This document shows positions 1 to 64,000 of a stretch of DNA of 64,000 nucleotides, in pieces. Both the position numbers and the translations under genes were made by a program. The DNA is from Methylobacter marinus A45. GTDB taxonomy: Bacteria; Pseudomonadota; Gammaproteobacteria; Methylococcales; Methylomonadaceae. The notes beneath the pieces were generated by a model. That model searched no databases, was not told where the DNA came from, and was given only the letters and a program-made list of their open reading frames with translations. The stretch lies in NCBI RefSeq assembly GCF_000383855.1, contig NZ_KB912877.1:4649226-4713225 (forward strand). The letters run 5' to 3'. The first letter of the stretch is position 1, and every line of letters starts with the position of its first letter.

Positions 1-968
1 CAGATATTGAACGGGTTGGACTGCGCCTCCATGTCAATGCCTTTGTTGAACCGTCTTGGCTCCTGTTTGGCGTAATACGGCAAGCCGATGGTATTGACGG
101 TTTCCATATAATCGGCCGGGGCGTAGCGGGTGATAAACAGGCCGTCAACGATAGGGATCAAATACGCTTCATCCGGATCGATGAACGCGACGCCGCCGAC
201 CTTGCCGTAATATTCACGCCACTCGACGTCGGCGACACGGAAACCGGCCGCGCGATGATCGCCGAGCAGGACGTTGGCCGCTTCGCTCCAGCCGGCATAG
301 GCGGCCTCTATGGCAGGATGGCCGACAAAGGCGTCGAAGAAATTGCGCCCGCATACCGCCCGCCAGCCGGTAATGACGCCGGAATCGCCGATCACGTCTT
401 CGGCTTTGCGCTTGGCCGTGACGATCTTGTCGCGCACTTTGGTCGTCTCAGTCGTCAACGCCATCCCCACGGATTGCTGCGTGACGCCGAACGAGGTGAA
501 TGCGTCCAGCAGGACCGTGGCGCCGTCCGAATCCAGCACCTGCCCCTTGAGCGCCCCGATCCGGTGAAAAGCCAACGTCGCATCCAGGCGTTTGCGCATT
601 TTCATAAGACGCTTGTTGACCATGCCTTCCACGGTCTGAAGTTCCGTTTCGGAACCGAACACCCGCACGTTTTGCACTTCATCGGCATTGATGCCGTCGA
701 CGACCGGCAAATGCACGGTGCTGAATGGAATCGCCTGGCGTTTCGATTTGCCGGATGCGCTGCCTGGAGCGCCGCGTTCGCCTGTGGGAACCAGAGTCAA
801 GGTATCGCCGTCGCGCTCGATGAAAACGGCGGTGCTGGTGATGCCCTCTTCCTGGAACAAATCGTCGATAATGCCGGGAACGGCCTGCCCTTCGGCAGCG
901 TCATTGATGGCGGCGGTCAGGTTGACGACGCCGAAAGCGTCATCGTTAAAAATATCTAAGGATGGCAT
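1..968 (-). CDS. Phage major capsid protein E (partial, C-terminus outside window)
   Basis: An open frame runs from ATG at 966-968 leftwards off the window without a stop (about 322 codons). The upstream GGAGAA is a good ribosome binding site. The protein starts MPSLDIFNDDAFGVVNLTAA and contains a stretch reading KGIDMEAQSNP near its visible end, typical of the lambda gpE/Phage_cap_E family. It forms the procapsid shell and follows the decoration protein gene, as in lambda D-E. The opposite strand holds only shadow frames. Confidence 0.88.
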   Translation of the reverse strand, partial: MPSLDIFNDDAFGVVNLTAAINDAAEGQAVPGIIDDLFQEEGITSTAVFIERDGDTLTLVPTGERGAPGSASGKSKRQAIPFSTVHLPVVDGINADEVQNVRVFGSETELQTVEGMVNKRLMKMRKRLDATLAFHRIGALKGQVLDSDGATVLLDAFTSFGVTQQSVGMALTTETTKVRDKIVTAKRKAEDVIGDSGVITGWRAVCGRNFFDAFVGHPAIEAAYAGWSEAANVLLGDHRAAGFRVADVEWREYYGKVGGVAFIDPDEAYLIPIVDGLFITRYAPADYMETVNTIGLPYYAKQEPRRFNKGIDMEAQSNPFNI

Positions 969-999
969 GCGTTTTTCTCCAAACGGTTAAAATCTTGTG

Positions 1000-1641
1000 T
1001 TAGCGGACCAGCAGATGCTGTTCAGCCATGCGCGCGATGGCCGCCGCCTTGGCGTCGGCGCTGATGCCGGTTTTCCAAGTCAGCGACACGTCGGCAACGG
1101 TCGCCAATCGGGTGATGCCCACGCCTTTGGCATCGGCCAGTGACGCATCGACGACGGCGTACAGAATCCCGGCGGCATGCTGGCTGCCATCAGTCGCAGC
1201 CGGATCATGCAGGGTGTATTTTTTGGAGCCGGGCGCTACGGTGATCGTGATGGTATCGCCGACAATAAAATCCGCCGCGCCGTCAGCCAGCGTGAAGGAC
1301 AAGCCGCCACCGCTGAAGGCCGCGCCGACCGTACCGACCCCGACGACATCGCCCTGCGGATCGGTGACCTGGAAATTGCCGGCATTGGTGGCCGCAGCGG
1401 TAATTGTCAAAAGGTAATCGCCCTCCTGCACGCCTGCGCTAACGGTAATCTCGCCCATGGCGCCGTCCCCGGTATTGCCGGCATCGGCCGCGGCAGTGGC
1501 GCCGTCAGTTTCAATGCGCCCCAGGACGGTACCGGCCATCAGGTTCTGTCCTGAAATGACGGTGATTTTTTCGCGGAACGCCGCATCGACTTCGGTGAGA
1601 ATAAATTCGCCGGCGTGGGCTTTTTCAGTGAGTGTGGCCAT
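1000..1641 (-). CDS. Phage head decoration protein D family
   Basis: 213 residues. The N-terminus (GEFILTEVDAAFREKITVI) and C-terminus match the head decoration (HDPD, lambda gpD-like) family, which stabilises the expanded capsid. Residues of roughly 55-135 form a Gly/Ala/Thr-rich beta insert (DYLLTITAAATNAGNFQV) seen in many longer members and probably surface-exposed. It lies 31 bp upstream of the capsid gene and 9 bp downstream of the protease gene, in one operon. Confidence 0.85.
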   Translation of the reverse strand: MATLTEKAHAGEFILTEVDAAFREKITVISGQNLMAGTVLGRIETDGATAAADAGNTGDGAMGEITVSAGVQEGDYLLTITAAATNAGNFQVTDPQGDVVGVGTVGAAFSGGGLSFTLADGAADFIVGDTITITVAPGSKKYTLHDPAATDGSQHAAGILYAVVDASLADAKGVGITRLATVADVSLTWKTGISADAKAAAIARMAEQHLLVR

Positions 1642-1650
1642 GATGTTTTC

Positions 1651-2991
1651 CTATCGTTTGAAATGTTGTTGGCGTTTGCGGTAAATGCTGCCGGCGGACG
1701 GCTGTGCGGTTTGTTGCGCGGTTTCCACCAGTTTGGCCGGCAAGGCGTTGCTGATCTCGATCTCGCCCGCCGTGAGCATGGCGAACAGATCGGCGCGCAC
1801 CTGCTCGACATCGGTGCCGGCGGTAATGTAATTCGCGGCCGCTTCCGGCACTTTTGCGGCGGCGCAGATCGCGCGGATCTCGGCGGCTATTTTGGCTTTT
1901 GAGTCGACCTCGATGCCGTCCGGATCGCGGCGTTTTTTCTGATCCTCAAGTTTTTCCTTGTACGTTTTGCTGCTCGCTGCCGGCTGCGAAGATTCGCCGC
2001 CTTGAGATTCCTCTTCTCCATCATCCAGGGCATGATCTTCTGGCTGTTCCGGCTCAGACAGGCCGGACTGTTCTTGCTGCGGAGTCATGCCGCCCTGATC
2101 CTCCATCGTCACCGTGACGACATGATCATGGCCCTGAGGGATCAGCGATTGCAGCAGGTCGCTGAAGGTGCCGATCTTGTGCGCGAAGCCGGCTTCAACC
2201 GCCCGTTCGCCGTGGAACGTGCCCGCTTCCGTCGCTTTTACCGCCTCTACGCTGAGCCCCAGATTACGCGCGACCGTCGACGCAAACAGGTCGTACAAAC
2301 GGGAAATTTCGCCCATGAAGTTTGCCCTGGCCTCATCGCCCAAAGGTTCGTGCGGGTTGCCGTCGATTTTGCGGGCGCCTGCATGCAGGTATTCGATCTT
2401 GACGCCCAGCTTGTTGTTAAAGTCGGATTGATCGATGTGATAGCTGACCACGCCGACCGAACCGACGCCGCTGGTACGGGTAATCCAGATTTCATCGAAC
2501 GCGGACGCCAGCGCGAAACCAGCCGAATAGGCCATGTCGTCGACCATCGCGATCAGGCGCTTGCCCTGGCCGCGCGCCTGGTAAATATGGTCGGTCAGAT
2601 CCATGTTTTGCGCGGCCATGCCGCCCGGGGTATCGAAGCGGCCGATAATGGTTTTGATGCCGGGGTCGGCCATCATCGCATCGAAGTTGTCGCGGATTTC
2701 CTCGTAGCTCAATGGACCGGCGCTGCATGGGCCTGGTGTGTAACGCGACACCAAGGCCCCGGAAATATCGAGTATGCCGACCGTCGCTTCGGTCTTGTCC
2801 ATGCCGCGCTGACCGGCATCCCCGGCCAGCTGGTTGACATCGGCATGCAGATAGCCCTGCACGATCATTTCGCCCAGGGCCGGATGCACGAACAGCGGCT
2901 GGTTGACCGCCTTGGCGTAGATTTCAGTCACCACGGCGTTAGCGCTGTTGCGGCTGAATAAACGGGTCAATAATTTAATCGGGTTGCTCAT
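1651..2991 (-). CDS. Phage head maturation protease, S49 family, with scaffold-like C-terminus
   Basis: 446 residues. The peptidase domain (about 70-290) shows the oxyanion segment TPGG at 121-124, the nucleophile Ser156 in YSAG and the general base Lys208 in ARKID, the Ser-Lys dyad of the SppA/lambda gpC class. The region after about residue 295 is rich in Glu, Gln and Lys and low in complexity, as in the C/Nu3 fusion where an internal start makes the scaffold. By family it processes portal and scaffold during procapsid maturation. It sits 4 bp after the portal gene. Confidence 0.88.
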   Translation of the reverse strand: MSNPIKLLTRLFSRNSANAVVTEIYAKAVNQPLFVHPALGEMIVQGYLHADVNQLAGDAGQRGMDKTEATVGILDISGALVSRYTPGPCSAGPLSYEEIRDNFDAMMADPGIKTIIGRFDTPGGMAAQNMDLTDHIYQARGQGKRLIAMVDDMAYSAGFALASAFDEIWITRTSGVGSVGVVSYHIDQSDFNNKLGVKIEYLHAGARKIDGNPHEPLGDEARANFMGEISRLYDLFASTVARNLGLSVEAVKATEAGTFHGERAVEAGFAHKIGTFSDLLQSLIPQGHDHVVTVTMEDQGGMTPQQEQSGLSEPEQPEDHALDDGEEESQGGESSQPAASSKTYKEKLEDQKKRRDPDGIEVDSKAKIAAEIRAICAAAKVPEAAANYITAGTDVEQVRADLFAMLTAGEIEISNALPAKLVETAQQTAQPSAGSIYRKRQQHFKR

Positions 2992-2995
2992 AACG

Positions 2996-4453
2996 TCACT
3001 GATGGGTTGAGTCGGTTAAACCGAGTTTCTTTTCGCGTTGCTTGTCTTCCGCGCGCTGTTCGTCGACATCTTCGACATCCCAGCCGCGCTCGGCCACCAG
3101 CGCCTGCCGCGATTCCAGCCCTTCCTCTTTCAGAATCTTGGCGGCGTTGGCATCCTGCAACGGGTTGATGTACGGCCAGGCCGGCGCCCGATGGTCGGTG
3201 CGGATATAATCGAAACGCCGGGTCTCGTAACCGGGCGCTTCGACGGCGCCGACCAATACCGCCGCATCGATGAAGGCTTCCCACATCACCCGGCATACCT
3301 GATGAATCGTGAACAGATCCTGGGTCTGCTCGATTTCGCGCCGGTATTGGTTCACAATCGCACGCCAGACGCGGTCGTTGATGCGGCTGTAATCGCCGGT
3401 CGTCAGTTCGTACGGCACATCCTGACCGGCCGCGATCGCCAGTTTCTGCTGCCACTGGAAATCCGCGTAGCCGGCGCCGCCGTCGTCGCCGTCGAACAGC
3501 GTGACATCTTCGCCAGGCAGCAGGCTGGGGAACGAACCCGGCTCCAGATCCAGCATCGGCACGCCGTCATCGTCCAGCCCGATCGGCACGCCCGAGATCG
3601 GGTCGAAGCGGTAGTCGTCGGCGCCGTAATCGGGCCGGCGGATCACGCCGGTGTAGTGCGCACGGGTTTCCTTGCGCCCCAGCTCGGCATCGTCGTATTT
3701 GTCGTACAGATAGGAACGGACGATGGCCTGCACGGCGTCCGGATTGCCGCGCAACTGCCCCGGACGCAGCGGAATAAAGTGATGAATGATTTGCTCGGCC
3801 GGCACCCGGGTCAGCTCGTTATAAGTCCAACCGCCCTTCTCCGCCGGATGCTTTTTGTACATCCAATACGCGACGCGCTTGCCGATGGCATTGAATTCGA
3901 TGCCGGAAACGATATCATTGCCGTTGGGCGCCTTTTCGTTCATGTTGACCGGGCAGAAATCGGCCTCCAGCACCTGAAACTGAACCGGTACCGGCAAACC
4001 GTCTTCAGGCCGGCGCTGACGGATGCGGATGAAGACCTCGCCGGCTTCCTTGCGCCCCCGCACGGCGCTCCACTGGATGCCGTAAGCGTTCAAAATGCCG
4101 TCGGCATCGGCGAACGGCAGCCAATCGTTCCACAAGGTGCGGATGGCTTTGCGGAACGCCTTGTTGCTGGCCTTGGAACGCGGAATGATGCCGGTGCCGG
4201 TCTCGTTGGCGACATCGGCCTTCAGCCCCCGGGACATCCACGGGTTGTTACGCACGCTGGCCCGCATCCGGCGGCGCAGGATAGTCAGCTCCGCCGTCGC
4301 CGCCTGGTTCGGGCTCAGATCCGGTGCATCGAACGAGCCCAGGCGCCGCCCCTGGGCGCTGGCTTCGTAGGCCCGGCTTTCGGCCGCCAACGGCTTGCCG
4401 TCGAGTCCGACGATCAGCGAGACCGGCTTTTTATAGCGCAACATCCGCATCAA
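2996..4453 (-). CDS. Phage portal protein, lambda gpB family
   Basis: 485 residues, the normal length for lambda-type portals. Recognisable parts include the N-terminal RRRMRASVRNNPWMSRGLK, the central GIEFNAIGKRVAYWMYKKHP and the DVPYELTTGDYSRINDRVWR segment that defines the family. It forms the dodecameric DNA entry vertex of the head. Its start overlaps the stop of the gpW gene by 4 bp (ATGA type), showing translational coupling. A long frame on the opposite strand (3038-4456) is a shadow. Confidence 0.92.
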   Translation of the reverse strand: MMRMLRYKKPVSLIVGLDGKPLAAESRAYEASAQGRRLGSFDAPDLSPNQAATAELTILRRRMRASVRNNPWMSRGLKADVANETGTGIIPRSKASNKAFRKAIRTLWNDWLPFADADGILNAYGIQWSAVRGRKEAGEVFIRIRQRRPEDGLPVPVQFQVLEADFCPVNMNEKAPNGNDIVSGIEFNAIGKRVAYWMYKKHPAEKGGWTYNELTRVPAEQIIHHFIPLRPGQLRGNPDAVQAIVRSYLYDKYDDAELGRKETRAHYTGVIRRPDYGADDYRFDPISGVPIGLDDDGVPMLDLEPGSFPSLLPGEDVTLFDGDDGGAGYADFQWQQKLAIAAGQDVPYELTTGDYSRINDRVWRAIVNQYRREIEQTQDLFTIHQVCRVMWEAFIDAAVLVGAVEAPGYETRRFDYIRTDHRAPAWPYINPLQDANAAKILKEEGLESRQALVAERGWDVEDVDEQRAEDKQREKKLGLTDSTHQ

Positions 4454-4668
4454 TAACCCCGGGAGGTTCTGGCCCGGTAGCCGCGCGGCCGGGTCACGCC
4501 GGCGGCCTGCGCAGCCTGGTCGTTGAGGTCTTTTTCGATAGCTTCGCGAGCTTTCAGCATCTCGCTGATCGAGTTGTATTCGATCAACCGGTCCTTGAAT
4601 TGCACGCGGCGCACGCCTTGGGCAATCGCGCGCTTGATTCGGTCAAGGTCGTCTTGAGTCCAGGCCAT
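4450..4668 (-). CDS. Head-to-tail joining protein gpW
   Basis: 72 residues, beginning MAWTQDDLDRIKRAIAQGVR and containing VQFKDRLIEYNSISEMLKAR, a clear gpW family match in length and sequence. gpW binds the portal after packaging to retain DNA. In lambda it lies directly after the large terminase gene, whereas here about 12 kb separates them. It overlaps both neighbours by 1-4 bp. Confidence 0.9.
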   Translation of the reverse strand: MAWTQDDLDRIKRAIAQGVRRVQFKDRLIEYNSISEMLKAREAIEKDLNDQAAQAAGVTRPRGYRARTSRGY

Positions 4669-5321
4669 TAGAGTTCCTCCCTGGAACAGCGGCTTGAAGA
4701 GCCGGCACCCAAGCGATTTCGATTCAGCGCGGCCATTATTCTCAACGACTCTTTCCTGTTTTCGCGCGTCATGCCGGCGCCGATCAGCACGGCGTTCCGG
4801 GCTTGCAGATCGTTTAACAATTCCATTTCTTCCTGGGACAATGCCGCTTTGTCGAAGGCCTTGTACGCTCCCGTCATCGCCCAGTTGACGAGTTTGGCTT
4901 CATTCGCATAATGATGGCTTTCGGTCTCTTTTCCGGCCAATGCGCGAGCGTCCTTAAGGATGGACGACATCACTTTATATTCGACGGACGACTGCAGGCG
5001 CTCTTTAATCCAGGCTTCCATTTCCGAAAACTGCTTCACCAACCGTTTTTTGAACGCCACGGTTCGCTGGTTATTTCGCATCAAAGTGATCAAAAATAGG
5101 GCTTGATCGCGATTGAGCATGTATTCCTTGTGTTTTTGAACGCCGCCCTTTGTTTGGAAGGGTACGATTTGAAATCGCACCCTTCCAAACTCCTCTAAAT
5201 CAGCCTTGTACCGCTTAATAAGCTGCAAAGAAGAATCCTGAGTCACCTCCATACCTTCGGCAATGCTGATATGCGAAGTCACCGCTTCTTTATTCGAGTT
5301 AATAATTACCAGATCTGTCAT
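4668..5321 (-). CDS. Rha-family phage regulatory protein
   Basis: 217 residues from the chosen start, MTDLVIINSNKEAVTSH. The Rha domain (about 5-100) shows KRYKADLEEFGRVRF, LNRDQALFLITLMRNN and VKQFSEMEAWIKER. Rha proteins are lambdoid antirepressor-like regulators; the C-terminal helical part is unassigned. The frame is open 75 nt further upstream, but that extension runs through terminator hairpins, so it is probably untranslated. Unusually, it directly heads the W-B-C-D-E morphogenesis genes and abuts gpW by 1 bp. Confidence 0.8.
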   Translation of the reverse strand: MTDLVIINSNKEAVTSHISIAEGMEVTQDSSLQLIKRYKADLEEFGRVRFQIVPFQTKGGVQKHKEYMLNRDQALFLITLMRNNQRTVAFKKRLVKQFSEMEAWIKERLQSSVEYKVMSSILKDARALAGKETESHHYANEAKLVNWAMTGAYKAFDKAALSQEEMELLNDLQARNAVLIGAGMTRENRKESLRIMAALNRNRLGAGSSSRCSREEL

Positions 5322-5347
5322 CTTCAACAATGTTCGTAGGGAACCAT

Positions 5348-5367
5348 TCCCCTTGCGGGAGTTTTTT
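5348..5367 (+). terminator. Possible + strand intrinsic terminator
   Basis: A short stem TCCC-CTTGC-GGGA is followed by GTTTTTTT on the + strand. It lies in the leader of the Rha gene, opposite the tandem - strand hairpins, and would stop transcripts entering from the left. Confidence 0.4.
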
Positions 5368-5376
5368 TCAGGCATT

Positions 5377-5522
5377 AAAAAACCCGCGCCGGGCAAGCTC
5401 CGGGCGGGTGCGTCGTCAATTTCTTACGGGCATAAAAAAACCCGCGTCAGGCAAGCCTGAGCGGGTCTGCTAAAATCTTATGGGCATAAAAAAACCGCCG
5501 AGATCGCTCCGGGCGGTTTTTT
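5377..5522 (-). terminator. Three tandem intrinsic terminators upstream of the Rha-head operon
   Basis: Three GC-rich hairpins lie at 5488-5522, 5434-5466 and 5377-5409. On the - strand each is followed by six or seven T and then ATGCC or ATGCCC, so the unit is a diverged tandem repeat. The first also has a T run on the + side and may act both ways. Together they should block - strand transcription from the cargo into the head genes unless an antitermination mechanism such as Q is active. The - strand hairpin at 10711-10734 has the same T-run-ATGC layout. Confidence 0.75.
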
Positions 5523-5682
5523 ACCAGTTTGGGAAAATATAGTGGATTTTTGGGCAGGTTGTCAAATGGATTATTGATGGTGAAATTTATTGGATTTTAA
5601 TTCCCTCACTGCACAGCTAGTGCTATTTCTAATTAGCAGCCAAGCTGAATTCCTGGTAAATTTCGATTATCCCCCATTGATC

Positions 5683-6762
5683 CTAATTGCCAACTAATTG
5701 TAATTTAGGCCGATTCTTGGGAATATCCACAAGAACAGAAAAAAAGTCAGATTTTACTTTAAAAAACTCAGCAAATTCATTAGCTTTAATTTGATAATAC
5801 TGATCTAAACAAGCAAATGCATTATTCAACAATTCATATTTTTCTTTTTCTATAAAATGATCTTCTGATTCAACAATACCTTCACCGCGCTTTTTTAATC
5901 CTATAATTGCACTTCTGTATTGATCAGAATCGATCAGATTTAGATCTTTAGCTCTATATAAAATAGCTGCTTTGCTTACTTTCCATTTCAATTTAATATC
6001 AGAAAGACCTTGCCAACTAATCCTACTACCTCGATTCCCAAACATCATGAAGTCTTTAGAAAATGTAGTTCTAGGCATAAGAAAGGCCGATGCAAATCTA
6101 TTTGCTTGCAATTCGGTCAATCTATCACCCGTAACTTGTCCTTCATGCATAATCAGATGCCCTGTTTCATGAGCAAGATCAAACCTTAATCGGTAAGGAC
6201 TTTGTTTAGAATCATTGCGGATAATAATGGGTCTTTTTGCTGTAATGGATAAAGCATCGACAGAAGTAGAAACGCCATCAAAATACGTTACAACAGCACC
6301 CGCATTTTCAACTACGCGAACCATATTTGAAATGGGGCCCATACCTAAATCCCAATGACTACGAGTTTTTTCAGCTGCTTTTTCAATCTCCTCATTGGTT
6401 TCCACATCAATGCTGGGGAAATCAACTTCAGGTAAATTTAATTTTTCATCAATAAATTTAACAATTCTTTCAAAAAACTCACCACGTGCTTTCACTGTTT
6501 GTTTATAAACTACTTTGGTTGTGACATTTTTTCTAAAGTGAAATTGCTCCTCTGCAAAATACGTTTGTCCCGAAGTGCAAAAGAAACTTGGCAAAACTTT
6601 TAAAGTATCGGCCAATAGCTTAATAGTCTGTTCGGTTGGTTCAGTTCTTCCAGTCTCTAACTGATGTATATATTGACGTGATTTTTCTATCGAATTGGCA
6701 AGCTCATTCAAAGACAGCCCATGATATTGTCTTGCCAATCGTAACTCATTACCGTTGAACAT
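5683..6762 (-). CDS. XRE HTH plus ImmA/IrrE-type metallopeptidase
   Basis: 359 residues. Residues 4-58 form a Cro/CI-type helix-turn-helix (ELRLARQYHGLSLNELANSI, then SRQYIHQLETGRTEP). Residues about 140-260 form a COG2856 zinc peptidase domain with the HExxH motif at His198-Glu199-Thr-Gly-His202. Family members cleave or inactivate repressors and also occur as regulators of toxin-like partners. The upstream gene overlaps it by 14 bp, so the two are a coupled pair. The surrounding sequence is AT-richer than the phage core genes, a sign of separate origin. Confidence 0.85.
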   Translation of the reverse strand: MFNGNELRLARQYHGLSLNELANSIEKSRQYIHQLETGRTEPTEQTIKLLADTLKVLPSFFCTSGQTYFAEEQFHFRKNVTTKVVYKQTVKARGEFFERIVKFIDEKLNLPEVDFPSIDVETNEEIEKAAEKTRSHWDLGMGPISNMVRVVENAGAVVTYFDGVSTSVDALSITAKRPIIIRNDSKQSPYRLRFDLAHETGHLIMHEGQVTGDRLTELQANRFASAFLMPRTTFSKDFMMFGNRGSRISWQGLSDIKLKWKVSKAAILYRAKDLNLIDSDQYRSAIIGLKKRGEGIVESEDHFIEKEKYELLNNAFACLDQYYQIKANEFAEFFKVKSDFFSVLVDIPKNRPKLQLVGN

Positions 6763-7360
6763 CGTCTAGTTTGGGGTTAGATTTTTCATCTTTGAATTTG
6801 GGTGTTACAGATGCCGGTGGCAATTCTTTTTCGTGTGGCGTTGAATCATCTATGCTGTGTAGAACCGGAACAGAGCCTTCATAGGTCCATCGACATATAA
6901 TCTCATTAAACTCATTAATCCCAATAAAGTAGACAGTATCGACATCTTCATCATTCATTGCTTTTTCAACGATAAAGCGCCACAACACAACTTCATTACT
7001 ACTTGGCTCAAAAATTCCGAGTTGTGTAGATTCAGCTACTGTGGGTATCAAAACCCTTGGCTTCCTAGGATGGCGTGAATTATCCGTAAAAAAACGAACA
7101 ATTACAGAACCAATTTTAAATATCACATCCGTCCCGGCATGAGAGACAGTTAACCATGGATATTGTTTCTTCAAGCAAGCTTGAATGATTGCCTGCCTCT
7201 GACGCCCGAAAGCTAGAGTGCCTTTGCAGTAATTATCATCTAATTCTGTATTCGCATCGTTCAAAGCACTATAACGAGCGTCTAGTAACAAGCGTGAAAT
7301 AAAATTTAAACGATCGGCTTTTAAATCTGAATTAAAAAAAACTGGAGTGCTATTATCCAA
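6749..7360 (-). CDS. Hypothetical partner of XRE/ImmA-IrrE protein
   Basis: 203 residues, not recognised. It has no signal peptide or membrane segment. The middle (TDVIFKIGSVIVRFFTDNSR, then RKPRVLIP) looks like an alpha/beta fold, and the last 40 residues are charged and Pro-rich. Its stop overlaps the start of the XRE/ImmA gene by 14 bp, so the pair is co-translated, in the manner of toxin-antitoxin or defence pairs in which the XRE-peptidase regulates the partner. That role is inferred from arrangement only. Confidence 0.65.
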   Translation of the reverse strand: MDNSTPVFFNSDLKADRLNFISRLLLDARYSALNDANTELDDNYCKGTLAFGRQRQAIIQACLKKQYPWLTVSHAGTDVIFKIGSVIVRFFTDNSRHPRKPRVLIPTVAESTQLGIFEPSSNEVVLWRFIVEKAMNDEDVDTVYFIGINEFNEIICRWTYEGSVPVLHSIDDSTPHEKELPPASVTPKFKDEKSNPKLDDVQR

Positions 7361-7479
7361 AATTTTCTCCGTAAACTTGGCTGTATTAATGATTTGTCAA
7401 GTAAACTTTATTGCTAATTTTGCCATTTGTCAAGTAACTCAAATCGACCTTTAACAACTGGGCCGTTCCTCATGGTCAT

Positions 7480-7731
7480 CAGCTTAATGTAGCGCTACAA
7501 TTTGAGCTAATATATACTGATGGAAAAACCCTTAGCCCACTATCTAGAATCTGATGACCAAGGGCAATAAGGTCACTGGCTGGTTTTTGGTTGAGTGTCG
7601 CATTTATTGCCGCAATCTGGAACATTGAGTTCAGGTATAACCATAAAATCAATTGATTACTAATAGACAACTGGAGTTATACGACATATGCATCAGATTA
7701 TTGGATATTTAATGTCGTATACATCACGTTA
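7480..7731. repeat. 252-bp direct repeat, copy 1
   Basis: About 252 bp is repeated at 10994-11245 with scattered substitutions (roughly 85-90 percent identity by eye). The copies begin at AGCTTAATGT and stay alignable until ATCACGTTA, then diverge abruptly. The divergence falls within a base or two of the integron crossover G^TTRRRY (G7728^T7729). Just before it, ATACGACAT and ATGTCGTAT form a 9-bp dyad, as in an attC or attI site. It carries no convincing gene: a 63-codon frame on the - strand is broken by a stop in copy 2. It directly precedes a cassette gene. Confidence 0.75.
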
Positions 7732-7747
7732 TGTGTGAGGAGGAATG

Positions 7748-8176
7748 ATGGAGCACCAAATCTCAATGGACATGTTCTGGATTGTCATCTTTGTTGGAGC
7801 CATAGGCATCCTAATCACAGGTGCCATAGTCTTCTTCGCATGGAAGGCCTTCTCTGACAAAGAGCGGGGATTCGTCCACTACGAGATCTACTTGGACTTC
7901 TTGACGCAGCGTAATATCCGCCCAAACATTCCTAAGTATCTAAATGAGGCTTACTCGGATTACCTGCAGAAGCGGAACGAGTTTTGGTCTACTTATGGGC
8001 AAGTGGTAATTGCCGCGTTCATCATCATTATCTTGGCCATACTGATGCTCACAAAGACCATCTCAGCTGAGGCGGGGTTGCCCATCCTGTCGGCGGTTTC
8101 TGGTTTCGCGATCGCCAAGGGAGTTTCATCGTCGCGTAACGCTCCTACTTCCCCAGGTGACGGCGACAACGGATAA
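7748..8176 (+). CDS. Small membrane protein, integron-like cassette gene
   Basis: 142 residues using the second of two adjacent ATGs, which is 5 nt from AGGAGGA. Three hydrophobic segments are visible: about 8-30, a longer one at about 85-105 (VVIAAFIIIILAILMLT) and a weaker one at about 112-125. The charged segment 33-80 lies between them. The family is not recognised. The gene begins 20 bp after a GTTATGTGTG half-site and ends just before CCTCACACACAAC, which is nearly its reverse complement, as expected for a mobile cassette whose attC is split across its ends. Confidence 0.7.
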   Translation: MEHQISMDMFWIVIFVGAIGILITGAIVFFAWKAFSDKERGFVHYEIYLDFLTQRNIRPNIPKYLNEAYSDYLQKRNEFWSTYGQVVIAAFIIIILAILMLTKTISAEAGLPILSAVSGFAIAKGVSSSRNAPTSPGDGDNG

Positions 8177-8182
8177 CCTCAC

Positions 8183-8245
8183 ACACAACAATTCGCGCCG
8201 CAGCGGACGGCCCTGACGGGCCGCCGTTGAGCTCAAGCGTTGGAC
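8183..8245 (+). other. attC-like recombination site 1
   Basis: ACACAAC (R''-like, 8183-8189) and GTTGGAC (R'-like, 8239-8245) flank an imperfect inverted repeat whose core is GGCCC-TGAC-GGGCC. The sequence before the second box, GAGCTCAAGCGTTGG, is typical of attC left-prime ends. Crossover is predicted between G8239 and T8240. Confidence 0.65.
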
Positions 8246-8272
8246 CTAACAAAGAGAAATGGAGGAAGTCTG

Positions 8273-9187
8273 ATGGAAGAAAAGCTGCTCAATTGGGAAA
8301 AGCGCCCATTCGTTACGGATGCTGATATGACTCCCTATTTGGCTTGTGACCGCAAAACAGGCACTCTTTACGGCAAGAAGGTTCTTGCTGTGCAGATCGC
8401 GAATATTGATTACAAAATTCGATTCAATAAGTCGGCTAGTTCGCGCAAGATGCAGCCACCGCCTAGCTGTGGGCGAATATTCCTTGGGTATCTCGTCATC
8501 CGTAAGCTTGGAACGCCATTGGAGTATGAGACTTGGATGCCGGAAGACGTTTTTGAAGATCTTTATCGTCCGATGAACATCTCAGCCCAACAGGTCAGTC
8601 AATCAGACTGCCGGAAACCGCCGCCGCTTGAGCTGTCCGCCCAGCGCGGCATCCGATTACCTCAATCGTTAGGGCTCGTCATGACGAAGCATGCGCGTGA
8701 AGTTCTTGAGGATTGCAAAGTAGCGGCCGCCGAGATCAAGGATGGCGTGACCGGCAGAGAGTGGCGTATCAAGTGGGTCGCGGCAGTCGCACTATTACGT
8801 GCGGTCGGACATACGTTGCGCAAAGTGGACGCCTCAAGCGACCAGACTATGGAACAGCTGGTTAGCGAAGCATGGGATAAACTCGTTTCAACAAAGCCAG
8901 AGCCTAAGATCTTCTGGCAGTTCATCGAAGATGAGCGAAACAACATACTGAAGGAATACCGGTTGGGTGCCGGGCAGGGTGTTACGATTAGGCCCGGAAC
9001 GTTGCATGTCAATCTCAAGAATGGTGAGCAGTGGTCAGAACCCGGCGAGCCGACGTTGTTCCACTATAAGATGACAAGCGGCCCATATAAGGGCAGAGAT
9101 CAACGCGATGTTTTGAACGAGGCCATTGATTGGTGGGACGCATATCTCTCGAACTTGGAGCGTCGTTATGCCGAAACGCAGCCCTAA
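8273..9187 (+). CDS. Hypothetical cassette protein
   Basis: 304 residues from ATG 8273, placed 7 nt after a strong GGAGG. An upstream TTG in frame at 8240 lies inside the attC site and is unlikely. The family is not recognised. The N-terminal half looks beta-rich (LYGKKVLAVQIANIDYKIRF). Residues about 135-240 are helical with the segment WQFIEDERNNILKEYRLGAG, a Trp-Arg-Asn helix pattern reminiscent of HEPN-like bundles, but no clear R-x4-H motif is present. The stop codon overlaps the next attC, as is usual for cassettes. Confidence 0.7.
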   Translation: MEEKLLNWEKRPFVTDADMTPYLACDRKTGTLYGKKVLAVQIANIDYKIRFNKSASSRKMQPPPSCGRIFLGYLVIRKLGTPLEYETWMPEDVFEDLYRPMNISAQQVSQSDCRKPPPLELSAQRGIRLPQSLGLVMTKHAREVLEDCKVAAAEIKDGVTGREWRIKWVAAVALLRAVGHTLRKVDASSDQTMEQLVSEAWDKLVSTKPEPKIFWQFIEDERNNILKEYRLGAGQGVTIRPGTLHVNLKNGEQWSEPGEPTLFHYKMTSGPYKGRDQRDVLNEAIDWWDAYLSNLERRYAETQP

Positions 9188-9273
9188 CTTCAGGTTGGAG
9201 CGGGGACGCCGGAAAGGCATGCGGCGCTTCGCGGTCGGGATCAGTGGCGCCGCCGCTTAACCAAGCGTTGGGC
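9182..9273 (+). other. attC-like recombination site 2
   Basis: CCCTAAC (9182-9188) and GTTGGGC (9267-9273) are near-complementary outer boxes around an imperfect dyad rich in GGCGCC-type stretches, 92 bp in all. Crossover is predicted at G9267^T9268. This is the clearest attC in the array. Confidence 0.8.
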
Positions 9274-9364
9274 ATAATAATAACGAGATCTATACGAGCG
9301 ACGGAATTAAGAGAATTAATTCTATAAAAAACATGGCAGTATTTCAGGATTTCCATCAAAGGCA

Positions 9365-9422
9365 CATCAAAGGGGGACTCGATTGATTGCGAGTTAAAAA
9401 TCAATCGAGTCCCCCCTTTGAT
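9365..9422. repeat. REP-like palindrome, copy 1
   Basis: A 23-bp left arm starting ATCAAAGGGGGACTCG pairs almost perfectly with a right arm ending CGAGTCCCCCCTTTGAT around an 11-nt AT-rich centre. A second, more degenerate copy lies at 12153-12213. The AAAGGGG...CCCCTTT outer ends and hairpin shape resemble REP/BIME units mobilised by RAYT (Y1) transposases. That assignment is an inference, and no RAYT gene is present here. Confidence 0.7.
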
Positions 9423-9465
9423 CCGAAATCGAGCTAAATAAATACTAATATAGAGAATAATAACT

Positions 9466-9816
9466 ATGGGTTATAGAGACGACTTTTACCAAGCAAGGAA
9501 TATTATTGGTTACACTGGCGATCACATGTATCGGGATAGGGTGACAGTTTATTTTCAATCAGGCGGAGAGTTCGGGCGAATAACTCAATATTATCCAGAC
9601 GATGAATCTAATGTAGGAAGAAATGAGGTAAGATCTTTTCACGATTATAAAATTTATAATAGTCAAACCGATGGTTGTGCTGTTGAATTTTATAATGGCA
9701 AAGTGCAACATGAAAGTCGCAGCCCCTTTGTAGCCGTTAATGGTAATGAGATTTTGAGATTTGAACTTGCTAAATCCATCTTGGCCCATAAAGATATTAA
9801 GCCTAAGTATAAATAA
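9466..9816 (+). CDS. Hypothetical cassette protein
   Basis: 116 residues, charged and soluble, with no recognised family. Aromatic-rich beta-like stretches are visible (RDRVTVYFQSGGEFGRITQY and GCAVEFYNGKVQHESRSP). The start follows an AT-rich leader with only a weak ribosome site (GAGAATAATAACTATG). It follows attC 2 on the + strand, but no complete attC is seen after it, and 80 bp later the - strand antirepressor module begins. Confidence 0.6.
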   Translation: MGYRDDFYQARNIIGYTGDHMYRDRVTVYFQSGGEFGRITQYYPDDESNVGRNEVRSFHDYKIYNSQTDGCAVEFYNGKVQHESRSPFVAVNGNEILRFELAKSILAHKDIKPKYK

Positions 9817-9897
9817 CAATACCTATTCACTGCTTGTTTTGTGCTTGAATAGCACAAAACAAGCATCACTACGAAAACCGGTTAACGCCGGCGCTTA

Positions 9898-10554
9898 TCA
9901 ACGCCCATACCAGTTTCTGCCTGTAATTCGCTCGAGTTCGTGCACGGCCCTCATGCCGGACTGCATCATCATTTCCATGCACGGAATGCTGGTTGTCACA
10001 TGCCATAGATCGGCGCTATGGATGACAACCAAGTCGCTGTTGGGCAGGCCGATGGAATTGATGAAATCGATCAGGTCTTCGCCTTCAAGTCCTCTGCCCC
10101 GCTCTTGGACGGCTTTAACGATCTGGCCTCTGATGTGGTCGTAATGTTCCAGGTTCAATGCGCGGGCTCGGTTTGCGATCGCTGATTTAACCTCTGCGCT
10201 CAGCGGCATTTCGCCTTCCATAGCTTGCGTGCGGGTATATTGATCCAAAATATCCAGCACCCATTTTCTGAATTTCTTGGCGACTTTGGTGCGGGCGAAC
10301 ATGGCTAGAAGATGACAGCCACGAAGTGAAAATATTCTGACCTGCTGCTTGCCGCCGTTAGTGTCCAGCTCGACCAGGGCGGTCATGCTGTCGGTGAATT
10401 CGTCGGCGTTTGACTTATAGATCTTATCTATCGAAATACGGCCTTTCACATAACCCAAGGCGTCCCCGATCTGGGGTCCCCTTAACCAAGGCTGTCCAGC
10501 GTGATCAATAACGTCAAATTGAATATTATGAAATGATAATGATAATGCGGTCAT
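9898..10554 (-). CDS. BRO-N family phage antirepressor
   Basis: 218 residues. Residues 5-105 match the Bro-N domain (FDVIDHAGQPWLRGPQIGDA, KIYKSNADEFTDSM, RIFSLRGCHLLAMFARTKVA and KFRKWVLDIL). The C-terminal half is helical and unassigned. Such proteins inactivate CI-type repressors or set prophage induction state. The gene lies downstream of a c4-like antisense RNA and an Ash-type small frame, the arrangement known from phage P1/P7 ant and P4-like immunity regions. This makes translational or antisense-RNA control likely. Confidence 0.85.
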   Translation of the reverse strand: MTALSLSFHNIQFDVIDHAGQPWLRGPQIGDALGYVKGRISIDKIYKSNADEFTDSMTALVELDTNGGKQQVRIFSLRGCHLLAMFARTKVAKKFRKWVLDILDQYTRTQAMEGEMPLSAEVKSAIANRARALNLEHYDHIRGQIVKAVQERGRGLEGEDLIDFINSIGLPNSDLVVIHSADLWHVTTSIPCMEMMMQSGMRAVHELERITGRNWYGR

Positions 10555-10584
10555 GATGGGCTCCAGAGATAATAAATGATGTTA

Positions 10585-10616
10585 CTCGGCACCATGAGGC
10601 CAATCATGGTGCCGAG
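10585..10616 (-). promoter_or_regulatory. Hairpin with loop complementary to the c4-like RNA (site b)
   Basis: A perfect 13-bp stem (CTCGGCACCATGA / TCATGGTGCCGAG) has loop TTGGCC on the - strand, 31 nt before the antirepressor start. The loop with its flanking bases, ATTGGCCT, is complementary to AGGCCAA in the c4-like RNA. It is the probable regulatory target near the antirepressor ribosome site. Confidence 0.7.
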
Positions 10617-10680
10617 ACTGAGCAGGTTGGCCTACCGGCTCTCTGGAACCGGCCACCCCGAAGGGTGCCCACTCAGCCCC
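10614..10680 (-). ncRNA. c4-type antisense RNA
   Basis: 67 nt on the - strand fold as a three-way junction. The closing stem GGGGCUGAG/CUCAGUCUC has 9 pairs including G-U, then come a CACCC-UUCG-GGGUG hairpin and a CCGG...CCGG hairpin. The segment AGGCCAA after the last hairpin stays unpaired. It is complementary to the loops of hairpins at 10585-10616 and 10749-10764. This is the layout of the c4 RNA that represses the P1/P7 antirepressor. The call is from structure and complementarity, without a covariance search. Confidence 0.75.
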
Positions 10681-10814
10681 GACATTACAATGAGACTGAA
10701 TTTTGCGCATAAAAAAACCGCGAAATGCGGTTTTCGCCAGAGAATTCCCGGGAGGCCAATCCCGTGCCGCCATTGTGGGCGACGCTTGAAGCATAGCTTG
10801 GATATGTCTGGCAT
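10632..10814 (-). CDS. Ash-family small phage protein (overlaps c4-like RNA)
   Basis: A 60-codon frame ends with FSLIVMSGLSGHPSGWPVPESR-like sequence (seen as SGLSGHPSGWPVP), matching the conserved end of Ash family proteins found upstream of prophage antirepressors and in P4. The frame runs through the terminator hairpin and the c4-like RNA. The peptide conservation may therefore partly reflect RNA conservation. Whether it is translated is uncertain. Confidence 0.5.
   Translation of the reverse strand: MPDISKLCFKRRPQWRHGIGLPGILWRKPHFAVFLCAKFSLIVMSGLSGHPSGWPVPESR
10711..10734 (-). terminator. Intrinsic terminator in antirepressor leader
   Basis: On the - strand AAAACCGCATTTCGCGGTTTTTTT forms a short stem (ACCGC/GCGGT) followed by seven T. 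It lies between complementary hairpin a (10749-10764) and the c4-like RNA. Premature termination here may be part of the antisense control. Confidence 0.7.
10749..10764 (-). promoter_or_regulatory. Hairpin with loop complementary to the c4-like RNA (site a)
   Basis: The stem CGGGA/TCCCG carries the loop TTGGCC, the same loop as the hairpin at 10585-10616. Two sites with identical ATTGGCCT flank the c4-like RNA, as with the paired a/b target boxes of P1 c4. Confidence 0.6.
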
Positions 10815-10993
10815 GTCAATGGCAAGTAAAATCAGGTGAGAGCAAAATCAGATTAAGCTGTATCAATTTTCTCATTTATTCCTGTCTTGAGGAATGGGCA
10901 TAAATACCCATAATTGCCATGCAAATTTATGGTAATTACCGCCTTACCTGCATTCTAGCCACCCCACCCTGGCTCTATCTTTTTCTTAATCGC

Positions 10994-11245
10994 CAGCTTA
11001 ATGTCGCGCTACAGATTGAGCTAATATATAATTATAGAAAAACCCTTAGCCCACTATCTAGAATCTGATGATCAAGGGCAATAAGATCATTGACTGGTTT
11101 TTGGTTGAACGTCGCATTTATTGCCACGATCTGGGGCATTGAGTTCAGGGATAACCATAAAATCAATTAATTACTAATAGACAACTGGAGTTATACGACA
11201 TATGCATCAGGTTATTGGACATTTAATGTCGTATACATCACGTTA
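10994..11245. repeat. 252-bp direct repeat, copy 2
   Basis: Second copy of the segment at 7480-7731. It ends in ATCACG^TTA and again directly precedes a cassette (GTTAGGACTC...). The flank on the left side differs between copies. The region 10815-11290 holds no gene apart from this repeat. Confidence 0.75.
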
Positions 11246-11291
11246 GGACTCTAATTCTTTACCAAGCAATAATGACAAAGGAGACAACGAA

Positions 11292-11576
11292 ATGGCACTG
11301 ATGTCAAAAGGCGATCTTCAATACAGCGACTATAGCTGGACGGCATACGGCAGCGACAACCCGAAGGTTACCAGTGAACCTGACAGCACATTGTTCAACC
11401 GCAAAGAGGGTTACGAGGTGCTTTATCTCATCAACAAGTTCGCCGAGAAGCACGAATTGAAGCAGAAATCATCCGGTCAAAAGGCAGAAAGGATGTTACA
11501 CGACCATTTGCCTAGCGATGTTCGAAGCCAACAGAACGTAATGGCTTGGTTAGCTAACAATTGGAAGCAGCATTAG
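11292..11576 (+). CDS. Hypothetical cassette protein
   Basis: 94 residues, soluble, not recognised. The start follows AAAGGAGACAACGAAATG, a strong ribosome site. The C-terminal two thirds looks helical (EVLYLINKFAEKHELKQ and NVMAWLANNWKQH). The cassette begins with GTTAGGACTC and ends with AGTCCTAAC, an exact complementary pair over nine bases, so its ends fit a circular cassette intermediate. Confidence 0.7.
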   Translation: MALMSKGDLQYSDYSWTAYGSDNPKVTSEPDSTLFNRKEGYEVLYLINKFAEKHELKQKSSGQKAERMLHDHLPSDVRSQQNVMAWLANNWKQH

Positions 11577-11681
11577 TCCTAACGCCCGACTCCAAGAGAC
11601 CTGCAAGAGCGGCGCGAATTATGAGTTTCATTTTTAGTTTCAGTGGGCCGTTCTTGCGGTCGCCTGAGCAAGGCGTTAGGC
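11577..11681 (+). other. attC-like recombination site 3
   Basis: TCCTAAC (11577-11583) and GTTAGGC (11675-11681) bound an imperfect dyad of 105 bp. GAGCAAGGCGTTAGGC is a canonical attC right end. Crossover is predicted at G11675^T11676. Confidence 0.75.
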
Positions 11682-11715
11682 AATATCAATCATTGTTTAG
11701 AGGAGAATAAGAACT

Positions 11716-12132
11716 ATGTGGCCTCGCAATCTCTACACAGGTCCCGGTGGCGGACTTTATACGGGTCCTGGCGGTGGAATGTACACAGGTCCAGACGGTG
11801 GCGCTTATACCGGACCTAACGGAGGCATGTACACCGGTCCCGGCGGAGGTATGTATACAGGGCCAGGAGGCGGACTTTACACTGGGGCAGGGGGTGGACT
11901 CTATACGGGTCCAGGTGGCGGTGCCTATACCGGCCCAGGAGGCGGATTATATACCGGACCTGGTGGTGGTCTTTACACTGGCCCCGGAGGTGGGATGTGT
12001 ACCAGTTCTGATAATCCCGGATACATGAGCAACATTCCTCCGTGGCGAGTATTTGCAAAATATTTGTTTGAAATGGGAATGAGGGATGAAGCGGAGTTCA
12101 TCTTCTCACAACTTGCAAGCATTGGAGCGTAG
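11716..12132 (+). CDS. YTGPGGG tandem-repeat cassette protein
   Basis: 138 residues. After MWPRN there are eleven octapeptide repeats of the form [LMA]YTGPGGG, with single changes such as PDGG, PNGG and GAGGG, and a degenerate twelfth (MCTSSDNP). A 40-residue non-repetitive tail follows (PWRVFAKYLFEMGMRDEAEF). The DNA repeats are 24 bp but differ at synonymous positions, so selection acts on the peptide. There is no signal peptide. The function is unknown. The cassette starts at a good GTTAGGC site, but its own end looks truncated: only GTTAGGC at 12134-12140 remains. Confidence 0.75.
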   Translation: MWPRNLYTGPGGGLYTGPGGGMYTGPDGGAYTGPNGGMYTGPGGGMYTGPGGGLYTGAGGGLYTGPGGGAYTGPGGGLYTGPGGGLYTGPGGGMCTSSDNPGYMSNIPPWRVFAKYLFEMGMRDEAEFIFSQLASIGA

Positions 12133-12152
12133 TGTTAGGCATTCGTCAGAGA

Positions 12153-12213
12153 AATCAAAGGGGTTAGACAAGATTGATCGTGAGTTAAAAATCAATCGAG
12201 TCTGCCCCTTTGT
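12153..12213. repeat. REP-like palindrome, copy 2 (degenerate)
   Basis: Same element as 9365-9422. The right arm (ATCAATCGAGTCTGCCCCTTTG) is conserved, while the left arm has several changes that weaken the stem. It separates the cassette array from the MBL operon. Confidence 0.65.
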
Positions 12214-12302
12214 TCACATTAGATTTTTGCCCAGAGACGGAGGTAGTAGTAGAATGAAACGTTTGATATGTTGCAAATAAAATTTATGGCATTTAAACGA
12301 CT

Positions 12303-12998
12303 ATGAATCATTGGGAAATCCTCAACGAGGAAGCGAGCATCGTTTTAGTTGGCAACATGAACCCTAAGATATTTCATCCAGAATGGTTCATTCGCAAAGA
12401 AATTGTTGCAGAATGGGACTATAGTAAGGATGAAATAATTAGTTTGCCAGATATGTCCCAAATGGATGTGCTAAATGGATGCAAGATATCAGTATTATTA
12501 AATAAGTTCTCAATGCGCTCGTCTCTAGAAAGTGAATATCTTTCTATGAGAGATTTGGTGATTCATACATTTTCCTTATTGAGCGAAACCCCGATATTGC
12601 AGATGGGCATGAACTTTAGATCTATCATTAAGATAGCTAATGAAGATAAATGGATGCATTTCGGCAGCGTACTAGCGCCTCAAAAATATTGGAAACAAGC
12701 TGCAAATTTCATAGATATGCTTGATGAAGATAGCCAAAAAGAGCTTGGTCTTTGGGAATTGGCCATGAATTTACCTAGGCCAGACAATTTAGAAGGATAC
12801 GTTCGACCTAAAATAGCTGTATTTCCTCAAGCTGGGCCCTATACATTAGAGTTTAACATTAATAATCATGTTGAAATTACGGATGCAAGTGCGGCTACGA
12901 TGATCGAAATACTAAAAGAGAATTGGGATAAATCTCTGGATTTAGCAAAAGAACTAACAAACAATATTATGGAATCACAATTAGGTGGTGTGAAATGA
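12303..12998 (+). CDS. Unknown protein, first gene of MBL three-gene operon
   Basis: 231 residues. The segments ASIVLVGNMNPKIFHPEWFI, LRD-type LSMRDLVIHTFSLLSETPIL and GMNFRSIIKIANEDKWMHFG resemble an uncharacterised family of about 230 residues that occurs with a small barrel-like protein and an MBL hydrolase. No catalytic motif or membrane segment is seen. Its stop overlaps the next start by 4 bp. AT-rich codon use differs from the phage core. A defence role is plausible from context only. Confidence 0.65.
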   Translation: MNHWEILNEEASIVLVGNMNPKIFHPEWFIRKEIVAEWDYSKDEIISLPDMSQMDVLNGCKISVLLNKFSMRSSLESEYLSMRDLVIHTFSLLSETPILQMGMNFRSIIKIANEDKWMHFGSVLAPQKYWKQAANFIDMLDEDSQKELGLWELAMNLPRPDNLEGYVRPKIAVFPQAGPYTLEFNINNHVEITDASAATMIEILKENWDKSLDLAKELTNNIMESQLGGVK

Positions 12999-13507
12999 GT
13001 ACGGCTATAGCTATCTCGCCAATGGAGAATACTGCGAATATTCAAGAATATGCTCATGAATATGGAGAAAACAAGTATAGATATGGAAAAACTGGCACTG
13101 ACTTTTTGTCCACTAAAGAACCTGAGATTCGTCCATGTAGTCCTAAATTTCTTACCCCAGTTCTTGATCTTAATCGACCAAGGGAAGATATTAAGCAACG
13201 ATGGAGCGGCAAAGTTATAAGTGCGACTGATCAGGAGCTTACCGTACGATTGGAAGATTTAACAAATCGTGATAATCCTGATGAACTTATAGTCTTATCT
13301 AGAGATGAAATTGATGATAAGGATCAATCTCTGGTCAAACCAGGTGCGCTATTCTATTGGTATATAGGTTATAGACAAGGATTTAAATACAGTAAAGAGA
13401 GAATTTCAATTATTCGTTTTCGTCGCTTGCCATCTTGGACGACTAAAGAGATTCAAGAATCTGAAAAATTGGCTGAGGAGTACGCTAATTTTTTTCTCAC
13501 CGATTAA
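12995..13507 (+). CDS. Unknown protein, second gene of MBL three-gene operon
   Basis: 170 residues. Residues about 68-125 (WSGKVISATDQELTVRLEDL, then VLSRDEI and GALFYWYIGYR) look like a small beta barrel. A conserved-looking C-terminal GFKYSKERISIIRFRRLP follows. There is no signal or membrane segment. It is coupled to the first gene by ATGA overlap and overlaps the start of the MBL gene by about 20 bp. Confidence 0.65.
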   Translation: MSTAIAISPMENTANIQEYAHEYGENKYRYGKTGTDFLSTKEPEIRPCSPKFLTPVLDLNRPREDIKQRWSGKVISATDQELTVRLEDLTNRDNPDELIVLSRDEIDDKDQSLVKPGALFYWYIGYRQGFKYSKERISIIRFRRLPSWTTKEIQESEKLAEEYANFFLTD

Positions 13508-14591
13508 TTGTACTTCGCCCAATGCGGATATTGCTGAAATATCTCTTTTTGGTCCAGGTATTGGTGAATGCGTTGTTCTTCATTTTGGACAAGGCAAATG
13601 GTTTGTTATTGACAGCTGTCTTTGCCCTAGAAGCAAACAACCAATAGCACTCGAATATTTGTGCTCCATTGGCGTTGATGTGAGTCAACAAGTTGTTGGT
13701 ATTCTCATAACACATTGGCATCTGGATCATATTGAGGGTGCATCAAAGTTATTGAAGGCTTGTTCAAATGCAAAATTGTATTTATCAGGCGCTCTATTCA
13801 CTAGAGAAGCTCTACAGATAGCAAGTTTGTATAAGAAAGATGTTTTTGCCGAGACAGATAAAGATATTCGTGAATTCGGCGAAATTATTCAATTTCTTCA
13901 TGAAACAGAAGACAGAAACCGCATAGTGCCAGTTAAAACAAGGCATACTTTCTTTGACTATAGAGAAACCATTCCAACTCGCTTGATTGCCCTTTCCCCT
14001 AGCGATGTCGCAGTAACCCAGTCAATTTCTAAATTAGCTCAATTTGCAAAAAAGCCAGGTGATCAACGTATCCGGACTGTTGTTCCCGAAAGTGAAAATC
14101 TTAATGCTGTAGCAGTTCATTTTTCTTTTGGGAGTTTTTCAGCATTAGTAGGTTCCGATTTGGAAGAAACGGGCAATGTGCAAACAGGTTGGTCTGCTAT
14201 TTTTGAAGATAATATTATCAATGAATTGAGTTTATCTGCTTCTTCGCTATTTAAAGTTCCTCACCACGGCAGCGAAACAGGACATCATGATAGAATTTGG
14301 GAAGATTTATTAATAGAAAAACCGCTCTCAATGACAACACCATTTTCGCGTTGTGATTTACCAACACCAAAAAATATTGAGAGGCTGAAGCAATTATCTT
14401 CAAATTTGTTAATTGCCCGTGATCCACGAGCAAGAAACAGAATTAAACGAGACAACATGGTGGAGCGGGAGTTACGATCTATAGCGATAGCAAGAAAAAG
14501 CATAAACGATAAAATGGGACATATCCGAGTGCGTGTTTCGGATAAGGGAGCGTTTGATATTTCGGTAAATCAAAATGTCGTTAAATTTTAA
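13488..14591 (+). CDS. MBL-fold metallo-hydrolase with probable ATT start
   Basis: The MBL fold begins with EISLFGPGIGECVVLHFGQG, well upstream of the first ATG (13659). That ATG lies inside the domain just before the metal motif THWHLDH (about 13710-13730). The only initiation signal in frame is ATT at 13488, 7 nt after GAGGAG; ATT at 13503 is an alternative. The start is otherwise coupled to the stop of gene 2. A later KVPHHGSETGHHD motif gives further metal ligands, as in ComEC/Rec2-like and defence-associated hydrolases. About 367 residues. The substrate is unknown. Confidence 0.75.
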   Translation: MFFSPINCTSPNADIAEISLFGPGIGECVVLHFGQGKWFVIDSCLCPRSKQPIALEYLCSIGVDVSQQVVGILITHWHLDHIEGASKLLKACSNAKLYLSGALFTREALQIASLYKKDVFAETDKDIREFGEIIQFLHETEDRNRIVPVKTRHTFFDYRETIPTRLIALSPSDVAVTQSISKLAQFAKKPGDQRIRTVVPESENLNAVAVHFSFGSFSALVGSDLEETGNVQTGWSAIFEDNIINELSLSASSLFKVPHHGSETGHHDRIWEDLLIEKPLSMTTPFSRCDLPTPKNIERLKQLSSNLLIARDPRARNRIKRDNMVERELRSIAIARKSINDKMGHIRVRVSDKGAFDISVNQNVVKF

Positions 14592-14641
14592 GGATATCCT
14601 GAATGGGCATCTTCCCCTAGGAAAACGAATGGCGTTGTTTG

Positions 14642-15022
14642 TTACGGAAGACCTCTACAATGGCATAGTCGCAAGAATTTGTAGAGATATCCCCGGCGAT
14701 CACGGTAATTCATCTCCGTGATCGCCAGTAAGCTAACTCGCCGCTCAAGCGGACGCAAGAAAGGAGCTGCACATATGCAGATGCGGATTTTGGCATCGTT
14801 TAACGCGACCAGTTCTTCCAATTCATCAGATACTCGCCCAGTGCGCCGTGCGGCTACAAGCCGAGAGGCAGCGTTGATGAAATCTGTATAAGCCTTAAGC
14901 CGCATTTCAACCAGCCCAGCATGACGTTTTCGTGTAATCGAAAAAAAGTGGCTAAGAATTGCAACTAGTAATGCGCTTAGAAGAGAAAGGGTTGAAGCAA
15001 TAGCGACTGCAGTGACTGACAT
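14642..15022 (-). CDS. Small membrane-anchored helical protein (cassette-like)
   Basis: 126 residues from the chosen ATG, opening with a hydrophobic segment (about 3-28) followed by RKRHAGLVEMRLKAYTDFINA. This layout of an N-terminal anchor and cytoplasmic helical bundle is common among integron cassette proteins. The frame extends to 15118, but the extra 32 residues look like translated intergenic sequence. No good ribosome site precedes either start. Confidence 0.5.
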   Translation of the reverse strand: MSVTAVAIASTLSLLSALLVAILSHFFSITRKRHAGLVEMRLKAYTDFINAASRLVAARRTGRVSDELEELVALNDAKIRICICAAPFLRPLERRVSLLAITEMNYRDRRGYLYKFLRLCHCRGLP

Positions 15023-15120
15023 AAAGGAAACAAGTGTTATTATTGTTTTAGTTGTAGTAGGGCCGTAGGCTGGGTTGGAGCATCGCGGGAACCCAGCAGA
15101 TTGCGGGCAAAAGGCCATGT

Positions 15121-15771
15121 CTAGCGTTTAGCTTGAACCGCGGCTTGCTCTGGAGCGCAGCGAAAGGGTAAGCCGTCAGATTCAAAGCGGTTGTTGCCGA
15201 TACGCTGGTAACTTTCAAAGTGTTTCATCAACTCTATTGCTGTGTTTGCATAATTCAATGCTTGTTCTTCTGAGATAGAAAGCATTGACTCCTGCTCATG
15301 CGCAATCTTATTTCTTAGAATACGCATTTCATGGAGTAATTTCTCATGTGTCTTTGATAAGCGCCCATTTCGTGCCAACATGTCAATGTTATGCATTGGC
15401 GAGCGGTATGACGGCGAATCTGGTGAAATAGCAAGCCGAGAAACAGCGGAAGCGATAGCAGTTTCCAGGCCGGACCATGCTAATAGAATTGCCGCCGACG
15501 GTGCTCGTTCTACAGCGTCCAATATTTGGTCTTCTAGGGAACTAAGTGCTGGACTTTCTAGCGCGGGCTTTTCTTTTAGCTCTTCAAGTTGGAGTTCTTC
15601 CGCATGTTGTTTTACTTTATCGAAGTCCAGTTCAAAATCCTTATACTTTAAATGAGCGAGACGCTGAACAATCTTTGCCAACTCGCTCTTGAATACGAAC
15701 AGGAACGTAATGGCAACCGCTGGCCAAGCGATGCTAGAAACTACGCCTACAACAAATTGTTTCCAATCCAT
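15121..15771 (-). CDS. Membrane-anchored HEPN-like protein (cassette)
   Basis: 216 residues. A membrane segment lies at about 6-28, followed by LKYKDFELDFDKVKQHAEEL. The helical C-terminal domain has the motif RNKIAH (R-x4-H form) near residue 153, typical of HEPN and DUF4145-like domains, many of which are RNases in conflict systems. The start has an upstream AAGGAA and lies 26 bp after an attC-like site read on the - strand. HEPN membership rests on the motif and helical context and needs a profile search. Confidence 0.65.
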   Translation of the reverse strand: MDWKQFVVGVVSSIAWPAVAITFLFVFKSELAKIVQRLAHLKYKDFELDFDKVKQHAEELQLEELKEKPALESPALSSLEDQILDAVERAPSAAILLAWSGLETAIASAVSRLAISPDSPSYRSPMHNIDMLARNGRLSKTHEKLLHEMRILRNKIAHEQESMLSISEEQALNYANTAIELMKHFESYQRIGNNRFESDGLPFRCAPEQAAVQAKR

Positions 15772-15796
15772 GATTTCCTTTGCTTGTTTATGTAAT

Positions 15797-15876
15797 AGAT
15801 AACGCTGAGCGCACCAGTGGCATTTTTGCAGCGAAGCGTAAAAAGGCCATCCACGACGTATCGCGTTTTGTTAAGT
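15797..15876 (-). other. attC-like recombination site 4 (minus-strand orientation)
   Basis: On the - strand ACTTAAC (15870-15876) and GTTATCT (15797-15803) bound an 80-bp imperfect dyad. The stop codon of the preceding gene lies inside the first box. The orientation is opposite to the sites at 8183-11681, so cassettes face both ways in this cargo region. Confidence 0.6.
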
Positions 15877-16452
15877 ATTTGGAGGATAATAAGGAACCGC
15901 TTTACTAGCATCATCTGTCCAGCGACTGCTGATGTTATACTCTCGACAAACTTTGTGTGCAGCTGCACCACAGAGTCTTAAAGTTTTATGCAAGTTTCCA
16001 GAACGGGCGTTTGAATTAACACCATCATGAGGACGCCACCCGCAAAAATGAATCTTATCCGCTTCTTCAACGTCCCGACTCAGTACCGCAACCTCAGTCA
16101 TTGTTGGAGTATTATTCGCATTAGCAGTCATTGGGATAGCTAGACTGAACTCATCAAAGAAGACATTAGGACGAAAAGGGTTGTTAGGGTCGTATTCTAA
16201 ATTTAACGCATCAACTAAAGCTCGATAGTTATCACCCAGATACGTTGCAATCTCATATCGGTCATTAACTTCTAAAACTAAGAATAATTGGTGGGCAATA
16301 CAGCCAAATAAGAGGATATGAGGGAAGTTTTCGGCAATATAAACAACAGAAAATTCCAAGTTCCTAAAATTAAAAACGAATCTGTTTTTTATGATGCCTT
16401 GAGCATTCATGTCCTGATGCAGCGACTCAAGACGGTTTAACCGCATTGCCAT
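15871..16452 (-). CDS. DUF6037-like cassette protein
   Basis: 193 residues. LESLHQDMNAQGIIKNRFVF, LFGCIAHQLF, ATYLGDNYRAL and YDPNNPFRPNVFFDEF resemble DUF6037-type proteins, which I recall as frequent in integrons and islands. The function is unknown. The C-terminal 60 residues are basic with several Cys and His. The gene ends within an attC-like site. It is the first cargo gene after the large terminase (219 bp gap). Confidence 0.6.
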   Translation of the reverse strand: MAMRLNRLESLHQDMNAQGIIKNRFVFNFRNLEFSVVYIAENFPHILLFGCIAHQLFLVLEVNDRYEIATYLGDNYRALVDALNLEYDPNNPFRPNVFFDEFSLAIPMTANANNTPTMTEVAVLSRDVEEADKIHFCGWRPHDGVNSNARSGNLHKTLRLCGAAAHKVCREYNISSRWTDDASKAVPYYPPNT

Positions 16453-16670
16453 ACTCTCTCCGTGTTAAATTGATTTGCCTAATAAGTGATTCTCTAGATC
16501 TGCATATCTTACACACTGGACCACAGCATCAAAACAATTTTTCCGAAAACATTGTCGTTCTAAACGGGATAACCTACGTAATTTTCACGAAACAGCCCCG
16601 GATAACTTCAATACTAATATGTACAGCTGACTTACCCAAGCGATTCAGCAACTGGCCGCTATACGGTTAA

Positions 16671-19600
16671 TCACCGCCTCACCCGCATCCTGGCCGCCCT
16701 CACCCTGACTTCCGCTTTTTTCTCCGTATCCGAGCCAACCGCCGCGGCCATTCCGGAATCGCCGTGATAAACCTCGCTGTTCTCGTCCCATTCGGCGGCC
16801 CATAGCGGCGGATGGTTCCAGTCGATTTCCTTTTGCCAGTGGTTTTGCAGTTTGACCAGGTAGGCGGCGTGGTCGTAGCACAGCAGGTCAAAGGATTCGT
16901 TGCGCGCGCCGCTGGGCTTGTTCCACCCATCATCGGTGCGATTTTCGGCGACCAGCTCCTCATAAAAGGCATTGCTGAACCAGTTGGGGAAGTGGATGTA
17001 GTTCTGGCCAGCCTCGATGCGGTTGAGGTTGGCGCTAATGAGGTCCTTGATCAGCGTGGTGTTGACCAGCCATAGCGGCAGTTCGCCGACGACTTTGGCC
17101 TTGCGCGCGGCCTTGCTGGAGGCATCCGGATGGGTCAGCGTGATTTTCGGCTTGTTGGCGGTGCGCTTGGGCCGTTCGCCTTTGACCAGGATAAACCGGC
17201 GGTCCAGTTGCTTTTTCTTCATTTCGCGCCAGAAGGTGTAGGCCCGTTCGGCGACGCCTTCTTCGCCGCCGGAGTCGCTGGCGGTGATCAGGATGCCCAT
17301 AGTGCGACCGGAACCGTCAGCCAAGGGGTAACGCTTACGGATGACTTTGCTTTCCAGCAGCAGCCAGTCTTCGATGTAGCCGGCCGGGTCGATCGTCAGG
17401 GGTTCGCCGCCCGCCTCTCTATTGGACAGTGTGATGGCGAAGCGGTCGATCAGCCAGATTTCGTTATGGACGCCGTGGCCGTGGACCTGGACCTCGAAGC
17501 GATTTTTCTGGATGTCGACGGTGGCGATCAGGAAGCGCACGCCTTTACAGACTTCGCGCTTGGGCAGGTCCTCGGCCCGGCGCTCGTAGTCGGCGGCGCT
17601 GACGTCGGAGGTCATGCGCTTGGGCAAATAGGGGGCGCCAAAATTGACGTTAATGATGGTTTTCAGGTTTTCTTCCGATCGGGTGATGTCATATTCCCGG
17701 TAGGCTTTTAAGTATTTTTCGACCAGGCTGTCGGGCTCCGAGTAGGCGGCTAGAATCCCCGGGAACCAGAACGAGGCGATCCGGCTTTTAAGGCCTTCCC
17801 CCACTATCCTGCCGTTTTCGATCGCGCATCCTTCCGGCACCCATAGTCCGGTTTTGTTCATGTTGCGTTTGTGGTGCAAATCGATCAGGCAGCCGTTGGC
17901 GGTACACTGATATCTGACCGGCACGGTTATCTCTGTTAAGGTGGCACCGAATAAATCGCGATCATGGGCGAAGCTCAGGCCTCTCTCGTCGGGCGGCGGC
18001 ATGAAATATTCGCCGCATTCGGGGCATTGCACGTACCAGCGCCGCATGTCGCCCATGTTGAACAGCGACAAGGCCCCTCCGCACGGCGGCGCCTCATGTC
18101 TGTAGTGGCTTTTGTGTTTGGGATCGGTGATTTCGAAGCCGGGCGAGGTTTCCACCAGCGTCATACCGCGGCTTAGAAATTTGGCGGTCCGTTGTTGGGC
18201 CAGTGCGAACGGTGAGCCTTCGCCATCGATGTTTTGCGTCATTCGGTCGTAGTCCGTAATCAGCACGTATTTGAGCGGCTTGCCGGATATTTCGTTAATC
18301 GAGGGCCAGCGTTGAAACAGGATGGCGCCGGACTTGAACACTTTGTCGTAGGTATTGTCGCTTTTGCTGCCTGGCGCTAATTCTTGCTTCAGATCGGGGC
18401 TATCGCGGAATGCGCGCTTGATGACTTGAGTGTCGAAATCGCGCGCCGTCCCTTTGGTCGTCTGCATGATCAGAAAGTCTGCCGGATCGCATTTGATCAC
18501 ATAAGCCATGAAGTTGGTTATCAGGCCCTGCGTATTGTGCGTGGGTATCATGCCTTTTCCGGCTAAAAACAGATGCGATTCGTTTTTGACGCGTATACAT
18601 TTGACCGGAACCGATGCTGTCTTTTCGATGTTAGTGATTCTGCGGCGCTTGTTTTCCGCAATTCGATTACCCGCCAAATTTTCTGGCCTGAGCAGAGCGC
18701 GTTTTCTTGTCAGCTTGAATACTGGAAAGTTATCGTAAACATGGAAGTCAATAGTCCAGGAGGGTTTGCCTTTTTTGGCCTGTCCTTTGGAATAAGCAAA
18801 GGTTTGCCTATTTCTGATCCTCGCTTTTATGCCGAACGTCATCAACAGCTCGTAAACGCCGTCAATCAGAGCTTTTTCAACACTGGTATAGGAACATGAA
18901 CCGCTGGACTTACAGCAGGTGCCATCACTATCCATGAGACCCTGAAGAAGGGCGAGTCGTTGGTCATATGATGCTCTGAGATAATTGTTCGGAATGTGTT
19001 TTGCACATCCATCGTCTATTAATACGCCAAGTTTCCTGAGTCGCGTAGACAATCCGTTATGCTTGTTGACAGCCTCATCAGACTTGATGCCGTGATTTCG
19101 ATGCCGCCTATTTTGTGCATTACACTTCAAACAATGCCCCATTGATGTTGTACCAACAACCCGCTTATCATGCCCCCGGAAACAAATATCACCTTCGAGC
19201 GGCTTTCTATCGATTATTAGACGATATAGATTTTCTCGCCGTTTGTCCGCTGTTATTTCGACTACATGCCCTGCCTGTTCGATGTGTTTTATTAGTTCTA
19301 AATCATGCGTTGTAATTCTGCTATGATTCGAATCGCTATCACCCAGCCATAAGCCCAATACATAGGGGTCAACCGGTAATTCTTTATCTGGAAATTGGAG
19401 TGGACGGCTGTTTTCTACAGCAAATAACCGCCTGGATCCATGCGCGAATCGCGTGGCCATATCTTGCGTTTCGAGCGTGATGTTAGCTGACATTTTTAAT
19501 GTGCCATCCCGATTGAACTGGGTAACGGTCCAAAGGTGTTCGGCGTCGGCAATTATGCTTTCACCGTCCGAAAACGTTATACGGTAACAGTCATGCCCAA

Positions 19601-19961
19601 GCATGGGTAAAGTCACAAAATCGACTTCTGCCGGGTTGCCGTCATTGCCTATCACAATATCGCCGACTGCTACGTCTCCCATTGTTGTCCAACCGCTTGG
19701 AGTTGGGATAGGAGTATCAAGCGATAATGCCTTACCGGATTGCGCCGGACCGACAAAGATGACCGCGTCATAATGCCGGCTGTTCAGGCAATTCATCGGC
19801 TCGATCATGTAGGGCGTCAGCTCCGGTTTCCACTTATCAACGCCGCCGCTCGCCGTCCGCACGTTAACGTAGCGTTCGGCGGCATCGGTGACGGAGATGC
19901 GCTCCCGCGGGCGCACCAGCTTGGCTATGCCGCGCCGGATACCCGCTGCCGCCATGCTCAT
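16671..19961 (-). CDS. Phage terminase large subunit (GpA family), intein-containing
   Basis: 1096 residues, of which 78-476 are an intein; the spliced protein would be 697 residues, close to the GpA norm. The host P-loop GPAQSGK-TQ is split exactly between Lys77 and Thr477. Later parts show GpA features: a zinc-ribbon-like VQCPECGEYFMPPP region, and the nuclease-domain segments GVRFLIATVDIQKNRFEVQV and ILITASDSGGEEGV. It packages DNA with the Nu1-like small subunit, whose gene overlaps its start by 4 bp. Without splicing the ATPase should be inactive. Confidence 0.93.
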   Translation of the reverse strand: MSMAAAGIRRGIAKLVRPRERISVTDAAERYVNVRTASGGVDKWKPELTPYMIEPMNCLNSRHYDAVIFVGPAQSGKALSLDTPIPTPSGWTTMGDVAVGDIVIGNDGNPAEVDFVTLPMLGHDCYRITFSDGESIIADAEHLWTVTQFNRDGTLKMSANITLETQDMATRFAHGSRRLFAVENSRPLQFPDKELPVDPYVLGLWLGDSDSNHSRITTHDLELIKHIEQAGHVVEITADKRRENLYRLIIDRKPLEGDICFRGHDKRVVGTTSMGHCLKCNAQNRRHRNHGIKSDEAVNKHNGLSTRLRKLGVLIDDGCAKHIPNNYLRASYDQRLALLQGLMDSDGTCCKSSGSCSYTSVEKALIDGVYELLMTFGIKARIRNRQTFAYSKGQAKKGKPSWTIDFHVYDNFPVFKLTRKRALLRPENLAGNRIAENKRRRITNIEKTASVPVKCIRVKNESHLFLAGKGMIPTHNTQGLITNFMAYVIKCDPADFLIMQTTKGTARDFDTQVIKRAFRDSPDLKQELAPGSKSDNTYDKVFKSGAILFQRWPSINEISGKPLKYVLITDYDRMTQNIDGEGSPFALAQQRTAKFLSRGMTLVETSPGFEITDPKHKSHYRHEAPPCGGALSLFNMGDMRRWYVQCPECGEYFMPPPDERGLSFAHDRDLFGATLTEITVPVRYQCTANGCLIDLHHKRNMNKTGLWVPEGCAIENGRIVGEGLKSRIASFWFPGILAAYSEPDSLVEKYLKAYREYDITRSEENLKTIINVNFGAPYLPKRMTSDVSAADYERRAEDLPKREVCKGVRFLIATVDIQKNRFEVQVHGHGVHNEIWLIDRFAITLSNREAGGEPLTIDPAGYIEDWLLLESKVIRKRYPLADGSGRTMGILITASDSGGEEGVAERAYTFWREMKKKQLDRRFILVKGERPKRTANKPKITLTHPDASSKAARKAKVVGELPLWLVNTTLIKDLISANLNRIEAGQNYIHFPNWFSNAFYEELVAENRTDDGWNKPSGARNESFDLLCYDHAAYLVKLQNHWQKEIDWNHPPLWAAEWDENSEVYHGDSGMAAAVGSDTEKKAEVRVRAARMRVRR
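18534..19730 (-). other. Class 3 intein with LAGLIDADG endonuclease in TerL Walker A motif
   Basis: 399 residues, starting ALSLDTPIPTPSGW and ending GMIPTHN before Thr+1. There is no N-terminal Cys/Ser. It has the class 3 triad instead: Trp two residues after the block B His (AEHLW), Cys at block F position 4 (VPVKCIRV) and Thr in block G (PTHN). Endonuclease blocks are PYVLGLWLGDSDS and LLQGLMDSDGTC. Between them lies a C-x3-H...C-x2-C segment (CFRGHDK, HCLKCNA) that looks zinc-binding. All splicing residues are intact, so it is probably active. Confidence 0.92.
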
Positions 19962-20449
19962 TCCAGTTCCTCCAGCAAATCAGCCCATTGCTCCCTGAGA
20001 GCGTCGATCCTGGATTCGATGCTTTCGATGATTTCTGGCTCCAGGCGGTAGTCGCGTTCGAGGATGTCGGGCAGGGTTTCCAGCACTTGCAGGCCTGATT
20101 TGGCAATCAACGCCATCTGTTCGCGAGACTCGTTCGCATAAACGGATACGCCGGATTCCCGCTCAAACTTGATCCTGTCGTTTTCGGATTTGAACCAATC
20201 CGCGCGCTCCTTCGGCGACATTCGGTCCGGATCGTTATGCACAGCGCCATCGGACAACTGCGGCAATAAAATTGCCTTGGCCGCTTGGCCAACACTGTAA
20301 ACAGGGTGACCTCTACGTTCTCCGGATGGATTCACGTTCGCATCGCGCAGCCGGCGCTGCACAGTCTCCCGAGCAATGCCGAACTCCCGGGACAGCTGGT
20401 TTAAAGACCAGCTAAACCAGTCATTGATTGATGCAACTTCAGTCGCCAT
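19958..20449 (-). CDS. Terminase small subunit (DUF1441, Nu1-like)
   Basis: 163 residues from MATEVASINDWFSWSLNQ; the frame is open 20 codons further upstream, but that part is hydrophobic and unlike the family. The N-terminal winged-helix region has LSREFGIARETVQRRLRDAN and GERRGHPVYSVGQAAKAIL; the C-terminus is a long helix for assembly. It binds the packaging site and recruits the large subunit. It overlaps terL by 4 bp. Confidence 0.85.
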   Translation of the reverse strand: MATEVASINDWFSWSLNQLSREFGIARETVQRRLRDANVNPSGERRGHPVYSVGQAAKAILLPQLSDGAVHNDPDRMSPKERADWFKSENDRIKFERESGVSVYANESREQMALIAKSGLQVLETLPDILERDYRLEPEIIESIESRIDALREQWADLLEELE

Positions 20450-20543
20450 ACCAAAACAAAAAATCAACAAATTTACACATAATAACAACAACTTAGGAAA
20501 TAATGGCATGACATACGTTGAGACCCATGGAACCCCAAAAACT

Positions 20544-20570
20544 CAAAAAAACCGGGAGCCTTTGCACCCG
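20544..20570 (-). terminator. Intrinsic terminator between Q-like gene and terminase (tR'-like)
   Basis: On the - strand CGGGTGC-AAAG-GCTCCCG forms a stem with one T-T mismatch followed by GGTTTTTTTG. It lies between the Q-like gene and the terminase genes, the position of the late terminator that lambda-type Q proteins override. Confidence 0.7.
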
Positions 20571-20618
20571 TTGGTAATTCTTGAGGTGCCAGGGTCCCCG
20601 CCTCCTCATTCATGGCGT

Positions 20619-21167
20619 TCATGCGCTTACTTTCGCTAGCTTGGTTTCGACAGATGCTTCCATATCGAGTACGTAACGATAAATTCTTTCGTATCTATCA
20701 TTCCAAACCTGTTGCCATTGATATTTATGAACGCCGACAAACTCGGCTTTGGCTCTGCCGCTGGCAGGCTTATATCCGGAGCTGTTGCACGTATTGCAGG
20801 CATGATTAAAAACCATGCCGGTACCGTTGCAGCGTCGGCAGCAGCCCGGACTAATCACTTCGAATACGGCCAGCGCTCCCATATTGCAAACGATTGGGCG
20901 GCCTTTGGTGATCTTCCACTGCTCTTCCAATGCCAAGCCTACGGCATACAGCCGGACATGTGCCCGCAATGCCCGCTCAGCTGCCTCGTCATCACGGTAC
21001 TTGGCCAATACCAAATTGGTTTCATGGGCATCCAATCCAGACAATAACCCCGCCATCTCAACCCGATTCAACAGCGCATGAAAGGAACCACGGGATGACT
21101 CCCCGTAATTCACCGTTCTGGCGCCGGTTACACTGATAAAAGCAACACTTGCCACACTTGCCCCCAT
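20619..21167 (-). CDS. Q-like late antiterminator with zinc-finger motif
   Basis: 182 residues from ATG 21167 (an in-frame TTG lies 9 nt upstream). The middle has a DnaJ-like zinc motif, CCRRCNGTG...CNTCNSSG, as in the phage 82/21 type Q and related antitermination proteins. The helical region before it (HETNLVLAKYRDDEAAERAL) also fits. The position just before the late genes and a terminator supports a Q role. Sequence similarity is not strong enough for certainty. Confidence 0.6.
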   Translation of the reverse strand: MGASVASVAFISVTGARTVNYGESSRGSFHALLNRVEMAGLLSGLDAHETNLVLAKYRDDEAAERALRAHVRLYAVGLALEEQWKITKGRPIVCNMGALAVFEVISPGCCRRCNGTGMVFNHACNTCNSSGYKPASGRAKAEFVGVHKYQWQQVWNDRYERIYRYVLDMEASVETKLAKVSA

Positions 21168-21181
21168 TTGGATCAATACCT

Positions 21182-21460
21182 ATGACCACCACGCCCAACC
21201 CATGACCACAGAACCATTGAATTTACTGGCTTGGTCATACTGGTCATACTGGTCTTGGATAAAAATAATAAATAAAAAAACATCATTCGCTCTCGCACTA
21301 CTAGGGGCTATGGCACAGCGCCGCTATAGCAGCAAAAAACCACCCCCGACATCCCTGACCACCCTGACCAGCCCAGAAAACACGCGGCTTGCGGAATTTT
21401 AATATCCATGACCACTATCCCAGACCAGGGCGACCACCACGACCGCCATTGTTTCAAGAG
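21182..21460. repeat. Cluster of GACCA/TGGTC short repeats
   Basis: About ten copies of the pentamer GACCA or its complement occur in 280 bp, several as CTGGTCATACTGGTCATACTGGTC-like and CTGACCACCCTGACCAG-like tandems (each shown here only in part). The stretch between the primase gene and the Q-like gene contains no supported gene. It could be a phage origin (iterons or primase sites) or regulator binding sites. Confidence 0.5.
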
Positions 21461-21511
21461 ACAAAACAATCCCCGCCTGAAACGAAAAATCTGTCGGCGA
21501 TATCTAAATAG

Positions 21512-24118
21512 TCACGCAAACGCATTGCCACGGTCATGAACCTCCCAATACGTCTCCGGAATACCGAACCGGTCCGAGAAAATCGCCCGCGCTTCATCCA
21601 GCGCCGGAATCAAATATTCCAGATAGCGCCCGCCGCTGGCATCGCGCGGCCTGCTGGTCCTGATCCCCCAATCGTGCAGCATTCGCCCCACGATCGAAGA
21701 ATGCTCTGGATGCGTCACCTTATACTGATTGCAGTGCCGCAAATATGCGGCCTCAACCTGTTTCCAAGGGCACCGCTCCGGCCAAACGAATTGCGCATCC
21801 TCCGCATAGGCATCGGTCTCATACAGATAACCCTGCTGTAGCATATCCAGCCACCAACGCACCACCGACCCGGCCGACATAATCTTCATCTCCCAGCCTC
21901 GTTTCAGAATGTGCCCAGGTATCTGCCTCGGATGCCAGTCGCTGATATCGCGATCCAGCAGATAACCAAACAGCGCCGCCGTACCGCCGTCGCGCATATG
22001 CTCGTTCAGATCCTTGAAATACTGCCAATCGCCCTTGCGCGCATCCGACACATCGGTAATCACATAACGCCGGTCATCCACCCCCCTGGGTACCGCCCAC
22101 TGTTCATTGGTTGCGAAAATACAGCGCCGGAACGATTTCACCATCGACAAATCCCGGCCCTTGTACTCGATCGGCTGGATCGGATCGGTAATCATCGACT
22201 TCAGCACACCCTGCGCCGACTTATCGCCGCCCCACACCGATTCATTACAAAAAATCAGCAAGGCATTGGCCAAGTGCCCGGAAAACCGCCCGGTCACCTG
22301 ATTCAGCGACGACAGCATTAAATAATGCTCACGACCCACGATCTGCGACAAAGGATCGATAAACGTATTTTTCCCGATCCCCTCGCGGCCGCGAAACACC
22401 AGCGCCGTTTCCGGTAGCTCCTGCGGACGCTGCACCAGATGCGCCGCCCAATTGATAATGTAATCGTACAGCTCATCATCGCCACTGCAGATCACCTCAT
22501 TAACAAATTGCAGGTAGCGCCAGCAGTCGCCCTTGACGGCCTCCAACCCCCAGCCCTGCCACAAATTCAAGTAGCCAGGCTCGTTTTCCCCGGGCAAAAA
22601 CACCATGCCCTTATACTCCGCCCGTTGCGGGTGATTCAGCCAATACTCGCCCCAGCCCATTTCATCACCTCGGTCGTACACCTTGCGGTTGCAATACTTC
22701 AGCTCAAAATCGGATTTACTGGAAAACGTGATCAGCTTTTTACCCTGCACCGGATCAAACTCGCGATTCATGATCACCACCCGGCCGCCCATCGGCAGCA
22801 CCGCATGACTCTCATTCAGCGTAGTAATGACATCATCGTCACTGGTCTGCTCAGGCACATTCGGTCCGAAACGAGCAGCATGCCCCTTGTACTCATCCAG
22901 CAACGACGCCTTCGTGGTATCGGCTTTCTTGGCGATCTTCGATAGCAATGCCTCGACAGCCGGTTGCTTCAATTGCGCCTTGGCAATCTGCCTCAGCAAC
23001 ACATCAGTCAAAAAATCAAAGTCGTCGGCATCTTCGATCAACGCCTCAAACTCCTTTAGCCCCATCCTGGGCGCTTTCGTCTCCCCTTTGGAGGGCGGAG
23101 ACTCGGCCGGACCTTCGGCCGCGTGGCTTGAGTCATTACCGGCGCTAAGCGCTTGGGCGATGACCTCCGCCACTGCGGGCAATCCGAGCAAACGATGCAT
23201 ATCGTTAAAGTCGGTCGGAATCTTCCCATCTATTGAAGCTGATTCTTGGAACTTCGCCACCGCGAGCATGCCGTTGATTTGCCCAGCACATTCTTGTGCT
23301 TTGCTCAAACCAGGATTGCCATCCGTTGCCACGTCATTATCCGCACAGACAATGAGGGTTAAATCCGGAAACTTTTTCCGTAATGCCGTTGCCACGGGTA
23401 ATAAATTGCCCGCGTTAAACGCCACCGCCACCGCATACCCCGTCGCTTCATAGAGGCTTGCACCGGTTGCATAGCCTTCACAAATCAACAAAATACCGTT
23501 CGGCTTGCCGATGGCATAATAAGAGCCGATAATCTCCCCGCCGGTCAAAAACCGCTTGCTCCCATCCGGCTGAATAAACTGCAAGGTAGTGATCATGCCC
23601 GCCGCGTTACGGGCAGCCACCACCAGGCCGTTATTCAGCACCTTCACGCCAAAGGGCTTGATGCCCTTGGCAACCAGGTACGCATGCACATCCGTCGATG
23701 GCAGCGCCCCTTTATCGCCAGAACCGGCCGTCGCCGGCTTGGCAATATTCCATAGCCGATCCGCCTTTTTCGCGGTATCGGCCCAAATCTGTTTCTGCTC
23801 GGCGGCCCGTTCCGCCTTCAGCTGCTCATACCGCAGCCGCAACGCTTCGCGCTCGGCCCGCGAAATCTCATTTTTGCCCTTCGAACACCAAGTATGCGAC
23901 TCGCCGGTTTTCCACGACCCGAACGCCCCGGCATAGATGCCCATATTGCTGTACAGCGCATACCAGCCGTTTGAAGAGCCGGTCTTGTCATTCGCAATCC
24001 GGTACCGGCAAATCTTGCCGTCGGTTTCCAGCGTCAGCGGTTTATGCGGGCTCAGGCCTGCACCGGCAATCGCATTCAGGAAGCTGGTTTGATCTTCTTG
24101 ACTAAAAAAGCTCATCAT
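21512..24118 (-). CDS. Phage primase-helicase (Toprim plus DUF5906)
   Basis: About 868 residues from the ATG ATG pair at 24113-24118. The Toprim segment has LLICEGYATGASLYEATGYA and LIVCADNDVA. The C-terminal SF3-like helicase (DUF5906) shows FRGREGIGKNTF (Walker A), FSGHLANALLIFCNES (Walker B), YKGRDLSMVKSF and CIFATNE (sensor). This architecture is the replicative primase-helicase of many temperate phages. The start overlaps the preceding small gene by 17 bp. Confidence 0.88.
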   Translation of the reverse strand: MMSFFSQEDQTSFLNAIAGAGLSPHKPLTLETDGKICRYRIANDKTGSSNGWYALYSNMGIYAGAFGSWKTGESHTWCSKGKNEISRAEREALRLRYEQLKAERAAEQKQIWADTAKKADRLWNIAKPATAGSGDKGALPSTDVHAYLVAKGIKPFGVKVLNNGLVVAARNAAGMITTLQFIQPDGSKRFLTGGEIIGSYYAIGKPNGILLICEGYATGASLYEATGYAVAVAFNAGNLLPVATALRKKFPDLTLIVCADNDVATDGNPGLSKAQECAGQINGMLAVAKFQESASIDGKIPTDFNDMHRLLGLPAVAEVIAQALSAGNDSSHAAEGPAESPPSKGETKAPRMGLKEFEALIEDADDFDFLTDVLLRQIAKAQLKQPAVEALLSKIAKKADTTKASLLDEYKGHAARFGPNVPEQTSDDDVITTLNESHAVLPMGGRVVIMNREFDPVQGKKLITFSSKSDFELKYCNRKVYDRGDEMGWGEYWLNHPQRAEYKGMVFLPGENEPGYLNLWQGWGLEAVKGDCWRYLQFVNEVICSGDDELYDYIINWAAHLVQRPQELPETALVFRGREGIGKNTFIDPLSQIVGREHYLMLSSLNQVTGRFSGHLANALLIFCNESVWGGDKSAQGVLKSMITDPIQPIEYKGRDLSMVKSFRRCIFATNEQWAVPRGVDDRRYVITDVSDARKGDWQYFKDLNEHMRDGGTAALFGYLLDRDISDWHPRQIPGHILKRGWEMKIMSAGSVVRWWLDMLQQGYLYETDAYAEDAQFVWPERCPWKQVEAAYLRHCNQYKVTHPEHSSIVGRMLHDWGIRTSRPRDASGGRYLEYLIPALDEARAIFSDRFGIPETYWEVHDRGNAFA

Positions 24119-24377
24119 CTTCATCCGTGTAATCAGGCCAAGAAGTGTCGAAGCTAACACCAGGCGCATGTTCCCAAACTTTCAAAACAAATGGAGCCGC
24201 CAATTTATATAGATCCATTACGGTGTAATCTTTACCGCCAACAGCACTAGACGACGCCATAATCGAATCTTCAATGTTTGCCGCCATTACCCACATCAAA
24301 TCAGTTAAATTTTCTGGTTGTGAGCCAGTCGGTCTCTCCAATAATGGCGTTCTTATTGTTTGTTTTTTATCGGCCAC
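24102..24377 (-). CDS. Hypothetical small phage protein
   Basis: 91 residues, acidic at the C-terminus (DYTDEDDELF), with no recognised domain. It overlaps the helicase gene upstream by 11 bp and the primase gene downstream by 17 bp, so it is part of the replication operon. Confidence 0.7.
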   Translation of the reverse strand: MADKKQTIRTPLLERPTGSQPENLTDLMWVMAANIEDSIMASSSAVGGKDYTVMDLYKLAAPFVLKVWEHAPGVSFDTSWPDYTDEDDELF

Positions 24378-25830
24378 GGTAGCTCCCCAAATTCAATGTC
24401 TTTCTGTTCGCAGAATATTGCTGGCGTTCCTCAATAATTTTGTCCGCCCAATACCTTGGATTCTTGTAATTTCTTGATTTACCCAGGGCGATCAGCTCAG
24501 CCCGCGTACGCGCGCCCTTCAATTCGGACGCCTTTTTCTGGCGAATCTGCGCCGCCATCTCCGGCGTCAGTTCCACCAGTTGCCCCTCGCGCGTACGTAT
24601 AAAATCACCGCGCGCAGCGCCTCCTTCTCTCTCCACTTCCGTTCCGCATTCCGTGCAGATAGTCGCCGCCAGCGGCATATAAGTTCTGCACCCTGTGCAA
24701 AATTTGGTCGGCGCATTGCCTCGTTTTTTAGAATTGCGCTCCAGCCCATCCAATGACCATTCCACTTCGTCAGTCGGTAGGCCATGGCGCCGCACATTAT
24801 CAGCATGGTCCAGGATCACCGCCTTATCCTTGCCCGGGGAGGCGCGGAGCGCGCGGCCGATTTGCTGCATGGCCAGCGCATAAGACTCGGTGGGGCGGAG
24901 GAGGATCGCGGCAAAAACCGCCGGAATATCCGTCCCCTCCGAGACCACATTACAGCTCGCCAGCACATGCAAGCCGCCATTGCCCAAATCCCTGATCATC
25001 CGCGCCCGCTCCTTATCCGGCGTGCCGCCCGTTAGTATCGCCGCCTGATAGCCGGCCGCCTTAAACTGCTCCACCACATGCGCGGCATGCTCGACCGTCA
25101 CCGTAAACGCGATCGCACTGCGCCGATCGGCAAAGCGCCGGTAATGCTCAACGGCATCGCCCGTAATCGGCGCGCGGTCTACCGCCCCCGCCAAGGCAGA
25201 AACGACGAAATCGCCGCCTCTTTTTTTAACCCCCGACAGATCGATCGACGTCGATGGCGCATACACCACCGGCCGCACTAGCTGCCCGCGCTCGATCAGC
25301 TCCGACATGCTCGGGCCCAGCACCATGTGATCAAAAAATCCATGGGCATGAACGCCCAGCCCCTTGCCGTCCAACCGGCACGGCGTCGCGCTCACGCCCA
25401 GCAGCTTCGCCCCGGCGTTATGCTGCAGCACCGTGCCCCAGGTTGATTTTCGGGTGGCATGGTGCGCCTCGTCGATAATCACAAAATCGAACCTATACCT
25501 CCCCCCGCGATCCAAACGCACGCGGTTGGCCAAGGTCTGCACCATGCCGACCTGCACCCGGTCATTGGTCGGCCTAGCATCCGGCGTGATAATGCCGTGC
25601 CTGCAACCCCAGCGCTTCAGCGCTGCCGACATCTGGCCGATCAGCTCCCGGCGATGCCCCAACAACAGCACCGATCGGCCGCGCGCGGCCGCCCGCATGG
25701 CCATATAGGTAAAAACGACGGTCTTCCCGCCCCCCGTGGGCAACACAAATAGCGGGGCCTGATAGCCTGCGGCATAGGCTGCGCCCAGCTCATTCACGGC
25801 GGCATCTTGATAGTCGAGGAGGCTAAGCAT
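24367..25830 (-). CDS. Superfamily II DEAD/DEAH-box helicase
   Basis: 487 residues. Motif I is LPTGGGKTVV (about 29-38), motif II is IIDEAHH, motif III-like is GVSATPCR, and the C-terminal lobe ends with QQIGRALRASPGKDKA (motif VI). A CxxC...CxxC zinc segment (FCTGCRTYMPLAATICTECG) follows near residue 390. Such UvsW/RadD-like helicases are typical of phage replication modules. Confidence 0.9.
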   Translation of the reverse strand: MLSLLDYQDAAVNELGAAYAAGYQAPLFVLPTGGGKTVVFTYMAMRAAARGRSVLLLGHRRELIGQMSAALKRWGCRHGIITPDARPTNDRVQVGMVQTLANRVRLDRGGRYRFDFVIIDEAHHATRKSTWGTVLQHNAGAKLLGVSATPCRLDGKGLGVHAHGFFDHMVLGPSMSELIERGQLVRPVVYAPSTSIDLSGVKKRGGDFVVSALAGAVDRAPITGDAVEHYRRFADRRSAIAFTVTVEHAAHVVEQFKAAGYQAAILTGGTPDKERARMIRDLGNGGLHVLASCNVVSEGTDIPAVFAAILLRPTESYALAMQQIGRALRASPGKDKAVILDHADNVRRHGLPTDEVEWSLDGLERNSKKRGNAPTKFCTGCRTYMPLAATICTECGTEVEREGGAARGDFIRTREGQLVELTPEMAAQIRQKKASELKGARTRAELIALGKSRNYKNPRYWADKIIEERQQYSANRKTLNLGSYRGR

Positions 25831-25849
25831 TCGTAATAATGCGATTCAG

Positions 25850-26137
25850 TTACTTTTTAAGAGAATTCAAGACGACCTGTGCTTCGTTACCACTAATACC
25901 GTTCCACTTCGCAGGCCTAGCTGATCTCAGTATGGTGAACGCTTCCATATCACTGATCATTTTCCATGGACGTCGCTCGACAATAGCTGCCGCCTCGCAA
26001 ATTGATAATCCGCCTCGTTCAGCTAATCTCGCCAATGATTGGCCATCATGATTACGCCTCGCCCATTCCTCATTAAGTACTTCCATTCTCACAAATAGCG
26101 CGTAACCTTGAATTGGCATGTATGAACCGTTAGCCAT
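25850..26137 (-). CDS. Hypothetical small phage protein
   Basis: 95 residues, soluble and helical. The middle (LARLAERGGLSICEAAAIVE) could be a helix-turn-helix-like segment, but this is weak. It lies 19 bp before the helicase gene in the same operon. Confidence 0.6.
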   Translation of the reverse strand: MANGSYMPIQGYALFVRMEVLNEEWARRNHDGQSLARLAERGGLSICEAAAIVERRPWKMISDMEAFTILRSARPAKWNGISGNEAQVVLNSLKK

Positions 26138-26174
26138 TACTTCCCCACCTTTTTAACTTCCCACATTTTTAAAA

Positions 26175-26510
26175 TTACGCCGCTTTTCCAAACCGCTTAT
26201 CGATCGCAACCCGCACCCGGTCAAACAGCCCCTCGAACGAACCATTAGCCCCGACCACCGCATCACCAGGATGAATCGCCACTCCATGATCGCCCGACTC
26301 ATCGCCCTCGCGGACAACATGAATAATCAATGCGCCCGCCTCGCGAAGAAAAAGCGCCTTGTGCTCATGCCTAACGTTCGGGAACACCAGGTTGTCGTTT
26401 CCGAACAACCTGATCTCATACTCGTTTTCAAGCTCATGAAAACCGTGTCCCGCCAGGCGCGCGGAAACTGCCTGCGTGTCTGCGTTAGTGCCCACCAGTC
26501 CAATAATCAA
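26175..26510 (-). CDS. dNMP kinase-like protein lacking a P-loop
   Basis: 111 residues. Overall it resembles a phage deoxynucleoside monophosphate kinase cut short: IIGLVGTNADTQAVSARLAG replaces the usual G-x2-G-SGKDT loop, and VFPNVRHEHKALFLREAGAL matches the DVRF-x-NEA segment, followed by a short end. The missing GK[ST] means ATP binding is doubtful. The start overlaps... the next upstream gene ends 4 bp into it (ATGA), so it is in an operon with small membrane proteins. Confidence 0.65.
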   Translation of the reverse strand: MIIGLVGTNADTQAVSARLAGHGFHELENEYEIRLFGNDNLVFPNVRHEHKALFLREAGALIIHVVREGDESGDHGVAIHPGDAVVGANGSFEGLFDRVRVAIDKRFGKAA

Positions 26511-26713
26511 AAGTGCATCTCCGATTCATCGCCCAGCGAAGGACGAAACCACACCAGCCATACAACCCCGCCCAACAACTCAACAGCCCACAGCAAACAA
26601 ACCGGCGACATCACCACCAACCATGAACCACACAGCACGCCGGCCAGCTTCAACACCGCCAACAGCGCCGTGCAAAAAATCGCGGCCATGCCCAGAACGA
26701 TCAGATCTCTCAC
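26507..26713 (-). CDS. Small two-TM phage membrane protein
   Basis: 68 residues with hydrophobic stretches at about 3-25 and 32-56. No family is recognised. The stop overlaps the start of the dNMP kinase-like gene by 4 bp. Confidence 0.6.
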   Translation of the reverse strand: MRDLIVLGMAAIFCTALLAVLKLAGVLCGSWLVVMSPVCLLWAVELLGGVVWLVWFRPSLGDESEMHF

Positions 26714-26739
26714 AATCCTCTCCAGCCTTTATCCAACAA

Positions 26740-26907
26740 CTACAGCAGCGCCCAAAGCAACCACGCCAGCAATGACACAATCGCGGCCAGTGGATAAAAC
26801 ACCACCTTCTCGATGCCTCGGAAGTAATCGCCGCGGGAAGGCCAAAGCGCCACCCAGGCAAACGCCACCACCGAAATAATCGCCGGAACCGCCCACGAAT
26901 AATTCAT
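26740..26907 (-). CDS. Small two-TM phage membrane protein
   Basis: 55 residues from MNYSWAVPAII, chosen because GGGAGGGG lies just upstream. Two hydrophobic segments flank a short PSRGDYFRG loop. It overlaps the gene before it by 4 bp. Confidence 0.6.
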   Translation of the reverse strand: MNYSWAVPAIISVVAFAWVALWPSRGDYFRGIEKVVFYPLAAIVSLLAWLLWALL

Positions 26908-27047
26908 AACCCCTCCCACAACTTCTCCATCACCCTGCTCCACCACACATCGAATTGCTCACAGCATTTAGTCAAAAAATAGATCGGCGTGCTAATCAGC
27001 CAAAACACGCAGAACACCAAAAGCGCCAGGCAATACAAGAGCCGCAT
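26904..27047 (-). CDS. Tiny single-TM phage membrane protein
   Basis: 47 residues starting MRLLYCLALLVFCVFWLIST, one membrane anchor with a Trp-rich tail (WWSRVMEKLWEGL). Its ATG directly follows the stop of the LuxR-type gene (TGAATG), and its stop overlaps the next start by 4 bp. The tight packing supports it as real. Confidence 0.6.
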   Translation of the reverse strand: MRLLYCLALLVFCVFWLISTPIYFLTKCCEQFDVWWSRVMEKLWEGL

Positions 27048-27374
27048 TCACACCTCATGCCGGACAACCCGGCCCGACACTACCGAAAACGACCGCGTCA
27101 GCCGCATCCGCCGTTGATCCTGGCCATTCGTTGCCGAACCGATCACCACCATCAGCACCACCGACTGAATCAACCCTTGCTGCAACGCCAGCTTAACCAG
27201 CTGTGCTATATTGCGGGCGCCCAGACGCTCGCGGGCCTGTTCGATATGCTTGCGAATCGTGCCCAGCGAACGGAACCGCGCGTTGGCGACCTCCTCCGCC
27301 GTCAGGCCGTCCGACAACGCCTGCACGATCTGGACCTGTGTTTTAGTCAACGTCCCCGCATTACCTAACCGCAT
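27048..27374 (-). CDS. LuxR-type helix-turn-helix regulator, phage
   Basis: 108 residues. Residues 8-65 form a GerE/LuxR helix-turn-helix: LTKTQVQIVQALSDGLTAEE, VANARFRSLGTIRKHIEQAR and RLGARNIAQLVKLA. There is no receiver domain. The ribosome site GGAGGGGTT precedes the ATG. It heads the operon of small membrane proteins, dNMP kinase-like protein and replication genes, and probably regulates early transcription. Confidence 0.75.
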   Translation of the reverse strand: MRLGNAGTLTKTQVQIVQALSDGLTAEEVANARFRSLGTIRKHIEQARERLGARNIAQLVKLALQQGLIQSVVLMVVIGSATNGQDQRRMRLTRSFSVVSGRVVRHEV

Positions 27375-27501
27375 AACCCCTCCAAAAATACGAAATAACG
27401 ACCCTATTGCTGAGTTTCCGCATGAGATAACCTATGCTTGAAAAAGCCCCACCGCCGGCACATCCGGCGCGGGTAGCCTTAACATCCCATCAGGAAGACA
27501 C

Positions 27502-27786
27502 ATGCAGAACTCAACAAAATGGATCATCGAATTAAAAGAACTGTTTGAAACATTTAAAACATCACCCCCAAAAAGCCGAAAATCGATACTGCCCCGAATC
27601 GAATTAGCCTGCACGCAAATCCAGTCATTCGGCGTTTCGCCCTACGTCTCGCAATGCTGCACCAGGCTGCTCGAATCCTGCCGGCAAATGGCGCGGCTAA
27701 GACAGCCGAAAGACTATGACGAATCGACGCTAATCAGCCGCGCATTGGGCGACCTGTCGTCCATAGAAAGCAATCTCGGCAAATAA
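27502..27786 (+). CDS. Hypothetical small phage protein
   Basis: 94 residues, basic and helical, not recognised. AGGAAG lies 6 nt before the ATG. It is divergent from the LuxR-type gene and converges on the 172-residue gene, overlapping its last 73 bp. A 5-bp GC hairpin (GCCGG/CCGGC) lies in its leader. Confidence 0.55.
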   Translation: MQNSTKWIIELKELFETFKTSPPKSRKSILPRIELACTQIQSFGVSPYVSQCCTRLLESCRQMARLRQPKDYDESTLISRALGDLSSIESNLGK

Positions 27787-28232
27787 TGCTGATACGTATT
27801 CACCGCATTGGCATAAAACGCCGTATCGATAAACCTGAGATTCTTATCGAACGTCGCCGGCGTATCCTCGGGTTGGCCTTGAATCTGATACAACACGTCG
27901 CGCAAAGCCGCGACAAGATTCAATACGTCGTCGCCGTAATCGTTCCTGCCGACCAAGGCCTTGCCGGAGGGGCTGTTGGGATTGACAGTAACCTCGATAA
28001 ACCTCGAAATATAATGAGCGTAAGTATTCACCGCATTGGCATAAAACGCCGTGTCGATAAACCTGAGATTCTTGTCGCACGCCGCCGGCGTAGCCTTGGG
28101 CTGGTCCTGAATCTGATACAACACATCGCGCAAGGCGAACGTCAAATTTTTAATGTCGTCACCGTAATCGTTCCATCCGACAAAAGCCTTGCCGGAGGGA
28201 TCGTTGGGATCGACTTCTATCCTGCTTTTCAT
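27714..28232 (-). CDS. Tandem-duplicated hypothetical phage protein
   Basis: 172 residues made of two similar halves (about 4-76 and 81-153), each with PSGKA-V-NDYGDD, LRDVLYQIQ-QP and KNLRFIDTAFYANAVNTY. The underlying DNA is also duplicated, implying recent origin. AAGGA precedes the ATG. The function is unknown. The gene directly follows the tRNA on the same strand. Confidence 0.7.
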   Translation of the reverse strand: MKSRIEVDPNDPSGKAFVGWNDYGDDIKNLTFALRDVLYQIQDQPKATPAACDKNLRFIDTAFYANAVNTYAHYISRFIEVTVNPNSPSGKALVGRNDYGDDVLNLVAALRDVLYQIQGQPEDTPATFDKNLRFIDTAFYANAVNTYQHYLPRLLSMDDRSPNARLISVDSS

Positions 28233-28251
28233 CGAAAATCCTTAAAAAGGG

Positions 28252-28323
28252 TTGCGGAGGCAGGATTTGAACCTGCGAACTTGAGCTTATGAGACTCACG
28301 AGTTGCCACTACTCTACTCCGCC
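28252..28323 (-). tRNA. tRNA with CAU anticodon (Met or Ile2), prophage-encoded
   Basis: The cloverleaf folds on the - strand: acceptor GGCGGAG/CTCCGCA (first pair is a G-A mismatch), D-arm GAGT/ACTC, anticodon arm TGAGT-CTCATAA-GCTCA, and T-arm GCAGG-TTCAAAT-CCTGC. CCA is not encoded (CCC follows). It lies between the Cro-like gene and the 172-residue gene. Met and lysidine-modified Ile identities cannot be told apart here. Confidence 0.75.
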
Positions 28324-28390
28324 GAAAAAGGGCCACGGCCGACCACAATGCCAAGAGTGCTAACAAAAGATTCTGGCCGGCCGTGATTGA

Positions 28391-28612
28391 TCATGCTGCG
28401 GTGTCCTGATCATCTGGAGTGCCAAAAATATTGGGCAATAGATCGTAACGCGAGATTTCCCCACCTGATCTCCTTTCAAGATCGATGGCAGCATTAGCAG
28501 TCATTTTGTAACGACCGCTCAGACGATGCGAGATCATTCCCTGAGATAACCCAAGGGCTTTAGCCGCTGCAACTTGTGTTTTATGTTTTTTTACGAACTG
28601 TTCTAAATTCAT
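28391..28612 (-). CDS. Cro/YdaS-like DNA-binding protein
   Basis: 73 residues. The helix-turn-helix reads TQVAAAKALGLSQGMISHRL. It matches the YdaS/Cro class that sits opposite CI-type repressors. It is divergent from the repressor gene across a 93-bp region with three operator-like sites. It should head the early leftward operon. Confidence 0.8.
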   Translation of the reverse strand: MNLEQFVKKHKTQVAAAKALGLSQGMISHRLSGRYKMTANAAIDLERRSGGEISRYDLLPNIFGTPDDQDTAA

Positions 28613-28622
28613 TACAACAAAA

Positions 28623-28697
28623 TATTAGCAGAGCTATTTATTTTAATCAACAAACAATAGCTTTGCTATTTGTTTTGTTTATTAGCAAAACTAATAA
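28623..28697. promoter_or_regulatory. Immunity operator region with Cro promoter
   Basis: Three related dyads with cores TAGCAGAGCTA (28627-28637), TAGCTTTGCTA (28659-28669) and TAGCAAAACTA (28683-28693) lie between the divergent regulators. The - strand promoter is clear: -35 TTGATT (28646-28651), 17-bp spacer and -10 TAATAT (28623-28628), with site 1 inside the promoter. The + strand repressor promoter is less clear; TAATAA at 28692-28697 would give an almost leaderless transcript. Confidence 0.75.
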
Positions 28698-28705
28698 TTA
28701 GTCTT

Positions 28706-29191
28706 ATGATTAAAAGACCCGAACTTACTGATGAAGAAAAGAGAGAAGCAGAAGCTCTAAAAAAAATATGGGATAAAAAGAAAAAGGAATTGCGCGAACG
28801 AGGAATTAAGTTAACCCAGGAATCAGCTGCTGAAGAATTAGGTTTTGATACTCAAGGGGCTGTTAGCCAATACTTAAATGGTAAGATACGACTCAATCTT
28901 GATGCTATTATAAAATTCTCGAAACTATTAGGTTGTAAACCTAATGACATACGACCTTCTCTTGATATTCTGGTTGATGAAACGGCTCGACCTAGATCGC
29001 CAATCGCCATCGACAAAGACAAAACACATTTGAACGAATCTGCGCTCGCTAGTGATGCCGAGGCCTTAGCAGATTTACCCGAAGAAGCGAAAAAACTGAT
29101 CCATAACCTAATCAATCTCTCATCCTCCGGTGAAATTGACAAAAAGAGCATCGAAATCCTCCAGATAATGACGGATAAACTGAAAAAATAG
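28706..29191 (+). CDS. CI-like phage repressor (HTH only)
   Basis: 161 residues from MIKRPELTDEEKREAEALKK. The XRE helix-turn-helix spans about 27-80 (LTQESAAEELGFDTQGAVSQ, YLNGKIRLNLDAIIKFSKLL). The C-terminal part is acidic and helical, with no S24 peptidase, so induction is unlikely to be by RecA-stimulated self-cleavage. An antirepressor (BRO, Rha) or the ImmA/IrrE peptidase could relieve it. It is followed after 6 bp by the HipA-like gene. Confidence 0.82.
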   Translation: MIKRPELTDEEKREAEALKKIWDKKKKELRERGIKLTQESAAEELGFDTQGAVSQYLNGKIRLNLDAIIKFSKLLGCKPNDIRPSLDILVDETARPRSPIAIDKDKTHLNESALASDAEALADLPEEAKKLIHNLINLSSSGEIDKKSIEILQIMTDKLKK

Positions 29192-29197
29192 GATTTT

Positions 29198-30007
29198 ATG
29201 ACCAAAGCAACAGCCATTATTGAAATAGCAAATCCCAAAAAAAGCCCAGCGCTTCAGTATCAGCGAGAATTATTTCCTGTAGAGATTATCGATCTTTATC
29301 CGAATGACCAGGGCAGCGCCGATCTGTCATTAATCGGCACCGGGCGCAACAATAAAGACTATGCTATAAAGCGTGTCTGTGACGGCAACAACATGATTCC
29401 AGCAACTGAGCTCTTCTGTTACGAACTCGCCAGACGCGTCAATATAGCGACTCCGGAATTTGACATTGTGATGCTTAAGGATGGCGAACTGGCATTTGGT
29501 TCAGTATGGGAAGGCGGTGTTTACCGTATCTCAGGAGTTAATGAAGCCGCAAAAATACTGACGGGCGCAACTAAAGTAAAAGCGCTTGATCAGTTTTTCG
29601 GTAAGGTCTATGCGTTTGATTTATTCATCAATAATATTGACCGGCACTTCGGAAACTTTTTGTTCAGACAAAGTTATAATAGCTGTATTGCCTTGGCGTT
29701 TGATTACAGCCGGGCATGGTATGAAATAGATTTTGCGGGACTGCAAGCGATAGACAAGCAATGCAAGACGCAAATGGTCATCAATATAATCAAAAAATTT
29801 GGCAGATTTGATCGGCAACAATCAGAAAAAACGCTTGATGAACTCAGCCAGATAGAACCATCAACAATCGAGCAGATTCTCTCGGAAATACCGGAATCAT
29901 GGATGACAAAGAAACAATCTAACGGGATAATAGCCTGGTGGAATACCCAACACTTTAAAGATAGATTGCTGACTTTAAAAAAAGAGATTACTAATGATCT
30001 GGTTTGA
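29198..30007 (+). CDS. HipA-like kinase (HipA_2)
   Basis: 269 residues. Kinase-like motifs: YAIKRVCDGNN (ATP-binding Lys), FINNIDRHFGNFLF (catalytic Asp-Arg-His and Asn) and ALAFDYSRAW (metal-binding Asp). This is the short HipA-like kinase family usually paired with DUF3037. It lacks the HipB operator-binding partner. It is co-transcribed with the repressor and so expressed in the lysogen. Its stop lies 14 bp inside the next gene. Confidence 0.8.
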   Translation: MTKATAIIEIANPKKSPALQYQRELFPVEIIDLYPNDQGSADLSLIGTGRNNKDYAIKRVCDGNNMIPATELFCYELARRVNIATPEFDIVMLKDGELAFGSVWEGGVYRISGVNEAAKILTGATKVKALDQFFGKVYAFDLFINNIDRHFGNFLFRQSYNSCIALAFDYSRAWYEIDFAGLQAIDKQCKTQMVINIIKKFGRFDRQQSEKTLDELSQIEPSTIEQILSEIPESWMTKKQSNGIIAWWNTQHFKDRLLTLKKEITNDLV

Positions 30008-30821
30008 TTATGCACTTATTCGTTACATGCCGAACCCCAAGCGCGGCGAGACCATTAATCTGGGTCTTGTTGTGTTTCGGGAATCCGGCATTGATGTAAA
30101 AGTTTTGTCATCTTCAGCCAAAGTGCGCATGATCGATGGCGAGTCATCTCAATTGGATATCGACCAACTTAAAGAATCCATCCAACACCTGGTGCAAGTA
30201 GCCGAAACATCGGATGAACAATATCAATTGTTATCCCTCCTCAGTGATAGCGTGTTTCTTTCCAACAAAAGCCAGTTTGCCGTTGATGAGCTAAGCCAGT
30301 ATGAAAACAAGGTAGATCGGTTATTTAACGACTTGGTAAAGCCCTTCGCCAGCAAAGAAAAAAGCATCCGCACGTCGCGATTAAGCACGCAATTAAAGCA
30401 TAAATTCGAGGCGCTTAACTTGTTGGCAAAAGACGTGTCAGAGCTAAGCAAACATAAAATAGTACCCAACTACCCTATTAATGAAAACATGGGGTTAACC
30501 GCTGATTTTCTATTAAAGAACGGCATTTACCATCTTTCCGAGGTGGTGGACTTTAATGTGAATGATGCGCAAAGCAAGCTCAAAGAAACGTCATTAAAGA
30601 TCATGACCTTTATGATGAGTAAAAAGGTGCTCAGCAGTCCTGTTAATTGCTATTTTGTTTATTCAGCGACCCCAAAAAGGGAAAATGAGATTATCCAGCA
30701 CATCAATATGGCCGAAGAATACAGTCACAAAATATTTAATATGGACTCATCTGACGACTATAAAAAATACATGACGCTCATCTCAGAACTGACGCATACA
30801 GAGCTGACTATTATGCATTAA
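29994..30821 (+). CDS. DUF3037 protein, partner of HipA-like kinase
   Basis: 275 residues. The N-terminus MIWFDYALIRYMPNPKRGET and INLGLVVFRESG are the DUF3037 signature; the rest is helical. It is coupled to the HipA-like gene by a 14-bp overlap. The pairing is recurrent in islands and suggests a toxin-antitoxin or defence unit, but the function is unproven. Confidence 0.8.
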   Translation: MIWFDYALIRYMPNPKRGETINLGLVVFRESGIDVKVLSSSAKVRMIDGESSQLDIDQLKESIQHLVQVAETSDEQYQLLSLLSDSVFLSNKSQFAVDELSQYENKVDRLFNDLVKPFASKEKSIRTSRLSTQLKHKFEALNLLAKDVSELSKHKIVPNYPINENMGLTADFLLKNGIYHLSEVVDFNVNDAQSKLKETSLKIMTFMMSKKVLSSPVNCYFVYSATPKRENEIIQHINMAEEYSHKIFNMDSSDDYKKYMTLISELTHTELTIMH

Positions 30822-30916
30822 ATTATGCTATCTAAAGTGCAATAGCACATTAAAAGCCAATTAGCCGCCGGACGAAATTGACTTCTAATTGAGCAAAATG
30901 ATACATTGATATGGCA

Positions 30917-30953
30917 AAAAACCTCAAAAACACAGCTGTTTTCGAGGTTTTTT
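30917..30953 (+). terminator. Intrinsic terminator after repressor operon
   Basis: AACCTC-AAAACA-...-TGTTTT-GAGGTT forms a long stem with small mismatches, followed by TTTTTTG. It ends the cI-hipA-DUF3037 operon. The A run on the other side makes it potentially bidirectional. Confidence 0.8.
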
Positions 30954-31069
30954 GTTGCACTAAATTATTTAAATTAGTGTCTATAATTATAAAAAGTAAA
31001 GATTTCAAGCTTTAAGATGATCAATTCTAAAAGCCATAGAAATAAACTCCAGGTGGAACGGAAGCGTAT

Positions 31070-31150
31070 ATGAACTTAAAGCAACTATCATTAGATGCTG
31101 GTTTTAATTGTTTTTTATATCCATATTTTTTAGAAAAATGTGTGAAATAA
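31070..31150 (+). CDS. Possible 26-residue leader peptide
   Basis: ATG at 31070 is preceded by AGGTGGAACGGAAG; the peptide is MNLKQLSLDAGFNCFLYPYF followed by LEKCVK. It ends 4 bp before the TIGR04255-type gene. It may be a leader or chance; nothing else supports it. Confidence 0.2.
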   Translation: MNLKQLSLDAGFNCFLYPYFLEKCVK

Positions 31151-31154
31151 CTTT

Positions 31155-31913
31155 ATGCAATTAAGCACTAACGTAGAACCAAGAACCTATTTACATCCAC
31201 CAGTCGTTGAGGCTGTGATTGAAATCCGTGTAGATCGCGCGTTGACCCAAACTGAACTAAAAAAACTTGCTGCGAAGCTCAAGAAACATTATCCAAACTC
31301 GCAACCTCAAAACGAAGTCGGAATCAATATAGGGCCCAATCCAGCTGCTGGTGATGTGACAGTGAGTCAGCGCCAGAAAGGCTTTCGTTTATCTTCTGAT
31401 GATCAAGCTGATATTGTAATTATTGCACCACAAAACTTAATAATAGCGCGCCTCGCGCCTTACCAAGGATGGGCGGCTATTCATGCCAAAGTTATCTCAG
31501 CCTGGAAAATATGGAAAGGTATCGCCAAAACTCGACCCATCTCTCGTTTAGGTGTCCGCTATATTAATAGAATTGATATTCCAGTTGATGAGGCTGACAA
31601 TATTAATATTGAAGATTATCTAACCTTCTATCCGAATGTTCCTGTATTTAATGATAGACCATTGGATAATTACCTTATTCAGATTACTAAACCTACATCT
31701 GATCCACTATGGTCCACAACCATTACTTCGACAATCCAGCCGTCACCTTTAATCAATACTATATCTTTGTTGCTTGATATTGACGTATTTAGGACTAAAG
31801 AAATACCGCTAAATGATGATGATTTGTTGCCAATACTCATCAAAGCAGGTCATCTTAAAAATAATATATTTCAGCAATGTATAACACCCCGAACTGAGGA
31901 GATCTTCAACTAA
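31155..31913 (+). CDS. TIGR04255 family protein, first gene of unknown operon
   Basis: 252 residues. The N-terminal HPPVVEAVIEIRVDRALTQ is the TIGR04255 hallmark; the central ISRLGVRYINRIDIPVDEAD and the C-terminal LLDIDVF also fit. This family is sporadically distributed in mobile elements. No active-site motif is visible. Its stop overlaps the next start (TAATGA). Confidence 0.8.
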   Translation: MQLSTNVEPRTYLHPPVVEAVIEIRVDRALTQTELKKLAAKLKKHYPNSQPQNEVGINIGPNPAAGDVTVSQRQKGFRLSSDDQADIVIIAPQNLIIARLAPYQGWAAIHAKVISAWKIWKGIAKTRPISRLGVRYINRIDIPVDEADNINIEDYLTFYPNVPVFNDRPLDNYLIQITKPTSDPLWSTTITSTIQPSPLINTISLLLDIDVFRTKEIPLNDDDLLPILIKAGHLKNNIFQQCITPRTEEIFN

Positions 31914-32524
31914 TGATACTTCAACTTGCTTCTAGTAGAGTTTCCCCGTCAGAACTTTACGATCAATCGTATGTCATCCAAGATCCACAAAAGCTAGCGG
32001 AAACTATAAAGCAGGCATTAAGCCCTTTAAAATTAAATAAAACTGGGGCTGGCGATCATACGCAACAAGTACCAAGGGACATTGCTTCGCTTGAAGATAG
32101 GCTCTTTGAGGCTCGAGCTTCCTGCAAAATTAAAACAGCAGCAGTAGCTATGTATCTCCCTAGTGAATGGCGTTCTCGATTTTTTTCACAACTTGATGAT
32201 TTAATGGATGCCGAAAACTGGGAGGATGACGACACACCAATTACAGAGGCATCTTTCGCCACATTACTGCGGATGCTCTTACTGATATGGCCGGTCAGGC
32301 GACCAGGCCTTGGCGCAACAAGCGAGGGCCATATTATTGCAACGTGGTCCATAGAAAAAGATAGGTTAACCATAGAATGCTTGCCAGGGGATAGGATCCG
32401 TTGGGTTGTAAATAAATATATTGAAGGAAATCGTGAAAGTGCTGCCGGGGATATCCCTTTAACCAGATTGAATGCTGTGCTAGCACCCTATGATCCTGAG
32501 TGCTGGTTTGTCGATGCCTCCTAG
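31913..32524 (+). CDS. Unknown protein, second gene of TIGR04255 operon
   Basis: 203 residues, not recognised. The middle (WRSRFFSQLDDLMDAENWED, LLRMLLLIWPVRRPGLG) precedes a beta-like GHIIATWSIEKDRLTIECLP. It looks soluble. It overlaps both neighbours, so the three genes are translationally coupled. Confidence 0.7.
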   Translation: MILQLASSRVSPSELYDQSYVIQDPQKLAETIKQALSPLKLNKTGAGDHTQQVPRDIASLEDRLFEARASCKIKTAAVAMYLPSEWRSRFFSQLDDLMDAENWEDDDTPITEASFATLLRMLLLIWPVRRPGLGATSEGHIIATWSIEKDRLTIECLPGDRIRWVVNKYIEGNRESAAGDIPLTRLNAVLAPYDPECWFVDAS

Positions 32525-32969
32525 AAAAAATACTAAAATACCAGCCGATAATCATATTATTAGATATATTCCTTGGACCAAACTTCGCAAAAATGAGAAT
32601 GGTGAAGTTATTGGAATCATTAGTGAGGCATTCAAAATACGAGATACTGAAAAATATTTATCAGCAACATGGCTTGAGTATTTTCAACGCCCTCTTCGCA
32701 AGGATCAAATTATCGCAGCAGTCGAAGAAATGCGTGCCAGTAATCTAGCTGTAAAACCAAAAAGCGGATTTTCCTTAGGAAAAGTTAGTGATATTGAATC
32801 AGTGTGTACAAAACGAAACATTAAGAATATTCGTATTGTTTATTCCCCAAGTGATAACAATGCGGCTCATGTTGCTGTGAAATCTTTACCTGGTGATGAC
32901 TTAGAATTGCTTGAACTTCTGGCTACAGAAGCTTGGGCAGAATTAATACTAAACAGCAGTATCCCTTGA
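32514..32969 (+). CDS. Unknown protein, third gene of TIGR04255 operon
   Basis: 151 residues from MPPRKNTKIPADNHIIRYIP, chosen because this ATG overlaps the stop of gene 2; the frame is open 8 codons further. Basic N-terminus, then KLRKNENGEVIGIISEAFKI and a C-terminal alpha/beta stretch ending VAVKSLPGDDLELLELLATE. No family is recognised. Confidence 0.7.
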   Translation: MPPRKNTKIPADNHIIRYIPWTKLRKNENGEVIGIISEAFKIRDTEKYLSATWLEYFQRPLRKDQIIAAVEEMRASNLAVKPKSGFSLGKVSDIESVCTKRNIKNIRIVYSPSDNNAAHVAVKSLPGDDLELLELLATEAWAELILNSSIP

Positions 32970-32984
32970 GATTTAGGATATTTT

Positions 32985-33012
32985 AAAAACCTGCCCCGAG
33001 CGGGTTTTTTAA
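32985..33012 (+). terminator. Intrinsic terminator after TIGR04255 operon
   Basis: AAACCTGCCCCGAGCGGGTTTTTT forms a GC-rich stem (about CCCG/CGGG) with a T run 15 bp after the last stop. The next 150 bp (to 33167) hold only a 4-codon stub, MIFE, after a good AGGAG, possibly a gene remnant. Confidence 0.75.
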
Positions 33013-33167
33013 TGCCCGTAATGCCAACCTAAGCAATCCAATCCGAATAAACTATAATTTAACAAATCAATTCTTACAGGAGCGCACAATGATTTTTGAA
33101 TGAATTCATTTACCGCTGCTGTCCATACAGCCTGGAACGTAGATATCTCTAAAAGACTGGCTTTTTA

Positions 33168-33362
33168 TTACAAATCCGCTTCAGCGGGATGAAGGTGAAT
33201 GACGCCGCTATCCATGTGGAATTTAACAAGAACTTCCGGAAAATCGCCTTTCGCATTGATTGTTGGCAAGATGATTTCGATAACGCCTTCAATCTCTTCG
33301 CCGCTGCTGGTCAGCAATTTATGTGATAAGCCGTAATTATCGATTTTTAAATGTAGTTTCAT
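33168..33362 (-). CDS. Hypothetical small phage protein
   Basis: 64 residues, beta-rich (LHLKIDNYGLSHKLLTSSGE, GVIEIILPTI). Not recognised. Its start is only 17 bp from the divergent gene at 33380, so its promoter must lie inside that gene, or it is rarely expressed. Confidence 0.5.
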   Translation of the reverse strand: MKLHLKIDNYGLSHKLLTSSGEEIEGVIEIILPTINAKGDFPEVLVKFHMDSGVIHLHPAEADL

Positions 33363-33379
33363 GATGGATGTGAGGTTTT

Positions 33380-33778
33380 ATGAGTAATATGGATGATTTC
33401 AATCGCTGCACAGCGTTAGTTTTAGCTCACCTTTACGATGCATTCCCCCAAGAAGTGCATCCGTTTAAGCTTGCCGATCTTGAGCCGGATTTAAGCGAAA
33501 ACACGGCCAAAAATTTTGCCGCAACAGTAGTTTTTTTGGCCGAAGAACACTTTATTGTCTGCGGCAAAGCGACCCATGACGGCATGACACTTACCCATGC
33601 AAGACTCACTAGCAAAGGTTTGGCAACGTTGAAGTCAATACCGGAAGCCATTGCCGGCGAAGAAAAAACCAGCTTTGCCGATAAGATTAAAGCCGTGGTT
33701 AAGGATGGCGGCAAGCAGTCCATTAATACGGTTATCTCGCAAACGATTGCCGCGTTTGTGAAAATCGCTGTGTTTTAG
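33380..33778 (+). CDS. Hypothetical phage protein with winged-helix look
   Basis: 132 residues. RCTALVLAHLYDAFPQEVHP through NTAKNFAATVVFLAEEHFIV and LTSKGLATLKSIP resembles a winged-helix domain; the C-terminal segment is helical and hydrophobic. GAGG precedes the ATG. The function is unknown. Confidence 0.65.
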   Translation: MSNMDDFNRCTALVLAHLYDAFPQEVHPFKLADLEPDLSENTAKNFAATVVFLAEEHFIVCGKATHDGMTLTHARLTSKGLATLKSIPEAIAGEEKTSFADKIKAVVKDGGKQSINTVISQTIAAFVKIAVF

Positions 33779-33908
33779 CCGTATTTAATTTCTCCGGAAC
33801 AACGCCGCCTTCTCTGGCGGCCATTCTCCCGCCGCTTTCAGTGTCTGATATTTCAATTTTCATTTTTTAGTTATCCCTTAAAAATCACATTCCGGTTACT
33901 AACCGGCC

Positions 33909-33935
33909 TTAAACCCGCTACGGCGGGTTTTTTAT
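33909..33935 (+). terminator. Intrinsic terminator
   Basis: AAACCCGC-TACG-GCGGGTTTTTT is a compact stem-loop with a T run, 130 bp after the 33380 gene. It shields the promoter region at 34026-34065. Confidence 0.8.
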
Positions 33936-34025
33936 TGCCTAAAAATTCTGCATGGGTTGCATCAGGCAACCGGCCTTTTCACAACAGCTACTTTAGCAAG
34001 ATTTTTATTATCTGAAAAAAAAATA

Positions 34026-34065
34026 TCAGCAATACTATTGTTTTTTATATTAGCTATGCTAATAT
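34026..34065 (+). promoter_or_regulatory. Promoter with two immunity-type operator sites
   Basis: Core dyads CAGCAATACTA (34026-34036) and TAGCTATGCTA (34051-34061, extended palindrome TATTAGC...GCTAATA) match the three sites in the cI-cro region. The second lies in the spacer of a promoter (-35 TTGTTT at 34038-34043, -10 TAATAT at 34060-34065). The CI-like repressor probably silences this rightward operon to int. Confidence 0.65.
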
Positions 34066-34117
34066 TTTAACAGAGCAAGCGTTATCACCTCCTCTGAATA
34101 ACAATGCGCTCCCCTCA

Positions 34118-34172
34118 AGCCCAGTGCCTATGGGCTCTTTTTCAAACGCATTGATTCAGTGCGTTTGAAAAA
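34118..34172 (+). terminator. Two overlapping terminator-like hairpins in operon leader
   Basis: AGCCCA...TGGGCT followed by CTTTTT (34118-34142) overlaps a perfect 13-bp hairpin (34138-34150 with 34160-34172) whose stem ends in TTTTT/AAAAA. Both lie between the promoter at 34026-34065 and the first gene at 34281, so expression may need antitermination. Confidence 0.65.
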
Positions 34173-34280
34173 GATTAAACAGTATTAATTCGGATCACGA
34201 ACTGCACCGAATTTGATAATTCAACGGCCGATGCAGTTTTTGATATCAGCAGTGCATTACAACAAACCGAGGAAAAACAC

Positions 34281-34502
34281 ATGGGTAACCCCGGCAACCG
34301 CATGACGATCGACGAATATAAATATTTCCTGCACCTGAAAATACAAGCGCGATACAGACTGGAGTCGCTGAAACGGAACAGATCACATTTAAGCACCAGT
34401 AAAAAAGCCGGGACATTAACCGCTATTGCTGCCGGCATCTGGCTCGCCATTGGCGCCAGCCGTTACGAAGAATCCTACAACCAGCACGGCGTCAGGATTT
34501 AA
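34281..34502 (+). CDS. Hypothetical small phage protein
   Basis: 73 residues, basic, with a weak hydrophobic segment near the C-terminus (TLTAIAAGIWLAIGA). GAGGAAAAACAC precedes the ATG. It is the first gene of the operon leading to int. Confidence 0.6.
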   Translation: MGNPGNRMTIDEYKYFLHLKIQARYRLESLKRNRSHLSTSKKAGTLTAIAAGIWLAIGASRYEESYNQHGVRI

Positions 34503-34510
34503 CGGTTTTT

Positions 34511-34648
34511 TAGAGCATAAGCCTAACGGTAAGGCGAGCGGCGGACCCCGGAAAAGAGACCGGCATGATGATGGGGAAGACCGTTTAGGTTCTGTAGCCG
34601 TAGAAGTATCGGAACTGTTCGTGGGTTCGAATCCCACTGCTCTAACCA
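34511..34648 (+). tRNA. tRNA-like gene with about 85 nt in place of the anticodon and variable arms
   Basis: Acceptor TAGAGCA/TGCTCTA (7 perfect pairs), D-arm GCC-TAACGGTAA-GGC, T-arm GTGGG-TTCGAAT-CCCAC, discriminator A and encoded CCA (34646-34648) are all intact. Between D-arm and T-arm are 84 nt. A 5-bp anticodon-like stem GCGGC/GCCGT (34538-34542 with 34597-34601) would close a 54-nt loop that itself folds (CCCC...GGGG, CCGG...CCGG). No normal anticodon can be assigned. It could contain an intron, be a decayed tRNA with an insertion, or be a tRNA mimic. Confidence 0.6.
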
Positions 34649-34713
34649 TTTAACGGGAAGCCCAAAGCCGAAAAGCCAGGGCTCAGATCAGCATCATTAT
34701 CAGGAGTAAAACA

Positions 34714-35028
34714 ATGAACAACAACACCCTGCCGAACAACCTCATCATGCATGACTGGCGCCGCCATCTGGACCTGAAAGCCAGGCGTGAAAGTGCTAAA
34801 GCCAGATTGAGAGCCAAGCGCAAAGCAGAAACCCTGGCAGTCCTGAAGCGCTTTGCCACCGCTGTTCTGACGATCCTTGTATTTGCCATCATCACGCACT
34901 TGGCGCAAGCCGATAGCGAGCCCGTTGCCGCCGGCATTGAATCCGATCACTTGGTATCGCATGACATGGTTAAGTACATGATGATTCATGCACACGGCCA
35001 GGTTCTGACCGAATGCGACATGCAATAA
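34714..35028 (+). CDS. Hypothetical single-TM phage protein
   Basis: 104 residues. A very basic first 45 residues (ARRESAKARLRAKRKAETLA) precede one membrane segment (about 48-64). CAGGAG lies 8 nt before the ATG. The function is unknown. Confidence 0.6.
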   Translation: MNNNTLPNNLIMHDWRRHLDLKARRESAKARLRAKRKAETLAVLKRFATAVLTILVFAIITHLAQADSEPVAAGIESDHLVSHDMVKYMMIHAHGQVLTECDMQ

Positions 35029-35051
35029 CGTTTATTCCTCCTGGAACCTGT

Positions 35052-35076
35052 CCCGCGGCATTGCGGGGCTTTTTTC
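35052..35076 (+). terminator. Intrinsic terminator
   Basis: CCCGC-GGCATT-GCGGG followed by GCTTTTTT, 24 bp after the preceding gene. Confidence 0.7.
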
Positions 35077-35103
35077 CGGATTGATTAAAACGGGACATCC
35101 TGC

Positions 35104-35544
35104 ATGCACCCGCAAATTGCACAAATGATAGAAAAAATAAAAGCCAATACGCCGGCACTGCAAGCCGGTACAGCCCCAGGAGGCCTTATGACAAAAAACT
35201 TACTTGCCTTGATCGATGCTGAATCCAATAGCCCGAAGATAACCCCGGAGCAATATGCCGAGGCCGTCGCTCTATTGCTCAAAACCGCACAGTGCGATAC
35301 CGGCGGCTCACGAGCTTCCGCTCAGGTATTGCTTTCGGCTTACAACAGCCATGCATTCCAACTCGGCATCACCGAATTGTGCAACCTGGACGCAGATCAC
35401 TATGAAGCCGCCTTGGCCGTGATTCGCGGTCGGGTCGAACTGAGACACGAACCCCATGAAATGATCCAGGACGGACCGAAACATTTTGAGCAGCTCTGGG
35501 AACAATGGGAGCACTACAAATGCGGTAACCGGCACACGTTATAA
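35104..35544 (+). CDS. Hypothetical phage protein
   Basis: 146 residues, soluble and helical, not recognised. The start follows a terminator by 28 bp and has only a weak ribosome site; ATG at 35188 (MTKNLLALIDAESNS), after AGGAGGCCTT, is a stronger candidate start and would give 118 residues. Confidence 0.6.
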   Translation: MHPQIAQMIEKIKANTPALQAGTAPGGLMTKNLLALIDAESNSPKITPEQYAEAVALLLKTAQCDTGGSRASAQVLLSAYNSHAFQLGITELCNLDADHYEAALAVIRGRVELRHEPHEMIQDGPKHFEQLWEQWEHYKCGNRHTL

Positions 35545-35554
35545 GAGGATCGAC

Positions 35555-35773
35555 ATGCCTGGCAACTTATCCGAACAAATCAACGACTATCTTGACAGCA
35601 TGGAGGACCGGGTCATAGACCCGATTGCCAAGGCCCTGCTGATCTCGGCAGCGGAAACAATGGACAGCTACCGGTTCATCATTTCCAGATCCGTATTCAC
35701 AAATAACGACATGATGAAACAGATCGAGCACTGGGCTCCCAATCATTACAGCAATTTAATGGATGACGCATAA
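35555..35773 (+). CDS. Hypothetical small phage protein
   Basis: 72 residues from MPGNLSEQINDYLDSMEDRV, chosen for AAGAGGATCGAC just upstream. Helical and acidic, with no recognised family. The stop overlaps the next start by one base (TAATG). Confidence 0.65.
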   Translation: MPGNLSEQINDYLDSMEDRVIDPIAKALLISAAETMDSYRFIISRSVFTNNDMMKQIEHWAPNHYSNLMDDA

Positions 35774-35907
35774 TGAAACACAGACACCGAAAACATCAAA
35801 GACTGATCAACGAACTGATCATTGCATTCGACCGGACCGACCAGGCAAAACGCCGGGCACGCCTGGCGCGTCAACAGCGTGACATTCAGCCATTGCGCCG
35901 GATTTAA
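35773..35907 (+). CDS. Tiny basic phage protein
   Basis: 44 residues, starting MKHRHRKHQRLINELIIAFD, strongly basic (Arg/Lys/His-rich) and probably nucleic-acid binding. Its overlap with the stop of the preceding gene supports translation. No family is recognised. Confidence 0.5.
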   Translation: MKHRHRKHQRLINELIIAFDRTDQAKRRARLARQQRDIQPLRRI

Positions 35908-35911
35908 CGAT

Positions 35912-36229
35912 ATGACCGCCCTAATTCCTTGCACTTGCGGGTACGGTAACGGTTACTACCATACTGCCCCGCTAGGACGCCACGAATACAACCCCGGCAA
36001 ACCTGTTGCCATCGCCACGGCCAAGCTGGAGATCGACAGAGAGCCGGTTGCCAAAATTTACGGCCATATGGCCGGCGAGCACGCCGAGGCCTGGGCCTAT
36101 ATCAACGGCGTTAAACACCATAAACGATTCAGTTACGCAAGCAGCAAGGCCGACGCATTTGCCCAGGCGGTTAACTGGATCAGTAGCCTGAACAACCAAG
36201 CTGATATTTTTAATCTACAGGAACAATAA
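35912..36229 (+). CDS. Hypothetical phage protein
   Basis: 105 residues from MTALIPCTCGYGNGYYHTAP, 4 bp after the preceding stop. Two Cys near the start (PCTCGYG) and a His-rich centre are visible, but no clear zinc motif. The function is unknown. Confidence 0.6.
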   Translation: MTALIPCTCGYGNGYYHTAPLGRHEYNPGKPVAIATAKLEIDREPVAKIYGHMAGEHAEAWAYINGVKHHKRFSYASSKADAFAQAVNWISSLNNQADIFNLQEQ

Positions 36230-36231
36230 CA

Positions 36232-36690
36232 ATGGCTAAATCAAACATCAAAGAACAGATCAAGGAGCAGGTTGCCCACCTGCTGATGCGCAACAACAAC
36301 GGCATGACAGAAAACGCCATCATCCAGCAAGTGACCGCCACCAGCAACGTCAGCGCCATTGCCGCGGCACTGAAGGAAATGGCCAACATCAGTGAAATAC
36401 ATCTTGACGACAAACGCTGGAAAATAACGCCCATCGGTTGGTCGATCTATTCGGATCCGAATAGCGACGAAATGCCGGAACCCTATATCGAGACCATACA
36501 GGCTCACCGCACACCGGATGGTCAACTACATACTTCCAAAGAAGACGCCGAAAACCACATGCTCAGGCAGCAGCTGCTGCCCCGCATTGACGATTTCATC
36601 AAACAGCTGGGTTCCGGGAAAAGGCAAAAGGGTTTGATCCGGCACTACATTACCCACTGGGAGAAATTCAAGCAGGATGATGCAGCATGA
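36232..36690 (+). CDS. Hypothetical phage protein with winged-helix look
   Basis: 152 residues. IKEQVAHLLMRNNNGMTENA, IIQQVTATSNVSAIAAALKE and MANISEIHLDDKRWKITPIG look like a winged helix-turn-helix. It has AGGAACAATAACA before the ATG and overlaps the next gene by 4 bp. Confidence 0.65.
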   Translation: MAKSNIKEQIKEQVAHLLMRNNNGMTENAIIQQVTATSNVSAIAAALKEMANISEIHLDDKRWKITPIGWSIYSDPNSDEMPEPYIETIQAHRTPDGQLHTSKEDAENHMLRQQLLPRIDDFIKQLGSGKRQKGLIRHYITHWEKFKQDDAA

Positions 36691-36884
36691 CACATAAAGA
36701 ACTTATAGAACAATTAAGCAAAACGGCCCAGGGAGAAAGTAAGGCGTCAATGGATCGCATTGCAACCCGAACTATTTATCTTATTAACCAAGAACTGAAA
36801 AGCACCGGAAAAGTAAAACTGCCAGGCATCAGCAAAGCATTGGTCGTTGAATCTGAAAATATCAAACAGGAGCAATCAGCATGA
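36687..36884 (+). CDS. HU/IHF-like N-terminal-half protein
   Basis: 65 residues. THKELIEQLSKTAQGESKAS and IYLINQELKSTGKVKLPGI match the helical body of HU (ELIEKLA...VQLPGFG), but the DNA-embracing beta arms are absent. It may dimerise or modulate a full-length HU. It overlaps the endolysin start by 4 bp. Confidence 0.6.
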   Translation: MTHKELIEQLSKTAQGESKASMDRIATRTIYLINQELKSTGKVKLPGISKALVVESENIKQEQSA

Positions 36885-37393
36885 GAGACTTCGACCATTT
36901 GATCAAAATATCAGCCGCATCTTATTTGCCCGGCACCGACTGGCGCTTGTTGAAAGCGCAGCTGATGCAGGAATCCGGACTAAGAACTGATGCAAAATCC
37001 TCTGCCGGCGCTGAAGGAATCGCGCAATTCATGTCCCCAACATGGAGCGACATGAAACCGATATTGCGTAAAGAATTAGGTATCCTTGATGCAAGCCCGT
37101 TCAATCCATCTCATGCTATCCCAGCCTGTGCAATCTACATGCGCAAAATGTGGGATACCTGGACCTCGCCACGGCCGGAACTCGACCGCTACTGTCTGGC
37201 ACTGGCATCTTATAACGCCGGCTCAGGAAATATTCTCAAAGCTCAAAAGCTGGGCAATGGAGCCAATGACTATGCATCAATCATTACTCAGCTGCACAGA
37301 GTTACCGGCCCGAGCAATGCACACGAAACACGCACTTATGTTGAGAAGATTTTTTCATATTGGGGGCAGTATGCGATTCAGGGGCGGCCTTGA
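36881..37393 (+). CDS. Lytic transglycosylase (SLT domain) endolysin-like
   Basis: 170 residues, all SLT fold. Catalytic Glu31 lies in LMQESGL, followed by GAEGIAQFMSPT (about 43-54) and ALASYNAGSGN (about 107-117). There is no signal peptide. It would cleave peptidoglycan. Unusually, it sits in the operon leading to int, not beside late genes; it could be a second lysin or a virion-independent wall enzyme. Confidence 0.85.
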   Translation: MRDFDHLIKISAASYLPGTDWRLLKAQLMQESGLRTDAKSSAGAEGIAQFMSPTWSDMKPILRKELGILDASPFNPSHAIPACAIYMRKMWDTWTSPRPELDRYCLALASYNAGSGNILKAQKLGNGANDYASIITQLHRVTGPSNAHETRTYVEKIFSYWGQYAIQGRP

Positions 37394-37451
37394 TGGCATA
37401 ACGCATGAAATACACCTGTTTAGCTGTATATCACTAATGTCCTGAAATTTT

Positions 37452-37730
37452 ATGACAAACTACGTAACAATCAGAAAATTTAGCGAGTTAACAGGTTACT
37501 CGGAAGATGCGATTCGGCATAAGATAAAGGATGGCACTTGGTTAGAGAATAGTGTCTGGGTAAAGGCCGCCGATGGCCGCATTTTAATCAGTATCAACGG
37601 GTATGAAACATGGGTAGAGATGGGAATGGCGTCAAAGCAGCGTCAGCAACAACGATTGAAATCACGTTCACGTACAAAGGAATCAGGTGCAGAGAGCGCA
37701 TTAAACTTAAGCCCACTGCCCCTAACTTAG
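37452..37730 (+). CDS. xis: Phage excisionase
   Basis: 92 residues. YVTIRKFSELTGYSEDAIRH, KIKDGTWLENSVWVKAADGR and ISINGYETWVE are typical of Xis winged-helix proteins next to integrases. The last 121 bp overlap the integrase frame, coupling expression. The C-terminal 30 residues are basic. Confidence 0.8.
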   Translation: MTNYVTIRKFSELTGYSEDAIRHKIKDGTWLENSVWVKAADGRILISINGYETWVEMGMASKQRQQQRLKSRSRTKESGAESALNLSPLPLT

Positions 37731-38749
37731 CAAAAGCCGAGCGGCATCGTGCCGCCGTGCTACATGCCATTGCCAATGACACGTTCGATTATGAAGTCAC
37801 CTTCCCTGGCAGCAAAAACATCGCCAAGTTTACCGACAAGCCGCAACTGACTGTTGAAAAATATTTGAATGAATGGCTTGCCGGTAAACAGCCTCAAATT
37901 AAGTCATCGACATACAACGATTACGTCAAAACGATTCGCATCATTAATGAGCAGTTCGGCGCCATGCAGCTTGTTGAGCTTAAGCGCAAGCCGATCGCGG
38001 AATGGGCCAGCAGTTTGGGTTGTAGTAATAAACGAATATCAAACCTTATCAGTCCATTGCGTGCAGCGCTAACAGATGCCGTGCATCATGAGCTGATTGA
38101 TATCAATCCGATTGCCGGCTGGACCTATAAAAAATCCATGCCGCCCAAATCATCAGATGTTGAGCCATTCACCAAAGATGAGCAGGAGTTAATTCTGGCC
38201 AACCTGGTCGGGCAGGGAAAAAATATAATTCAGTTTGCCTTCTGGACAGGCCTTCGGACATCTGAATTGATCGAATTGGAATGGGGTGATATCGATTGGG
38301 TTAGGAGCATCGTTAGAGTTGAACGGGCCAAGACACAATATGCCAACCAGGCTGAGACAACCAAGACCAAATCTGGCGAGCGTGACGTGAAATTATTACC
38401 TCCTGCCCTTGCCGCTTTGACGGCACAGAAAGCGTTTACGTTTCTTCAGGACGGCAAAGTATTCCATAATCCAAGAACGGGAGAGCCCTGGACAGGCGAT
38501 CAGCCGCTCAGAAAAACGCTATGGATACCGGCATTAAAGAAAGCCGGGATTCGCTATCGTCGGCCCTATCAGACCCGACATACATTCGCATCAATGATGC
38601 TGAGCGCCGGCGAACCATTGGCATGGGTGTCAAAACAATTGGGGCATTCTAATGTGCTAATGACGGCCAAAGTTTATGCTACCTGGATTCCGGATAGTCA
38701 ACCAGAGGCTGGATTAAAAGCCGTGCAATTATTTGGAAAGACAGGCTAA
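37610..38749 (+). CDS. int: Tyrosine integrase
   Basis: 379 residues. The N-terminal arm-binding domain (DUF3596 type: TIEITFTYKGIRCRERIKLK) is followed by a core-binding domain and catalytic domain. Arg in FWTGLRTSELIELEW, Arg/His in YQTRHTFAS, LGHSN and the nucleophile Tyr in AKVYATWI are all present. It inserts the phage at the adjacent tmRNA 3' end. Confidence 0.93.
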   Translation: MGRDGNGVKAASATTIEITFTYKGIRCRERIKLKPTAPNLAKAERHRAAVLHAIANDTFDYEVTFPGSKNIAKFTDKPQLTVEKYLNEWLAGKQPQIKSSTYNDYVKTIRIINEQFGAMQLVELKRKPIAEWASSLGCSNKRISNLISPLRAALTDAVHHELIDINPIAGWTYKKSMPPKSSDVEPFTKDEQELILANLVGQGKNIIQFAFWTGLRTSELIELEWGDIDWVRSIVRVERAKTQYANQAETTKTKSGERDVKLLPPALAALTAQKAFTFLQDGKVFHNPRTGEPWTGDQPLRKTLWIPALKKAGIRYRRPYQTRHTFASMMLSAGEPLAWVSKQLGHSNVLMTAKVYATWIPDSQPEAGLKAVQLFGKTG

Positions 38750-38860
38750 AAATGTTGGCTTTAATGTTGTCATTCAGCGCCAACAAATGCCAATTAATGC
38801 CAATATAAAGGATGTTTTTTGAAATTGAAGCCCCGAAAATCAGGGCTATCAAGGGTGAAT

Positions 38861-38895
38861 TGGTGGAGGCGGCGGGAATTGAACCCGCGTCCGCA
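38861..38895. other. Probable prophage attachment site at tmRNA 3' end
   Basis: The acceptor and T-arm end of the tmRNA gene (complement of TGGTGGAGGCGGCGGGAA) lies 111 bp past the integrase stop. tmRNA 3' ends are a favoured target of this integrase class. The exact core needs the matching copy at the other prophage end, which is outside the window. Confidence 0.6.
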
Positions 38896-39237
38896 AGCAC
38901 TCCGCCATAAGGTCTACATGCTTATCCCGCGCTTTTGATTTAACTGTTGACTACCCGTCGGGCCAAGAGGATCAACAGCGATTTCGATTGGATTTAACGC
39001 TTCAGGCTCCGAACTAAGCCCTGACGCGATCTTATGTAATATGATCCCTGAATGTTCCGAAGAACTCTGCGCGCATAAGCACACGCAGTCAGAGAAGTGG
39101 TGCAGGTTTTAAGCTGCTAAAGCCACTGAGTAGTTTTCGTCGTTTGCGAATACTTTTTTTCTGTAGGATTTACGAGGTGTACAGTCCTCGGCATGCACTT
39201 AAGGTTTTGCTACCCACGTCGAAGCCAGGTCGCCCCC
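38861..39237 (-). ncRNA. ssrA: tmRNA
   Basis: 377 nt. 5' GGGGGCG pairs with 3' CGCCTCC(A)CCA, and the T-arm reads GCGGG-TTCAATT-CCCGC. The tag frame at 39109-39147 encodes ANDENYSVALAA then TAA; GCA is the resume codon. It rescues stalled ribosomes. The prophage rebuilt or kept the 3' end on insertion. Confidence 0.97.
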
Positions 39238-39324
39238 TTAACTTGTGTATTGTAATTGATATGAGTCAATTATGCTAAAAAGATTCCCTTCATTTAAAAA
39301 AAATTTCAATTATCTGAAATCCGC

Positions 39325-40944
39325 TCATTCAATCAACATTCTGGTTAACAGACCTTTGTCCTCTTGCGATAGTTCCTTGGGCTTGCCGCCCGTTTCGCAC
39401 TGCTCGATGATGCCGCCTATCCGACTGATCTGTTCGGAATGTTGTTGGCTGAAATTTTCTATAATGTCCGCCACTTCGTATTCGATCATGCTGAGCCCGT
39501 TCATCAGGCCTTTGTTAAGTCCTCGTAAGGCACTTTTTTCCAGTGAAGGTTTCATTTTCTTCAAAATAAAAAATGGCGTCAGCCAGGTTATGGCGATCAG
39601 CAAAGTGCTATGAATGGCGAAATTCACGCCCAGATACGCTTCATTGCCTGCCTCGCTGGTGTAATACACCATGAAAACCCGGTAACCGACCCAGATGATG
39701 GCCGCCAGCGGCAGTATGATTTCGCACAGACGCACGAATTTTAAAAAGGCGCGATGCATGACATTGCCGGGATTGGCCAGCGCCTGCCGTACGGCCAGTT
39801 CACTCTGGGCCTGAATGATTTTCGGCGCCTTTTCGCGGATTGCGGCCAGCTGTTTTTTAAGCGGTGCAACCGGGATGCCCTGCTGGTCGACGCTCAGAAT
39901 GAACTCATCCAGACCGTCTTCAAAACGCGCGCCGGCCCATTCGTCCCATAATTGCACGTCCGTGCGCGATGAGTATTTGCCGGTAGCCGGATTGGTGATC
40001 AAATCGGCGGCATGTTCGGCATAGTAATTGGCGACTTGCTGTATCGGCCAGACGAAACCCTGCTGCAGGGTGTCGGCGGTGCGTTGCCATTGCTCTTGCC
40101 ACAGTTGCGGCGTGTGCTGGACGGCCTGCCTGGAACCCAGCGACGGCATATGGCTTTGCAGTTTTTGTTTGAGGTCATCCTTGCGGATTTGCAGGCCTCT
40201 CAGCTCGAGCTGCTGGATCACGTGTTCGGTCGCCAGCGATTCAATCGTGGCTTTTAATGATTCGAACTCATCGTCTTGCGGGTAATCCGCGCAGACCGTT
40301 TTATAGATGATCGGTTCTTCAAATCCGGCCTTGTGCAGTTGCTGCCTGAAGTCCTGATATTGGGCAATCTGGCCCCGATCCCACTGATTCAGCACAAACA
40401 GCCAGGCATGGCGTCCGCCTTCGGCGAGCAGCAGGCGCCAGGCTTTTTCATCCCTGTAGCGCTCGGGGCTGACGACATAAACGAGTACGTCGATATGCGG
40501 CAGCCATTCCAGAACCAGTTGTTTGTTGCTCTGTTCGGTGCTGTCGAAATCGGGCATATCGATCCAGATGATGTTTTTTTTCGATTCATCATCGTGCTGG
40601 GCTATCTTGATGCGCTCGACAGGCAATTTATCGGGCAGGTTCCTGATGGCAACGCTATGGTGGTGGAACAACGTGACTTCGCGCGATGTCGGCCTTTCCA
40701 CGCCGGTCCGGGCGACCGCCTGGCCGGCCAGGCGGTTTAACAATGTGCTCTTGCCCACGCCGGTGCCGCCCATGAAGGCCACGATCAAGGGCCTGGAGCC
40801 GCTATGCTCGAACAGGGTATCGGGCGTTCGCGCGTCAAACTCGCTTAACTGCCGCGCCGACTCCTGGCCGATCCAGCCGGCGGCCGCGGCTTGCTCGGCC
40901 CAGCGTTTTGTTTGTTCTACTAAGTCAGAGTATTCGTAAGCCAT
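39325..40944 (-). CDS. Dynamin-like/YfjP-type membrane GTPase
   Basis: 539 residues from MAYEYSDLVEQTKRW. G1 is GGTGVGKS (about 59-66), G3 is DMPDFD and G4-like is NQWD. Two membrane segments lie near residues 395-450 (LPLAAIIWVGYRVFMVYY, then STLLIAITWLTPFFIL). The start overlaps the stop of the second GTPase gene by 20 bp, so the two form an operon and perhaps a heteromer. Confidence 0.8.
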   Translation of the reverse strand: MAYEYSDLVEQTKRWAEQAAAAGWIGQESARQLSEFDARTPDTLFEHSGSRPLIVAFMGGTGVGKSTLLNRLAGQAVARTGVERPTSREVTLFHHHSVAIRNLPDKLPVERIKIAQHDDESKKNIIWIDMPDFDSTEQSNKQLVLEWLPHIDVLVYVVSPERYRDEKAWRLLLAEGGRHAWLFVLNQWDRGQIAQYQDFRQQLHKAGFEEPIIYKTVCADYPQDDEFESLKATIESLATEHVIQQLELRGLQIRKDDLKQKLQSHMPSLGSRQAVQHTPQLWQEQWQRTADTLQQGFVWPIQQVANYYAEHAADLITNPATGKYSSRTDVQLWDEWAGARFEDGLDEFILSVDQQGIPVAPLKKQLAAIREKAPKIIQAQSELAVRQALANPGNVMHRAFLKFVRLCEIILPLAAIIWVGYRVFMVYYTSEAGNEAYLGVNFAIHSTLLIAITWLTPFFILKKMKPSLEKSALRGLNKGLMNGLSMIEYEVADIIENFSQQHSEQISRIGGIIEQCETGGKPKELSQEDKGLLTRMLIE

Positions 40945-42664
40945 GTCGCTTTTCTTTGAGTTGGTGTTCGGCCGCCTGCAGCTGCTCGGGCTCAATATTA
41001 AACTGTGTAAGATGCGTTAATTGCTTGGGCAGTTCGGCAAGTTTTCTGCCCATACTATCAATAAACAGGGTCTGCTTGACGGTGGTTAGCTGGTGTTGTT
41101 TCAATTCCGCCTCGACTCGGTTCATATAACCGCCGATGGCGCTTTCGGCCAACAAAGACGTGACGGTCAGCATGGCCGGCGCAATGATCAGATCATGCAT
41201 GCCTATGCCGCCGGTGTTCAACGCCAGCGCAATGGCGGCCGCATCGGTGGTGACGCGCGTGGCCCGCAGGCTGTTCAGGACCACGGGCTTTTCCTGCAGC
41301 TTGTGATACAGCTGTTGAGCGGTGTTTTCCACGTCCTGCTGAAAAGCTATATGATAGCTTTTCGCGGCATTGTTGAAATCCCGCAAGATGTCCGGCCGTC
41401 GGCTGCGCAACAGGCTGCCGGCTTCTTTCCACCATTGGTTGTGCCGGTTCTGTTCCGCCTTGTCCAGGAGCCGGTCGGCCATCTGGATCAGCATGTGTTC
41501 GGCTAACTGGTTCAACAGGGCGACTTCATGGCTGCTGTCGGCAATGTGCCGCCTTTTGCGGCCCAGCTTCATGACTTGCCTGACCGGCCAGGTCAACACC
41601 CTGCGCGTGCCGGCCAAAACGCCGGCCAGGCCTGGTATCTCCAGCAGGCGCAGCAACTCCGCCAAGGCGTATTTGAAGGTCTCGTAATGATGCGGATGAT
41701 CCAGGAAATCCCGCCGGTAACTGTCCAGTGCCTGCTTCATCAGTTGATCGACCAGTTCCTGCCAGTCTGCCAGCGCCTGGTGCTCGGCGACCACCGGCTC
41801 AACCCATTCACGCCAGTGTTTTTGCAGCAATTCCTGTTCGTAGCGCGCCTGTTTTTTATGGCTGACCTTGTTAACCATCTGAACCAGCAGCTGCCGCCGG
41901 GATTCCGGCCAGACCGGCTGTCCCGTCTGCTTTTGGTAATACAACGGCACGACTTCGGGAAATTCATCCTTTCTGGCCTGCTGCCATTTATCCTTCAGCG
42001 AATGAATCAGCAGGGATTCGGAACCTTCGACGAGCTTGTTCAGGCAGATAATGGTCGGCTGATGCAGGTCCTCGAGCACGGACATGATGTCCCAGACCGA
42101 TTGATCGGCGTATTTTTCCTTGCTGACCGCCAGCACAATGATATCGGCCAGGGCAATCGTCCGGATCAGCCCTTCGCGATAATTGGCGGCGTCTATCGAA
42201 TCAAAATCGGGCGTATCCCAAAGCACGCAGGGCGGTAAATACGCCGAATCGGTGGCATTTTCAGTCAATAGATAGCAGTCATACCGGTCAATCGGCACCT
42301 GCCCTTGCCGCAATTGCTGGAAGCGGCCGAAATAACGCTGTAAATCGCTGCATTCCTTCAGGCTGATCTCGTTGCAGAAGCCTTCGGGATGAACGGTATA
42401 GCCCGCCAACGGACTCACTCCGGCGATGTTGCTGTTTAATAATAAGTTGACAAGTGAACTCTTTCCTGCCTGCGTCGGACCAATAACTGTGATCTGCAAC
42501 GGATGGCCTGGCCCGGATGCCAGAAGCTGGCCTTTACGCATAAAGGCCTCCGCCAAAATGAGCTGGTCTATCCGCTGTCGATAGCTTGTCTCTATGGACT
42601 CATTGCCCGGTTGACTCAATATGGCCAGATAACGCTGTTTTAATAATTGGATAAATTCCAGCAT
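40925..42664 (-). CDS. Dynamin-like GTPase
   Basis: 579 residues. G1 is GPTQAGKS (62-69), G3 is DTPDFDS and G4 is NKLVEG. A hydrophobic Gly-rich helix (ALALNTGGIGMHDLIIAPAM) lies at about 480-500. Long helical regions surround the G domain as in bacterial dynamin-like proteins. The role is probably in membrane remodelling or integrity, as inferred from the family. Confidence 0.8.
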   Translation of the reverse strand: MLEFIQLLKQRYLAILSQPGNESIETSYRQRIDQLILAEAFMRKGQLLASGPGHPLQITVIGPTQAGKSSLVNLLLNSNIAGVSPLAGYTVHPEGFCNEISLKECSDLQRYFGRFQQLRQGQVPIDRYDCYLLTENATDSAYLPPCVLWDTPDFDSIDAANYREGLIRTIALADIIVLAVSKEKYADQSVWDIMSVLEDLHQPTIICLNKLVEGSESLLIHSLKDKWQQARKDEFPEVVPLYYQKQTGQPVWPESRRQLLVQMVNKVSHKKQARYEQELLQKHWREWVEPVVAEHQALADWQELVDQLMKQALDSYRRDFLDHPHHYETFKYALAELLRLLEIPGLAGVLAGTRRVLTWPVRQVMKLGRKRRHIADSSHEVALLNQLAEHMLIQMADRLLDKAEQNRHNQWWKEAGSLLRSRRPDILRDFNNAAKSYHIAFQQDVENTAQQLYHKLQEKPVVLNSLRATRVTTDAAAIALALNTGGIGMHDLIIAPAMLTVTSLLAESAIGGYMNRVEAELKQHQLTTVKQTLFIDSMGRKLAELPKQLTHLTQFNIEPEQLQAAEHQLKEKRHGLRIL

Positions 42665-42782
42665 AGAAAGTTAGCTTGGGTTTATAATAACCGACCATTT
42701 TACTTTGTTTGGTCACAGGGTGTAATGCAATAATTATAAATAACGCTACATGGACCCGTACTTAAACTTCGAGGTTATCTAT

Positions 42783-43202
42783 ATGAAGAAACTGTCTACT
42801 CTTCTAATTTTTCTCAGCTGCGCAACATTAATCGCCTGCGGTAAAGGCCAGGAAATAAACGGCCACAACACCCGCACCGCCTACAAATCGGTAAAATCGA
42901 TTAAAAATCGTCTGCCTACCGACAAACGCATTGAATTTGAAGTCTCTTTCTGGACCATCCGTGATGCCATAAAAGACAACGATGAATTTCTTGATAAGGT
43001 TGACGGCAAGGCTCCCGAAGAAATCATCGCCATAGGCAAGGAAATTTATCAACAACGCAAAAATGCCGGCATTGCCGCCTACACCCAGTATTCCAGCTGG
43101 GAGGAAATGATTGCCAAATTCGGCCAGGAGCGGATTGATCAGGAAAGGCACACGCCTAAGGATCCTCGCGACAAATCCAACGATATTCTCTACAAGTTAT
43201 AA
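42783..43202 (+). CDS. Small lipoprotein (DUF6694-like)
   Basis: 139 residues from MKKLSTLLIFLSCATLIACG, with signal peptide and lipobox LIAC at Cys19. GAGG lies 11 nt upstream. FEVSFWTIRDAIKDNDEFLD and DGKAPEEIIAIGKEIYQQRK resemble the DUF6694 lipoproteins. The function is unknown. Confidence 0.7.
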   Translation: MKKLSTLLIFLSCATLIACGKGQEINGHNTRTAYKSVKSIKNRLPTDKRIEFEVSFWTIRDAIKDNDEFLDKVDGKAPEEIIAIGKEIYQQRKNAGIAAYTQYSSWEEMIAKFGQERIDQERHTPKDPRDKSNDILYKL

Positions 43203-43204
43203 CA

Positions 43205-43897
43205 TCATCGGTCAGGCAACGCCTTTTGTTCAACCAGGGTCGAAACAAACTGATTCGCTTCGGCGATGGTTTGTTCCATCGCATAAATCAATTGCGATAT
43301 GTCGATGCCGATTTCAATAAACTCATGCCTCAATGCCGCAATGGCCTGCGCATTGAGGTTATGCTTAAGGTATAGCACCTGATCCTTGAAAGCCAGCAGC
43401 ACCGGCTGAATCTTGGCTTCGGCTTTGCGCATGGATTTGATCAGCCGGGCATAGTTTTGCCGGGCGGCCTTCAACTGCTGCCTGCTCAGGTTACGCAAAG
43501 AGCGGTTGGTGTATTCGCCAAGCTCCTTTTCCCATTCGATAAACAGCGCTTCGCTGACGTCCTCTATGGCTTTGATCCTGTCGCTGACGGCCTCGGATTT
43601 GGCGCGGCAGAACTGGTACTGCCTGTTTAACAGATTGTACTTATGATCCAGCGTGGTTTCGTTGACGCTGACCAGCGACTTGAATCGCTCCAGCGCATCC
43701 TCGAATTCATCCCGGGTATCCTGCAGACTGGCACAGGCATGCTCAACCTGGGAGACGACGATGGTACGCTTGTGATCGCCGATCGATTCCCGGGCGCTGT
43801 AATAAACATTGCGGAATTTTTTTGAGAAAAAGCTACTGAGTGAATCGAATGATTTTTTTATCAAAAAACTCGATAACGATTTGTTGTATTCGGACAT
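43205..43897 (-). CDS. DUF2959 family protein
   Basis: 230 residues, almost entirely helical. IVVSQVEHACASLQDTRDEF, EDALERFKSLVSVNE and YNLLNRQYQFC match DUF2959. No membrane segment is apparent. It abuts the mfnE-like gene by 1 bp, but a functional link is not evident. Confidence 0.7.
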   Translation of the reverse strand: MSEYNKSLSSFLIKKSFDSLSSFFSKKFRNVYYSARESIGDHKRTIVVSQVEHACASLQDTRDEFEDALERFKSLVSVNETTLDHKYNLLNRQYQFCRAKSEAVSDRIKAIEDVSEALFIEWEKELGEYTNRSLRNLSRQQLKAARQNYARLIKSMRKAEAKIQPVLLAFKDQVLYLKHNLNAQAIAALRHEFIEIGIDISQLIYAMEQTIAEANQFVSTLVEQKALPDR

Positions 43898-44448
43898 TAT
43901 AAACTTCGATGATTAATGATTTTTACTGTAAACGGCGCCTGCGCTATAAAGCCGCAAAATGCCTTATCAACGATATCCTGCTCGGCAAGTTTACCGATGT
44001 CGGGCCTGACGTCAATCACGGCTGACTTTACCAGAATCAGCTCATCCGCCGAAAGCGCTTCGGCTAGCCAGGCGGCCAGACTATCCGATGTAATGTCCCA
44101 ACTGGCCTCGATGCCCGCCTTGTCAAGTTCGCCGATATCGGGCGACCAGATCACGATTTTTTTTTCGGCCCATTGCGCCTGAATACCGGCAACCGAACCG
44201 GCAATCGAAAAATCAGGCTTGAGTCCCTTAAACAGTAAAGCCATCTGCTGCATGGCCAGCAGCGCCATCGCATGCGCCGTGCCGTCGTCGAACCGCCAGT
44301 GCCGCTGGGCCAGCCTGACCTGATCGGCAAACGCGCCGCCGCCGGGCACAATCACCGCGCCGTCAGGCCAGGTTCGTTCGATGGTATTCAGACAGGAAAC
44401 CAGCGCCCCGGACTCGGCCAGGCTGCCGCCCAGCTTGACAACGATCAT
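43897..44448 (-). CDS. mfnE: Amino acid kinase family, MfnE-like
   Basis: 183 residues. MIVVKLGGSLAESGALVSCL, VIVPGGGAFADQVR and WDITSDSLAAWLA are amino acid kinase motifs. In methylotroph and archaeal C1 clusters this short form phosphorylates the methanofuran precursor (5-aminomethyl-3-furanmethanol phosphate kinase). It overlaps pabB by 4 bp. Substrate is inferred from family and context. Confidence 0.75.
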   Translation of the reverse strand: MIVVKLGGSLAESGALVSCLNTIERTWPDGAVIVPGGGAFADQVRLAQRHWRFDDGTAHAMALLAMQQMALLFKGLKPDFSIAGSVAGIQAQWAEKKIVIWSPDIGELDKAGIEASWDITSDSLAAWLAEALSADELILVKSAVIDVRPDIGKLAEQDIVDKAFCGFIAQAPFTVKIINHRSL

Positions 44449-45821
44449 TCCGACGTAAACCGCTGCAGCAGTCTGATCATCGCCGCCGCCTTGTCAAAGC
44501 ACTCCTGATATTCATCTTCCATGACCGAATCGTTGACGATGCCGCCGCCGGCCCAGAAACGGATCGTATGCCCCGAATGCACCAGCGTTCTGATCGTGAT
44601 ACTGGTGTCCATATTGCCGTCGAATCCCAGGTAGCCGATGGACCCGCAATAAACGCCGCGCCGGTGAGGTTCGATTTCTTCGATGATTTCCATGGCGCGA
44701 ATCTTGGGCGCGCCGGTAATCGACCCGCCCGGAAAACAGCTTCTCAGCAAATCCAGCGCATGCCGGTTGTCGGCCAACTCGCCGGTGACGGTACTGACCA
44801 GATGATGCACGGTGGCATAACTTTCCACATCAAACAGAACCGGTACCTTGACCGACCCTTTTTTACAGGTCTTGCTCAGGTCATTGCGCAGCAAATCAAC
44901 GATCATGACATTTTCGGCCCTGTCCTTTTTGCTGTCTTGCAGCAGCTGTATCTGCCGCCGGTCTTCGGCGGCATCCTGTTTGCGCGGGCGCGTGCCCTTG
45001 ATCGGCTTGGTTTCCACAATGCCGTCGGTAAGCTTTAAAAAGCGCTCCGGCGACGAACTGAGAATTTGCGCCTCGGGCAGGTTCAGATAGCCGCTGAACG
45101 GCGCGGCATTTAATTCGCGCAACACCCGATAAGCGGCCCAGGGATCGCCCTCGCAATCGGCCGCGAAGCGCTGCGTCAGGTTTACCTGATAGCAATCGCC
45201 TTCTTTCAGGTAATGCTTGATGCGTTCAAAAGCCCTGGCATAAGCCGCCTTGTCCATATTGGCTTTAATATCGCCGGTCACCCTGAACGGTTCATCGGGG
45301 CGCGGGGTCGGCAACCGGCTGAACTGCTCGATTAAAGCCTGCCGTTTCCGGTCATCGGCAACGTGCCCGACCAACGTGCTTTTTTGCCGCGCATGATCGA
45401 TGACAAGCGCCCATTCATAGATGCCTACGGCCATTTCCGCGATATGTTCGGCGTCCTCGGCGATAACCGGCAGCTTTTCCAGACGGCGAGCCAGATCATA
45501 GGAAAAATAACCGATGGCTCCGCCGTTGAAAGGCACGCCGTCAATGGCGGGAAACGCCGGATTCAGCTGCCGCTTGAGCAACAGGAAAGGATCCTCGGCG
45601 GATTGCACCGAAACGCCGTTTTGCGTGATTTCGGTCGTATCGCCATGGGTGACCAGCGTGCAGATCGGGTCGGCCGCGATAATATCGTACCGGCCCTGTT
45701 TGCTGTAAGGATAACCGCTATCGAGAAAAACCGACCAGGGACGGCTGGCAATCGGGGCAAAAAGTTCTGCGCTGTTATGAAAATAAGGGAGCGGAAAATT
45801 AAATTGTTTCGATGACGACAT
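44445..45821 (-). CDS. pabB: Aminodeoxychorismate synthase component I
   Basis: 458 residues. Chorismate-binding motifs: KEGDCYQVNLTQRF, SSSPERFLKL, KPIKGTRPR, DLLRNDLSK, PGGSITGAPK and FWAGGGIVNDS. It makes aminodeoxychorismate for p-aminobenzoate, a precursor of folate and of H4MPT (via beta-RFAP synthase, encoded here at 53438). Its position in the cluster suggests supply for H4MPT. No pabA or pabC is next to it. Confidence 0.88.
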   Translation of the reverse strand: MSSSKQFNFPLPYFHNSAELFAPIASRPWSVFLDSGYPYSKQGRYDIIAADPICTLVTHGDTTEITQNGVSVQSAEDPFLLLKRQLNPAFPAIDGVPFNGGAIGYFSYDLARRLEKLPVIAEDAEHIAEMAVGIYEWALVIDHARQKSTLVGHVADDRKRQALIEQFSRLPTPRPDEPFRVTGDIKANMDKAAYARAFERIKHYLKEGDCYQVNLTQRFAADCEGDPWAAYRVLRELNAAPFSGYLNLPEAQILSSSPERFLKLTDGIVETKPIKGTRPRKQDAAEDRRQIQLLQDSKKDRAENVMIVDLLRNDLSKTCKKGSVKVPVLFDVESYATVHHLVSTVTGELADNRHALDLLRSCFPGGSITGAPKIRAMEIIEEIEPHRRGVYCGSIGYLGFDGNMDTSITIRTLVHSGHTIRFWAGGGIVNDSVMEDEYQECFDKAAAMIRLLQRFTSE

Positions 45822-45946
45822 TTAAGTTGTGTCTAGTTGGAAAACGGATTAGCAAATGGTGCACGCGTCGCACAGTCGGTTGAATGGATTGTGAGGGGCA
45901 TCGGCAAATGAATATCCAGATTGTGATTTTATAACAGCCGCCCGAT

Positions 45947-46993
45947 TTAACAAAACTCTCTGGCCAGACAGGCAACTGCGACGGCCGGCGCGCAATCGGC
46001 GGCAGACAACCCCATCCGGACAGGCGCAACCCGGAATAAGTCACTGAAATCAAGGTAAGGATGCCCCAGATTCAGCGCGACCTGCCTGACCAGAAAACGC
46101 CCTACGCCGGCGCCGATCAAGGGACTGCCCTGGGGGAGCGCATGGCGCGACAGCTGTCTTTCACAACCCCGCTGGATTTTTTGCAACTGTTGCGAGCGAA
46201 TATGCAGGGCGAATTGCCGCCAGCGCGGCAGTTCCTCGGCTTTAAAATCGCAGCCTATCATGCGCGATAAGCGCCTGGCGCTGGCCATCACGGTTTTTTC
46301 GGCGCCATCGGCCGTATCGGCCAGGTCATGCACCTCATTGAGCTCGCCGGTGACGCGATAAACATCGGCCATCGTGGCGAAATACTCGGCCATCAAGCCG
46401 ATTTCGCGGCCTTTATCGAACGCCATCTGCGCCACGGCCATGACCGCCGTCCTGATAATGCCGGTATAAACCAGTTCCTCCGACATCAGACGCTGGTAAT
46501 CAGTATAGCCTTCCGCCCGCACCTGTTGGCCGTGCAGCAGCAGAATATCGGTCGTGGTGCTGCCTATGTCGACGAACAAACCGTTGTCGAGCTTGTGCGC
46601 GGCAAACGAAGCGCTGGCCAGCCAGTTGGCTGATGCGATCGCCTCATAATGCGTTTCCTTAATGGCCTCCAGCTCGATCATGCCTTCCCTGCCGGCGAAA
46701 ACCAGAACCTTGTCCCCGGGTATCAGCGCTTTCACGGCCTCGATGATTTGCCGGACGCCGTCATCCCTGTTCTCGAACAAATCGACCAGCTCGCCGGTCA
46801 TGGTCACGGCATGCCGGCACCCGGCGGCCGGCAATTGCAGTAAAATCGCGTTGACCGCCTGATGCAGCCGATCCAGGCCCATCCATAAAGGGCAAGCCTG
46901 CTGAAACACATCGATAATGTCGCCGGCCTCATCAATAATGGCCGCCTTGACATGAGCCCCGCCTATATCCCAACCGACACTGTTAAGCTGCAT
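45947..46993 (-). CDS. mfnF: Hydantoinase/oxoprolinase-like protein, MfnF-like
   Basis: 348 residues. NSVGWDIGGAHVKAAIIDEA, FVDIGSTTTDILLLHG and a late PLIGAGVGRFLVRQ show the ASKHA-type hydantoinase fold. The short form found with MfnD/MfnE couples glutamyl-tyramine to the furan in methanofuran assembly. It overlaps the ATP-grasp gene by 11 bp. Specificity is inferred from neighbours. Confidence 0.78.
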   Translation of the reverse strand: MQLNSVGWDIGGAHVKAAIIDEAGDIIDVFQQACPLWMGLDRLHQAVNAILLQLPAAGCRHAVTMTGELVDLFENRDDGVRQIIEAVKALIPGDKVLVFAGREGMIELEAIKETHYEAIASANWLASASFAAHKLDNGLFVDIGSTTTDILLLHGQQVRAEGYTDYQRLMSEELVYTGIIRTAVMAVAQMAFDKGREIGLMAEYFATMADVYRVTGELNEVHDLADTADGAEKTVMASARRLSRMIGCDFKAEELPRWRQFALHIRSQQLQKIQRGCERQLSRHALPQGSPLIGAGVGRFLVRQVALNLGHPYLDFSDLFRVAPVRMGLSAADCAPAVAVACLAREFC

Positions 46994-47981
46994 CTGATTC
47001 CCTTACCTTTATAGTAATAGCCTGATTACGCACCGGATGTAATTGCGGCTCGCCGCCCAGCAGCCGCAACACCTGTTCCGCGACATTAATGCCGAGGCCC
47101 TGGCCGATGCCCGCAAATGACGTGGTCAGGCGCGGATTGATTTCCAGCACATGGATCCGCTCCGCCGTCTCGATCAGATCGATGCCCGCATAGCCCCATA
47201 AATCGGGGAAAGCCCGGGCGATGTCCGCCGCCAATTTCAGATACGGGCCGGTGCCGGCCTGATAATTGACCACGCATTCCGTTAACCGGTACTGGTTATC
47301 GACAATTTCGAAACGCTGCAAATTAACGCATATCAGCCAAGCCCGCCCCTGCTTGAACAAACACGATAGGCTGGTTTTTTCCCCCTGAACATGAGGTTGA
47401 AAAATAAACCGCGCTTTATCCCGCGCCTGTAACGAGCATGCCGCGAAGTCCTCGCGGCTGGTGATCAAATAGCTTTCACCGCAGCCCACGCCATCGATGG
47501 ATTTGACCATCCATTCTCCGGCACAATAATCAACCTCATCGAACAAGCGCGTCGCAACAGTCGTGATATCGTGCCGCCTGAGCCGTTCATAGGTCCTGAG
47601 TTTATTGCCGGCCAGGGCCACGGCACCAGCCGGCGAGCTCAATAAAGCCCTGCCGGACTGCTCAACCGCTTGACACAGCGCCTGTAAAATCCCGTCGAAT
47701 TCCGGCGCGACCGGCCATGCCGCATCGCACTGCGCGGCCAGCCGGGTGAATTCCTGCATAACCTCATGTTCCGGCCGGATAGCAATCGCCGCCATGCCGG
47801 ACGTGTCTATCGTGTCTATCAGCCGCTCATCAAGCATCACAACCGGTTCGACGCCTTCCAGGGCGGATAAATTATCGAGCAGGGCCTGCAGCATCAAGCG
47901 ACCTTCGCGCACTAGCGAGCCCGGCAGCGCCTGCTTATTAAAACCGCCGCCCGTGATATACTCAAACACCAGAATTTTCAC
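46983..47981 (-). CDS. mfnD: ATP-grasp ligase, MfnD-like
   Basis: 332 residues from GTG 47981, giving M-KILVFEYITGGG; an in-frame TTG 18 nt upstream is less likely. ATP-grasp motifs include GNKLRTYERL, EWMVKSIDGVGCGESYLIT, YAGIDLIE and HVLEINPRLTTSFAGIG. MfnD joins glutamate to tyramine at the start of the methanofuran side chain. It is divergent from the HisA-like gene. Confidence 0.75.
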   Translation of the reverse strand: MKILVFEYITGGGFNKQALPGSLVREGRLMLQALLDNLSALEGVEPVVMLDERLIDTIDTSGMAAIAIRPEHEVMQEFTRLAAQCDAAWPVAPEFDGILQALCQAVEQSGRALLSSPAGAVALAGNKLRTYERLRRHDITTVATRLFDEVDYCAGEWMVKSIDGVGCGESYLITSREDFAACSLQARDKARFIFQPHVQGEKTSLSCLFKQGRAWLICVNLQRFEIVDNQYRLTECVVNYQAGTGPYLKLAADIARAFPDLWGYAGIDLIETAERIHVLEINPRLTTSFAGIGQGLGINVAEQVLRLLGGEPQLHPVRNQAITIKVRESDAA

Positions 47982-48083
47982 AATCAAAACAACCAGCAAA
48001 AGATGATAGCCATTACGGCTGATGAATTTTGCCTATTGTATCATTTACAGGACACCCTGCGTTTTACGGCATAACAGATAGCC

Positions 48084-48806
48084 ATGAATATAATCCCGGT
48101 CATCGACTTGAAAGACGGTGTCGTCGTGCATGCCAGACAGGGCCTGCGCGATCAATACCAGCCGATCAACACCGGCTTGTGCCGCTCATCGGATATCGAC
48201 AGCGTCATCGAGGCATTTTTAAGCCTTCACGCGTTCTCCACTTTTTATATCGCCGATCTCAATGCGATTACGCGGCAAGGCAGCCATGAACCGTTAATCA
48301 ATAAGGTGCTGATCCGTTTTCCCATGCTGACCTTTTGGATAGACAGCGGCCATCAGCCAGGCGAACGATATGCAGGCCGGCCCGGCAATTCCGTGCCGGT
48401 GCTGGGCAGCGAATCCTTTTGCGACGAAACCATCGATGAGCTTAAGGCTTTCAACAATAACTTCATTCTGTCCCTGGATTATTCGCCGACCGACGCGCTG
48501 GGGGCAAAATCCCTGTTTCACAGACCGGACTTGTGGCCCGATCGCATTATCATCATGACGCTGGCGCGCGTGGGCAGCCATAGCGGCCCCGACCTCGACA
48601 AACTCACCCGCTTTTGTCGGCAGTACCCGGATAAACACTTTATCGCCGCGGGCGGCGTCCGGAATAAACAGGATTTAACGGCCTTGAGTGACATAGGCAT
48701 CAGGCATGCCCTGATGGCCAGCGCGCTGCATTCAGGGCACCTGAGCGCCGGCGATATCAAAAACCTTCAGACAAAAAAATACCCCGACGAGTCGGGGTAT
48801 TTTTGA
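48084..48806 (+). CDS. HisA-like TIM-barrel protein of the H4MPT cluster
   Basis: 240 residues. MNIIPVIDLKDGVVVHARQG, FYIADLNAIT and FIAAGGVRNKQDL are HisA/HisF-fold motifs. The second phosphate-binding region is altered, so histidine biosynthesis is unlikely. Homologues accompany H4MPT genes in methylotrophs with unknown activity. The last codons (KKYPDESGYF, stop) are formed by the terminator stem. Confidence 0.75.
   Translation: MNIIPVIDLKDGVVVHARQGLRDQYQPINTGLCRSSDIDSVIEAFLSLHAFSTFYIADLNAITRQGSHEPLINKVLIRFPMLTFWIDSGHQPGERYAGRPGNSVPVLGSESFCDETIDELKAFNNNFILSLDYSPTDALGAKSLFHRPDLWPDRIIIMTLARVGSHSGPDLDKLTRFCRQYPDKHFIAAGGVRNKQDLTALSDIGIRHALMASALHSGHLSAGDIKNLQTKKYPDESGYF
48773..48805. terminator. 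Bidirectional terminator between HisA-like gene and fae
   Basis: AAATACCCCGAC-GAG-TCGGGGTATTT forms an 11-12 bp stem with A and T runs on either side. It serves the + strand HisA-like gene and the - strand fae. It lies inside the HisA-like coding sequence end. Confidence 0.88.
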
Positions 48807-48829
48807 TATTCCCAGAAACTAAGTAAATC

Positions 48830-49339
48830 TTAGTTAGCAGCGAATGGATGTACTGCAGTTGCTTTACCTTCAACAACTTCTTTAGCTGTAGGCAGGCCAG
48901 CAACAGCGCGAGCGATAGCTTCTTTAGTCGCTTCGTAGTTGTACTGTTGGATCTTAGCGTCGTCTTCAGCAGCCCAGTGGATGAATACACCAACAGAGAT
49001 GAACAGATCGTCAGCTTCGTTTGCTGGGATTGTGCCGTTTTCAACAGAGTCAGCAACAGCCATGGCAACACCACGTTGTGCAGGGCCAAACATTTGAACC
49101 GCTTGTTTAGAACCTTTGATAGTTACTTTGTTGAACATAACAGTTGAAGGCTTAACCATCAGGTTAGGTGCAACAACCGCTAACAGGCTGGAAAAACCGT
49201 CTTTGTTGTTTGTCAAGCAGTTAGCGAACGCGCTTTCAGCAGCAGAACCTCTAGGACCGATCATCAGGTCGATGTGAGCAACTTCGTTGCCTTCACCCAC
49301 CAAAGATTCACCAACGCGCAAGTTATTGATTTTAGCCAT
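48830..49339 (-). CDS. fae: Formaldehyde-activating enzyme
   Basis: 169 residues, the full family length. [20 protein letters not shown] contains the catalytic His (His22); [20 protein letters not shown] is also diagnostic. It condenses formaldehyde with H4MPT to methylene-H4MPT. AGGGGA precedes the ATG, and strongly biased codons point to high expression. It has its own 116-bp leader after the CitG-like gene. Confidence 0.96.
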
Positions 49340-49455
49340 GCTTATTTTCCCCTGTGTAGAAAAAAAATGAAAAAAGTTTAGATTAAATCCAAGGACATTA
49401 AATGTCAGATATTTGCTTTTAAAACAAATTCGTTGTCGAAGACTAATTGAAAAAG

Positions 49456-50310
49456 TTAAAGATTCTCAATTAAATCCTCTAAAAATACTGTCAGCACAGT
49501 TGCTACAGTCAAATCAGCCGTTGTGCCCGGGTTAATCCCATCAAGCTTAAATTCCCGATCGATGCGATAAAGCAATGGCTTAAGTCGCTCCGGATTATCA
49601 GTTTTGGAAAACTCCTCGTTAAGCAGAACCATCCTGGCCGCAACTAATTCGGAGTACTTGTCTCCGAATTTTCTTTCGATATGACTATCAGGAAATTGAC
49701 TGAGCAAAGCGGCATATACTGCAACCGCGGCCCAATTTCGGTCTCCCCACCGAGTGAAGTGCGCATTATACCTCAAAACTGAAAATTCGAAAATATCTTT
49801 ATAATCCGTAGCGTATTGCAACGCGATGCGATCTTTGGGGGCAGCTATTTTCATGGCCTCGGTCAAGGTCACGGATGCCTTGTCACTGACATCCTGCTCC
49901 TCGGACTCGCCCAACCCACCTGGCGATGCCAGGGTGATGGCCTTAAAAACCCAATCGGCATCTTCAATTGTGGTCGTGGCGATAACATCGCGCAACGCCT
50001 GCCTCAGCGATACGCCAGGGCCGCAACGGTTGACCGCCTGGATCAACGGCGCGCACAGCAATAGAATTCCCAAATTGGTATTGCAACCTACCGCTTCCCG
50101 TGTCGCCTTGACGGCATAATAGATTTTTTCGCCCAGCGAATAATCCGGATTGCACAGAGGCGGCGCACTGACTTCGGCGCTGACCCTGAAATCCGCCACG
50201 GTCATATCATGGCCACCGGCATAAACACTGACATTGCCGGGCTTGAAGGCCTGCAATTCCACTTCGCAGGCCAACCGGTACAGATCACTCAGGCGTTTTG
50301 CGGAAATCAT
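49456..50310 (-). CDS. CitG-like (triphosphoribosyl-dephospho-CoA synthase family) protein of H4MPT cluster
   Basis: 284 residues. [54 protein letters not shown] and [17 protein letters not shown] match the CitG/MdcB fold. In methylotrophs this protein (orf7 type) lies in the mch-orf5-orf7-fae string seen here and is thought to help H4MPT synthesis. It overlaps the ATP-grasp gene by 4 bp. Confidence 0.78.
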
Positions 50311-51227
50311 GAGACAGCGGCAACCAGTTCAGGCCGGTTTTGATCGAGATATCGGGTTATCAGATCGTCCACCAGCAATTCGGCGATATTGACATCGCAA
50401 ACACTCTCCAGGCCTTTCCAGGCCGGAATGCTGTTTATTTCAATAATGGTGTAATTGCCTTCCCGGTCGCGAATGATATCCACGCCGGCGTAATCCATGG
50501 CCAGCGCATGCGTTGCCCTGACCGCCAGATCCGCCATTTGGGGATCCAGATCGATCACTTCGCATTGCGCGCCGCGCGCGACATTGTTCAGCCAAAACTT
50601 GCCGCGCCTGCGCATGGCCGCAACCGCACGGCCGTTGATCACGAAGACGCGATGATCGGAAAAGCCCACGCCGTCGCAATGCACAAAGCGTTGCAGATAA
50701 TAAACGCCATGACTGCTGGTCAGCCAGAACAGGTCGGTCATTTTTTCAATACGCCGGATGCCCTCGCCTTGCGAACCGAACAGCGGCTTGCTGATCAACA
50801 GATTGCCGTTGCTCAATTCTTCCTCGGCAATGCTCAAGGCCAGTTCCCTGTCCCGCGAGATCCAGGTCACAGGCGTCGGCAGCCCCGCATTGCGCAACAG
50901 AAAGCTGGTCATGCCCTTATCGACGCTGCGCTCAACGGCCTTCCCGTCATTGTAGACGGGAATACTCATCGCCTTTAAGGCATGCAGAACATCCAGATAC
51001 ATCACGACTTCTTCCAATGAACCGCCCGGCACGCCGCGAACGAAGGCGGCATCGGGCAGCGCCTGCTCGAACCCGGGTATCGAAACCGGCATCTGTCCGG
51101 GCTCGATGGTAAAACCGCACTCGGTTAACGAGACAAATTCGCAGTCGTAACCCCGGCCGGCGAAAGCAAGACGCAACTGCTTGCCGTGCCAGCCCGGATC
51201 ATCGGTAAAAATTGCTATGCGACTCAC
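50307..51227 (-). CDS. RimK-type ATP-grasp ligase of H4MPT cluster (MptN-like)
   Basis: 306 residues from GTG 51227 (M-SRIAIFTDDPGWHGKQL). ATP-grasp motifs: NLLISKPLFGSQGEGIRRIE, FVINGRAVAAMRRRG, YAGVDIIRD and TIIEINSIPAWKGLE. RimK-like ligases add glutamyl residues; MptN adds glutamate to H4MPT. It follows mch with a 92-bp gap containing a strong hairpin. Confidence 0.75.
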   Translation of the reverse strand: MSRIAIFTDDPGWHGKQLRLAFAGRGYDCEFVSLTECGFTIEPGQMPVSIPGFEQALPDAAFVRGVPGGSLEEVVMYLDVLHALKAMSIPVYNDGKAVERSVDKGMTSFLLRNAGLPTPVTWISRDRELALSIAEEELSNGNLLISKPLFGSQGEGIRRIEKMTDLFWLTSSHGVYYLQRFVHCDGVGFSDHRVFVINGRAVAAMRRRGKFWLNNVARGAQCEVIDLDPQMADLAVRATHALAMDYAGVDIIRDREGNYTIIEINSIPAWKGLESVCDVNIAELLVDDLITRYLDQNRPELVAAVS

Positions 51228-51275
51228 ACGCGTACTCTCAAAAATGAAAAGCCGGGTTGGACAACCCGATGGAGG

Positions 51276-51302
51276 CCGCAAGGCGCCATTGGCGCCTTGC
51301 GG
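51276..51302 (-). promoter_or_regulatory. Strong intergenic hairpin after mch
   Basis: An 11-bp GC-rich stem (CCGCAAGGCGC/GCGCCTTGCGG) with loop CATTG and no T run lies between mch and the ATP-grasp gene. It probably stabilises or processes the mch mRNA segment. Confidence 0.6.
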
Positions 51303-51319
51303 CAGGATGACCGGGCGTT

Positions 51320-52303
51320 TTAGGCGCCGAAAGACTGATCCAGCAAGGCATTGTCGAGCTTGCCGGCGCGGAAGCTTTTGCCGGACTCGACCGCCGTCAC
51401 GATAACGCTGGCCGGACTGAACAGCATGGCGTCGATTTTAAAGAAATCGTATTCATACTGTTTAAAAATATCGGCGAAAGGCTTGCCGTAATCCTTGGAC
51501 GTTGAACTGGGCAGTTCCCGCGCCAGTTTTTCGGCATCCTCGTCGCTGCCCTTGACGAAGATATGCACCTGGCCCGCGAACAGAATCGCATCGTTAGTGC
51601 GCCCCATGGCCTTGACAAAATTCGGATGCGGCGGACAAACCGGCGCGCTGCCGCTGCCGTCGATAATGTTTTCCAGCGGAAAATGCAGGGCATGCGCCTT
51701 GTGCATGGCTACTTCCAGCACCCGCGCCACCACCTGAACGCCGCCGGCCAGGCTGCTGGTCGGCGTGACAATGATCGTCAATCTGGAAGGATCGACCTTG
51801 CAGGCGGCCGCGACTTTTTCCACGAGCTCGACAGGCGGAACCGCATCATTCTCGATCACCAGTACGGTCGACTCGGCCTCGTCGCGATACTCCAGTTCCT
51901 TGTAAAGCTCCTCCACCGGCTCTTCCTTGCCGTCTTTTACTTTAGTCGCCATGGCACGGGCCGGCCCCGAACCCAAGGCGTAATATTTTTCATGCGACAG
52001 GCTCCAGCCCGCGTATTGACTGCCCAGACAGCCCAGCACCGGGTTGCCGGTATGGACGTTGACGGTCAATGGCCAGTTAGCCGTATATGGGCTTTGGCTG
52101 ATCGTGACAGTGCCCATGCCGCCGAGACAGATTTCAGCAATGATGCGCCCGGCTTCGATGCCGCCCGGCACGTTAATACCGGCATCAACGATTGTGCAGC
52201 CATTTGCCAGTTTTTCTACATGGATTCTTAATTTATCGGCGTTATCAATCAGTTGCTTGACTAATGGCTGAGTCAATTTATTAACGCTTGCTGTATATTC
52301 CAT
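51320..52303 (-). CDS. mch: Methenyl-H4MPT cyclohydrolase
   Basis: 327 residues, full length. [45 protein letters not shown] and [20 protein letters not shown] are Mch signatures. It hydrolyses methenyl-H4MPT to formyl-H4MPT in formaldehyde oxidation. Its start overlaps the upstream ATP-grasp gene by 23 bp. Confidence 0.96.
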
Positions 52304-53420
52304 ATCGGTCGATACCTTGATTTAATTTATTAACAATAATCTGCTGCCTAGTCGCCAGCTTTTCCCACACCCGCCGCGACTTTTTCGAGTGCGCAATGAT
52401 ACTGCAAATCGGCTGTTTTATGCCAATTAATGCACCGGATTCAGGCCGATCCAGGCACCATGGCGGCCATGCGAACGGGTCGGGAATACGCAACTCCGAT
52501 GACGCGTAAATAACCCGATAGCCCGTATAGCCCGCCTGCCCGAATGGCCCGCCAAGCAACTCGCCCTGGCTGGCCTTGATGTGCCTGATCAGCAAATCCT
52601 GATCGTATAACTGCATGCTGGCCGGCGGACGCGCATTGATTTCCAGCACGTAAATTCGTTCCCCTGACCGGATGAAATCGAGCGAATTCAAACCCTTGAT
52701 CGCAAAAATCGGTACCAGTTTTTTTAGCCAGTCCTTTATCAGCGCTTTATGCGCATCGTGCAACGAACAATCATTGCTGATGCCCGAAAATACGAACGCC
52801 TGCGCATCATCCAGGGCCTCTGTCCATTGCCTGTTAAAGCCGACGACCTGCGCGTTGCTGCCATCAGCCAGAAACAGCACGGAATTTTGCTCGCCTTCGA
52901 CATAGCGCTGCCAGTAAACCGATGCCGAAGCTATCGCGTCTCCGGCATGCCAGCGCTTGATGCCTATGCCGCCCCGCCCCTGATGCGGCTTTACCAGCCA
53001 ATCCCCATCGGATGCCGGCACATCAAACGAAACGGCCGGATAAGGAATCTTTAAGCGCTCGAGACAGGAAAAAAACGTTTTCTTATCCTGAACGCCTGTA
53101 AACACCTCGACAGCATTGCCGAGAAGATTCAACCGATCGCCCAGATAATGCAGACTCTCCGGATGACATTCAAAACCGCCGCCATAAACAACCTGGGCAA
53201 CACCATGATGCTTGATGAAATCGTCCACGGCCGCCGCGATGTCGGCCTCGGCCAATGAATCGACCTGACGGAATGCCTCGGCGCAGGCTCTGGTATCCTG
53301 ATCGGCGAACAGATCGATGACTAAAGGCTTCAGCCCGGACGCTTTCGCCGCCTGCGCCAACATGCGCGCGGAACCGGCGATAACGAGAAGAGACTCAGGA
53401 ATGACCGTGCCGACCGTCAC
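52281..53420 (-). CDS. ATP-grasp protein of H4MPT cluster
   Basis: 379 residues from GTG 53420. [37 protein letters not shown] and [19 protein letters not shown] are ATP-grasp motifs; the N-terminus ([20 protein letters not shown]) is a Rossmann-like preATP-grasp domain. It resembles the orf17-type protein of methylotroph clusters. The substrate is unknown. Confidence 0.72.
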
Positions 53421-53437
53421 CGGGACAACAACGATGC

Positions 53438-54400
53438 CTACATGACAAAAACGTCGCCGCCGTTATTACGGGCACTGGCAACCGTAAAACTCAGATTATC
53501 AAAATGAGCGAACTCCTGCCCGGCATGCCTGACCAGGGATTCCGCAAAATGCGCGCCGTCCACCGCGCAAAAGCCGGTAGGCCCCCAAGAAGTCTGGCCG
53601 ATGGCGACGGCGCCCTGGCGTTCAAACCAATCCATCACTTCGGCCACTTCCGGACTGGTGAAAACGCCGCCCTGCGCCGCGGCGAAATGCTCTCCGACCG
53701 ACCTTTGCAGCTGCGTGATGACATCGCCGAACTTGACGATGTCATTCTCCGCCACGGCCGGCAAGCCCTGCATCAACAACAGATAACATAAGCGCGCGGC
53801 TTCCTGGCTGGAAAAGGGCGGCAATACGGCAAAAGCCTGGGTTTCCTGATGACCATGCAGCCCCTGCCCGCGCTGGTCGAAGACAAGAATAAAGCGCCAA
53901 TCCTCGGGCACATCCATATGCACCAGCACCGGCGGCGTGACCGTTTTTTCGCCCCGGCCGCCGTCGACCACCAGGCCGCCCTGTTCAAAAATGCCGATAC
54001 CGATACCGGAGCGCATGCCTCTGTCGGTCAACTGGGCGATTTCGCGAACCGTCAGCCCCAAGCCGTAAAACGCGTTCAAGGCGGAACCTATCGCAAGGGA
54101 CATTTGCGTGCCCGAGCCCAGCCCGACATGTTCGGGGATAGCCGCTTCAATCGTGATATTCAGCTTATCGGATACGTCCAGCGTCCGGCACAGCATGGCC
54201 GTACATTTTTTGGCTCGCTGCGCGGCGGGTCCAGTGACGGTGCATTGCTCGGCCCTGGTTATCGACAAACGCGTGCTGATTTCATTAAGCGCGATGCCAA
54301 TGCTGCCGAAATGACGGCCCAATGATCCGCTTAAATCGATGAACCCCATATGCAATCTCGCGGGGGCAATTACTGAGACTTTAGAATGTTGTACTTTCAA
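53438..54400 (-). CDS. mptG: Beta-ribofuranosylaminobenzene 5'-phosphate synthase
   Basis: 320 residues, GHMP-kinase fold. RLHMGFIDLSGSLGRHFGSI, EHVGLGSGTQMSLAIGSALN and RSGIGIGIFEQGGLVVDGGR are characteristic of beta-RFAP synthase, which joins p-aminobenzoate-type substrate and PRPP in the first committed H4MPT step. It is the first gene of the - strand run down to fae. Confidence 0.9.
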   Translation of the reverse strand: MKVQHSKVSVIAPARLHMGFIDLSGSLGRHFGSIGIALNEISTRLSITRAEQCTVTGPAAQRAKKCTAMLCRTLDVSDKLNITIEAAIPEHVGLGSGTQMSLAIGSALNAFYGLGLTVREIAQLTDRGMRSGIGIGIFEQGGLVVDGGRGEKTVTPPVLVHMDVPEDWRFILVFDQRGQGLHGHQETQAFAVLPPFSSQEAARLCYLLLMQGLPAVAENDIVKFGDVITQLQRSVGEHFAAAQGGVFTSPEVAEVMDWFERQGAVAIGQTSWGPTGFCAVDGAHFAESLVRHAGQEFAHFDNLSFTVASARNNGGDVFVM

Positions 54401-54607
54401 AAGTTATAAATCGCTTGTGGCAGATAAGTGGCGGAAATTATACATGATCAAACTCTCATGTGAACAAAGGAAGCGGTTTTTAAATGTCGGCGCGGACTTA
54501 AAGCGACAAACACAAAATGGCCTCGACAGTCTGTGCCAAACCTGAAGGGTTTGATTACTCGTTCCCGCGCTCCTGAGACTGTGAAAGTATTCAATTTAAA
54601 AGATTTA

Positions 54608-54690
54608 ACCACGAAGGACACGAAGCACACGAAGTTTTAAGTTATTGATTAATTTTATTTTTTCTTCGTGTCCTTCGTGATCTTCGTGGT
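54608..54690. repeat. Inverted repeat built from NNCACGAAG 9-mers
   Basis: Each 27-bp arm consists of three tandem 9-bp units of form NNCACGAAG, the arms facing each other around a 29-bp AT-rich centre. Another two units lie at about 54771-54786. The 54401-54911 gap has no supported gene; it holds these repeats, a GTGCGAATGAATTCGCAC-like dyad near 54884-54900 and the unseen promoter of mptG. Confidence 0.75.
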
Positions 54691-54911
54691 GAATAAGGCT
54701 TTTTATGACGCTTTTCACTAATTCTTTCACAGTCTGTCCTGCGTGGGAATGCATACCGAGGCTGTGTTCACCACGAAGATCACGAACGGCCGCATGGACA
54801 GATATTTGCTCCTCGGTAGACAGTCCATGCCAAACCTGAAAGGCTTGATGGCGGGGTATTCACATTTGCCTTATTTGGCGCAGTGCGAATGAATTCGCAC
54901 CTACAGAGACG

Positions 54912-55616
54912 CTATGATTTCTCCTGTGGGCCGATCGGTGCGGCAACGGGGATAAATCCGTTGATTACATCGGCCAATTGCGCCAGGTCATTCATCATGA
55001 CATCGCACAACTCGCGTGTGTGCGGATCGACGGGCAGGATCGACGGAATCAGCACCGAAAACGCGCCGGCTCTGGACGCCGCCTCAATGCCGGCATGAGA
55101 ATCCTCGACCACCAGGCAACGGCTGATAGGTACGTTCAGCAACGCCGCCGCTTTCAGGAAAATCTCGGGCGAGGGCTTGCCCTGGCGCACATGATCACGC
55201 GTGACAATCGTTGAAAAAACATCCCTGATGCCGGCGGATTCAAGGCATTGATACGCATTGAGCATGGGGCTGTTGGTGGCCAGGCAATAAGGAATGCCCT
55301 GCCCGGCAATCAGGTCAAGCAATTGCCTGAAGCCTTTTTTCGTGTTGATCCCATGGGTATTGACGTATTGATGCCAATAATCGGTACTTAACCGGGCGAA
55401 TGTTTTCAGATCGAAATCCGCCCCGCAAAAAGCCATCAACCGCTGCTCGACAACCTCGGAATGCAACCCCGACATGGACAGGCAAAACGCTTCCGGAAAT
55501 TCGTACCCCATGGCGCCGGCCGCCTGCTGCCAGGCAGCCACATACGTGGTTTCGGTATCCAGAACCAGGCCGTCCATATCGAAAATAACCGCGCTGAAAT
55601 CAGGTAACTTATGCAT
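54912..55616 (-). CDS. HAD-superfamily phosphatase
   Basis: 234 residues from MHKLPDFSAVIFDMDGLVLD; the frame is open for 99 further codons, but these overlap the upstream gene. Motif I is DMDGL-D, motif II is CLATNSP, Lys is in RQGKPSPEIFLKAA and motif IV is VVEDSHAGIEAA. It is a beta-phosphoglucomutase/phosphatase-like HAD protein. The start overlaps the upstream stop by 8 bp; a link to C1 cofactor synthesis is possible but unshown. Confidence 0.82.
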   Translation of the reverse strand: MHKLPDFSAVIFDMDGLVLDTETTYVAAWQQAAGAMGYEFPEAFCLSMSGLHSEVVEQRLMAFCGADFDLKTFARLSTDYWHQYVNTHGINTKKGFRQLLDLIAGQGIPYCLATNSPMLNAYQCLESAGIRDVFSTIVTRDHVRQGKPSPEIFLKAAALLNVPISRCLVVEDSHAGIEAASRAGAFSVLIPSILPVDPHTRELCDVMMNDLAQLADVINGFIPVAAPIGPQEKS

Positions 55617-56547
55617 CCGGCGGTTGAATAACCTTAATATATTCGCCATGGGCTTCCCGGCTGGAACCGACGACGATACGTTTGAGCCCCTGCTCTTCCT
55701 GTTCCAGCCGCCCCGATACCTCCACCGTTTCGCCGCGCAAAGCCTGCCCCGTATAAGTGGCGGTAAAACTGACGACCCTTTGGATGTACTTATGAGCCAC
55801 TTTAAATTCGGCGGGATAATCAAACGCGCGCGTATCGTCGGTGACCTCGCATTGCAGCGTAACCGACTCGCCTTTTTGGAAATTGACCAATTCCGGCTTA
55901 GCCTCGTTTTCAATAAAATTCAAATCAAACTTGCGCCCGTTAATGATTCCCTTATTGGATTTGCGCCGTTCGTGCCAGACGTATTCGTCAAAACTCAACG
56001 CGCATGAGCGGCGCTGATAGGATTGCCGCCAGTCATCGCCATTGAGATCCTGCAAATGGCCCAGTCGGATCAGCTCGCGCGTAATCGCCCTGGCTTCATG
56101 GAAAACATTGCGCCCGTAACAGACCAGATCGATATCGGAACTGTGCTGCTGAACGCCGATCAGCAACGAGCCAGTCACCCCGATCTTCATTAAATCCAGC
56201 CCCTGCTTCCGGAATAAATGGCACAACTGGAGCAAATCCTGCTCAACCGTATCCGGCGACTTCGAGCGCGTGATATGCCGCAGCCGGTGCTGGGGTTGGT
56301 GATGCCTGACTATGCGTATTACCGCCACCGCATGCAAATGCGCATCCAAAACACTGGAATAATGCAGATAATCGGGATGATGCTGTGCCAGCAGGGCGTT
56401 GGCCTGGTCGGTGTCATATTTTTTCCAGCCCGAGGCTTCCCTTACGTAACGTAAAAAACACAACACCTTGCCCTGTTCCAGGCCTTGCGCCACCACGGCA
56501 AAAATCAGCCCTTCGGCCGTTTCGATAAAATCTTTGGGATAAAACAT
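55609..56547 (-). CDS. Nucleotidyltransferase-fold protein
   Basis: 312 residues. KIGVTGSLLIGVQQHSSDID followed by LVCYG is a pol-beta type nucleotidyltransferase motif (GS...D-x-D) at about 124-150. The N-terminal YPKDFIETAEGLIFAVVAQG and the C-terminal OB-like VSFTATYTGQALRGETVEVS are unassigned. Similar proteins occur near H4MPT genes. The substrate is unknown. Confidence 0.68.
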   Translation of the reverse strand: MFYPKDFIETAEGLIFAVVAQGLEQGKVLCFLRYVREASGWKKYDTDQANALLAQHHPDYLHYSSVLDAHLHAVAVIRIVRHHQPQHRLRHITRSKSPDTVEQDLLQLCHLFRKQGLDLMKIGVTGSLLIGVQQHSSDIDLVCYGRNVFHEARAITRELIRLGHLQDLNGDDWRQSYQRRSCALSFDEYVWHERRKSNKGIINGRKFDLNFIENEAKPELVNFQKGESVTLQCEVTDDTRAFDYPAEFKVAHKYIQRVVSFTATYTGQALRGETVEVSGRLEQEEQGLKRIVVGSSREAHGEYIKVIQPPDA

Positions 56548-56850
56548 GAATTACAATTTAAGGGCTTATGACGTCTGGTCGATCTTACATCAATATAAAG
56601 GTGAATTATTGTACCGGATACGCCGCAACGATACAGCAACTCTTGGATAGTCTTGTTCATCGTCAGCCGGTTAGAGGCATTTTGTATTGGGACGGTTCAT
56701 TCATTTTTTGTCCGCGCGCAATGGCAGGGTCGAATGCACTTGCGCTCCATGGTTGTTCGGCCCAAGCCCCAAAATCGGCCGCATCGGCCGCCGCTTAGGA
56801 TTCGGTTAAAAATAACTTTCTGATTTTTTTGCTGAAAATCAGCGCTTATG

Positions 56851-56900
56851 TAGGGGCGAATTCATTCGCCCCTGGGCGACTAAAGTCGCCCCCACATCTA
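56851..56900. repeat. Paired short palindromes in gap before pchF
   Basis: GGGGCGAATTCATTCGCCCC and GGGCGACTAAAGTCGCCC stand side by side. They resemble the dyad near 54890. The gap 56548-56932 otherwise has no supported gene. They may form dispersed repeat units or a weak terminator downstream of the pch operon. Confidence 0.6.
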
Positions 56901-56932
56901 AAAATTCAGGGAAGTTATTTCTCACCTTATCC

Positions 56933-58489
56933 TTAGATATCAAGATCGATACCCGATTTGCCCGGCGCCAGGATATTGTTCGGGTCGAGCGCACGCTTGA
57001 GCGTCTTGTTGACCTCGCGCTGCACCGGACCGAAGCTATTGGCGACGCGATCCATGAACGCGGTATTGACCCGGTACACGCCATAGCCGTTTTTCTCGAA
57101 CTCACCCAGCAGTTCGGCGAAACAGTCATGGGCGCGGGACATCTCCTCGGTATCGGTGCGGTCAAACAGCACATCGATGACATGGTGCAAGGCGCGCTGA
57201 GTGAGGATGAACTCGCCGACATAGTCCAGTCCGTGCTTGTTGAGAATCCGGGTCGCCAGCTCGACCTGCTTGACCGTCTCCGAGCCCTTGGCCTGGCTCA
57301 ACGGCGCGAACCACATGGACCCTCCGCCGCCGCGCCAGTTGTACAGGCCGAACTCGGTCAGGGTCATGTTGCCGCGCATCAGGTCGGCGCGGTACTTAAA
57401 CGCCGGGTCATTGCCGGCATGATCCTCGGTGATGATCTCGCCCTTCCCCAACTTCTTGATACTGTCAATGACGATCCGCCAGTTGACCTCGACTTGCTCG
57501 TGGGTGCCGTACAGCGCGCCATAGGCAGTCCAGGCACCGATATTATGCTCGTCGCGGATACGCTGGATGACGTCCTTGGAAGTCGCGCCTTTCTCCGTGG
57601 TGTAATCGGATCGGCGCACCGTGACGCTGGCCTCGTACAGGGTGCCGGCGAATACCACGCCATTCGGAATAATGCCGTTGATGCTCAACGGCCGGAACAT
57701 CTCCACCAGATCCTTGATATCCTCATCCTTCCTGAACTTGACCGCGAATGGCCTGAAGACATCCGGCTGCGGCATCAGCCAGAGCCCCATCTTGGTCACA
57801 ATGCCGAAATTAGACTGGGTGAAAATACCGTCCAGGTACGGACCGTACCCCCACTTGAACACCTGCCAGGTATTGGAGTCCCTGACGCCGCCCATGCCGG
57901 TGCGCAGCACTTTGCCGTTGGCCAGCACCACTTCCATGCCGCACTGAAACATAAAATGCTCGGCATAAGGCGTATAGCCGATGCCGCGATCCAGGGTGTT
58001 GCCGACCGGGCCCACGATCGCGGACGGCGCCGGCGGATCGACCCACAGCTTGTAGCCCTTCTCCTTGATGTGATCGGCCAGCTGCTGATAAGTCACGCCC
58101 GGCTCGACCAGGGCCGTGCACAGGTCCGGGTCGATCTCGATGATCTTATTCATCTTCTTCAGGTCCAGAATGATCTGGCCGCGATGATGTGGCGCGGCAG
58201 TGCCGTAGCCGAAGTTGTGGCCGGTGGACACGGTCCACACCGGGATCTTGTGCTCGTTGCAAATCCTCACAACGCCCTGCACCTGTTCCACGTTGGTAGC
58301 GGTCAGGACGGCGGAGGCCGCGTGCCCGGCTTCATCCACCGACATCATGATCTTCATGTAAGGCACCAGCTGCTCTTGCTTGACCAGAACGTTCTCGTTG
58401 CCGAGCAACTGGCGGAACTGCTGGACCGCATTATGGAACGCCTGCGATTCAACTCCCGGAGGAAGTATGGCGTAGTTTTGTTCAGTCAT
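56933..58489 (-). CDS. pchF: p-Cresol methylhydroxylase flavoprotein subunit
   Basis: 518 residues from MTEQNYAILPPGVESQAF (AAGGAG 8 nt upstream; earlier in-frame ATG is inside the next gene). VAO/PCMH family FAD domain: TVSTGHNFGYGTAAPHHRGQ, ALVEPGVTYQQLADHIKEKG and RGIGYTPYAEHFM; the C-terminal substrate/FAD domain follows. It oxidises 4-alkylphenols such as p-cresol, passing electrons to the cytochrome subunit. Exact substrate cannot be told (eugenol-type hydroxylases are similar). Confidence 0.88.
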   Translation of the reverse strand: MTEQNYAILPPGVESQAFHNAVQQFRQLLGNENVLVKQEQLVPYMKIMMSVDEAGHAASAVLTATNVEQVQGVVRICNEHKIPVWTVSTGHNFGYGTAAPHHRGQIILDLKKMNKIIEIDPDLCTALVEPGVTYQQLADHIKEKGYKLWVDPPAPSAIVGPVGNTLDRGIGYTPYAEHFMFQCGMEVVLANGKVLRTGMGGVRDSNTWQVFKWGYGPYLDGIFTQSNFGIVTKMGLWLMPQPDVFRPFAVKFRKDEDIKDLVEMFRPLSINGIIPNGVVFAGTLYEASVTVRRSDYTTEKGATSKDVIQRIRDEHNIGAWTAYGALYGTHEQVEVNWRIVIDSIKKLGKGEIITEDHAGNDPAFKYRADLMRGNMTLTEFGLYNWRGGGGSMWFAPLSQAKGSETVKQVELATRILNKHGLDYVGEFILTQRALHHVIDVLFDRTDTEEMSRAHDCFAELLGEFEKNGYGVYRVNTAFMDRVANSFGPVQREVNKTLKRALDPNNILAPGKSGIDLDI

Positions 58490-58502
58490 TGATTTGACTC
58501 CT

Positions 58503-59192
58503 TCAAGTCTCGATCGCGAAAGAAACGAAATTTCCGGCCAAGGGCGGCCGAGTACCGACGGACGGCGGCATCCAAGCGGATAGTTCGGCATCCGGCGCGG
58601 CCAGGATAAATCCAAGCGCCGCGGCCCATCGGTCCGAATCGCCCGCCGCGCCGTTGTGGGGCCGGGCCGCCAGCTCGAAAGATGTCTCGGCGTGGTGCGG
58701 GCGCTGTTCGCTAAGGCTGAAACCGGCGCCGCAGGCGCTCAGCTGCCGGCCCAACCGCATCGCGCAGCCCCGTGTTGACTCGGTGCTGAGCAGCCGATGG
58801 CGCGAGTGTCCGGAACTGGCCGCATGATAACCCAGCCACGGCACGCGGGCGCCCGAGGCGCGCGCCAACTCGACGATCAGCGCGGCGCTGGCGTCATCGA
58901 CCAGACCGATGATCCTGGTCGGCTGCCCGGAGCGCAGCAACTGATTGAAATCCCGCACGAACCCCATGCCGTGGTCCGTGCGCTGCACCCGCAGGAACTC
59001 ACCCGGCACCGTCTCGGCAATGCCCTGGAGGAACGCCGAGCGTTCGACCGCGCCGCTGACCAGCGCCAGAACCGGCCGGCTTTGGACACCGGCCGCAGCC
59101 CGGGCCAAAGCCCGGCCCGGGCGCGCCATGAGCACACCGGCGAAACCGCCCAGGGCGATGCCCTTAATAAAGGAACGACGTGTAACATGCAT
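58503..59192 (-). CDS. Tat-signal protein of p-cresol operon (PchX-like)
   Basis: 229 residues from MHVTRRSFIKGIALGGFAGV; AAGGAG precedes it. The RRSFIKG motif and following hydrophobic segment mark a twin-arginine signal peptide. The mature part (GIAETVPGEFLRVQRTDHGM, RIIGLVDDASAALIVELARA) has no recognised domain. The position between pchC and pchF matches pchX, whose role is unknown. Confidence 0.75.
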   Translation of the reverse strand: MHVTRRSFIKGIALGGFAGVLMARPGRALARAAAGVQSRPVLALVSGAVERSAFLQGIAETVPGEFLRVQRTDHGMGFVRDFNQLLRSGQPTRIIGLVDDASAALIVELARASGARVPWLGYHAASSGHSRHRLLSTESTRGCAMRLGRQLSACGAGFSLSEQRPHHAETSFELAARPHNGAAGDSDRWAAALGFILAAPDAELSAWMPPSVGTRPPLAGNFVSFAIET

Positions 59193-59202
59193 GGCAAACT
59201 CC

Positions 59203-59532
59203 TTATTGCTGCGGCGGCGCGGATTGCGACACATACTCGGCAAGACGCTGCAAGGTCTTGTCATCGATGAAGGCGGAGGAAAAGGCCGGCATCGCCTTCC
59301 AGCCGTGTCGGACCCAGGCGGCAATATACGTCGGCGTCAACTGCCGACCCTTGATTACCGGCCCAACCCCGACGTCATGGCAATAAGCACAGATTTTGGC
59401 GTAGACTTGTTCCTCGTTTCGCCATTTGTCATCCTCTTTAGCGAAGGCGGAAACCGAAAGCAAAGCGAGAAAAACAGCGGCGCAGGCCGCGAAAATCCAC
59501 TTTCCGCACCGACAGGTCATGGACAAGGACAT
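59203..59532 (-). CDS. pchC: p-Cresol methylhydroxylase cytochrome c subunit
   Basis: 109 residues. Sec signal peptide (about 1-31), haem motif C48-A-Y-C51-H52 and Met81 ligand in WKAMPAFS. A small class I cytochrome c that docks with the flavoprotein in the periplasm and accepts electrons. It is the first intact gene of the operon. Confidence 0.88.
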   Translation of the reverse strand: MSLSMTCRCGKWIFAACAAVFLALLSVSAFAKEDDKWRNEEQVYAKICAYCHDVGVGPVIKGRQLTPTYIAAWVRHGWKAMPAFSSAFIDDKTLQRLAEYVSQSAPPQQ

Positions 59533-59649
59533 TTTCGTGCTCCTCTGGGCTTGATGAAAAATTCATGAAAGCTGACTTCACCGCTACAGAACGGATAGGC
59601 GCGCGGGGTTCATTGCATATCGACATATCGTTGGCATGCGTCATGCCGG

Positions 59650-60741
59650 CCCGACCGCTTGCGCAAAGCGCGCGCCGCGTTCCAGATTAGCGGAAAAAGC
59701 TATACAACCTGTAACCGGACGCGTTCGCCAGCACCAGCGCGTCCGCTTCATTTTTGGCGCACAGAATCGACACGATCGGCCCGAAGATTCTTCGAGGACC
59801 GGCGCACTGCCGGGCGATACCTCGTTACACACATGCGCCGGCTCGCCAACGGAGCCATCCGAACGCCCCCGCCTTCAGGCGGCGGACATGCGCGATGCAA
59901 CGCTCGACTAAGGTGTCATGCGGACGGGCATCGACAATGATGCGATTGATGCTGAAATAAATCCGCCCGGACACAGAAAACGCCCGAACACTGCTGCGAT
60001 GCGGCCGATACCGCAACCCGCCGGCGTCGAACCGGAAAATGATGAAATAAGCCGGAGCCGCGGATGCCCGACAACCCGACAAAGTGATCGCCGATTTCAC
60101 TGCCCGCGCCAACCGTCACATTAAGAATGCCCACAGGCCGGCCTCCCCGGAGATCTTCCTAACAGCAAGTCTCCCGCTCTCCGGCGTATCGCCCGCCGGC
60201 TTGACCACGGCGGCGTTGCCCTGCTCTCCGGCGCGAGCGAGCGCTGGATCAGATGCAAAGGGAAATGGCGCAGGCTGATGATGTCGATCACGCCCAACGA
60301 CCGGCAATTGATCCGGTTATCTTTGCCGGCAATGTCCGCACGCAGAATGCGGCCGGAGGCATGATAAGGAAACGAAATCGCATCAAGCGTGACGCCCCGC
60401 GCGCTTTGTCCTTCAATGATCGCTTTCAAACGCGACGAACCCGCTTCATCGATCAGCCTCGGAATGATGTCCTCGCGGCGGGCATCGAAAATCCGCATCG
60501 CCTTAAGCAGCACCTCAGCGCGGATCACCGGTGCCGCAGCCGCCCCGGCTTTCTGCGCCGCGCCCGCCGATTCATAAGCCTCATCCTGCGCGGACGCCAG
60601 CAACATCACGACCAGGGTCTGGCCATTAAAAGGATTGGTATTTATCAGATTGTGACTGGAACGGCCGGCGCGCCACCGCCCGCCAATCGGCAGGACTTCA
60701 AACCCGGAACAGGCCCCGGCCGACTGCCATGTATCGCCCAT
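59650..60741 (-). pseudogene. Decayed aldehyde dehydrogenase (pchA/vanillin dehydrogenase type)
   Basis: Fragments in several frames line up with an aromatic aldehyde dehydrogenase: PIGGRWRAGRSSHNLINTNP and AISFPYHASGRILRADIAGK near the start, VKPAGDTPESGR, VTVGAGSEIGDHFVG, SINRIIVDARPHD and FGPIVSILCAKNEADALVLA towards the end. Frameshifts and missing blocks, including the catalytic Cys region, make it non-functional. Its place before pchC matches pchA of the pchACXF operon. Confidence 0.82.
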
Positions 60742-60759
60742 AATGCGACTCCTGTTTAA

Positions 60760-60997
60760 ATTTGTGACTGCACCAGACTCAGGGCGTTTGTGTCTGATAT
60801 TGCTGTGTTACATTTTTAAACTGTCCGCGAGTGTGCATACATAGCTCCTCATTGTCAAATTTTGCTGTGCTGCCGGTGTGTCAAGTTAAGCTGTGGATGG
60901 GGTGTTTTTTTTGAATAGTTTGGGGATTTTTTTCATGGCGAGGTTTGTTTTTATGGGTATGGAGACAGATTGAAGCGGGGCGTAGCAGGTTATCATC
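60760..60997. other. Gene-free CRISPR flank with repeated TGTC...GCTGTG boxes
   Basis: No gene is seen. Three loosely repeated boxes (GTCTGATATTGCTGTG, GTCAAATTTTGCTGTG, GTCAAGTTAAGCTGTG) are followed by a T-rich stretch. Given the repeat orientation this is more likely the trailer side than the leader, but the T-rich character leaves that open. Confidence 0.4.
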
Positions 60998-63331
60998 AAG
61001 TTCATCCCCACGGGCGTGGGGAACAGTTAGCTATGCCTAGAATTTTATTATTCGTCGCCGGTTCATCCCCACGGGCGTGGGGAACAGCCGGCGTTGGCCT
61101 TGGCGGCCTGGATGACGCGCGGTTCATCCCCACGGGCGTGGGGAACAGTCACATTTTTAGAATCTGGATTATAAGGCGGCCGGTTCATCCCCACGGGCGT
61201 GGGGAACAGATACCGGCAGCGATTGAGCGCCGGACACAGACCGGTTCATCCCCACGGGCGTGGGGAACAGCGCAAACAACGCGGCATCAGAAGACAGAGT
61301 CGCGGTTCATCCCCACGGGCGTGGGGAACAGATTAAATTAGCAATGTGCGCTTTAACATCTAGCGGTTCATCCCCACGGGCGTGGGGAACAGCCATCATG
61401 ATTGCCAACCGCGCATTGAAAAACCGGTTCATCCCCACGGGCGTGGGGAACAGATGTGTGCCAATGTCATCCGCTTTAATAATGCCGGTTCATCCCCACG
61501 GGCGTGGGGAACAGGACTGGGTGGTTCCGCTCCAGTCCGATCTGGACGGTTCATCCCCACGGGCGTGGGGAACAGAATAAAATTAAAATACAGAGTGTTT
61601 AATTCATCGGTTCATCCCCACGGGCGTGGGGAACAGATTGACGCGTCTTAATGAATTACTTATTGATTCGGTTCATCCCCACGGGCGTGGGGAACAGGAT
61701 GTCTGCCGTGCCGTTCTTGTCGCATAGCGCGGTTCATCCCCACGGGCGTGGGGAACAGCTGGTGGCCGCGCTGGATTTTTTCGACCAGTACGGTTCATCC
61801 CCACGGGCGTGGGGAACAGATCGGTATTTTGCGTGTGCACCGCCGGGAACACGGTTCATCCCCACGGGCGTGGGGAACAGATGCACAGCACAGAATATAG
61901 CGATCTGCCGACCGGTTCATCCCCACGGGCGTGGGGAACAGAAGAGCATTTCGATTTTTCGACATATAATTATCGGTTCATCCCCACGGGCGTGGGGAAC
62001 AGTAGAATTGCCGGGGTTCCTGAATCCGCCCCCGCGGTTCATCCCCACGGGCGTGGGGAACAGTCATCAAGTACTGCGGTTATGGTAAGTTTGAACGGTT
62101 CATCCCCACGGGCGTGGGGAACAGGGCAACGGCACTCTGAGAGTTAAGATTGGGGACGGTTCATCCCCACGGGCGTGGGGAACAGTGATATTAATTCATG
62201 AATTTTCATTCCTTATCCGGTTCATCCCCACGGGCGTGGGGAACAGCTGAAATATTAACGGGGCCACTCGCGGCCTCGCGGTTCATCCCCACGGGCGTGG
62301 GGAACAGATGACTCCCTCGCGCGTAGTGATAAAAGCCGGCGGTTCATCCCCACGGGCGTGGGGAACAGTCTGGAAATGCTGCGCTACCTATCGACGTTCA
62401 CGGTTCATCCCCACGGGCGTCGGGAACAGCGCAATCAGACCGCCGGAGATAATGCCGAACGCGGTTCATCCCCACGGGCGTGGGGAACAGCAAACCCTCA
62501 TGAAAAATAATCATAATACCGCCGGTTCATCCCCACGGGCGTGGGGAACAGTTGGTGGAAAATACCCGCGTGTCGCGGATGGGCGGTTCATCCCCACGGG
62601 CGTGGGGAACAGTTATTATGTGCAAGGGGTTGATTGCAGAGGGGCGGTTCATCCCCACGGGCGTGGGGAACAGACTGTCTCTCATTATTTTTATTATTAT
62701 TCATACGGTTCATCCCCACGGGCGTGGGGAACAGTTTTCTTCCTGGATGCGCCGCGCTTCCGCTTCCGGTTCATCCCCACGGGCGTGGGGAACAGCACGT
62801 CCAGCAGCTGCTGCTGCAGGTCACAGGCGGTTCATCCCCACGGGCGTGGGGAACAGCACGCCGATTAATCGCCCGTCGTCTGCGTCGCCGGTTCATCCCC
62901 ACGGGCGTGGGGAACAGCATGACTATCAATAAAATCTGATAAATCACTACGGTTCATCCCCACGGGCGTGGGGAACAGAAAACCGCCTTATCTAAAGAAA
63001 GAACCTATTTCGGTTCATCCCCACGGGCGTGGGGAACAGTCAAGAAAGCGGCTGCCGGTACTGATCTCCGGCGGTTCATCCCCACGGGCGTGGGGAACAG
63101 AGGATGAGTTTTTTTCGAATGAGCTGGAAAATCGGTTCATCCCCACGGGCGTGGGGAACAGAGTTCCATTTATTTGAAGGCAAAACCTACTGCCGGTTCA
63201 TCCCCACGGGCGTGGGGAACAGCTGGATCGCATCAAGTCGGCGCTGAATCCTGACGGTTCATCCCCACGGGCGTGGGGAACAGCATCAGGGAACATGGCT
63301 ACATAAAGATTTGGCCGGTTCATCCCCACGG
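60998..63331 (-). CRISPR. Type I-E-like CRISPR array, 38 full repeats, truncated by IS
   Basis: A 29-bp repeat (CGGTTCATCCCCACGGGC... ending GGGGAACAG on the + strand) recurs every 61 bp, giving 38 full repeats, 38 spacers of 32 bp and one repeat cut after 16 bases at 63331. On the - strand the repeat ends GGGGATGAACCG, so crRNA handles would be ATGAACCG as in type I-E; transcription is therefore leftwards with the leader on the right. The first left repeat (AAGTTC...) is degenerate, as expected at a trailer end; one internal repeat (62401) has a single change. No cas genes are in view. Confidence 0.96.
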
Positions 63332-64000
63332 TGTTATTGGACAACTAAAATGAGCCAGAATTGGCCAACAATTTTGAGCCACTTTTTCCTTTATCTTTAT
63401 CTCATTATTTGCCACAGTCCCTGGCTTTTGTTCAGGGAGCGGCATGAAGGAGTGGCTAGTGATCCATCAGATCAAAGCATTACATAACCACGGCAATGGC
63501 TTATCGGAGCGCCAAATTGCCAAACAATTGGGCATTTCCCGCAACACGGTCAGCAAGTATTTGAAGCTGACGGAACCTGCCATTGCGGCGCTGCTGGCCG
63601 ATACGGACCGCACCAAGAAGCTGGACGATTACCGCGGCTATATCATTCAACTGCTGCAAACCTATCCCGGCCTGTCGGCCGTGAAAGTGCTGCGCAAGTT
63701 GAAGGCCAAGGTGGATGATCTGGCCGTGTCCGACCGTTCAGTGCGGCGTTACATCCAGGCGCTCAAGCAGGAGCTCCCTGTCAGGCAGGCCCGCTACTAT
63801 GAGCCGGTGCTGGATATGGTGCCGGGCGAGCAGTGCCAGGTCGATGGCGGCGAGCTGCGCGGCGTCCTGATCGGCGGCGTGCCGACCACGGTCTATTTCA
63901 TGGTGTTCGTCTTGTCCTACTCCCGGCTGATGCATGTGTCGTTTTCGGCCCGACCGATCGATACCGCCACGCTGATCCGCCAGCATGATGCCGCTTTCCG
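63332..64000 (+). mobile_element. IS21-family insertion sequence (partial)
   Basis: The element starts TGTTATTGGACAAC immediately after the truncated repeat and continues past the window. The TG terminus and the encoded IstA fit IS21. It separates the array from any leader and cas genes to the right. Confidence 0.85.
63444..64000 (+). CDS. istA: IS21-family transposase IstA (partial, C-terminus outside window)
   Basis: At least 185 residues from MKEWLVIHQIKALHNHGNGL. Helix-turn-helix: LSERQIAKQLGISRNTVSKYL. The start of the DDE domain is visible at GEQCQVDGGELRGVLIGG (first Asp) with YFMVFVLSYSRLMHVSFSA. It runs open to the window end; istB is expected beyond. Confidence 0.9.
   Translation, partial: MKEWLVIHQIKALHNHGNGLSERQIAKQLGISRNTVSKYLKLTEPAIAALLADTDRTKKLDDYRGYIIQLLQTYPGLSAVKVLRKLKAKVDDLAVSDRSVRRYIQALKQELPVRQARYYEPVLDMVPGEQCQVDGGELRGVLIGGVPTTVYFMVFVLSYSRLMHVSFSARPIDTATLIRQHDAAF

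Follow-up and report, generated by a model that had tools for sequence, protein, structure and literature searches.

The gene for a GpA-family large terminase, in an apparently complete prophage of Methylobacter marinus A45, carries within the codons of its ATP-binding loop a scarless, full-length class 3 intein with a LAGLIDADG homing endonuclease, at the site GPAQSGK/T. We put the probability of this reading at about 0.92; splicing and homing themselves are predicted activities. With it, a GpA-family terminase joins the packaging enzymes that have a class 3 intein in their ATP-binding loop.

The interrupted terminase and its prophage

The terminase open reading frame (ORF) occupies positions 16671 to 19961 on the minus strand of the window (the whole stretch of 64,000 nucleotides analyzed here) and encodes 1,096 amino acids without an internal stop codon. 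The insert comprises exactly 399 codons, from Ala (19728-19730) to Asn (18534-18536), and lies after Lys77 and before a Thr encoded at 18531-18533, dividing the loop. The initial annotation, whose coordinates hold exactly and which proved right in nearly every particular, had described a 399-residue insert with an Ala start between these two residues, without naming a strand; intein, exteins and motifs all lie on the minus strand (Table 1). Pfam matched the GpA ATPase (PF05876, E = 2.1e-56) in two stretches, the better of which starts right behind the insert, at profile position 41, and found the GpA nuclease domain (PF20454, E = 5.4e-63) in the C-extein. Once the insert is removed, both domains accompany an intact Walker A motif, as uninterrupted relatives confirm, which identifies the protein as a GpA-family large terminase.

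Table 1 Features of the intein-bearing terminase and of its prophage, in window positions
Feature	Position	Strand	Evidence
N-extein of GpA terminase, 77 aa, ending in Walker A residues GPAQSGK	19731..19961	-	translation, Pfam, relatives
Class 3 intein, 399 aa, with LAGLIDADG homing endonuclease	18534..19730	-	Pfam and alignment/structure comparison
Block B His65-Leu66-Trp67 (B:10 and B:12), in AEHLW	19530..19538	-	alignment
First LAGLIDADG motif LGLWLGD, residues 125-131	19338..19358	-	alignment
Zinc-ribbon-like insert, Cys183/His187/Cys200/Cys203, between both LAGLIDADG motifs	19122..19184	-	alignment
Second LAGLIDADG motif LLQGLMD, residues 261-267	18930..18950	-	Pfam and alignment
Block F Cys378 (F:4), in VKCIRV, expected first nucleophile	18597..18599	-	alignment; Cys in 101/101 inteins
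Block G Thr397-His398-Asn399 (G:5 to G:7), in PTHN	18534..18542	-	alignment
C-extein, 620 aa plus stop, +1 Thr first; remaining GpA ATPase and GpA nuclease domain	16671..18533	-	PF05876 positions 41-247, PF20454
Terminase small subunit, directly upstream of large terminase	19958..20509	-	phrog_141, E 2.2e-39
Portal protein, same prophage	2996..4453	-	phrog_21, E 4.7e-91
Prophage integrase, abutting tmRNA gene	37610..38749	+	phrog_1, E 1e-65
Right 33-bp att repeat, 3' end of tmRNA gene	38857..38889	+	identical copy at G000:C1:4634679-4634711

The surrounding element had been called a prophage, and we found an integrase, structural genes and two flanking 33-bp att repeats, which bound a temperate prophage of ∼53.4 kb. 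Maturation protease and decoration genes lie within the window, and the major head protein, tape measure and tail fiber genes lie to the left of it. The host had been taken for a methanotroph. The genome encodes two proteins of the methane/ammonia monooxygenase family AMO/PmoA (PF02461), which is absent from the 14 control genomes; this fits a methanotroph, and the family also covers ammonia monooxygenase. Between terminase and portal, positions 4454-16670 (∼12 kb) are occupied by regulatory and unknown genes, some on either strand (anti-repressor-like, repressor-like with a metalloprotease match, Bro-N, weakly HEPN-like and DUF6037); the two genes adjoin in the relatives L036, L037, L038 and L044.

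Endonuclease domain and empty insertion sites

The annotated LAGLIDADG domain was recovered as LAGLIDADG_3 (PF14528, E = 1.9e-12), with two motifs that retain the catalytic aspartates Asp131 and Asp267; Asp269 and Lys244 are also kept in the alignment. The Lys/Thr insertion site is corroborated by relatives that have the same loop empty: in the nearest testable terminases (L134 to L137), whose C-exteins are 60% identical, GPAQSGKT is uninterrupted. Among the best 80 terminases listed from IMG/VR, 77 have no insert at the site, 1 comes from the window's own prophage, and 2 begin downstream of the site; because this list is ranked by C-extein likeness, and some GpA genes whose exteins are less alike do carry inteins, 77/80 should not be taken as a frequency for GpA terminases in general. 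In nucleotide sequence, L136, the nearest empty allele, matches 78/90 bases before the junction and 46/60 after it. The intein has a G+C content of 46% (45% at third positions), compared with 58 to 63% (75 to 79%) in the exteins. Together, the empty relatives, the precise junction and the deviant G+C content support a recent and precise insertion.

The proposal that the intein is a mobile element is supported at the sequence level by these empty relatives, the deviant composition and both LAGLIDADG aspartates; it may still home today, although residue 132 is unusual. At this position, directly after the first catalytic aspartate, 98 of the 101 aligned inteins have Gly, and the window's intein is the only one with Ser. 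A substitution there could mean that splicing has been kept while the endonuclease is dead, so that the intein persists by vertical descent only, and it is in keeping with this that we found no second copy of the intein in the genome and no high-identity copy in the searched collections. We nevertheless regard a dead endonuclease as unlikely, given an open frame with Asp131, Asp267, Asp269 and Lys244 all kept, a confidently predicted full-length fold, and a foreign base composition that, with the empty relatives, points to recent arrival. For the mobile intein that we favor, the uninterrupted relatives provide a precise set for homing comparisons.

Class 3 residues and the proposed splicing route

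Class 3 is a rarer intein chemistry. It is defined by Trp at B:12, Cys at F:4 and Thr at G:5 (PMC5222942, PMC5050341). In the window's intein, residue 1 is Ala, with no Ser, Thr or Cys there, and Trp67, Cys378 and Thr397 are in register with the solved inteins 6bs8 and 6rix as well as with the 101 aligned inteins; His65 at B:10, the C-terminal His398-Asn399 and the +1 Thr likewise agree with class 3. The initial annotation had assigned class 3 from this triad and had named an alignment placing the three residues elsewhere as evidence that would count against it; both alignments bear the assignment out. A chance triad was rejected, since the match to a solved class 3 intein (E = 6.9e-33), with the triad in register, is far beyond chance.

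The splicing domain is 46 to 51% identical, by structure alignment, to the class 3 DnaB mini-inteins of Mycobacterium smegmatis (6bs8 and 6own) and M. chimaera (6rix and 6riy), with which it shares Ala1, the registered Trp/Cys/Thr and the THN end; these are helicase hosted and have no endonuclease, whereas the window's intein is terminase hosted and has a LAGLIDADG endonuclease. Identity to PI-SceI (VDE), a class 1 intein, is 20%, and this protein, as far as the accessible text of PMC7282813 describes it, differs further in having no zinc ribbon.

By the established chemistry of the class (PMC5222942, PMC7664689), the precursor would be translated whole and would have no working P-loop before splicing. 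Cys378, activated by His65, would attack the Lys-Ala bond, the N-extein would be transferred onto the side chain of the +1 Thr, cyclization of Asn399 would free the intein, and an acyl shift would restore an intact GPAQSGKT. The freed intein would then cut terminase genes that lack it, at the codons of the P-loop, and repair would copy it in, with the ribbon between the LAGLIDADG motifs binding zinc and adding DNA contacts. Because the intein site is the Walker A loop, we infer that packaging ATPase activity needs splicing, as had been proposed.

Splicing might also be conditional, with thiol oxidation or zinc at Cys378 holding the terminase inactive and making packaging respond to host stress. 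Sensitivity to redox state and to zinc is reported for class 3 DnaB inteins (PMC6195587, PMC7360933, PMC8557812), whose nucleophile corresponds to Cys378, and the same protein has further cysteines; however, the benefit of such control is speculative because the terminase is made late in lytic growth, and we judge it improbable. For a nonsplicing insertion or a decayed, cleaving-only intein that leaves a broken terminase in a dead prophage, no point in favor was found. All splicing residues are kept in an open frame, the exteins are intact with GpA ATPase and nuclease present, and the prophage retains its small terminase, portal, protease, major head protein, tape measure, integrase and both att repeats, so this very improbable explanation was set aside. 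A class 1 or class 2 intein mistaken for class 3, which would have the same general Hint fold, was rejected as next to impossible given Ala rather than Cys, Ser or Thr at position 1, Thr rather than Cys at +1, a complete triad and nearest solved relatives of class 3.

The zinc-ribbon-like insert and related inteins

The C-x3-H/C-x2-C insert that had been noted in the endonuclease was located in ∼50 extra residues between the LAGLIDADG motifs, with the ligand set C-x3-H...C-x2-C. The strict motif C-x2-G-H...C-x2-C occurs in 13/101 aligned inteins, the window's and 12 other class 3 inteins from IMG/VR loci; these were picked by the zinc-ligand motif itself, so conservation of the ligands is not independent, and the Arg in C-x-R-G-H, which lies outside the selecting motif, is present in 12/13. 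A Pfam or C-extein match identifies 11 of the 13 hosts as GpA terminases; L059 and L067 belong to the other TerL family. The ribbon is thus found in 11/26 GpA inteins versus 2/75 others (Fisher P = 3e-6; L054 is counted as GpA from its site motif and place in the tree, without a C-extein match), which we take as clustering only because the test ignores relatedness.

A quick tree, built without the ribbon columns and excluding L014 and the mini-intein L044, placed 24/25 GpA inteins in one group (SH-aLRT, 91), with that of Acidovorax phage ACF1 outside on a long branch. The ribbon requires at least 5 changes on this tree, in which many inner branches have weak support (40/93 open), and we read it as a module gained and lost within a single lineage.

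In PHROGs, 7/13 ribbons match phrog_826, an HNH endonuclease (best E = 2.9e-6), and 3/13 match phrog_1492, also an HNH endonuclease; the window's own ribbon is not among the seven and weakly matches two families of unknown function (E of about 0.04). Pfam gave no family for the window's ribbon and scattered single-member matches among the 13, a PDB profile search gave four nonsignificant matches (E = 0.19 to 0.92), and tblastn against phages gave one record, a hypothetical protein (E = 2). A ribbon profile matched 96 of 274 genomes at E ≤ 0.1, which we take as background because the best match apart from the window's own has an E of only 3.2e-4 and many contain stops. The only real lead on ribbon identity is therefore phrog_826.

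The predicted role of the ribbon is probably DNA recognition; it may retarget homing, which would explain its appearance and disappearance within the GpA lineage. The HO and WHO proteins of yeast also join an intein-related LAGLIDADG endonuclease to Cys-based zinc motifs, but these are C-terminal fingers, and the proteins, in the accessible text of PMC7282813, have no exteins, splicing or block G. The window's intein has a single internal ribbon together with exteins, block G and all splicing residues, and so is not of the HO/WHO type. We offer only tentatively the view that GpA-terminase P-loops host a class 3 intein lineage of their own, whose endonucleases took up a phage-HNH-type zinc ribbon at least partly independently of HO/WHO, so that a splicing intein would carry its own zinc module for reading DNA. 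If the ribbon does bind zinc and DNA, intein endonucleases would gain target specificity through modules from other phage endonucleases, and the ribbon inteins would be a further, splicing-competent case.

Inteins of this kind are well known. In mycobacteriophages, inteins are reported from two terminase families, TerL1 and TerL6, and from the terminase-like protein Pham3880; those of TerL1-a lie, like the window's, between the P-loop Lys and Thr, described in the available text as a classic site (PMC5050341). The inteins of phages B23 and ECD7 share this insertion point, the class 3 residues and the LAGLIDADG domain; the TerL1-a, B23 and ECD7 hosts are of terminase families other than GpA. 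The new aspects, the internal ribbon and a GpA-specific lineage, are modest: a full-text literature search found no described intein in the Walker A motif of a gpA terminase, and no phage intein with such a ribbon is described in the literature searched, mostly nonsubscription papers.

Matches to the intein were found in 784/50,697 phage records at E ≤ 0.01 (490 over ≥80% of its length). Our classification covered 20 phage and plasmid inteins, read closely; unlike the window's, all 20 lack a zinc-ribbon insert. Among the IMG/VR inteins in frame, 50/78 follow Lys, and all 50 of those have Thr or Ser at +1; L094 and L096, which were dropped from the original 80 before counting, have 9 and 13 stops in the start frame of the matched stretch, suggesting frame breaks. 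IMG/VR holds one contig identical to the intein, the window's own prophage, and no close relative was confirmed in the contig collection of genomes. Intein matches (E ≤ 0.001) occurred in 6/369 genomes of the class and terminase matches in 9/61 related genomes, the window's own included in each case and the other 8 terminases at 26 to 33% identity; both genome searches show rarity.

Six other inteins occupy the same Lys/Thr site of GpA-family terminases: L021 (ACF1), L044 (Marinobacter plasmid-phage phiTHAF39), L051, L065, L083 and L117, the last placed one residue off by its tblastn boundary; only L051 carries the ribbon. ACF1 and phiTHAF39 both have a full-length GpA host protein, and no phage record other than that of ACF1 covers ≥80% of the whole precursor. 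The ACF1 intein (L021:460-1512) starts with Cys yet keeps the Trp, the block F Cys and the Thr, giving it two possible first nucleophiles. The phiTHAF39 intein (L044:3199-3618), at APAQSAK/T, is a class 3 mini-intein of 140 residues that has no endonuclease. In L040 and L014, the block F Cys and block G Thr are kept and the block B Trp is replaced by Asn. On the Endozoicomonas plasmid CP092490.1 (L022:4743-6155), the loop reads QVGG before the intein, and the terminase frame ends 18 codons past it while the C-extein match goes on.

The M. marinus genome has a second LAGLIDADG intein (L129, G000:C1:3609903-3610193), in the frame of a vitamin B12-type ribonucleotide reductase (named from its sequence); it is class 1-like, with a Cys start and an HN/C end. 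Another methanotroph is reported to have one intein in a ribonucleotide reductase and one in a Mu-like prophage (PMC517821).
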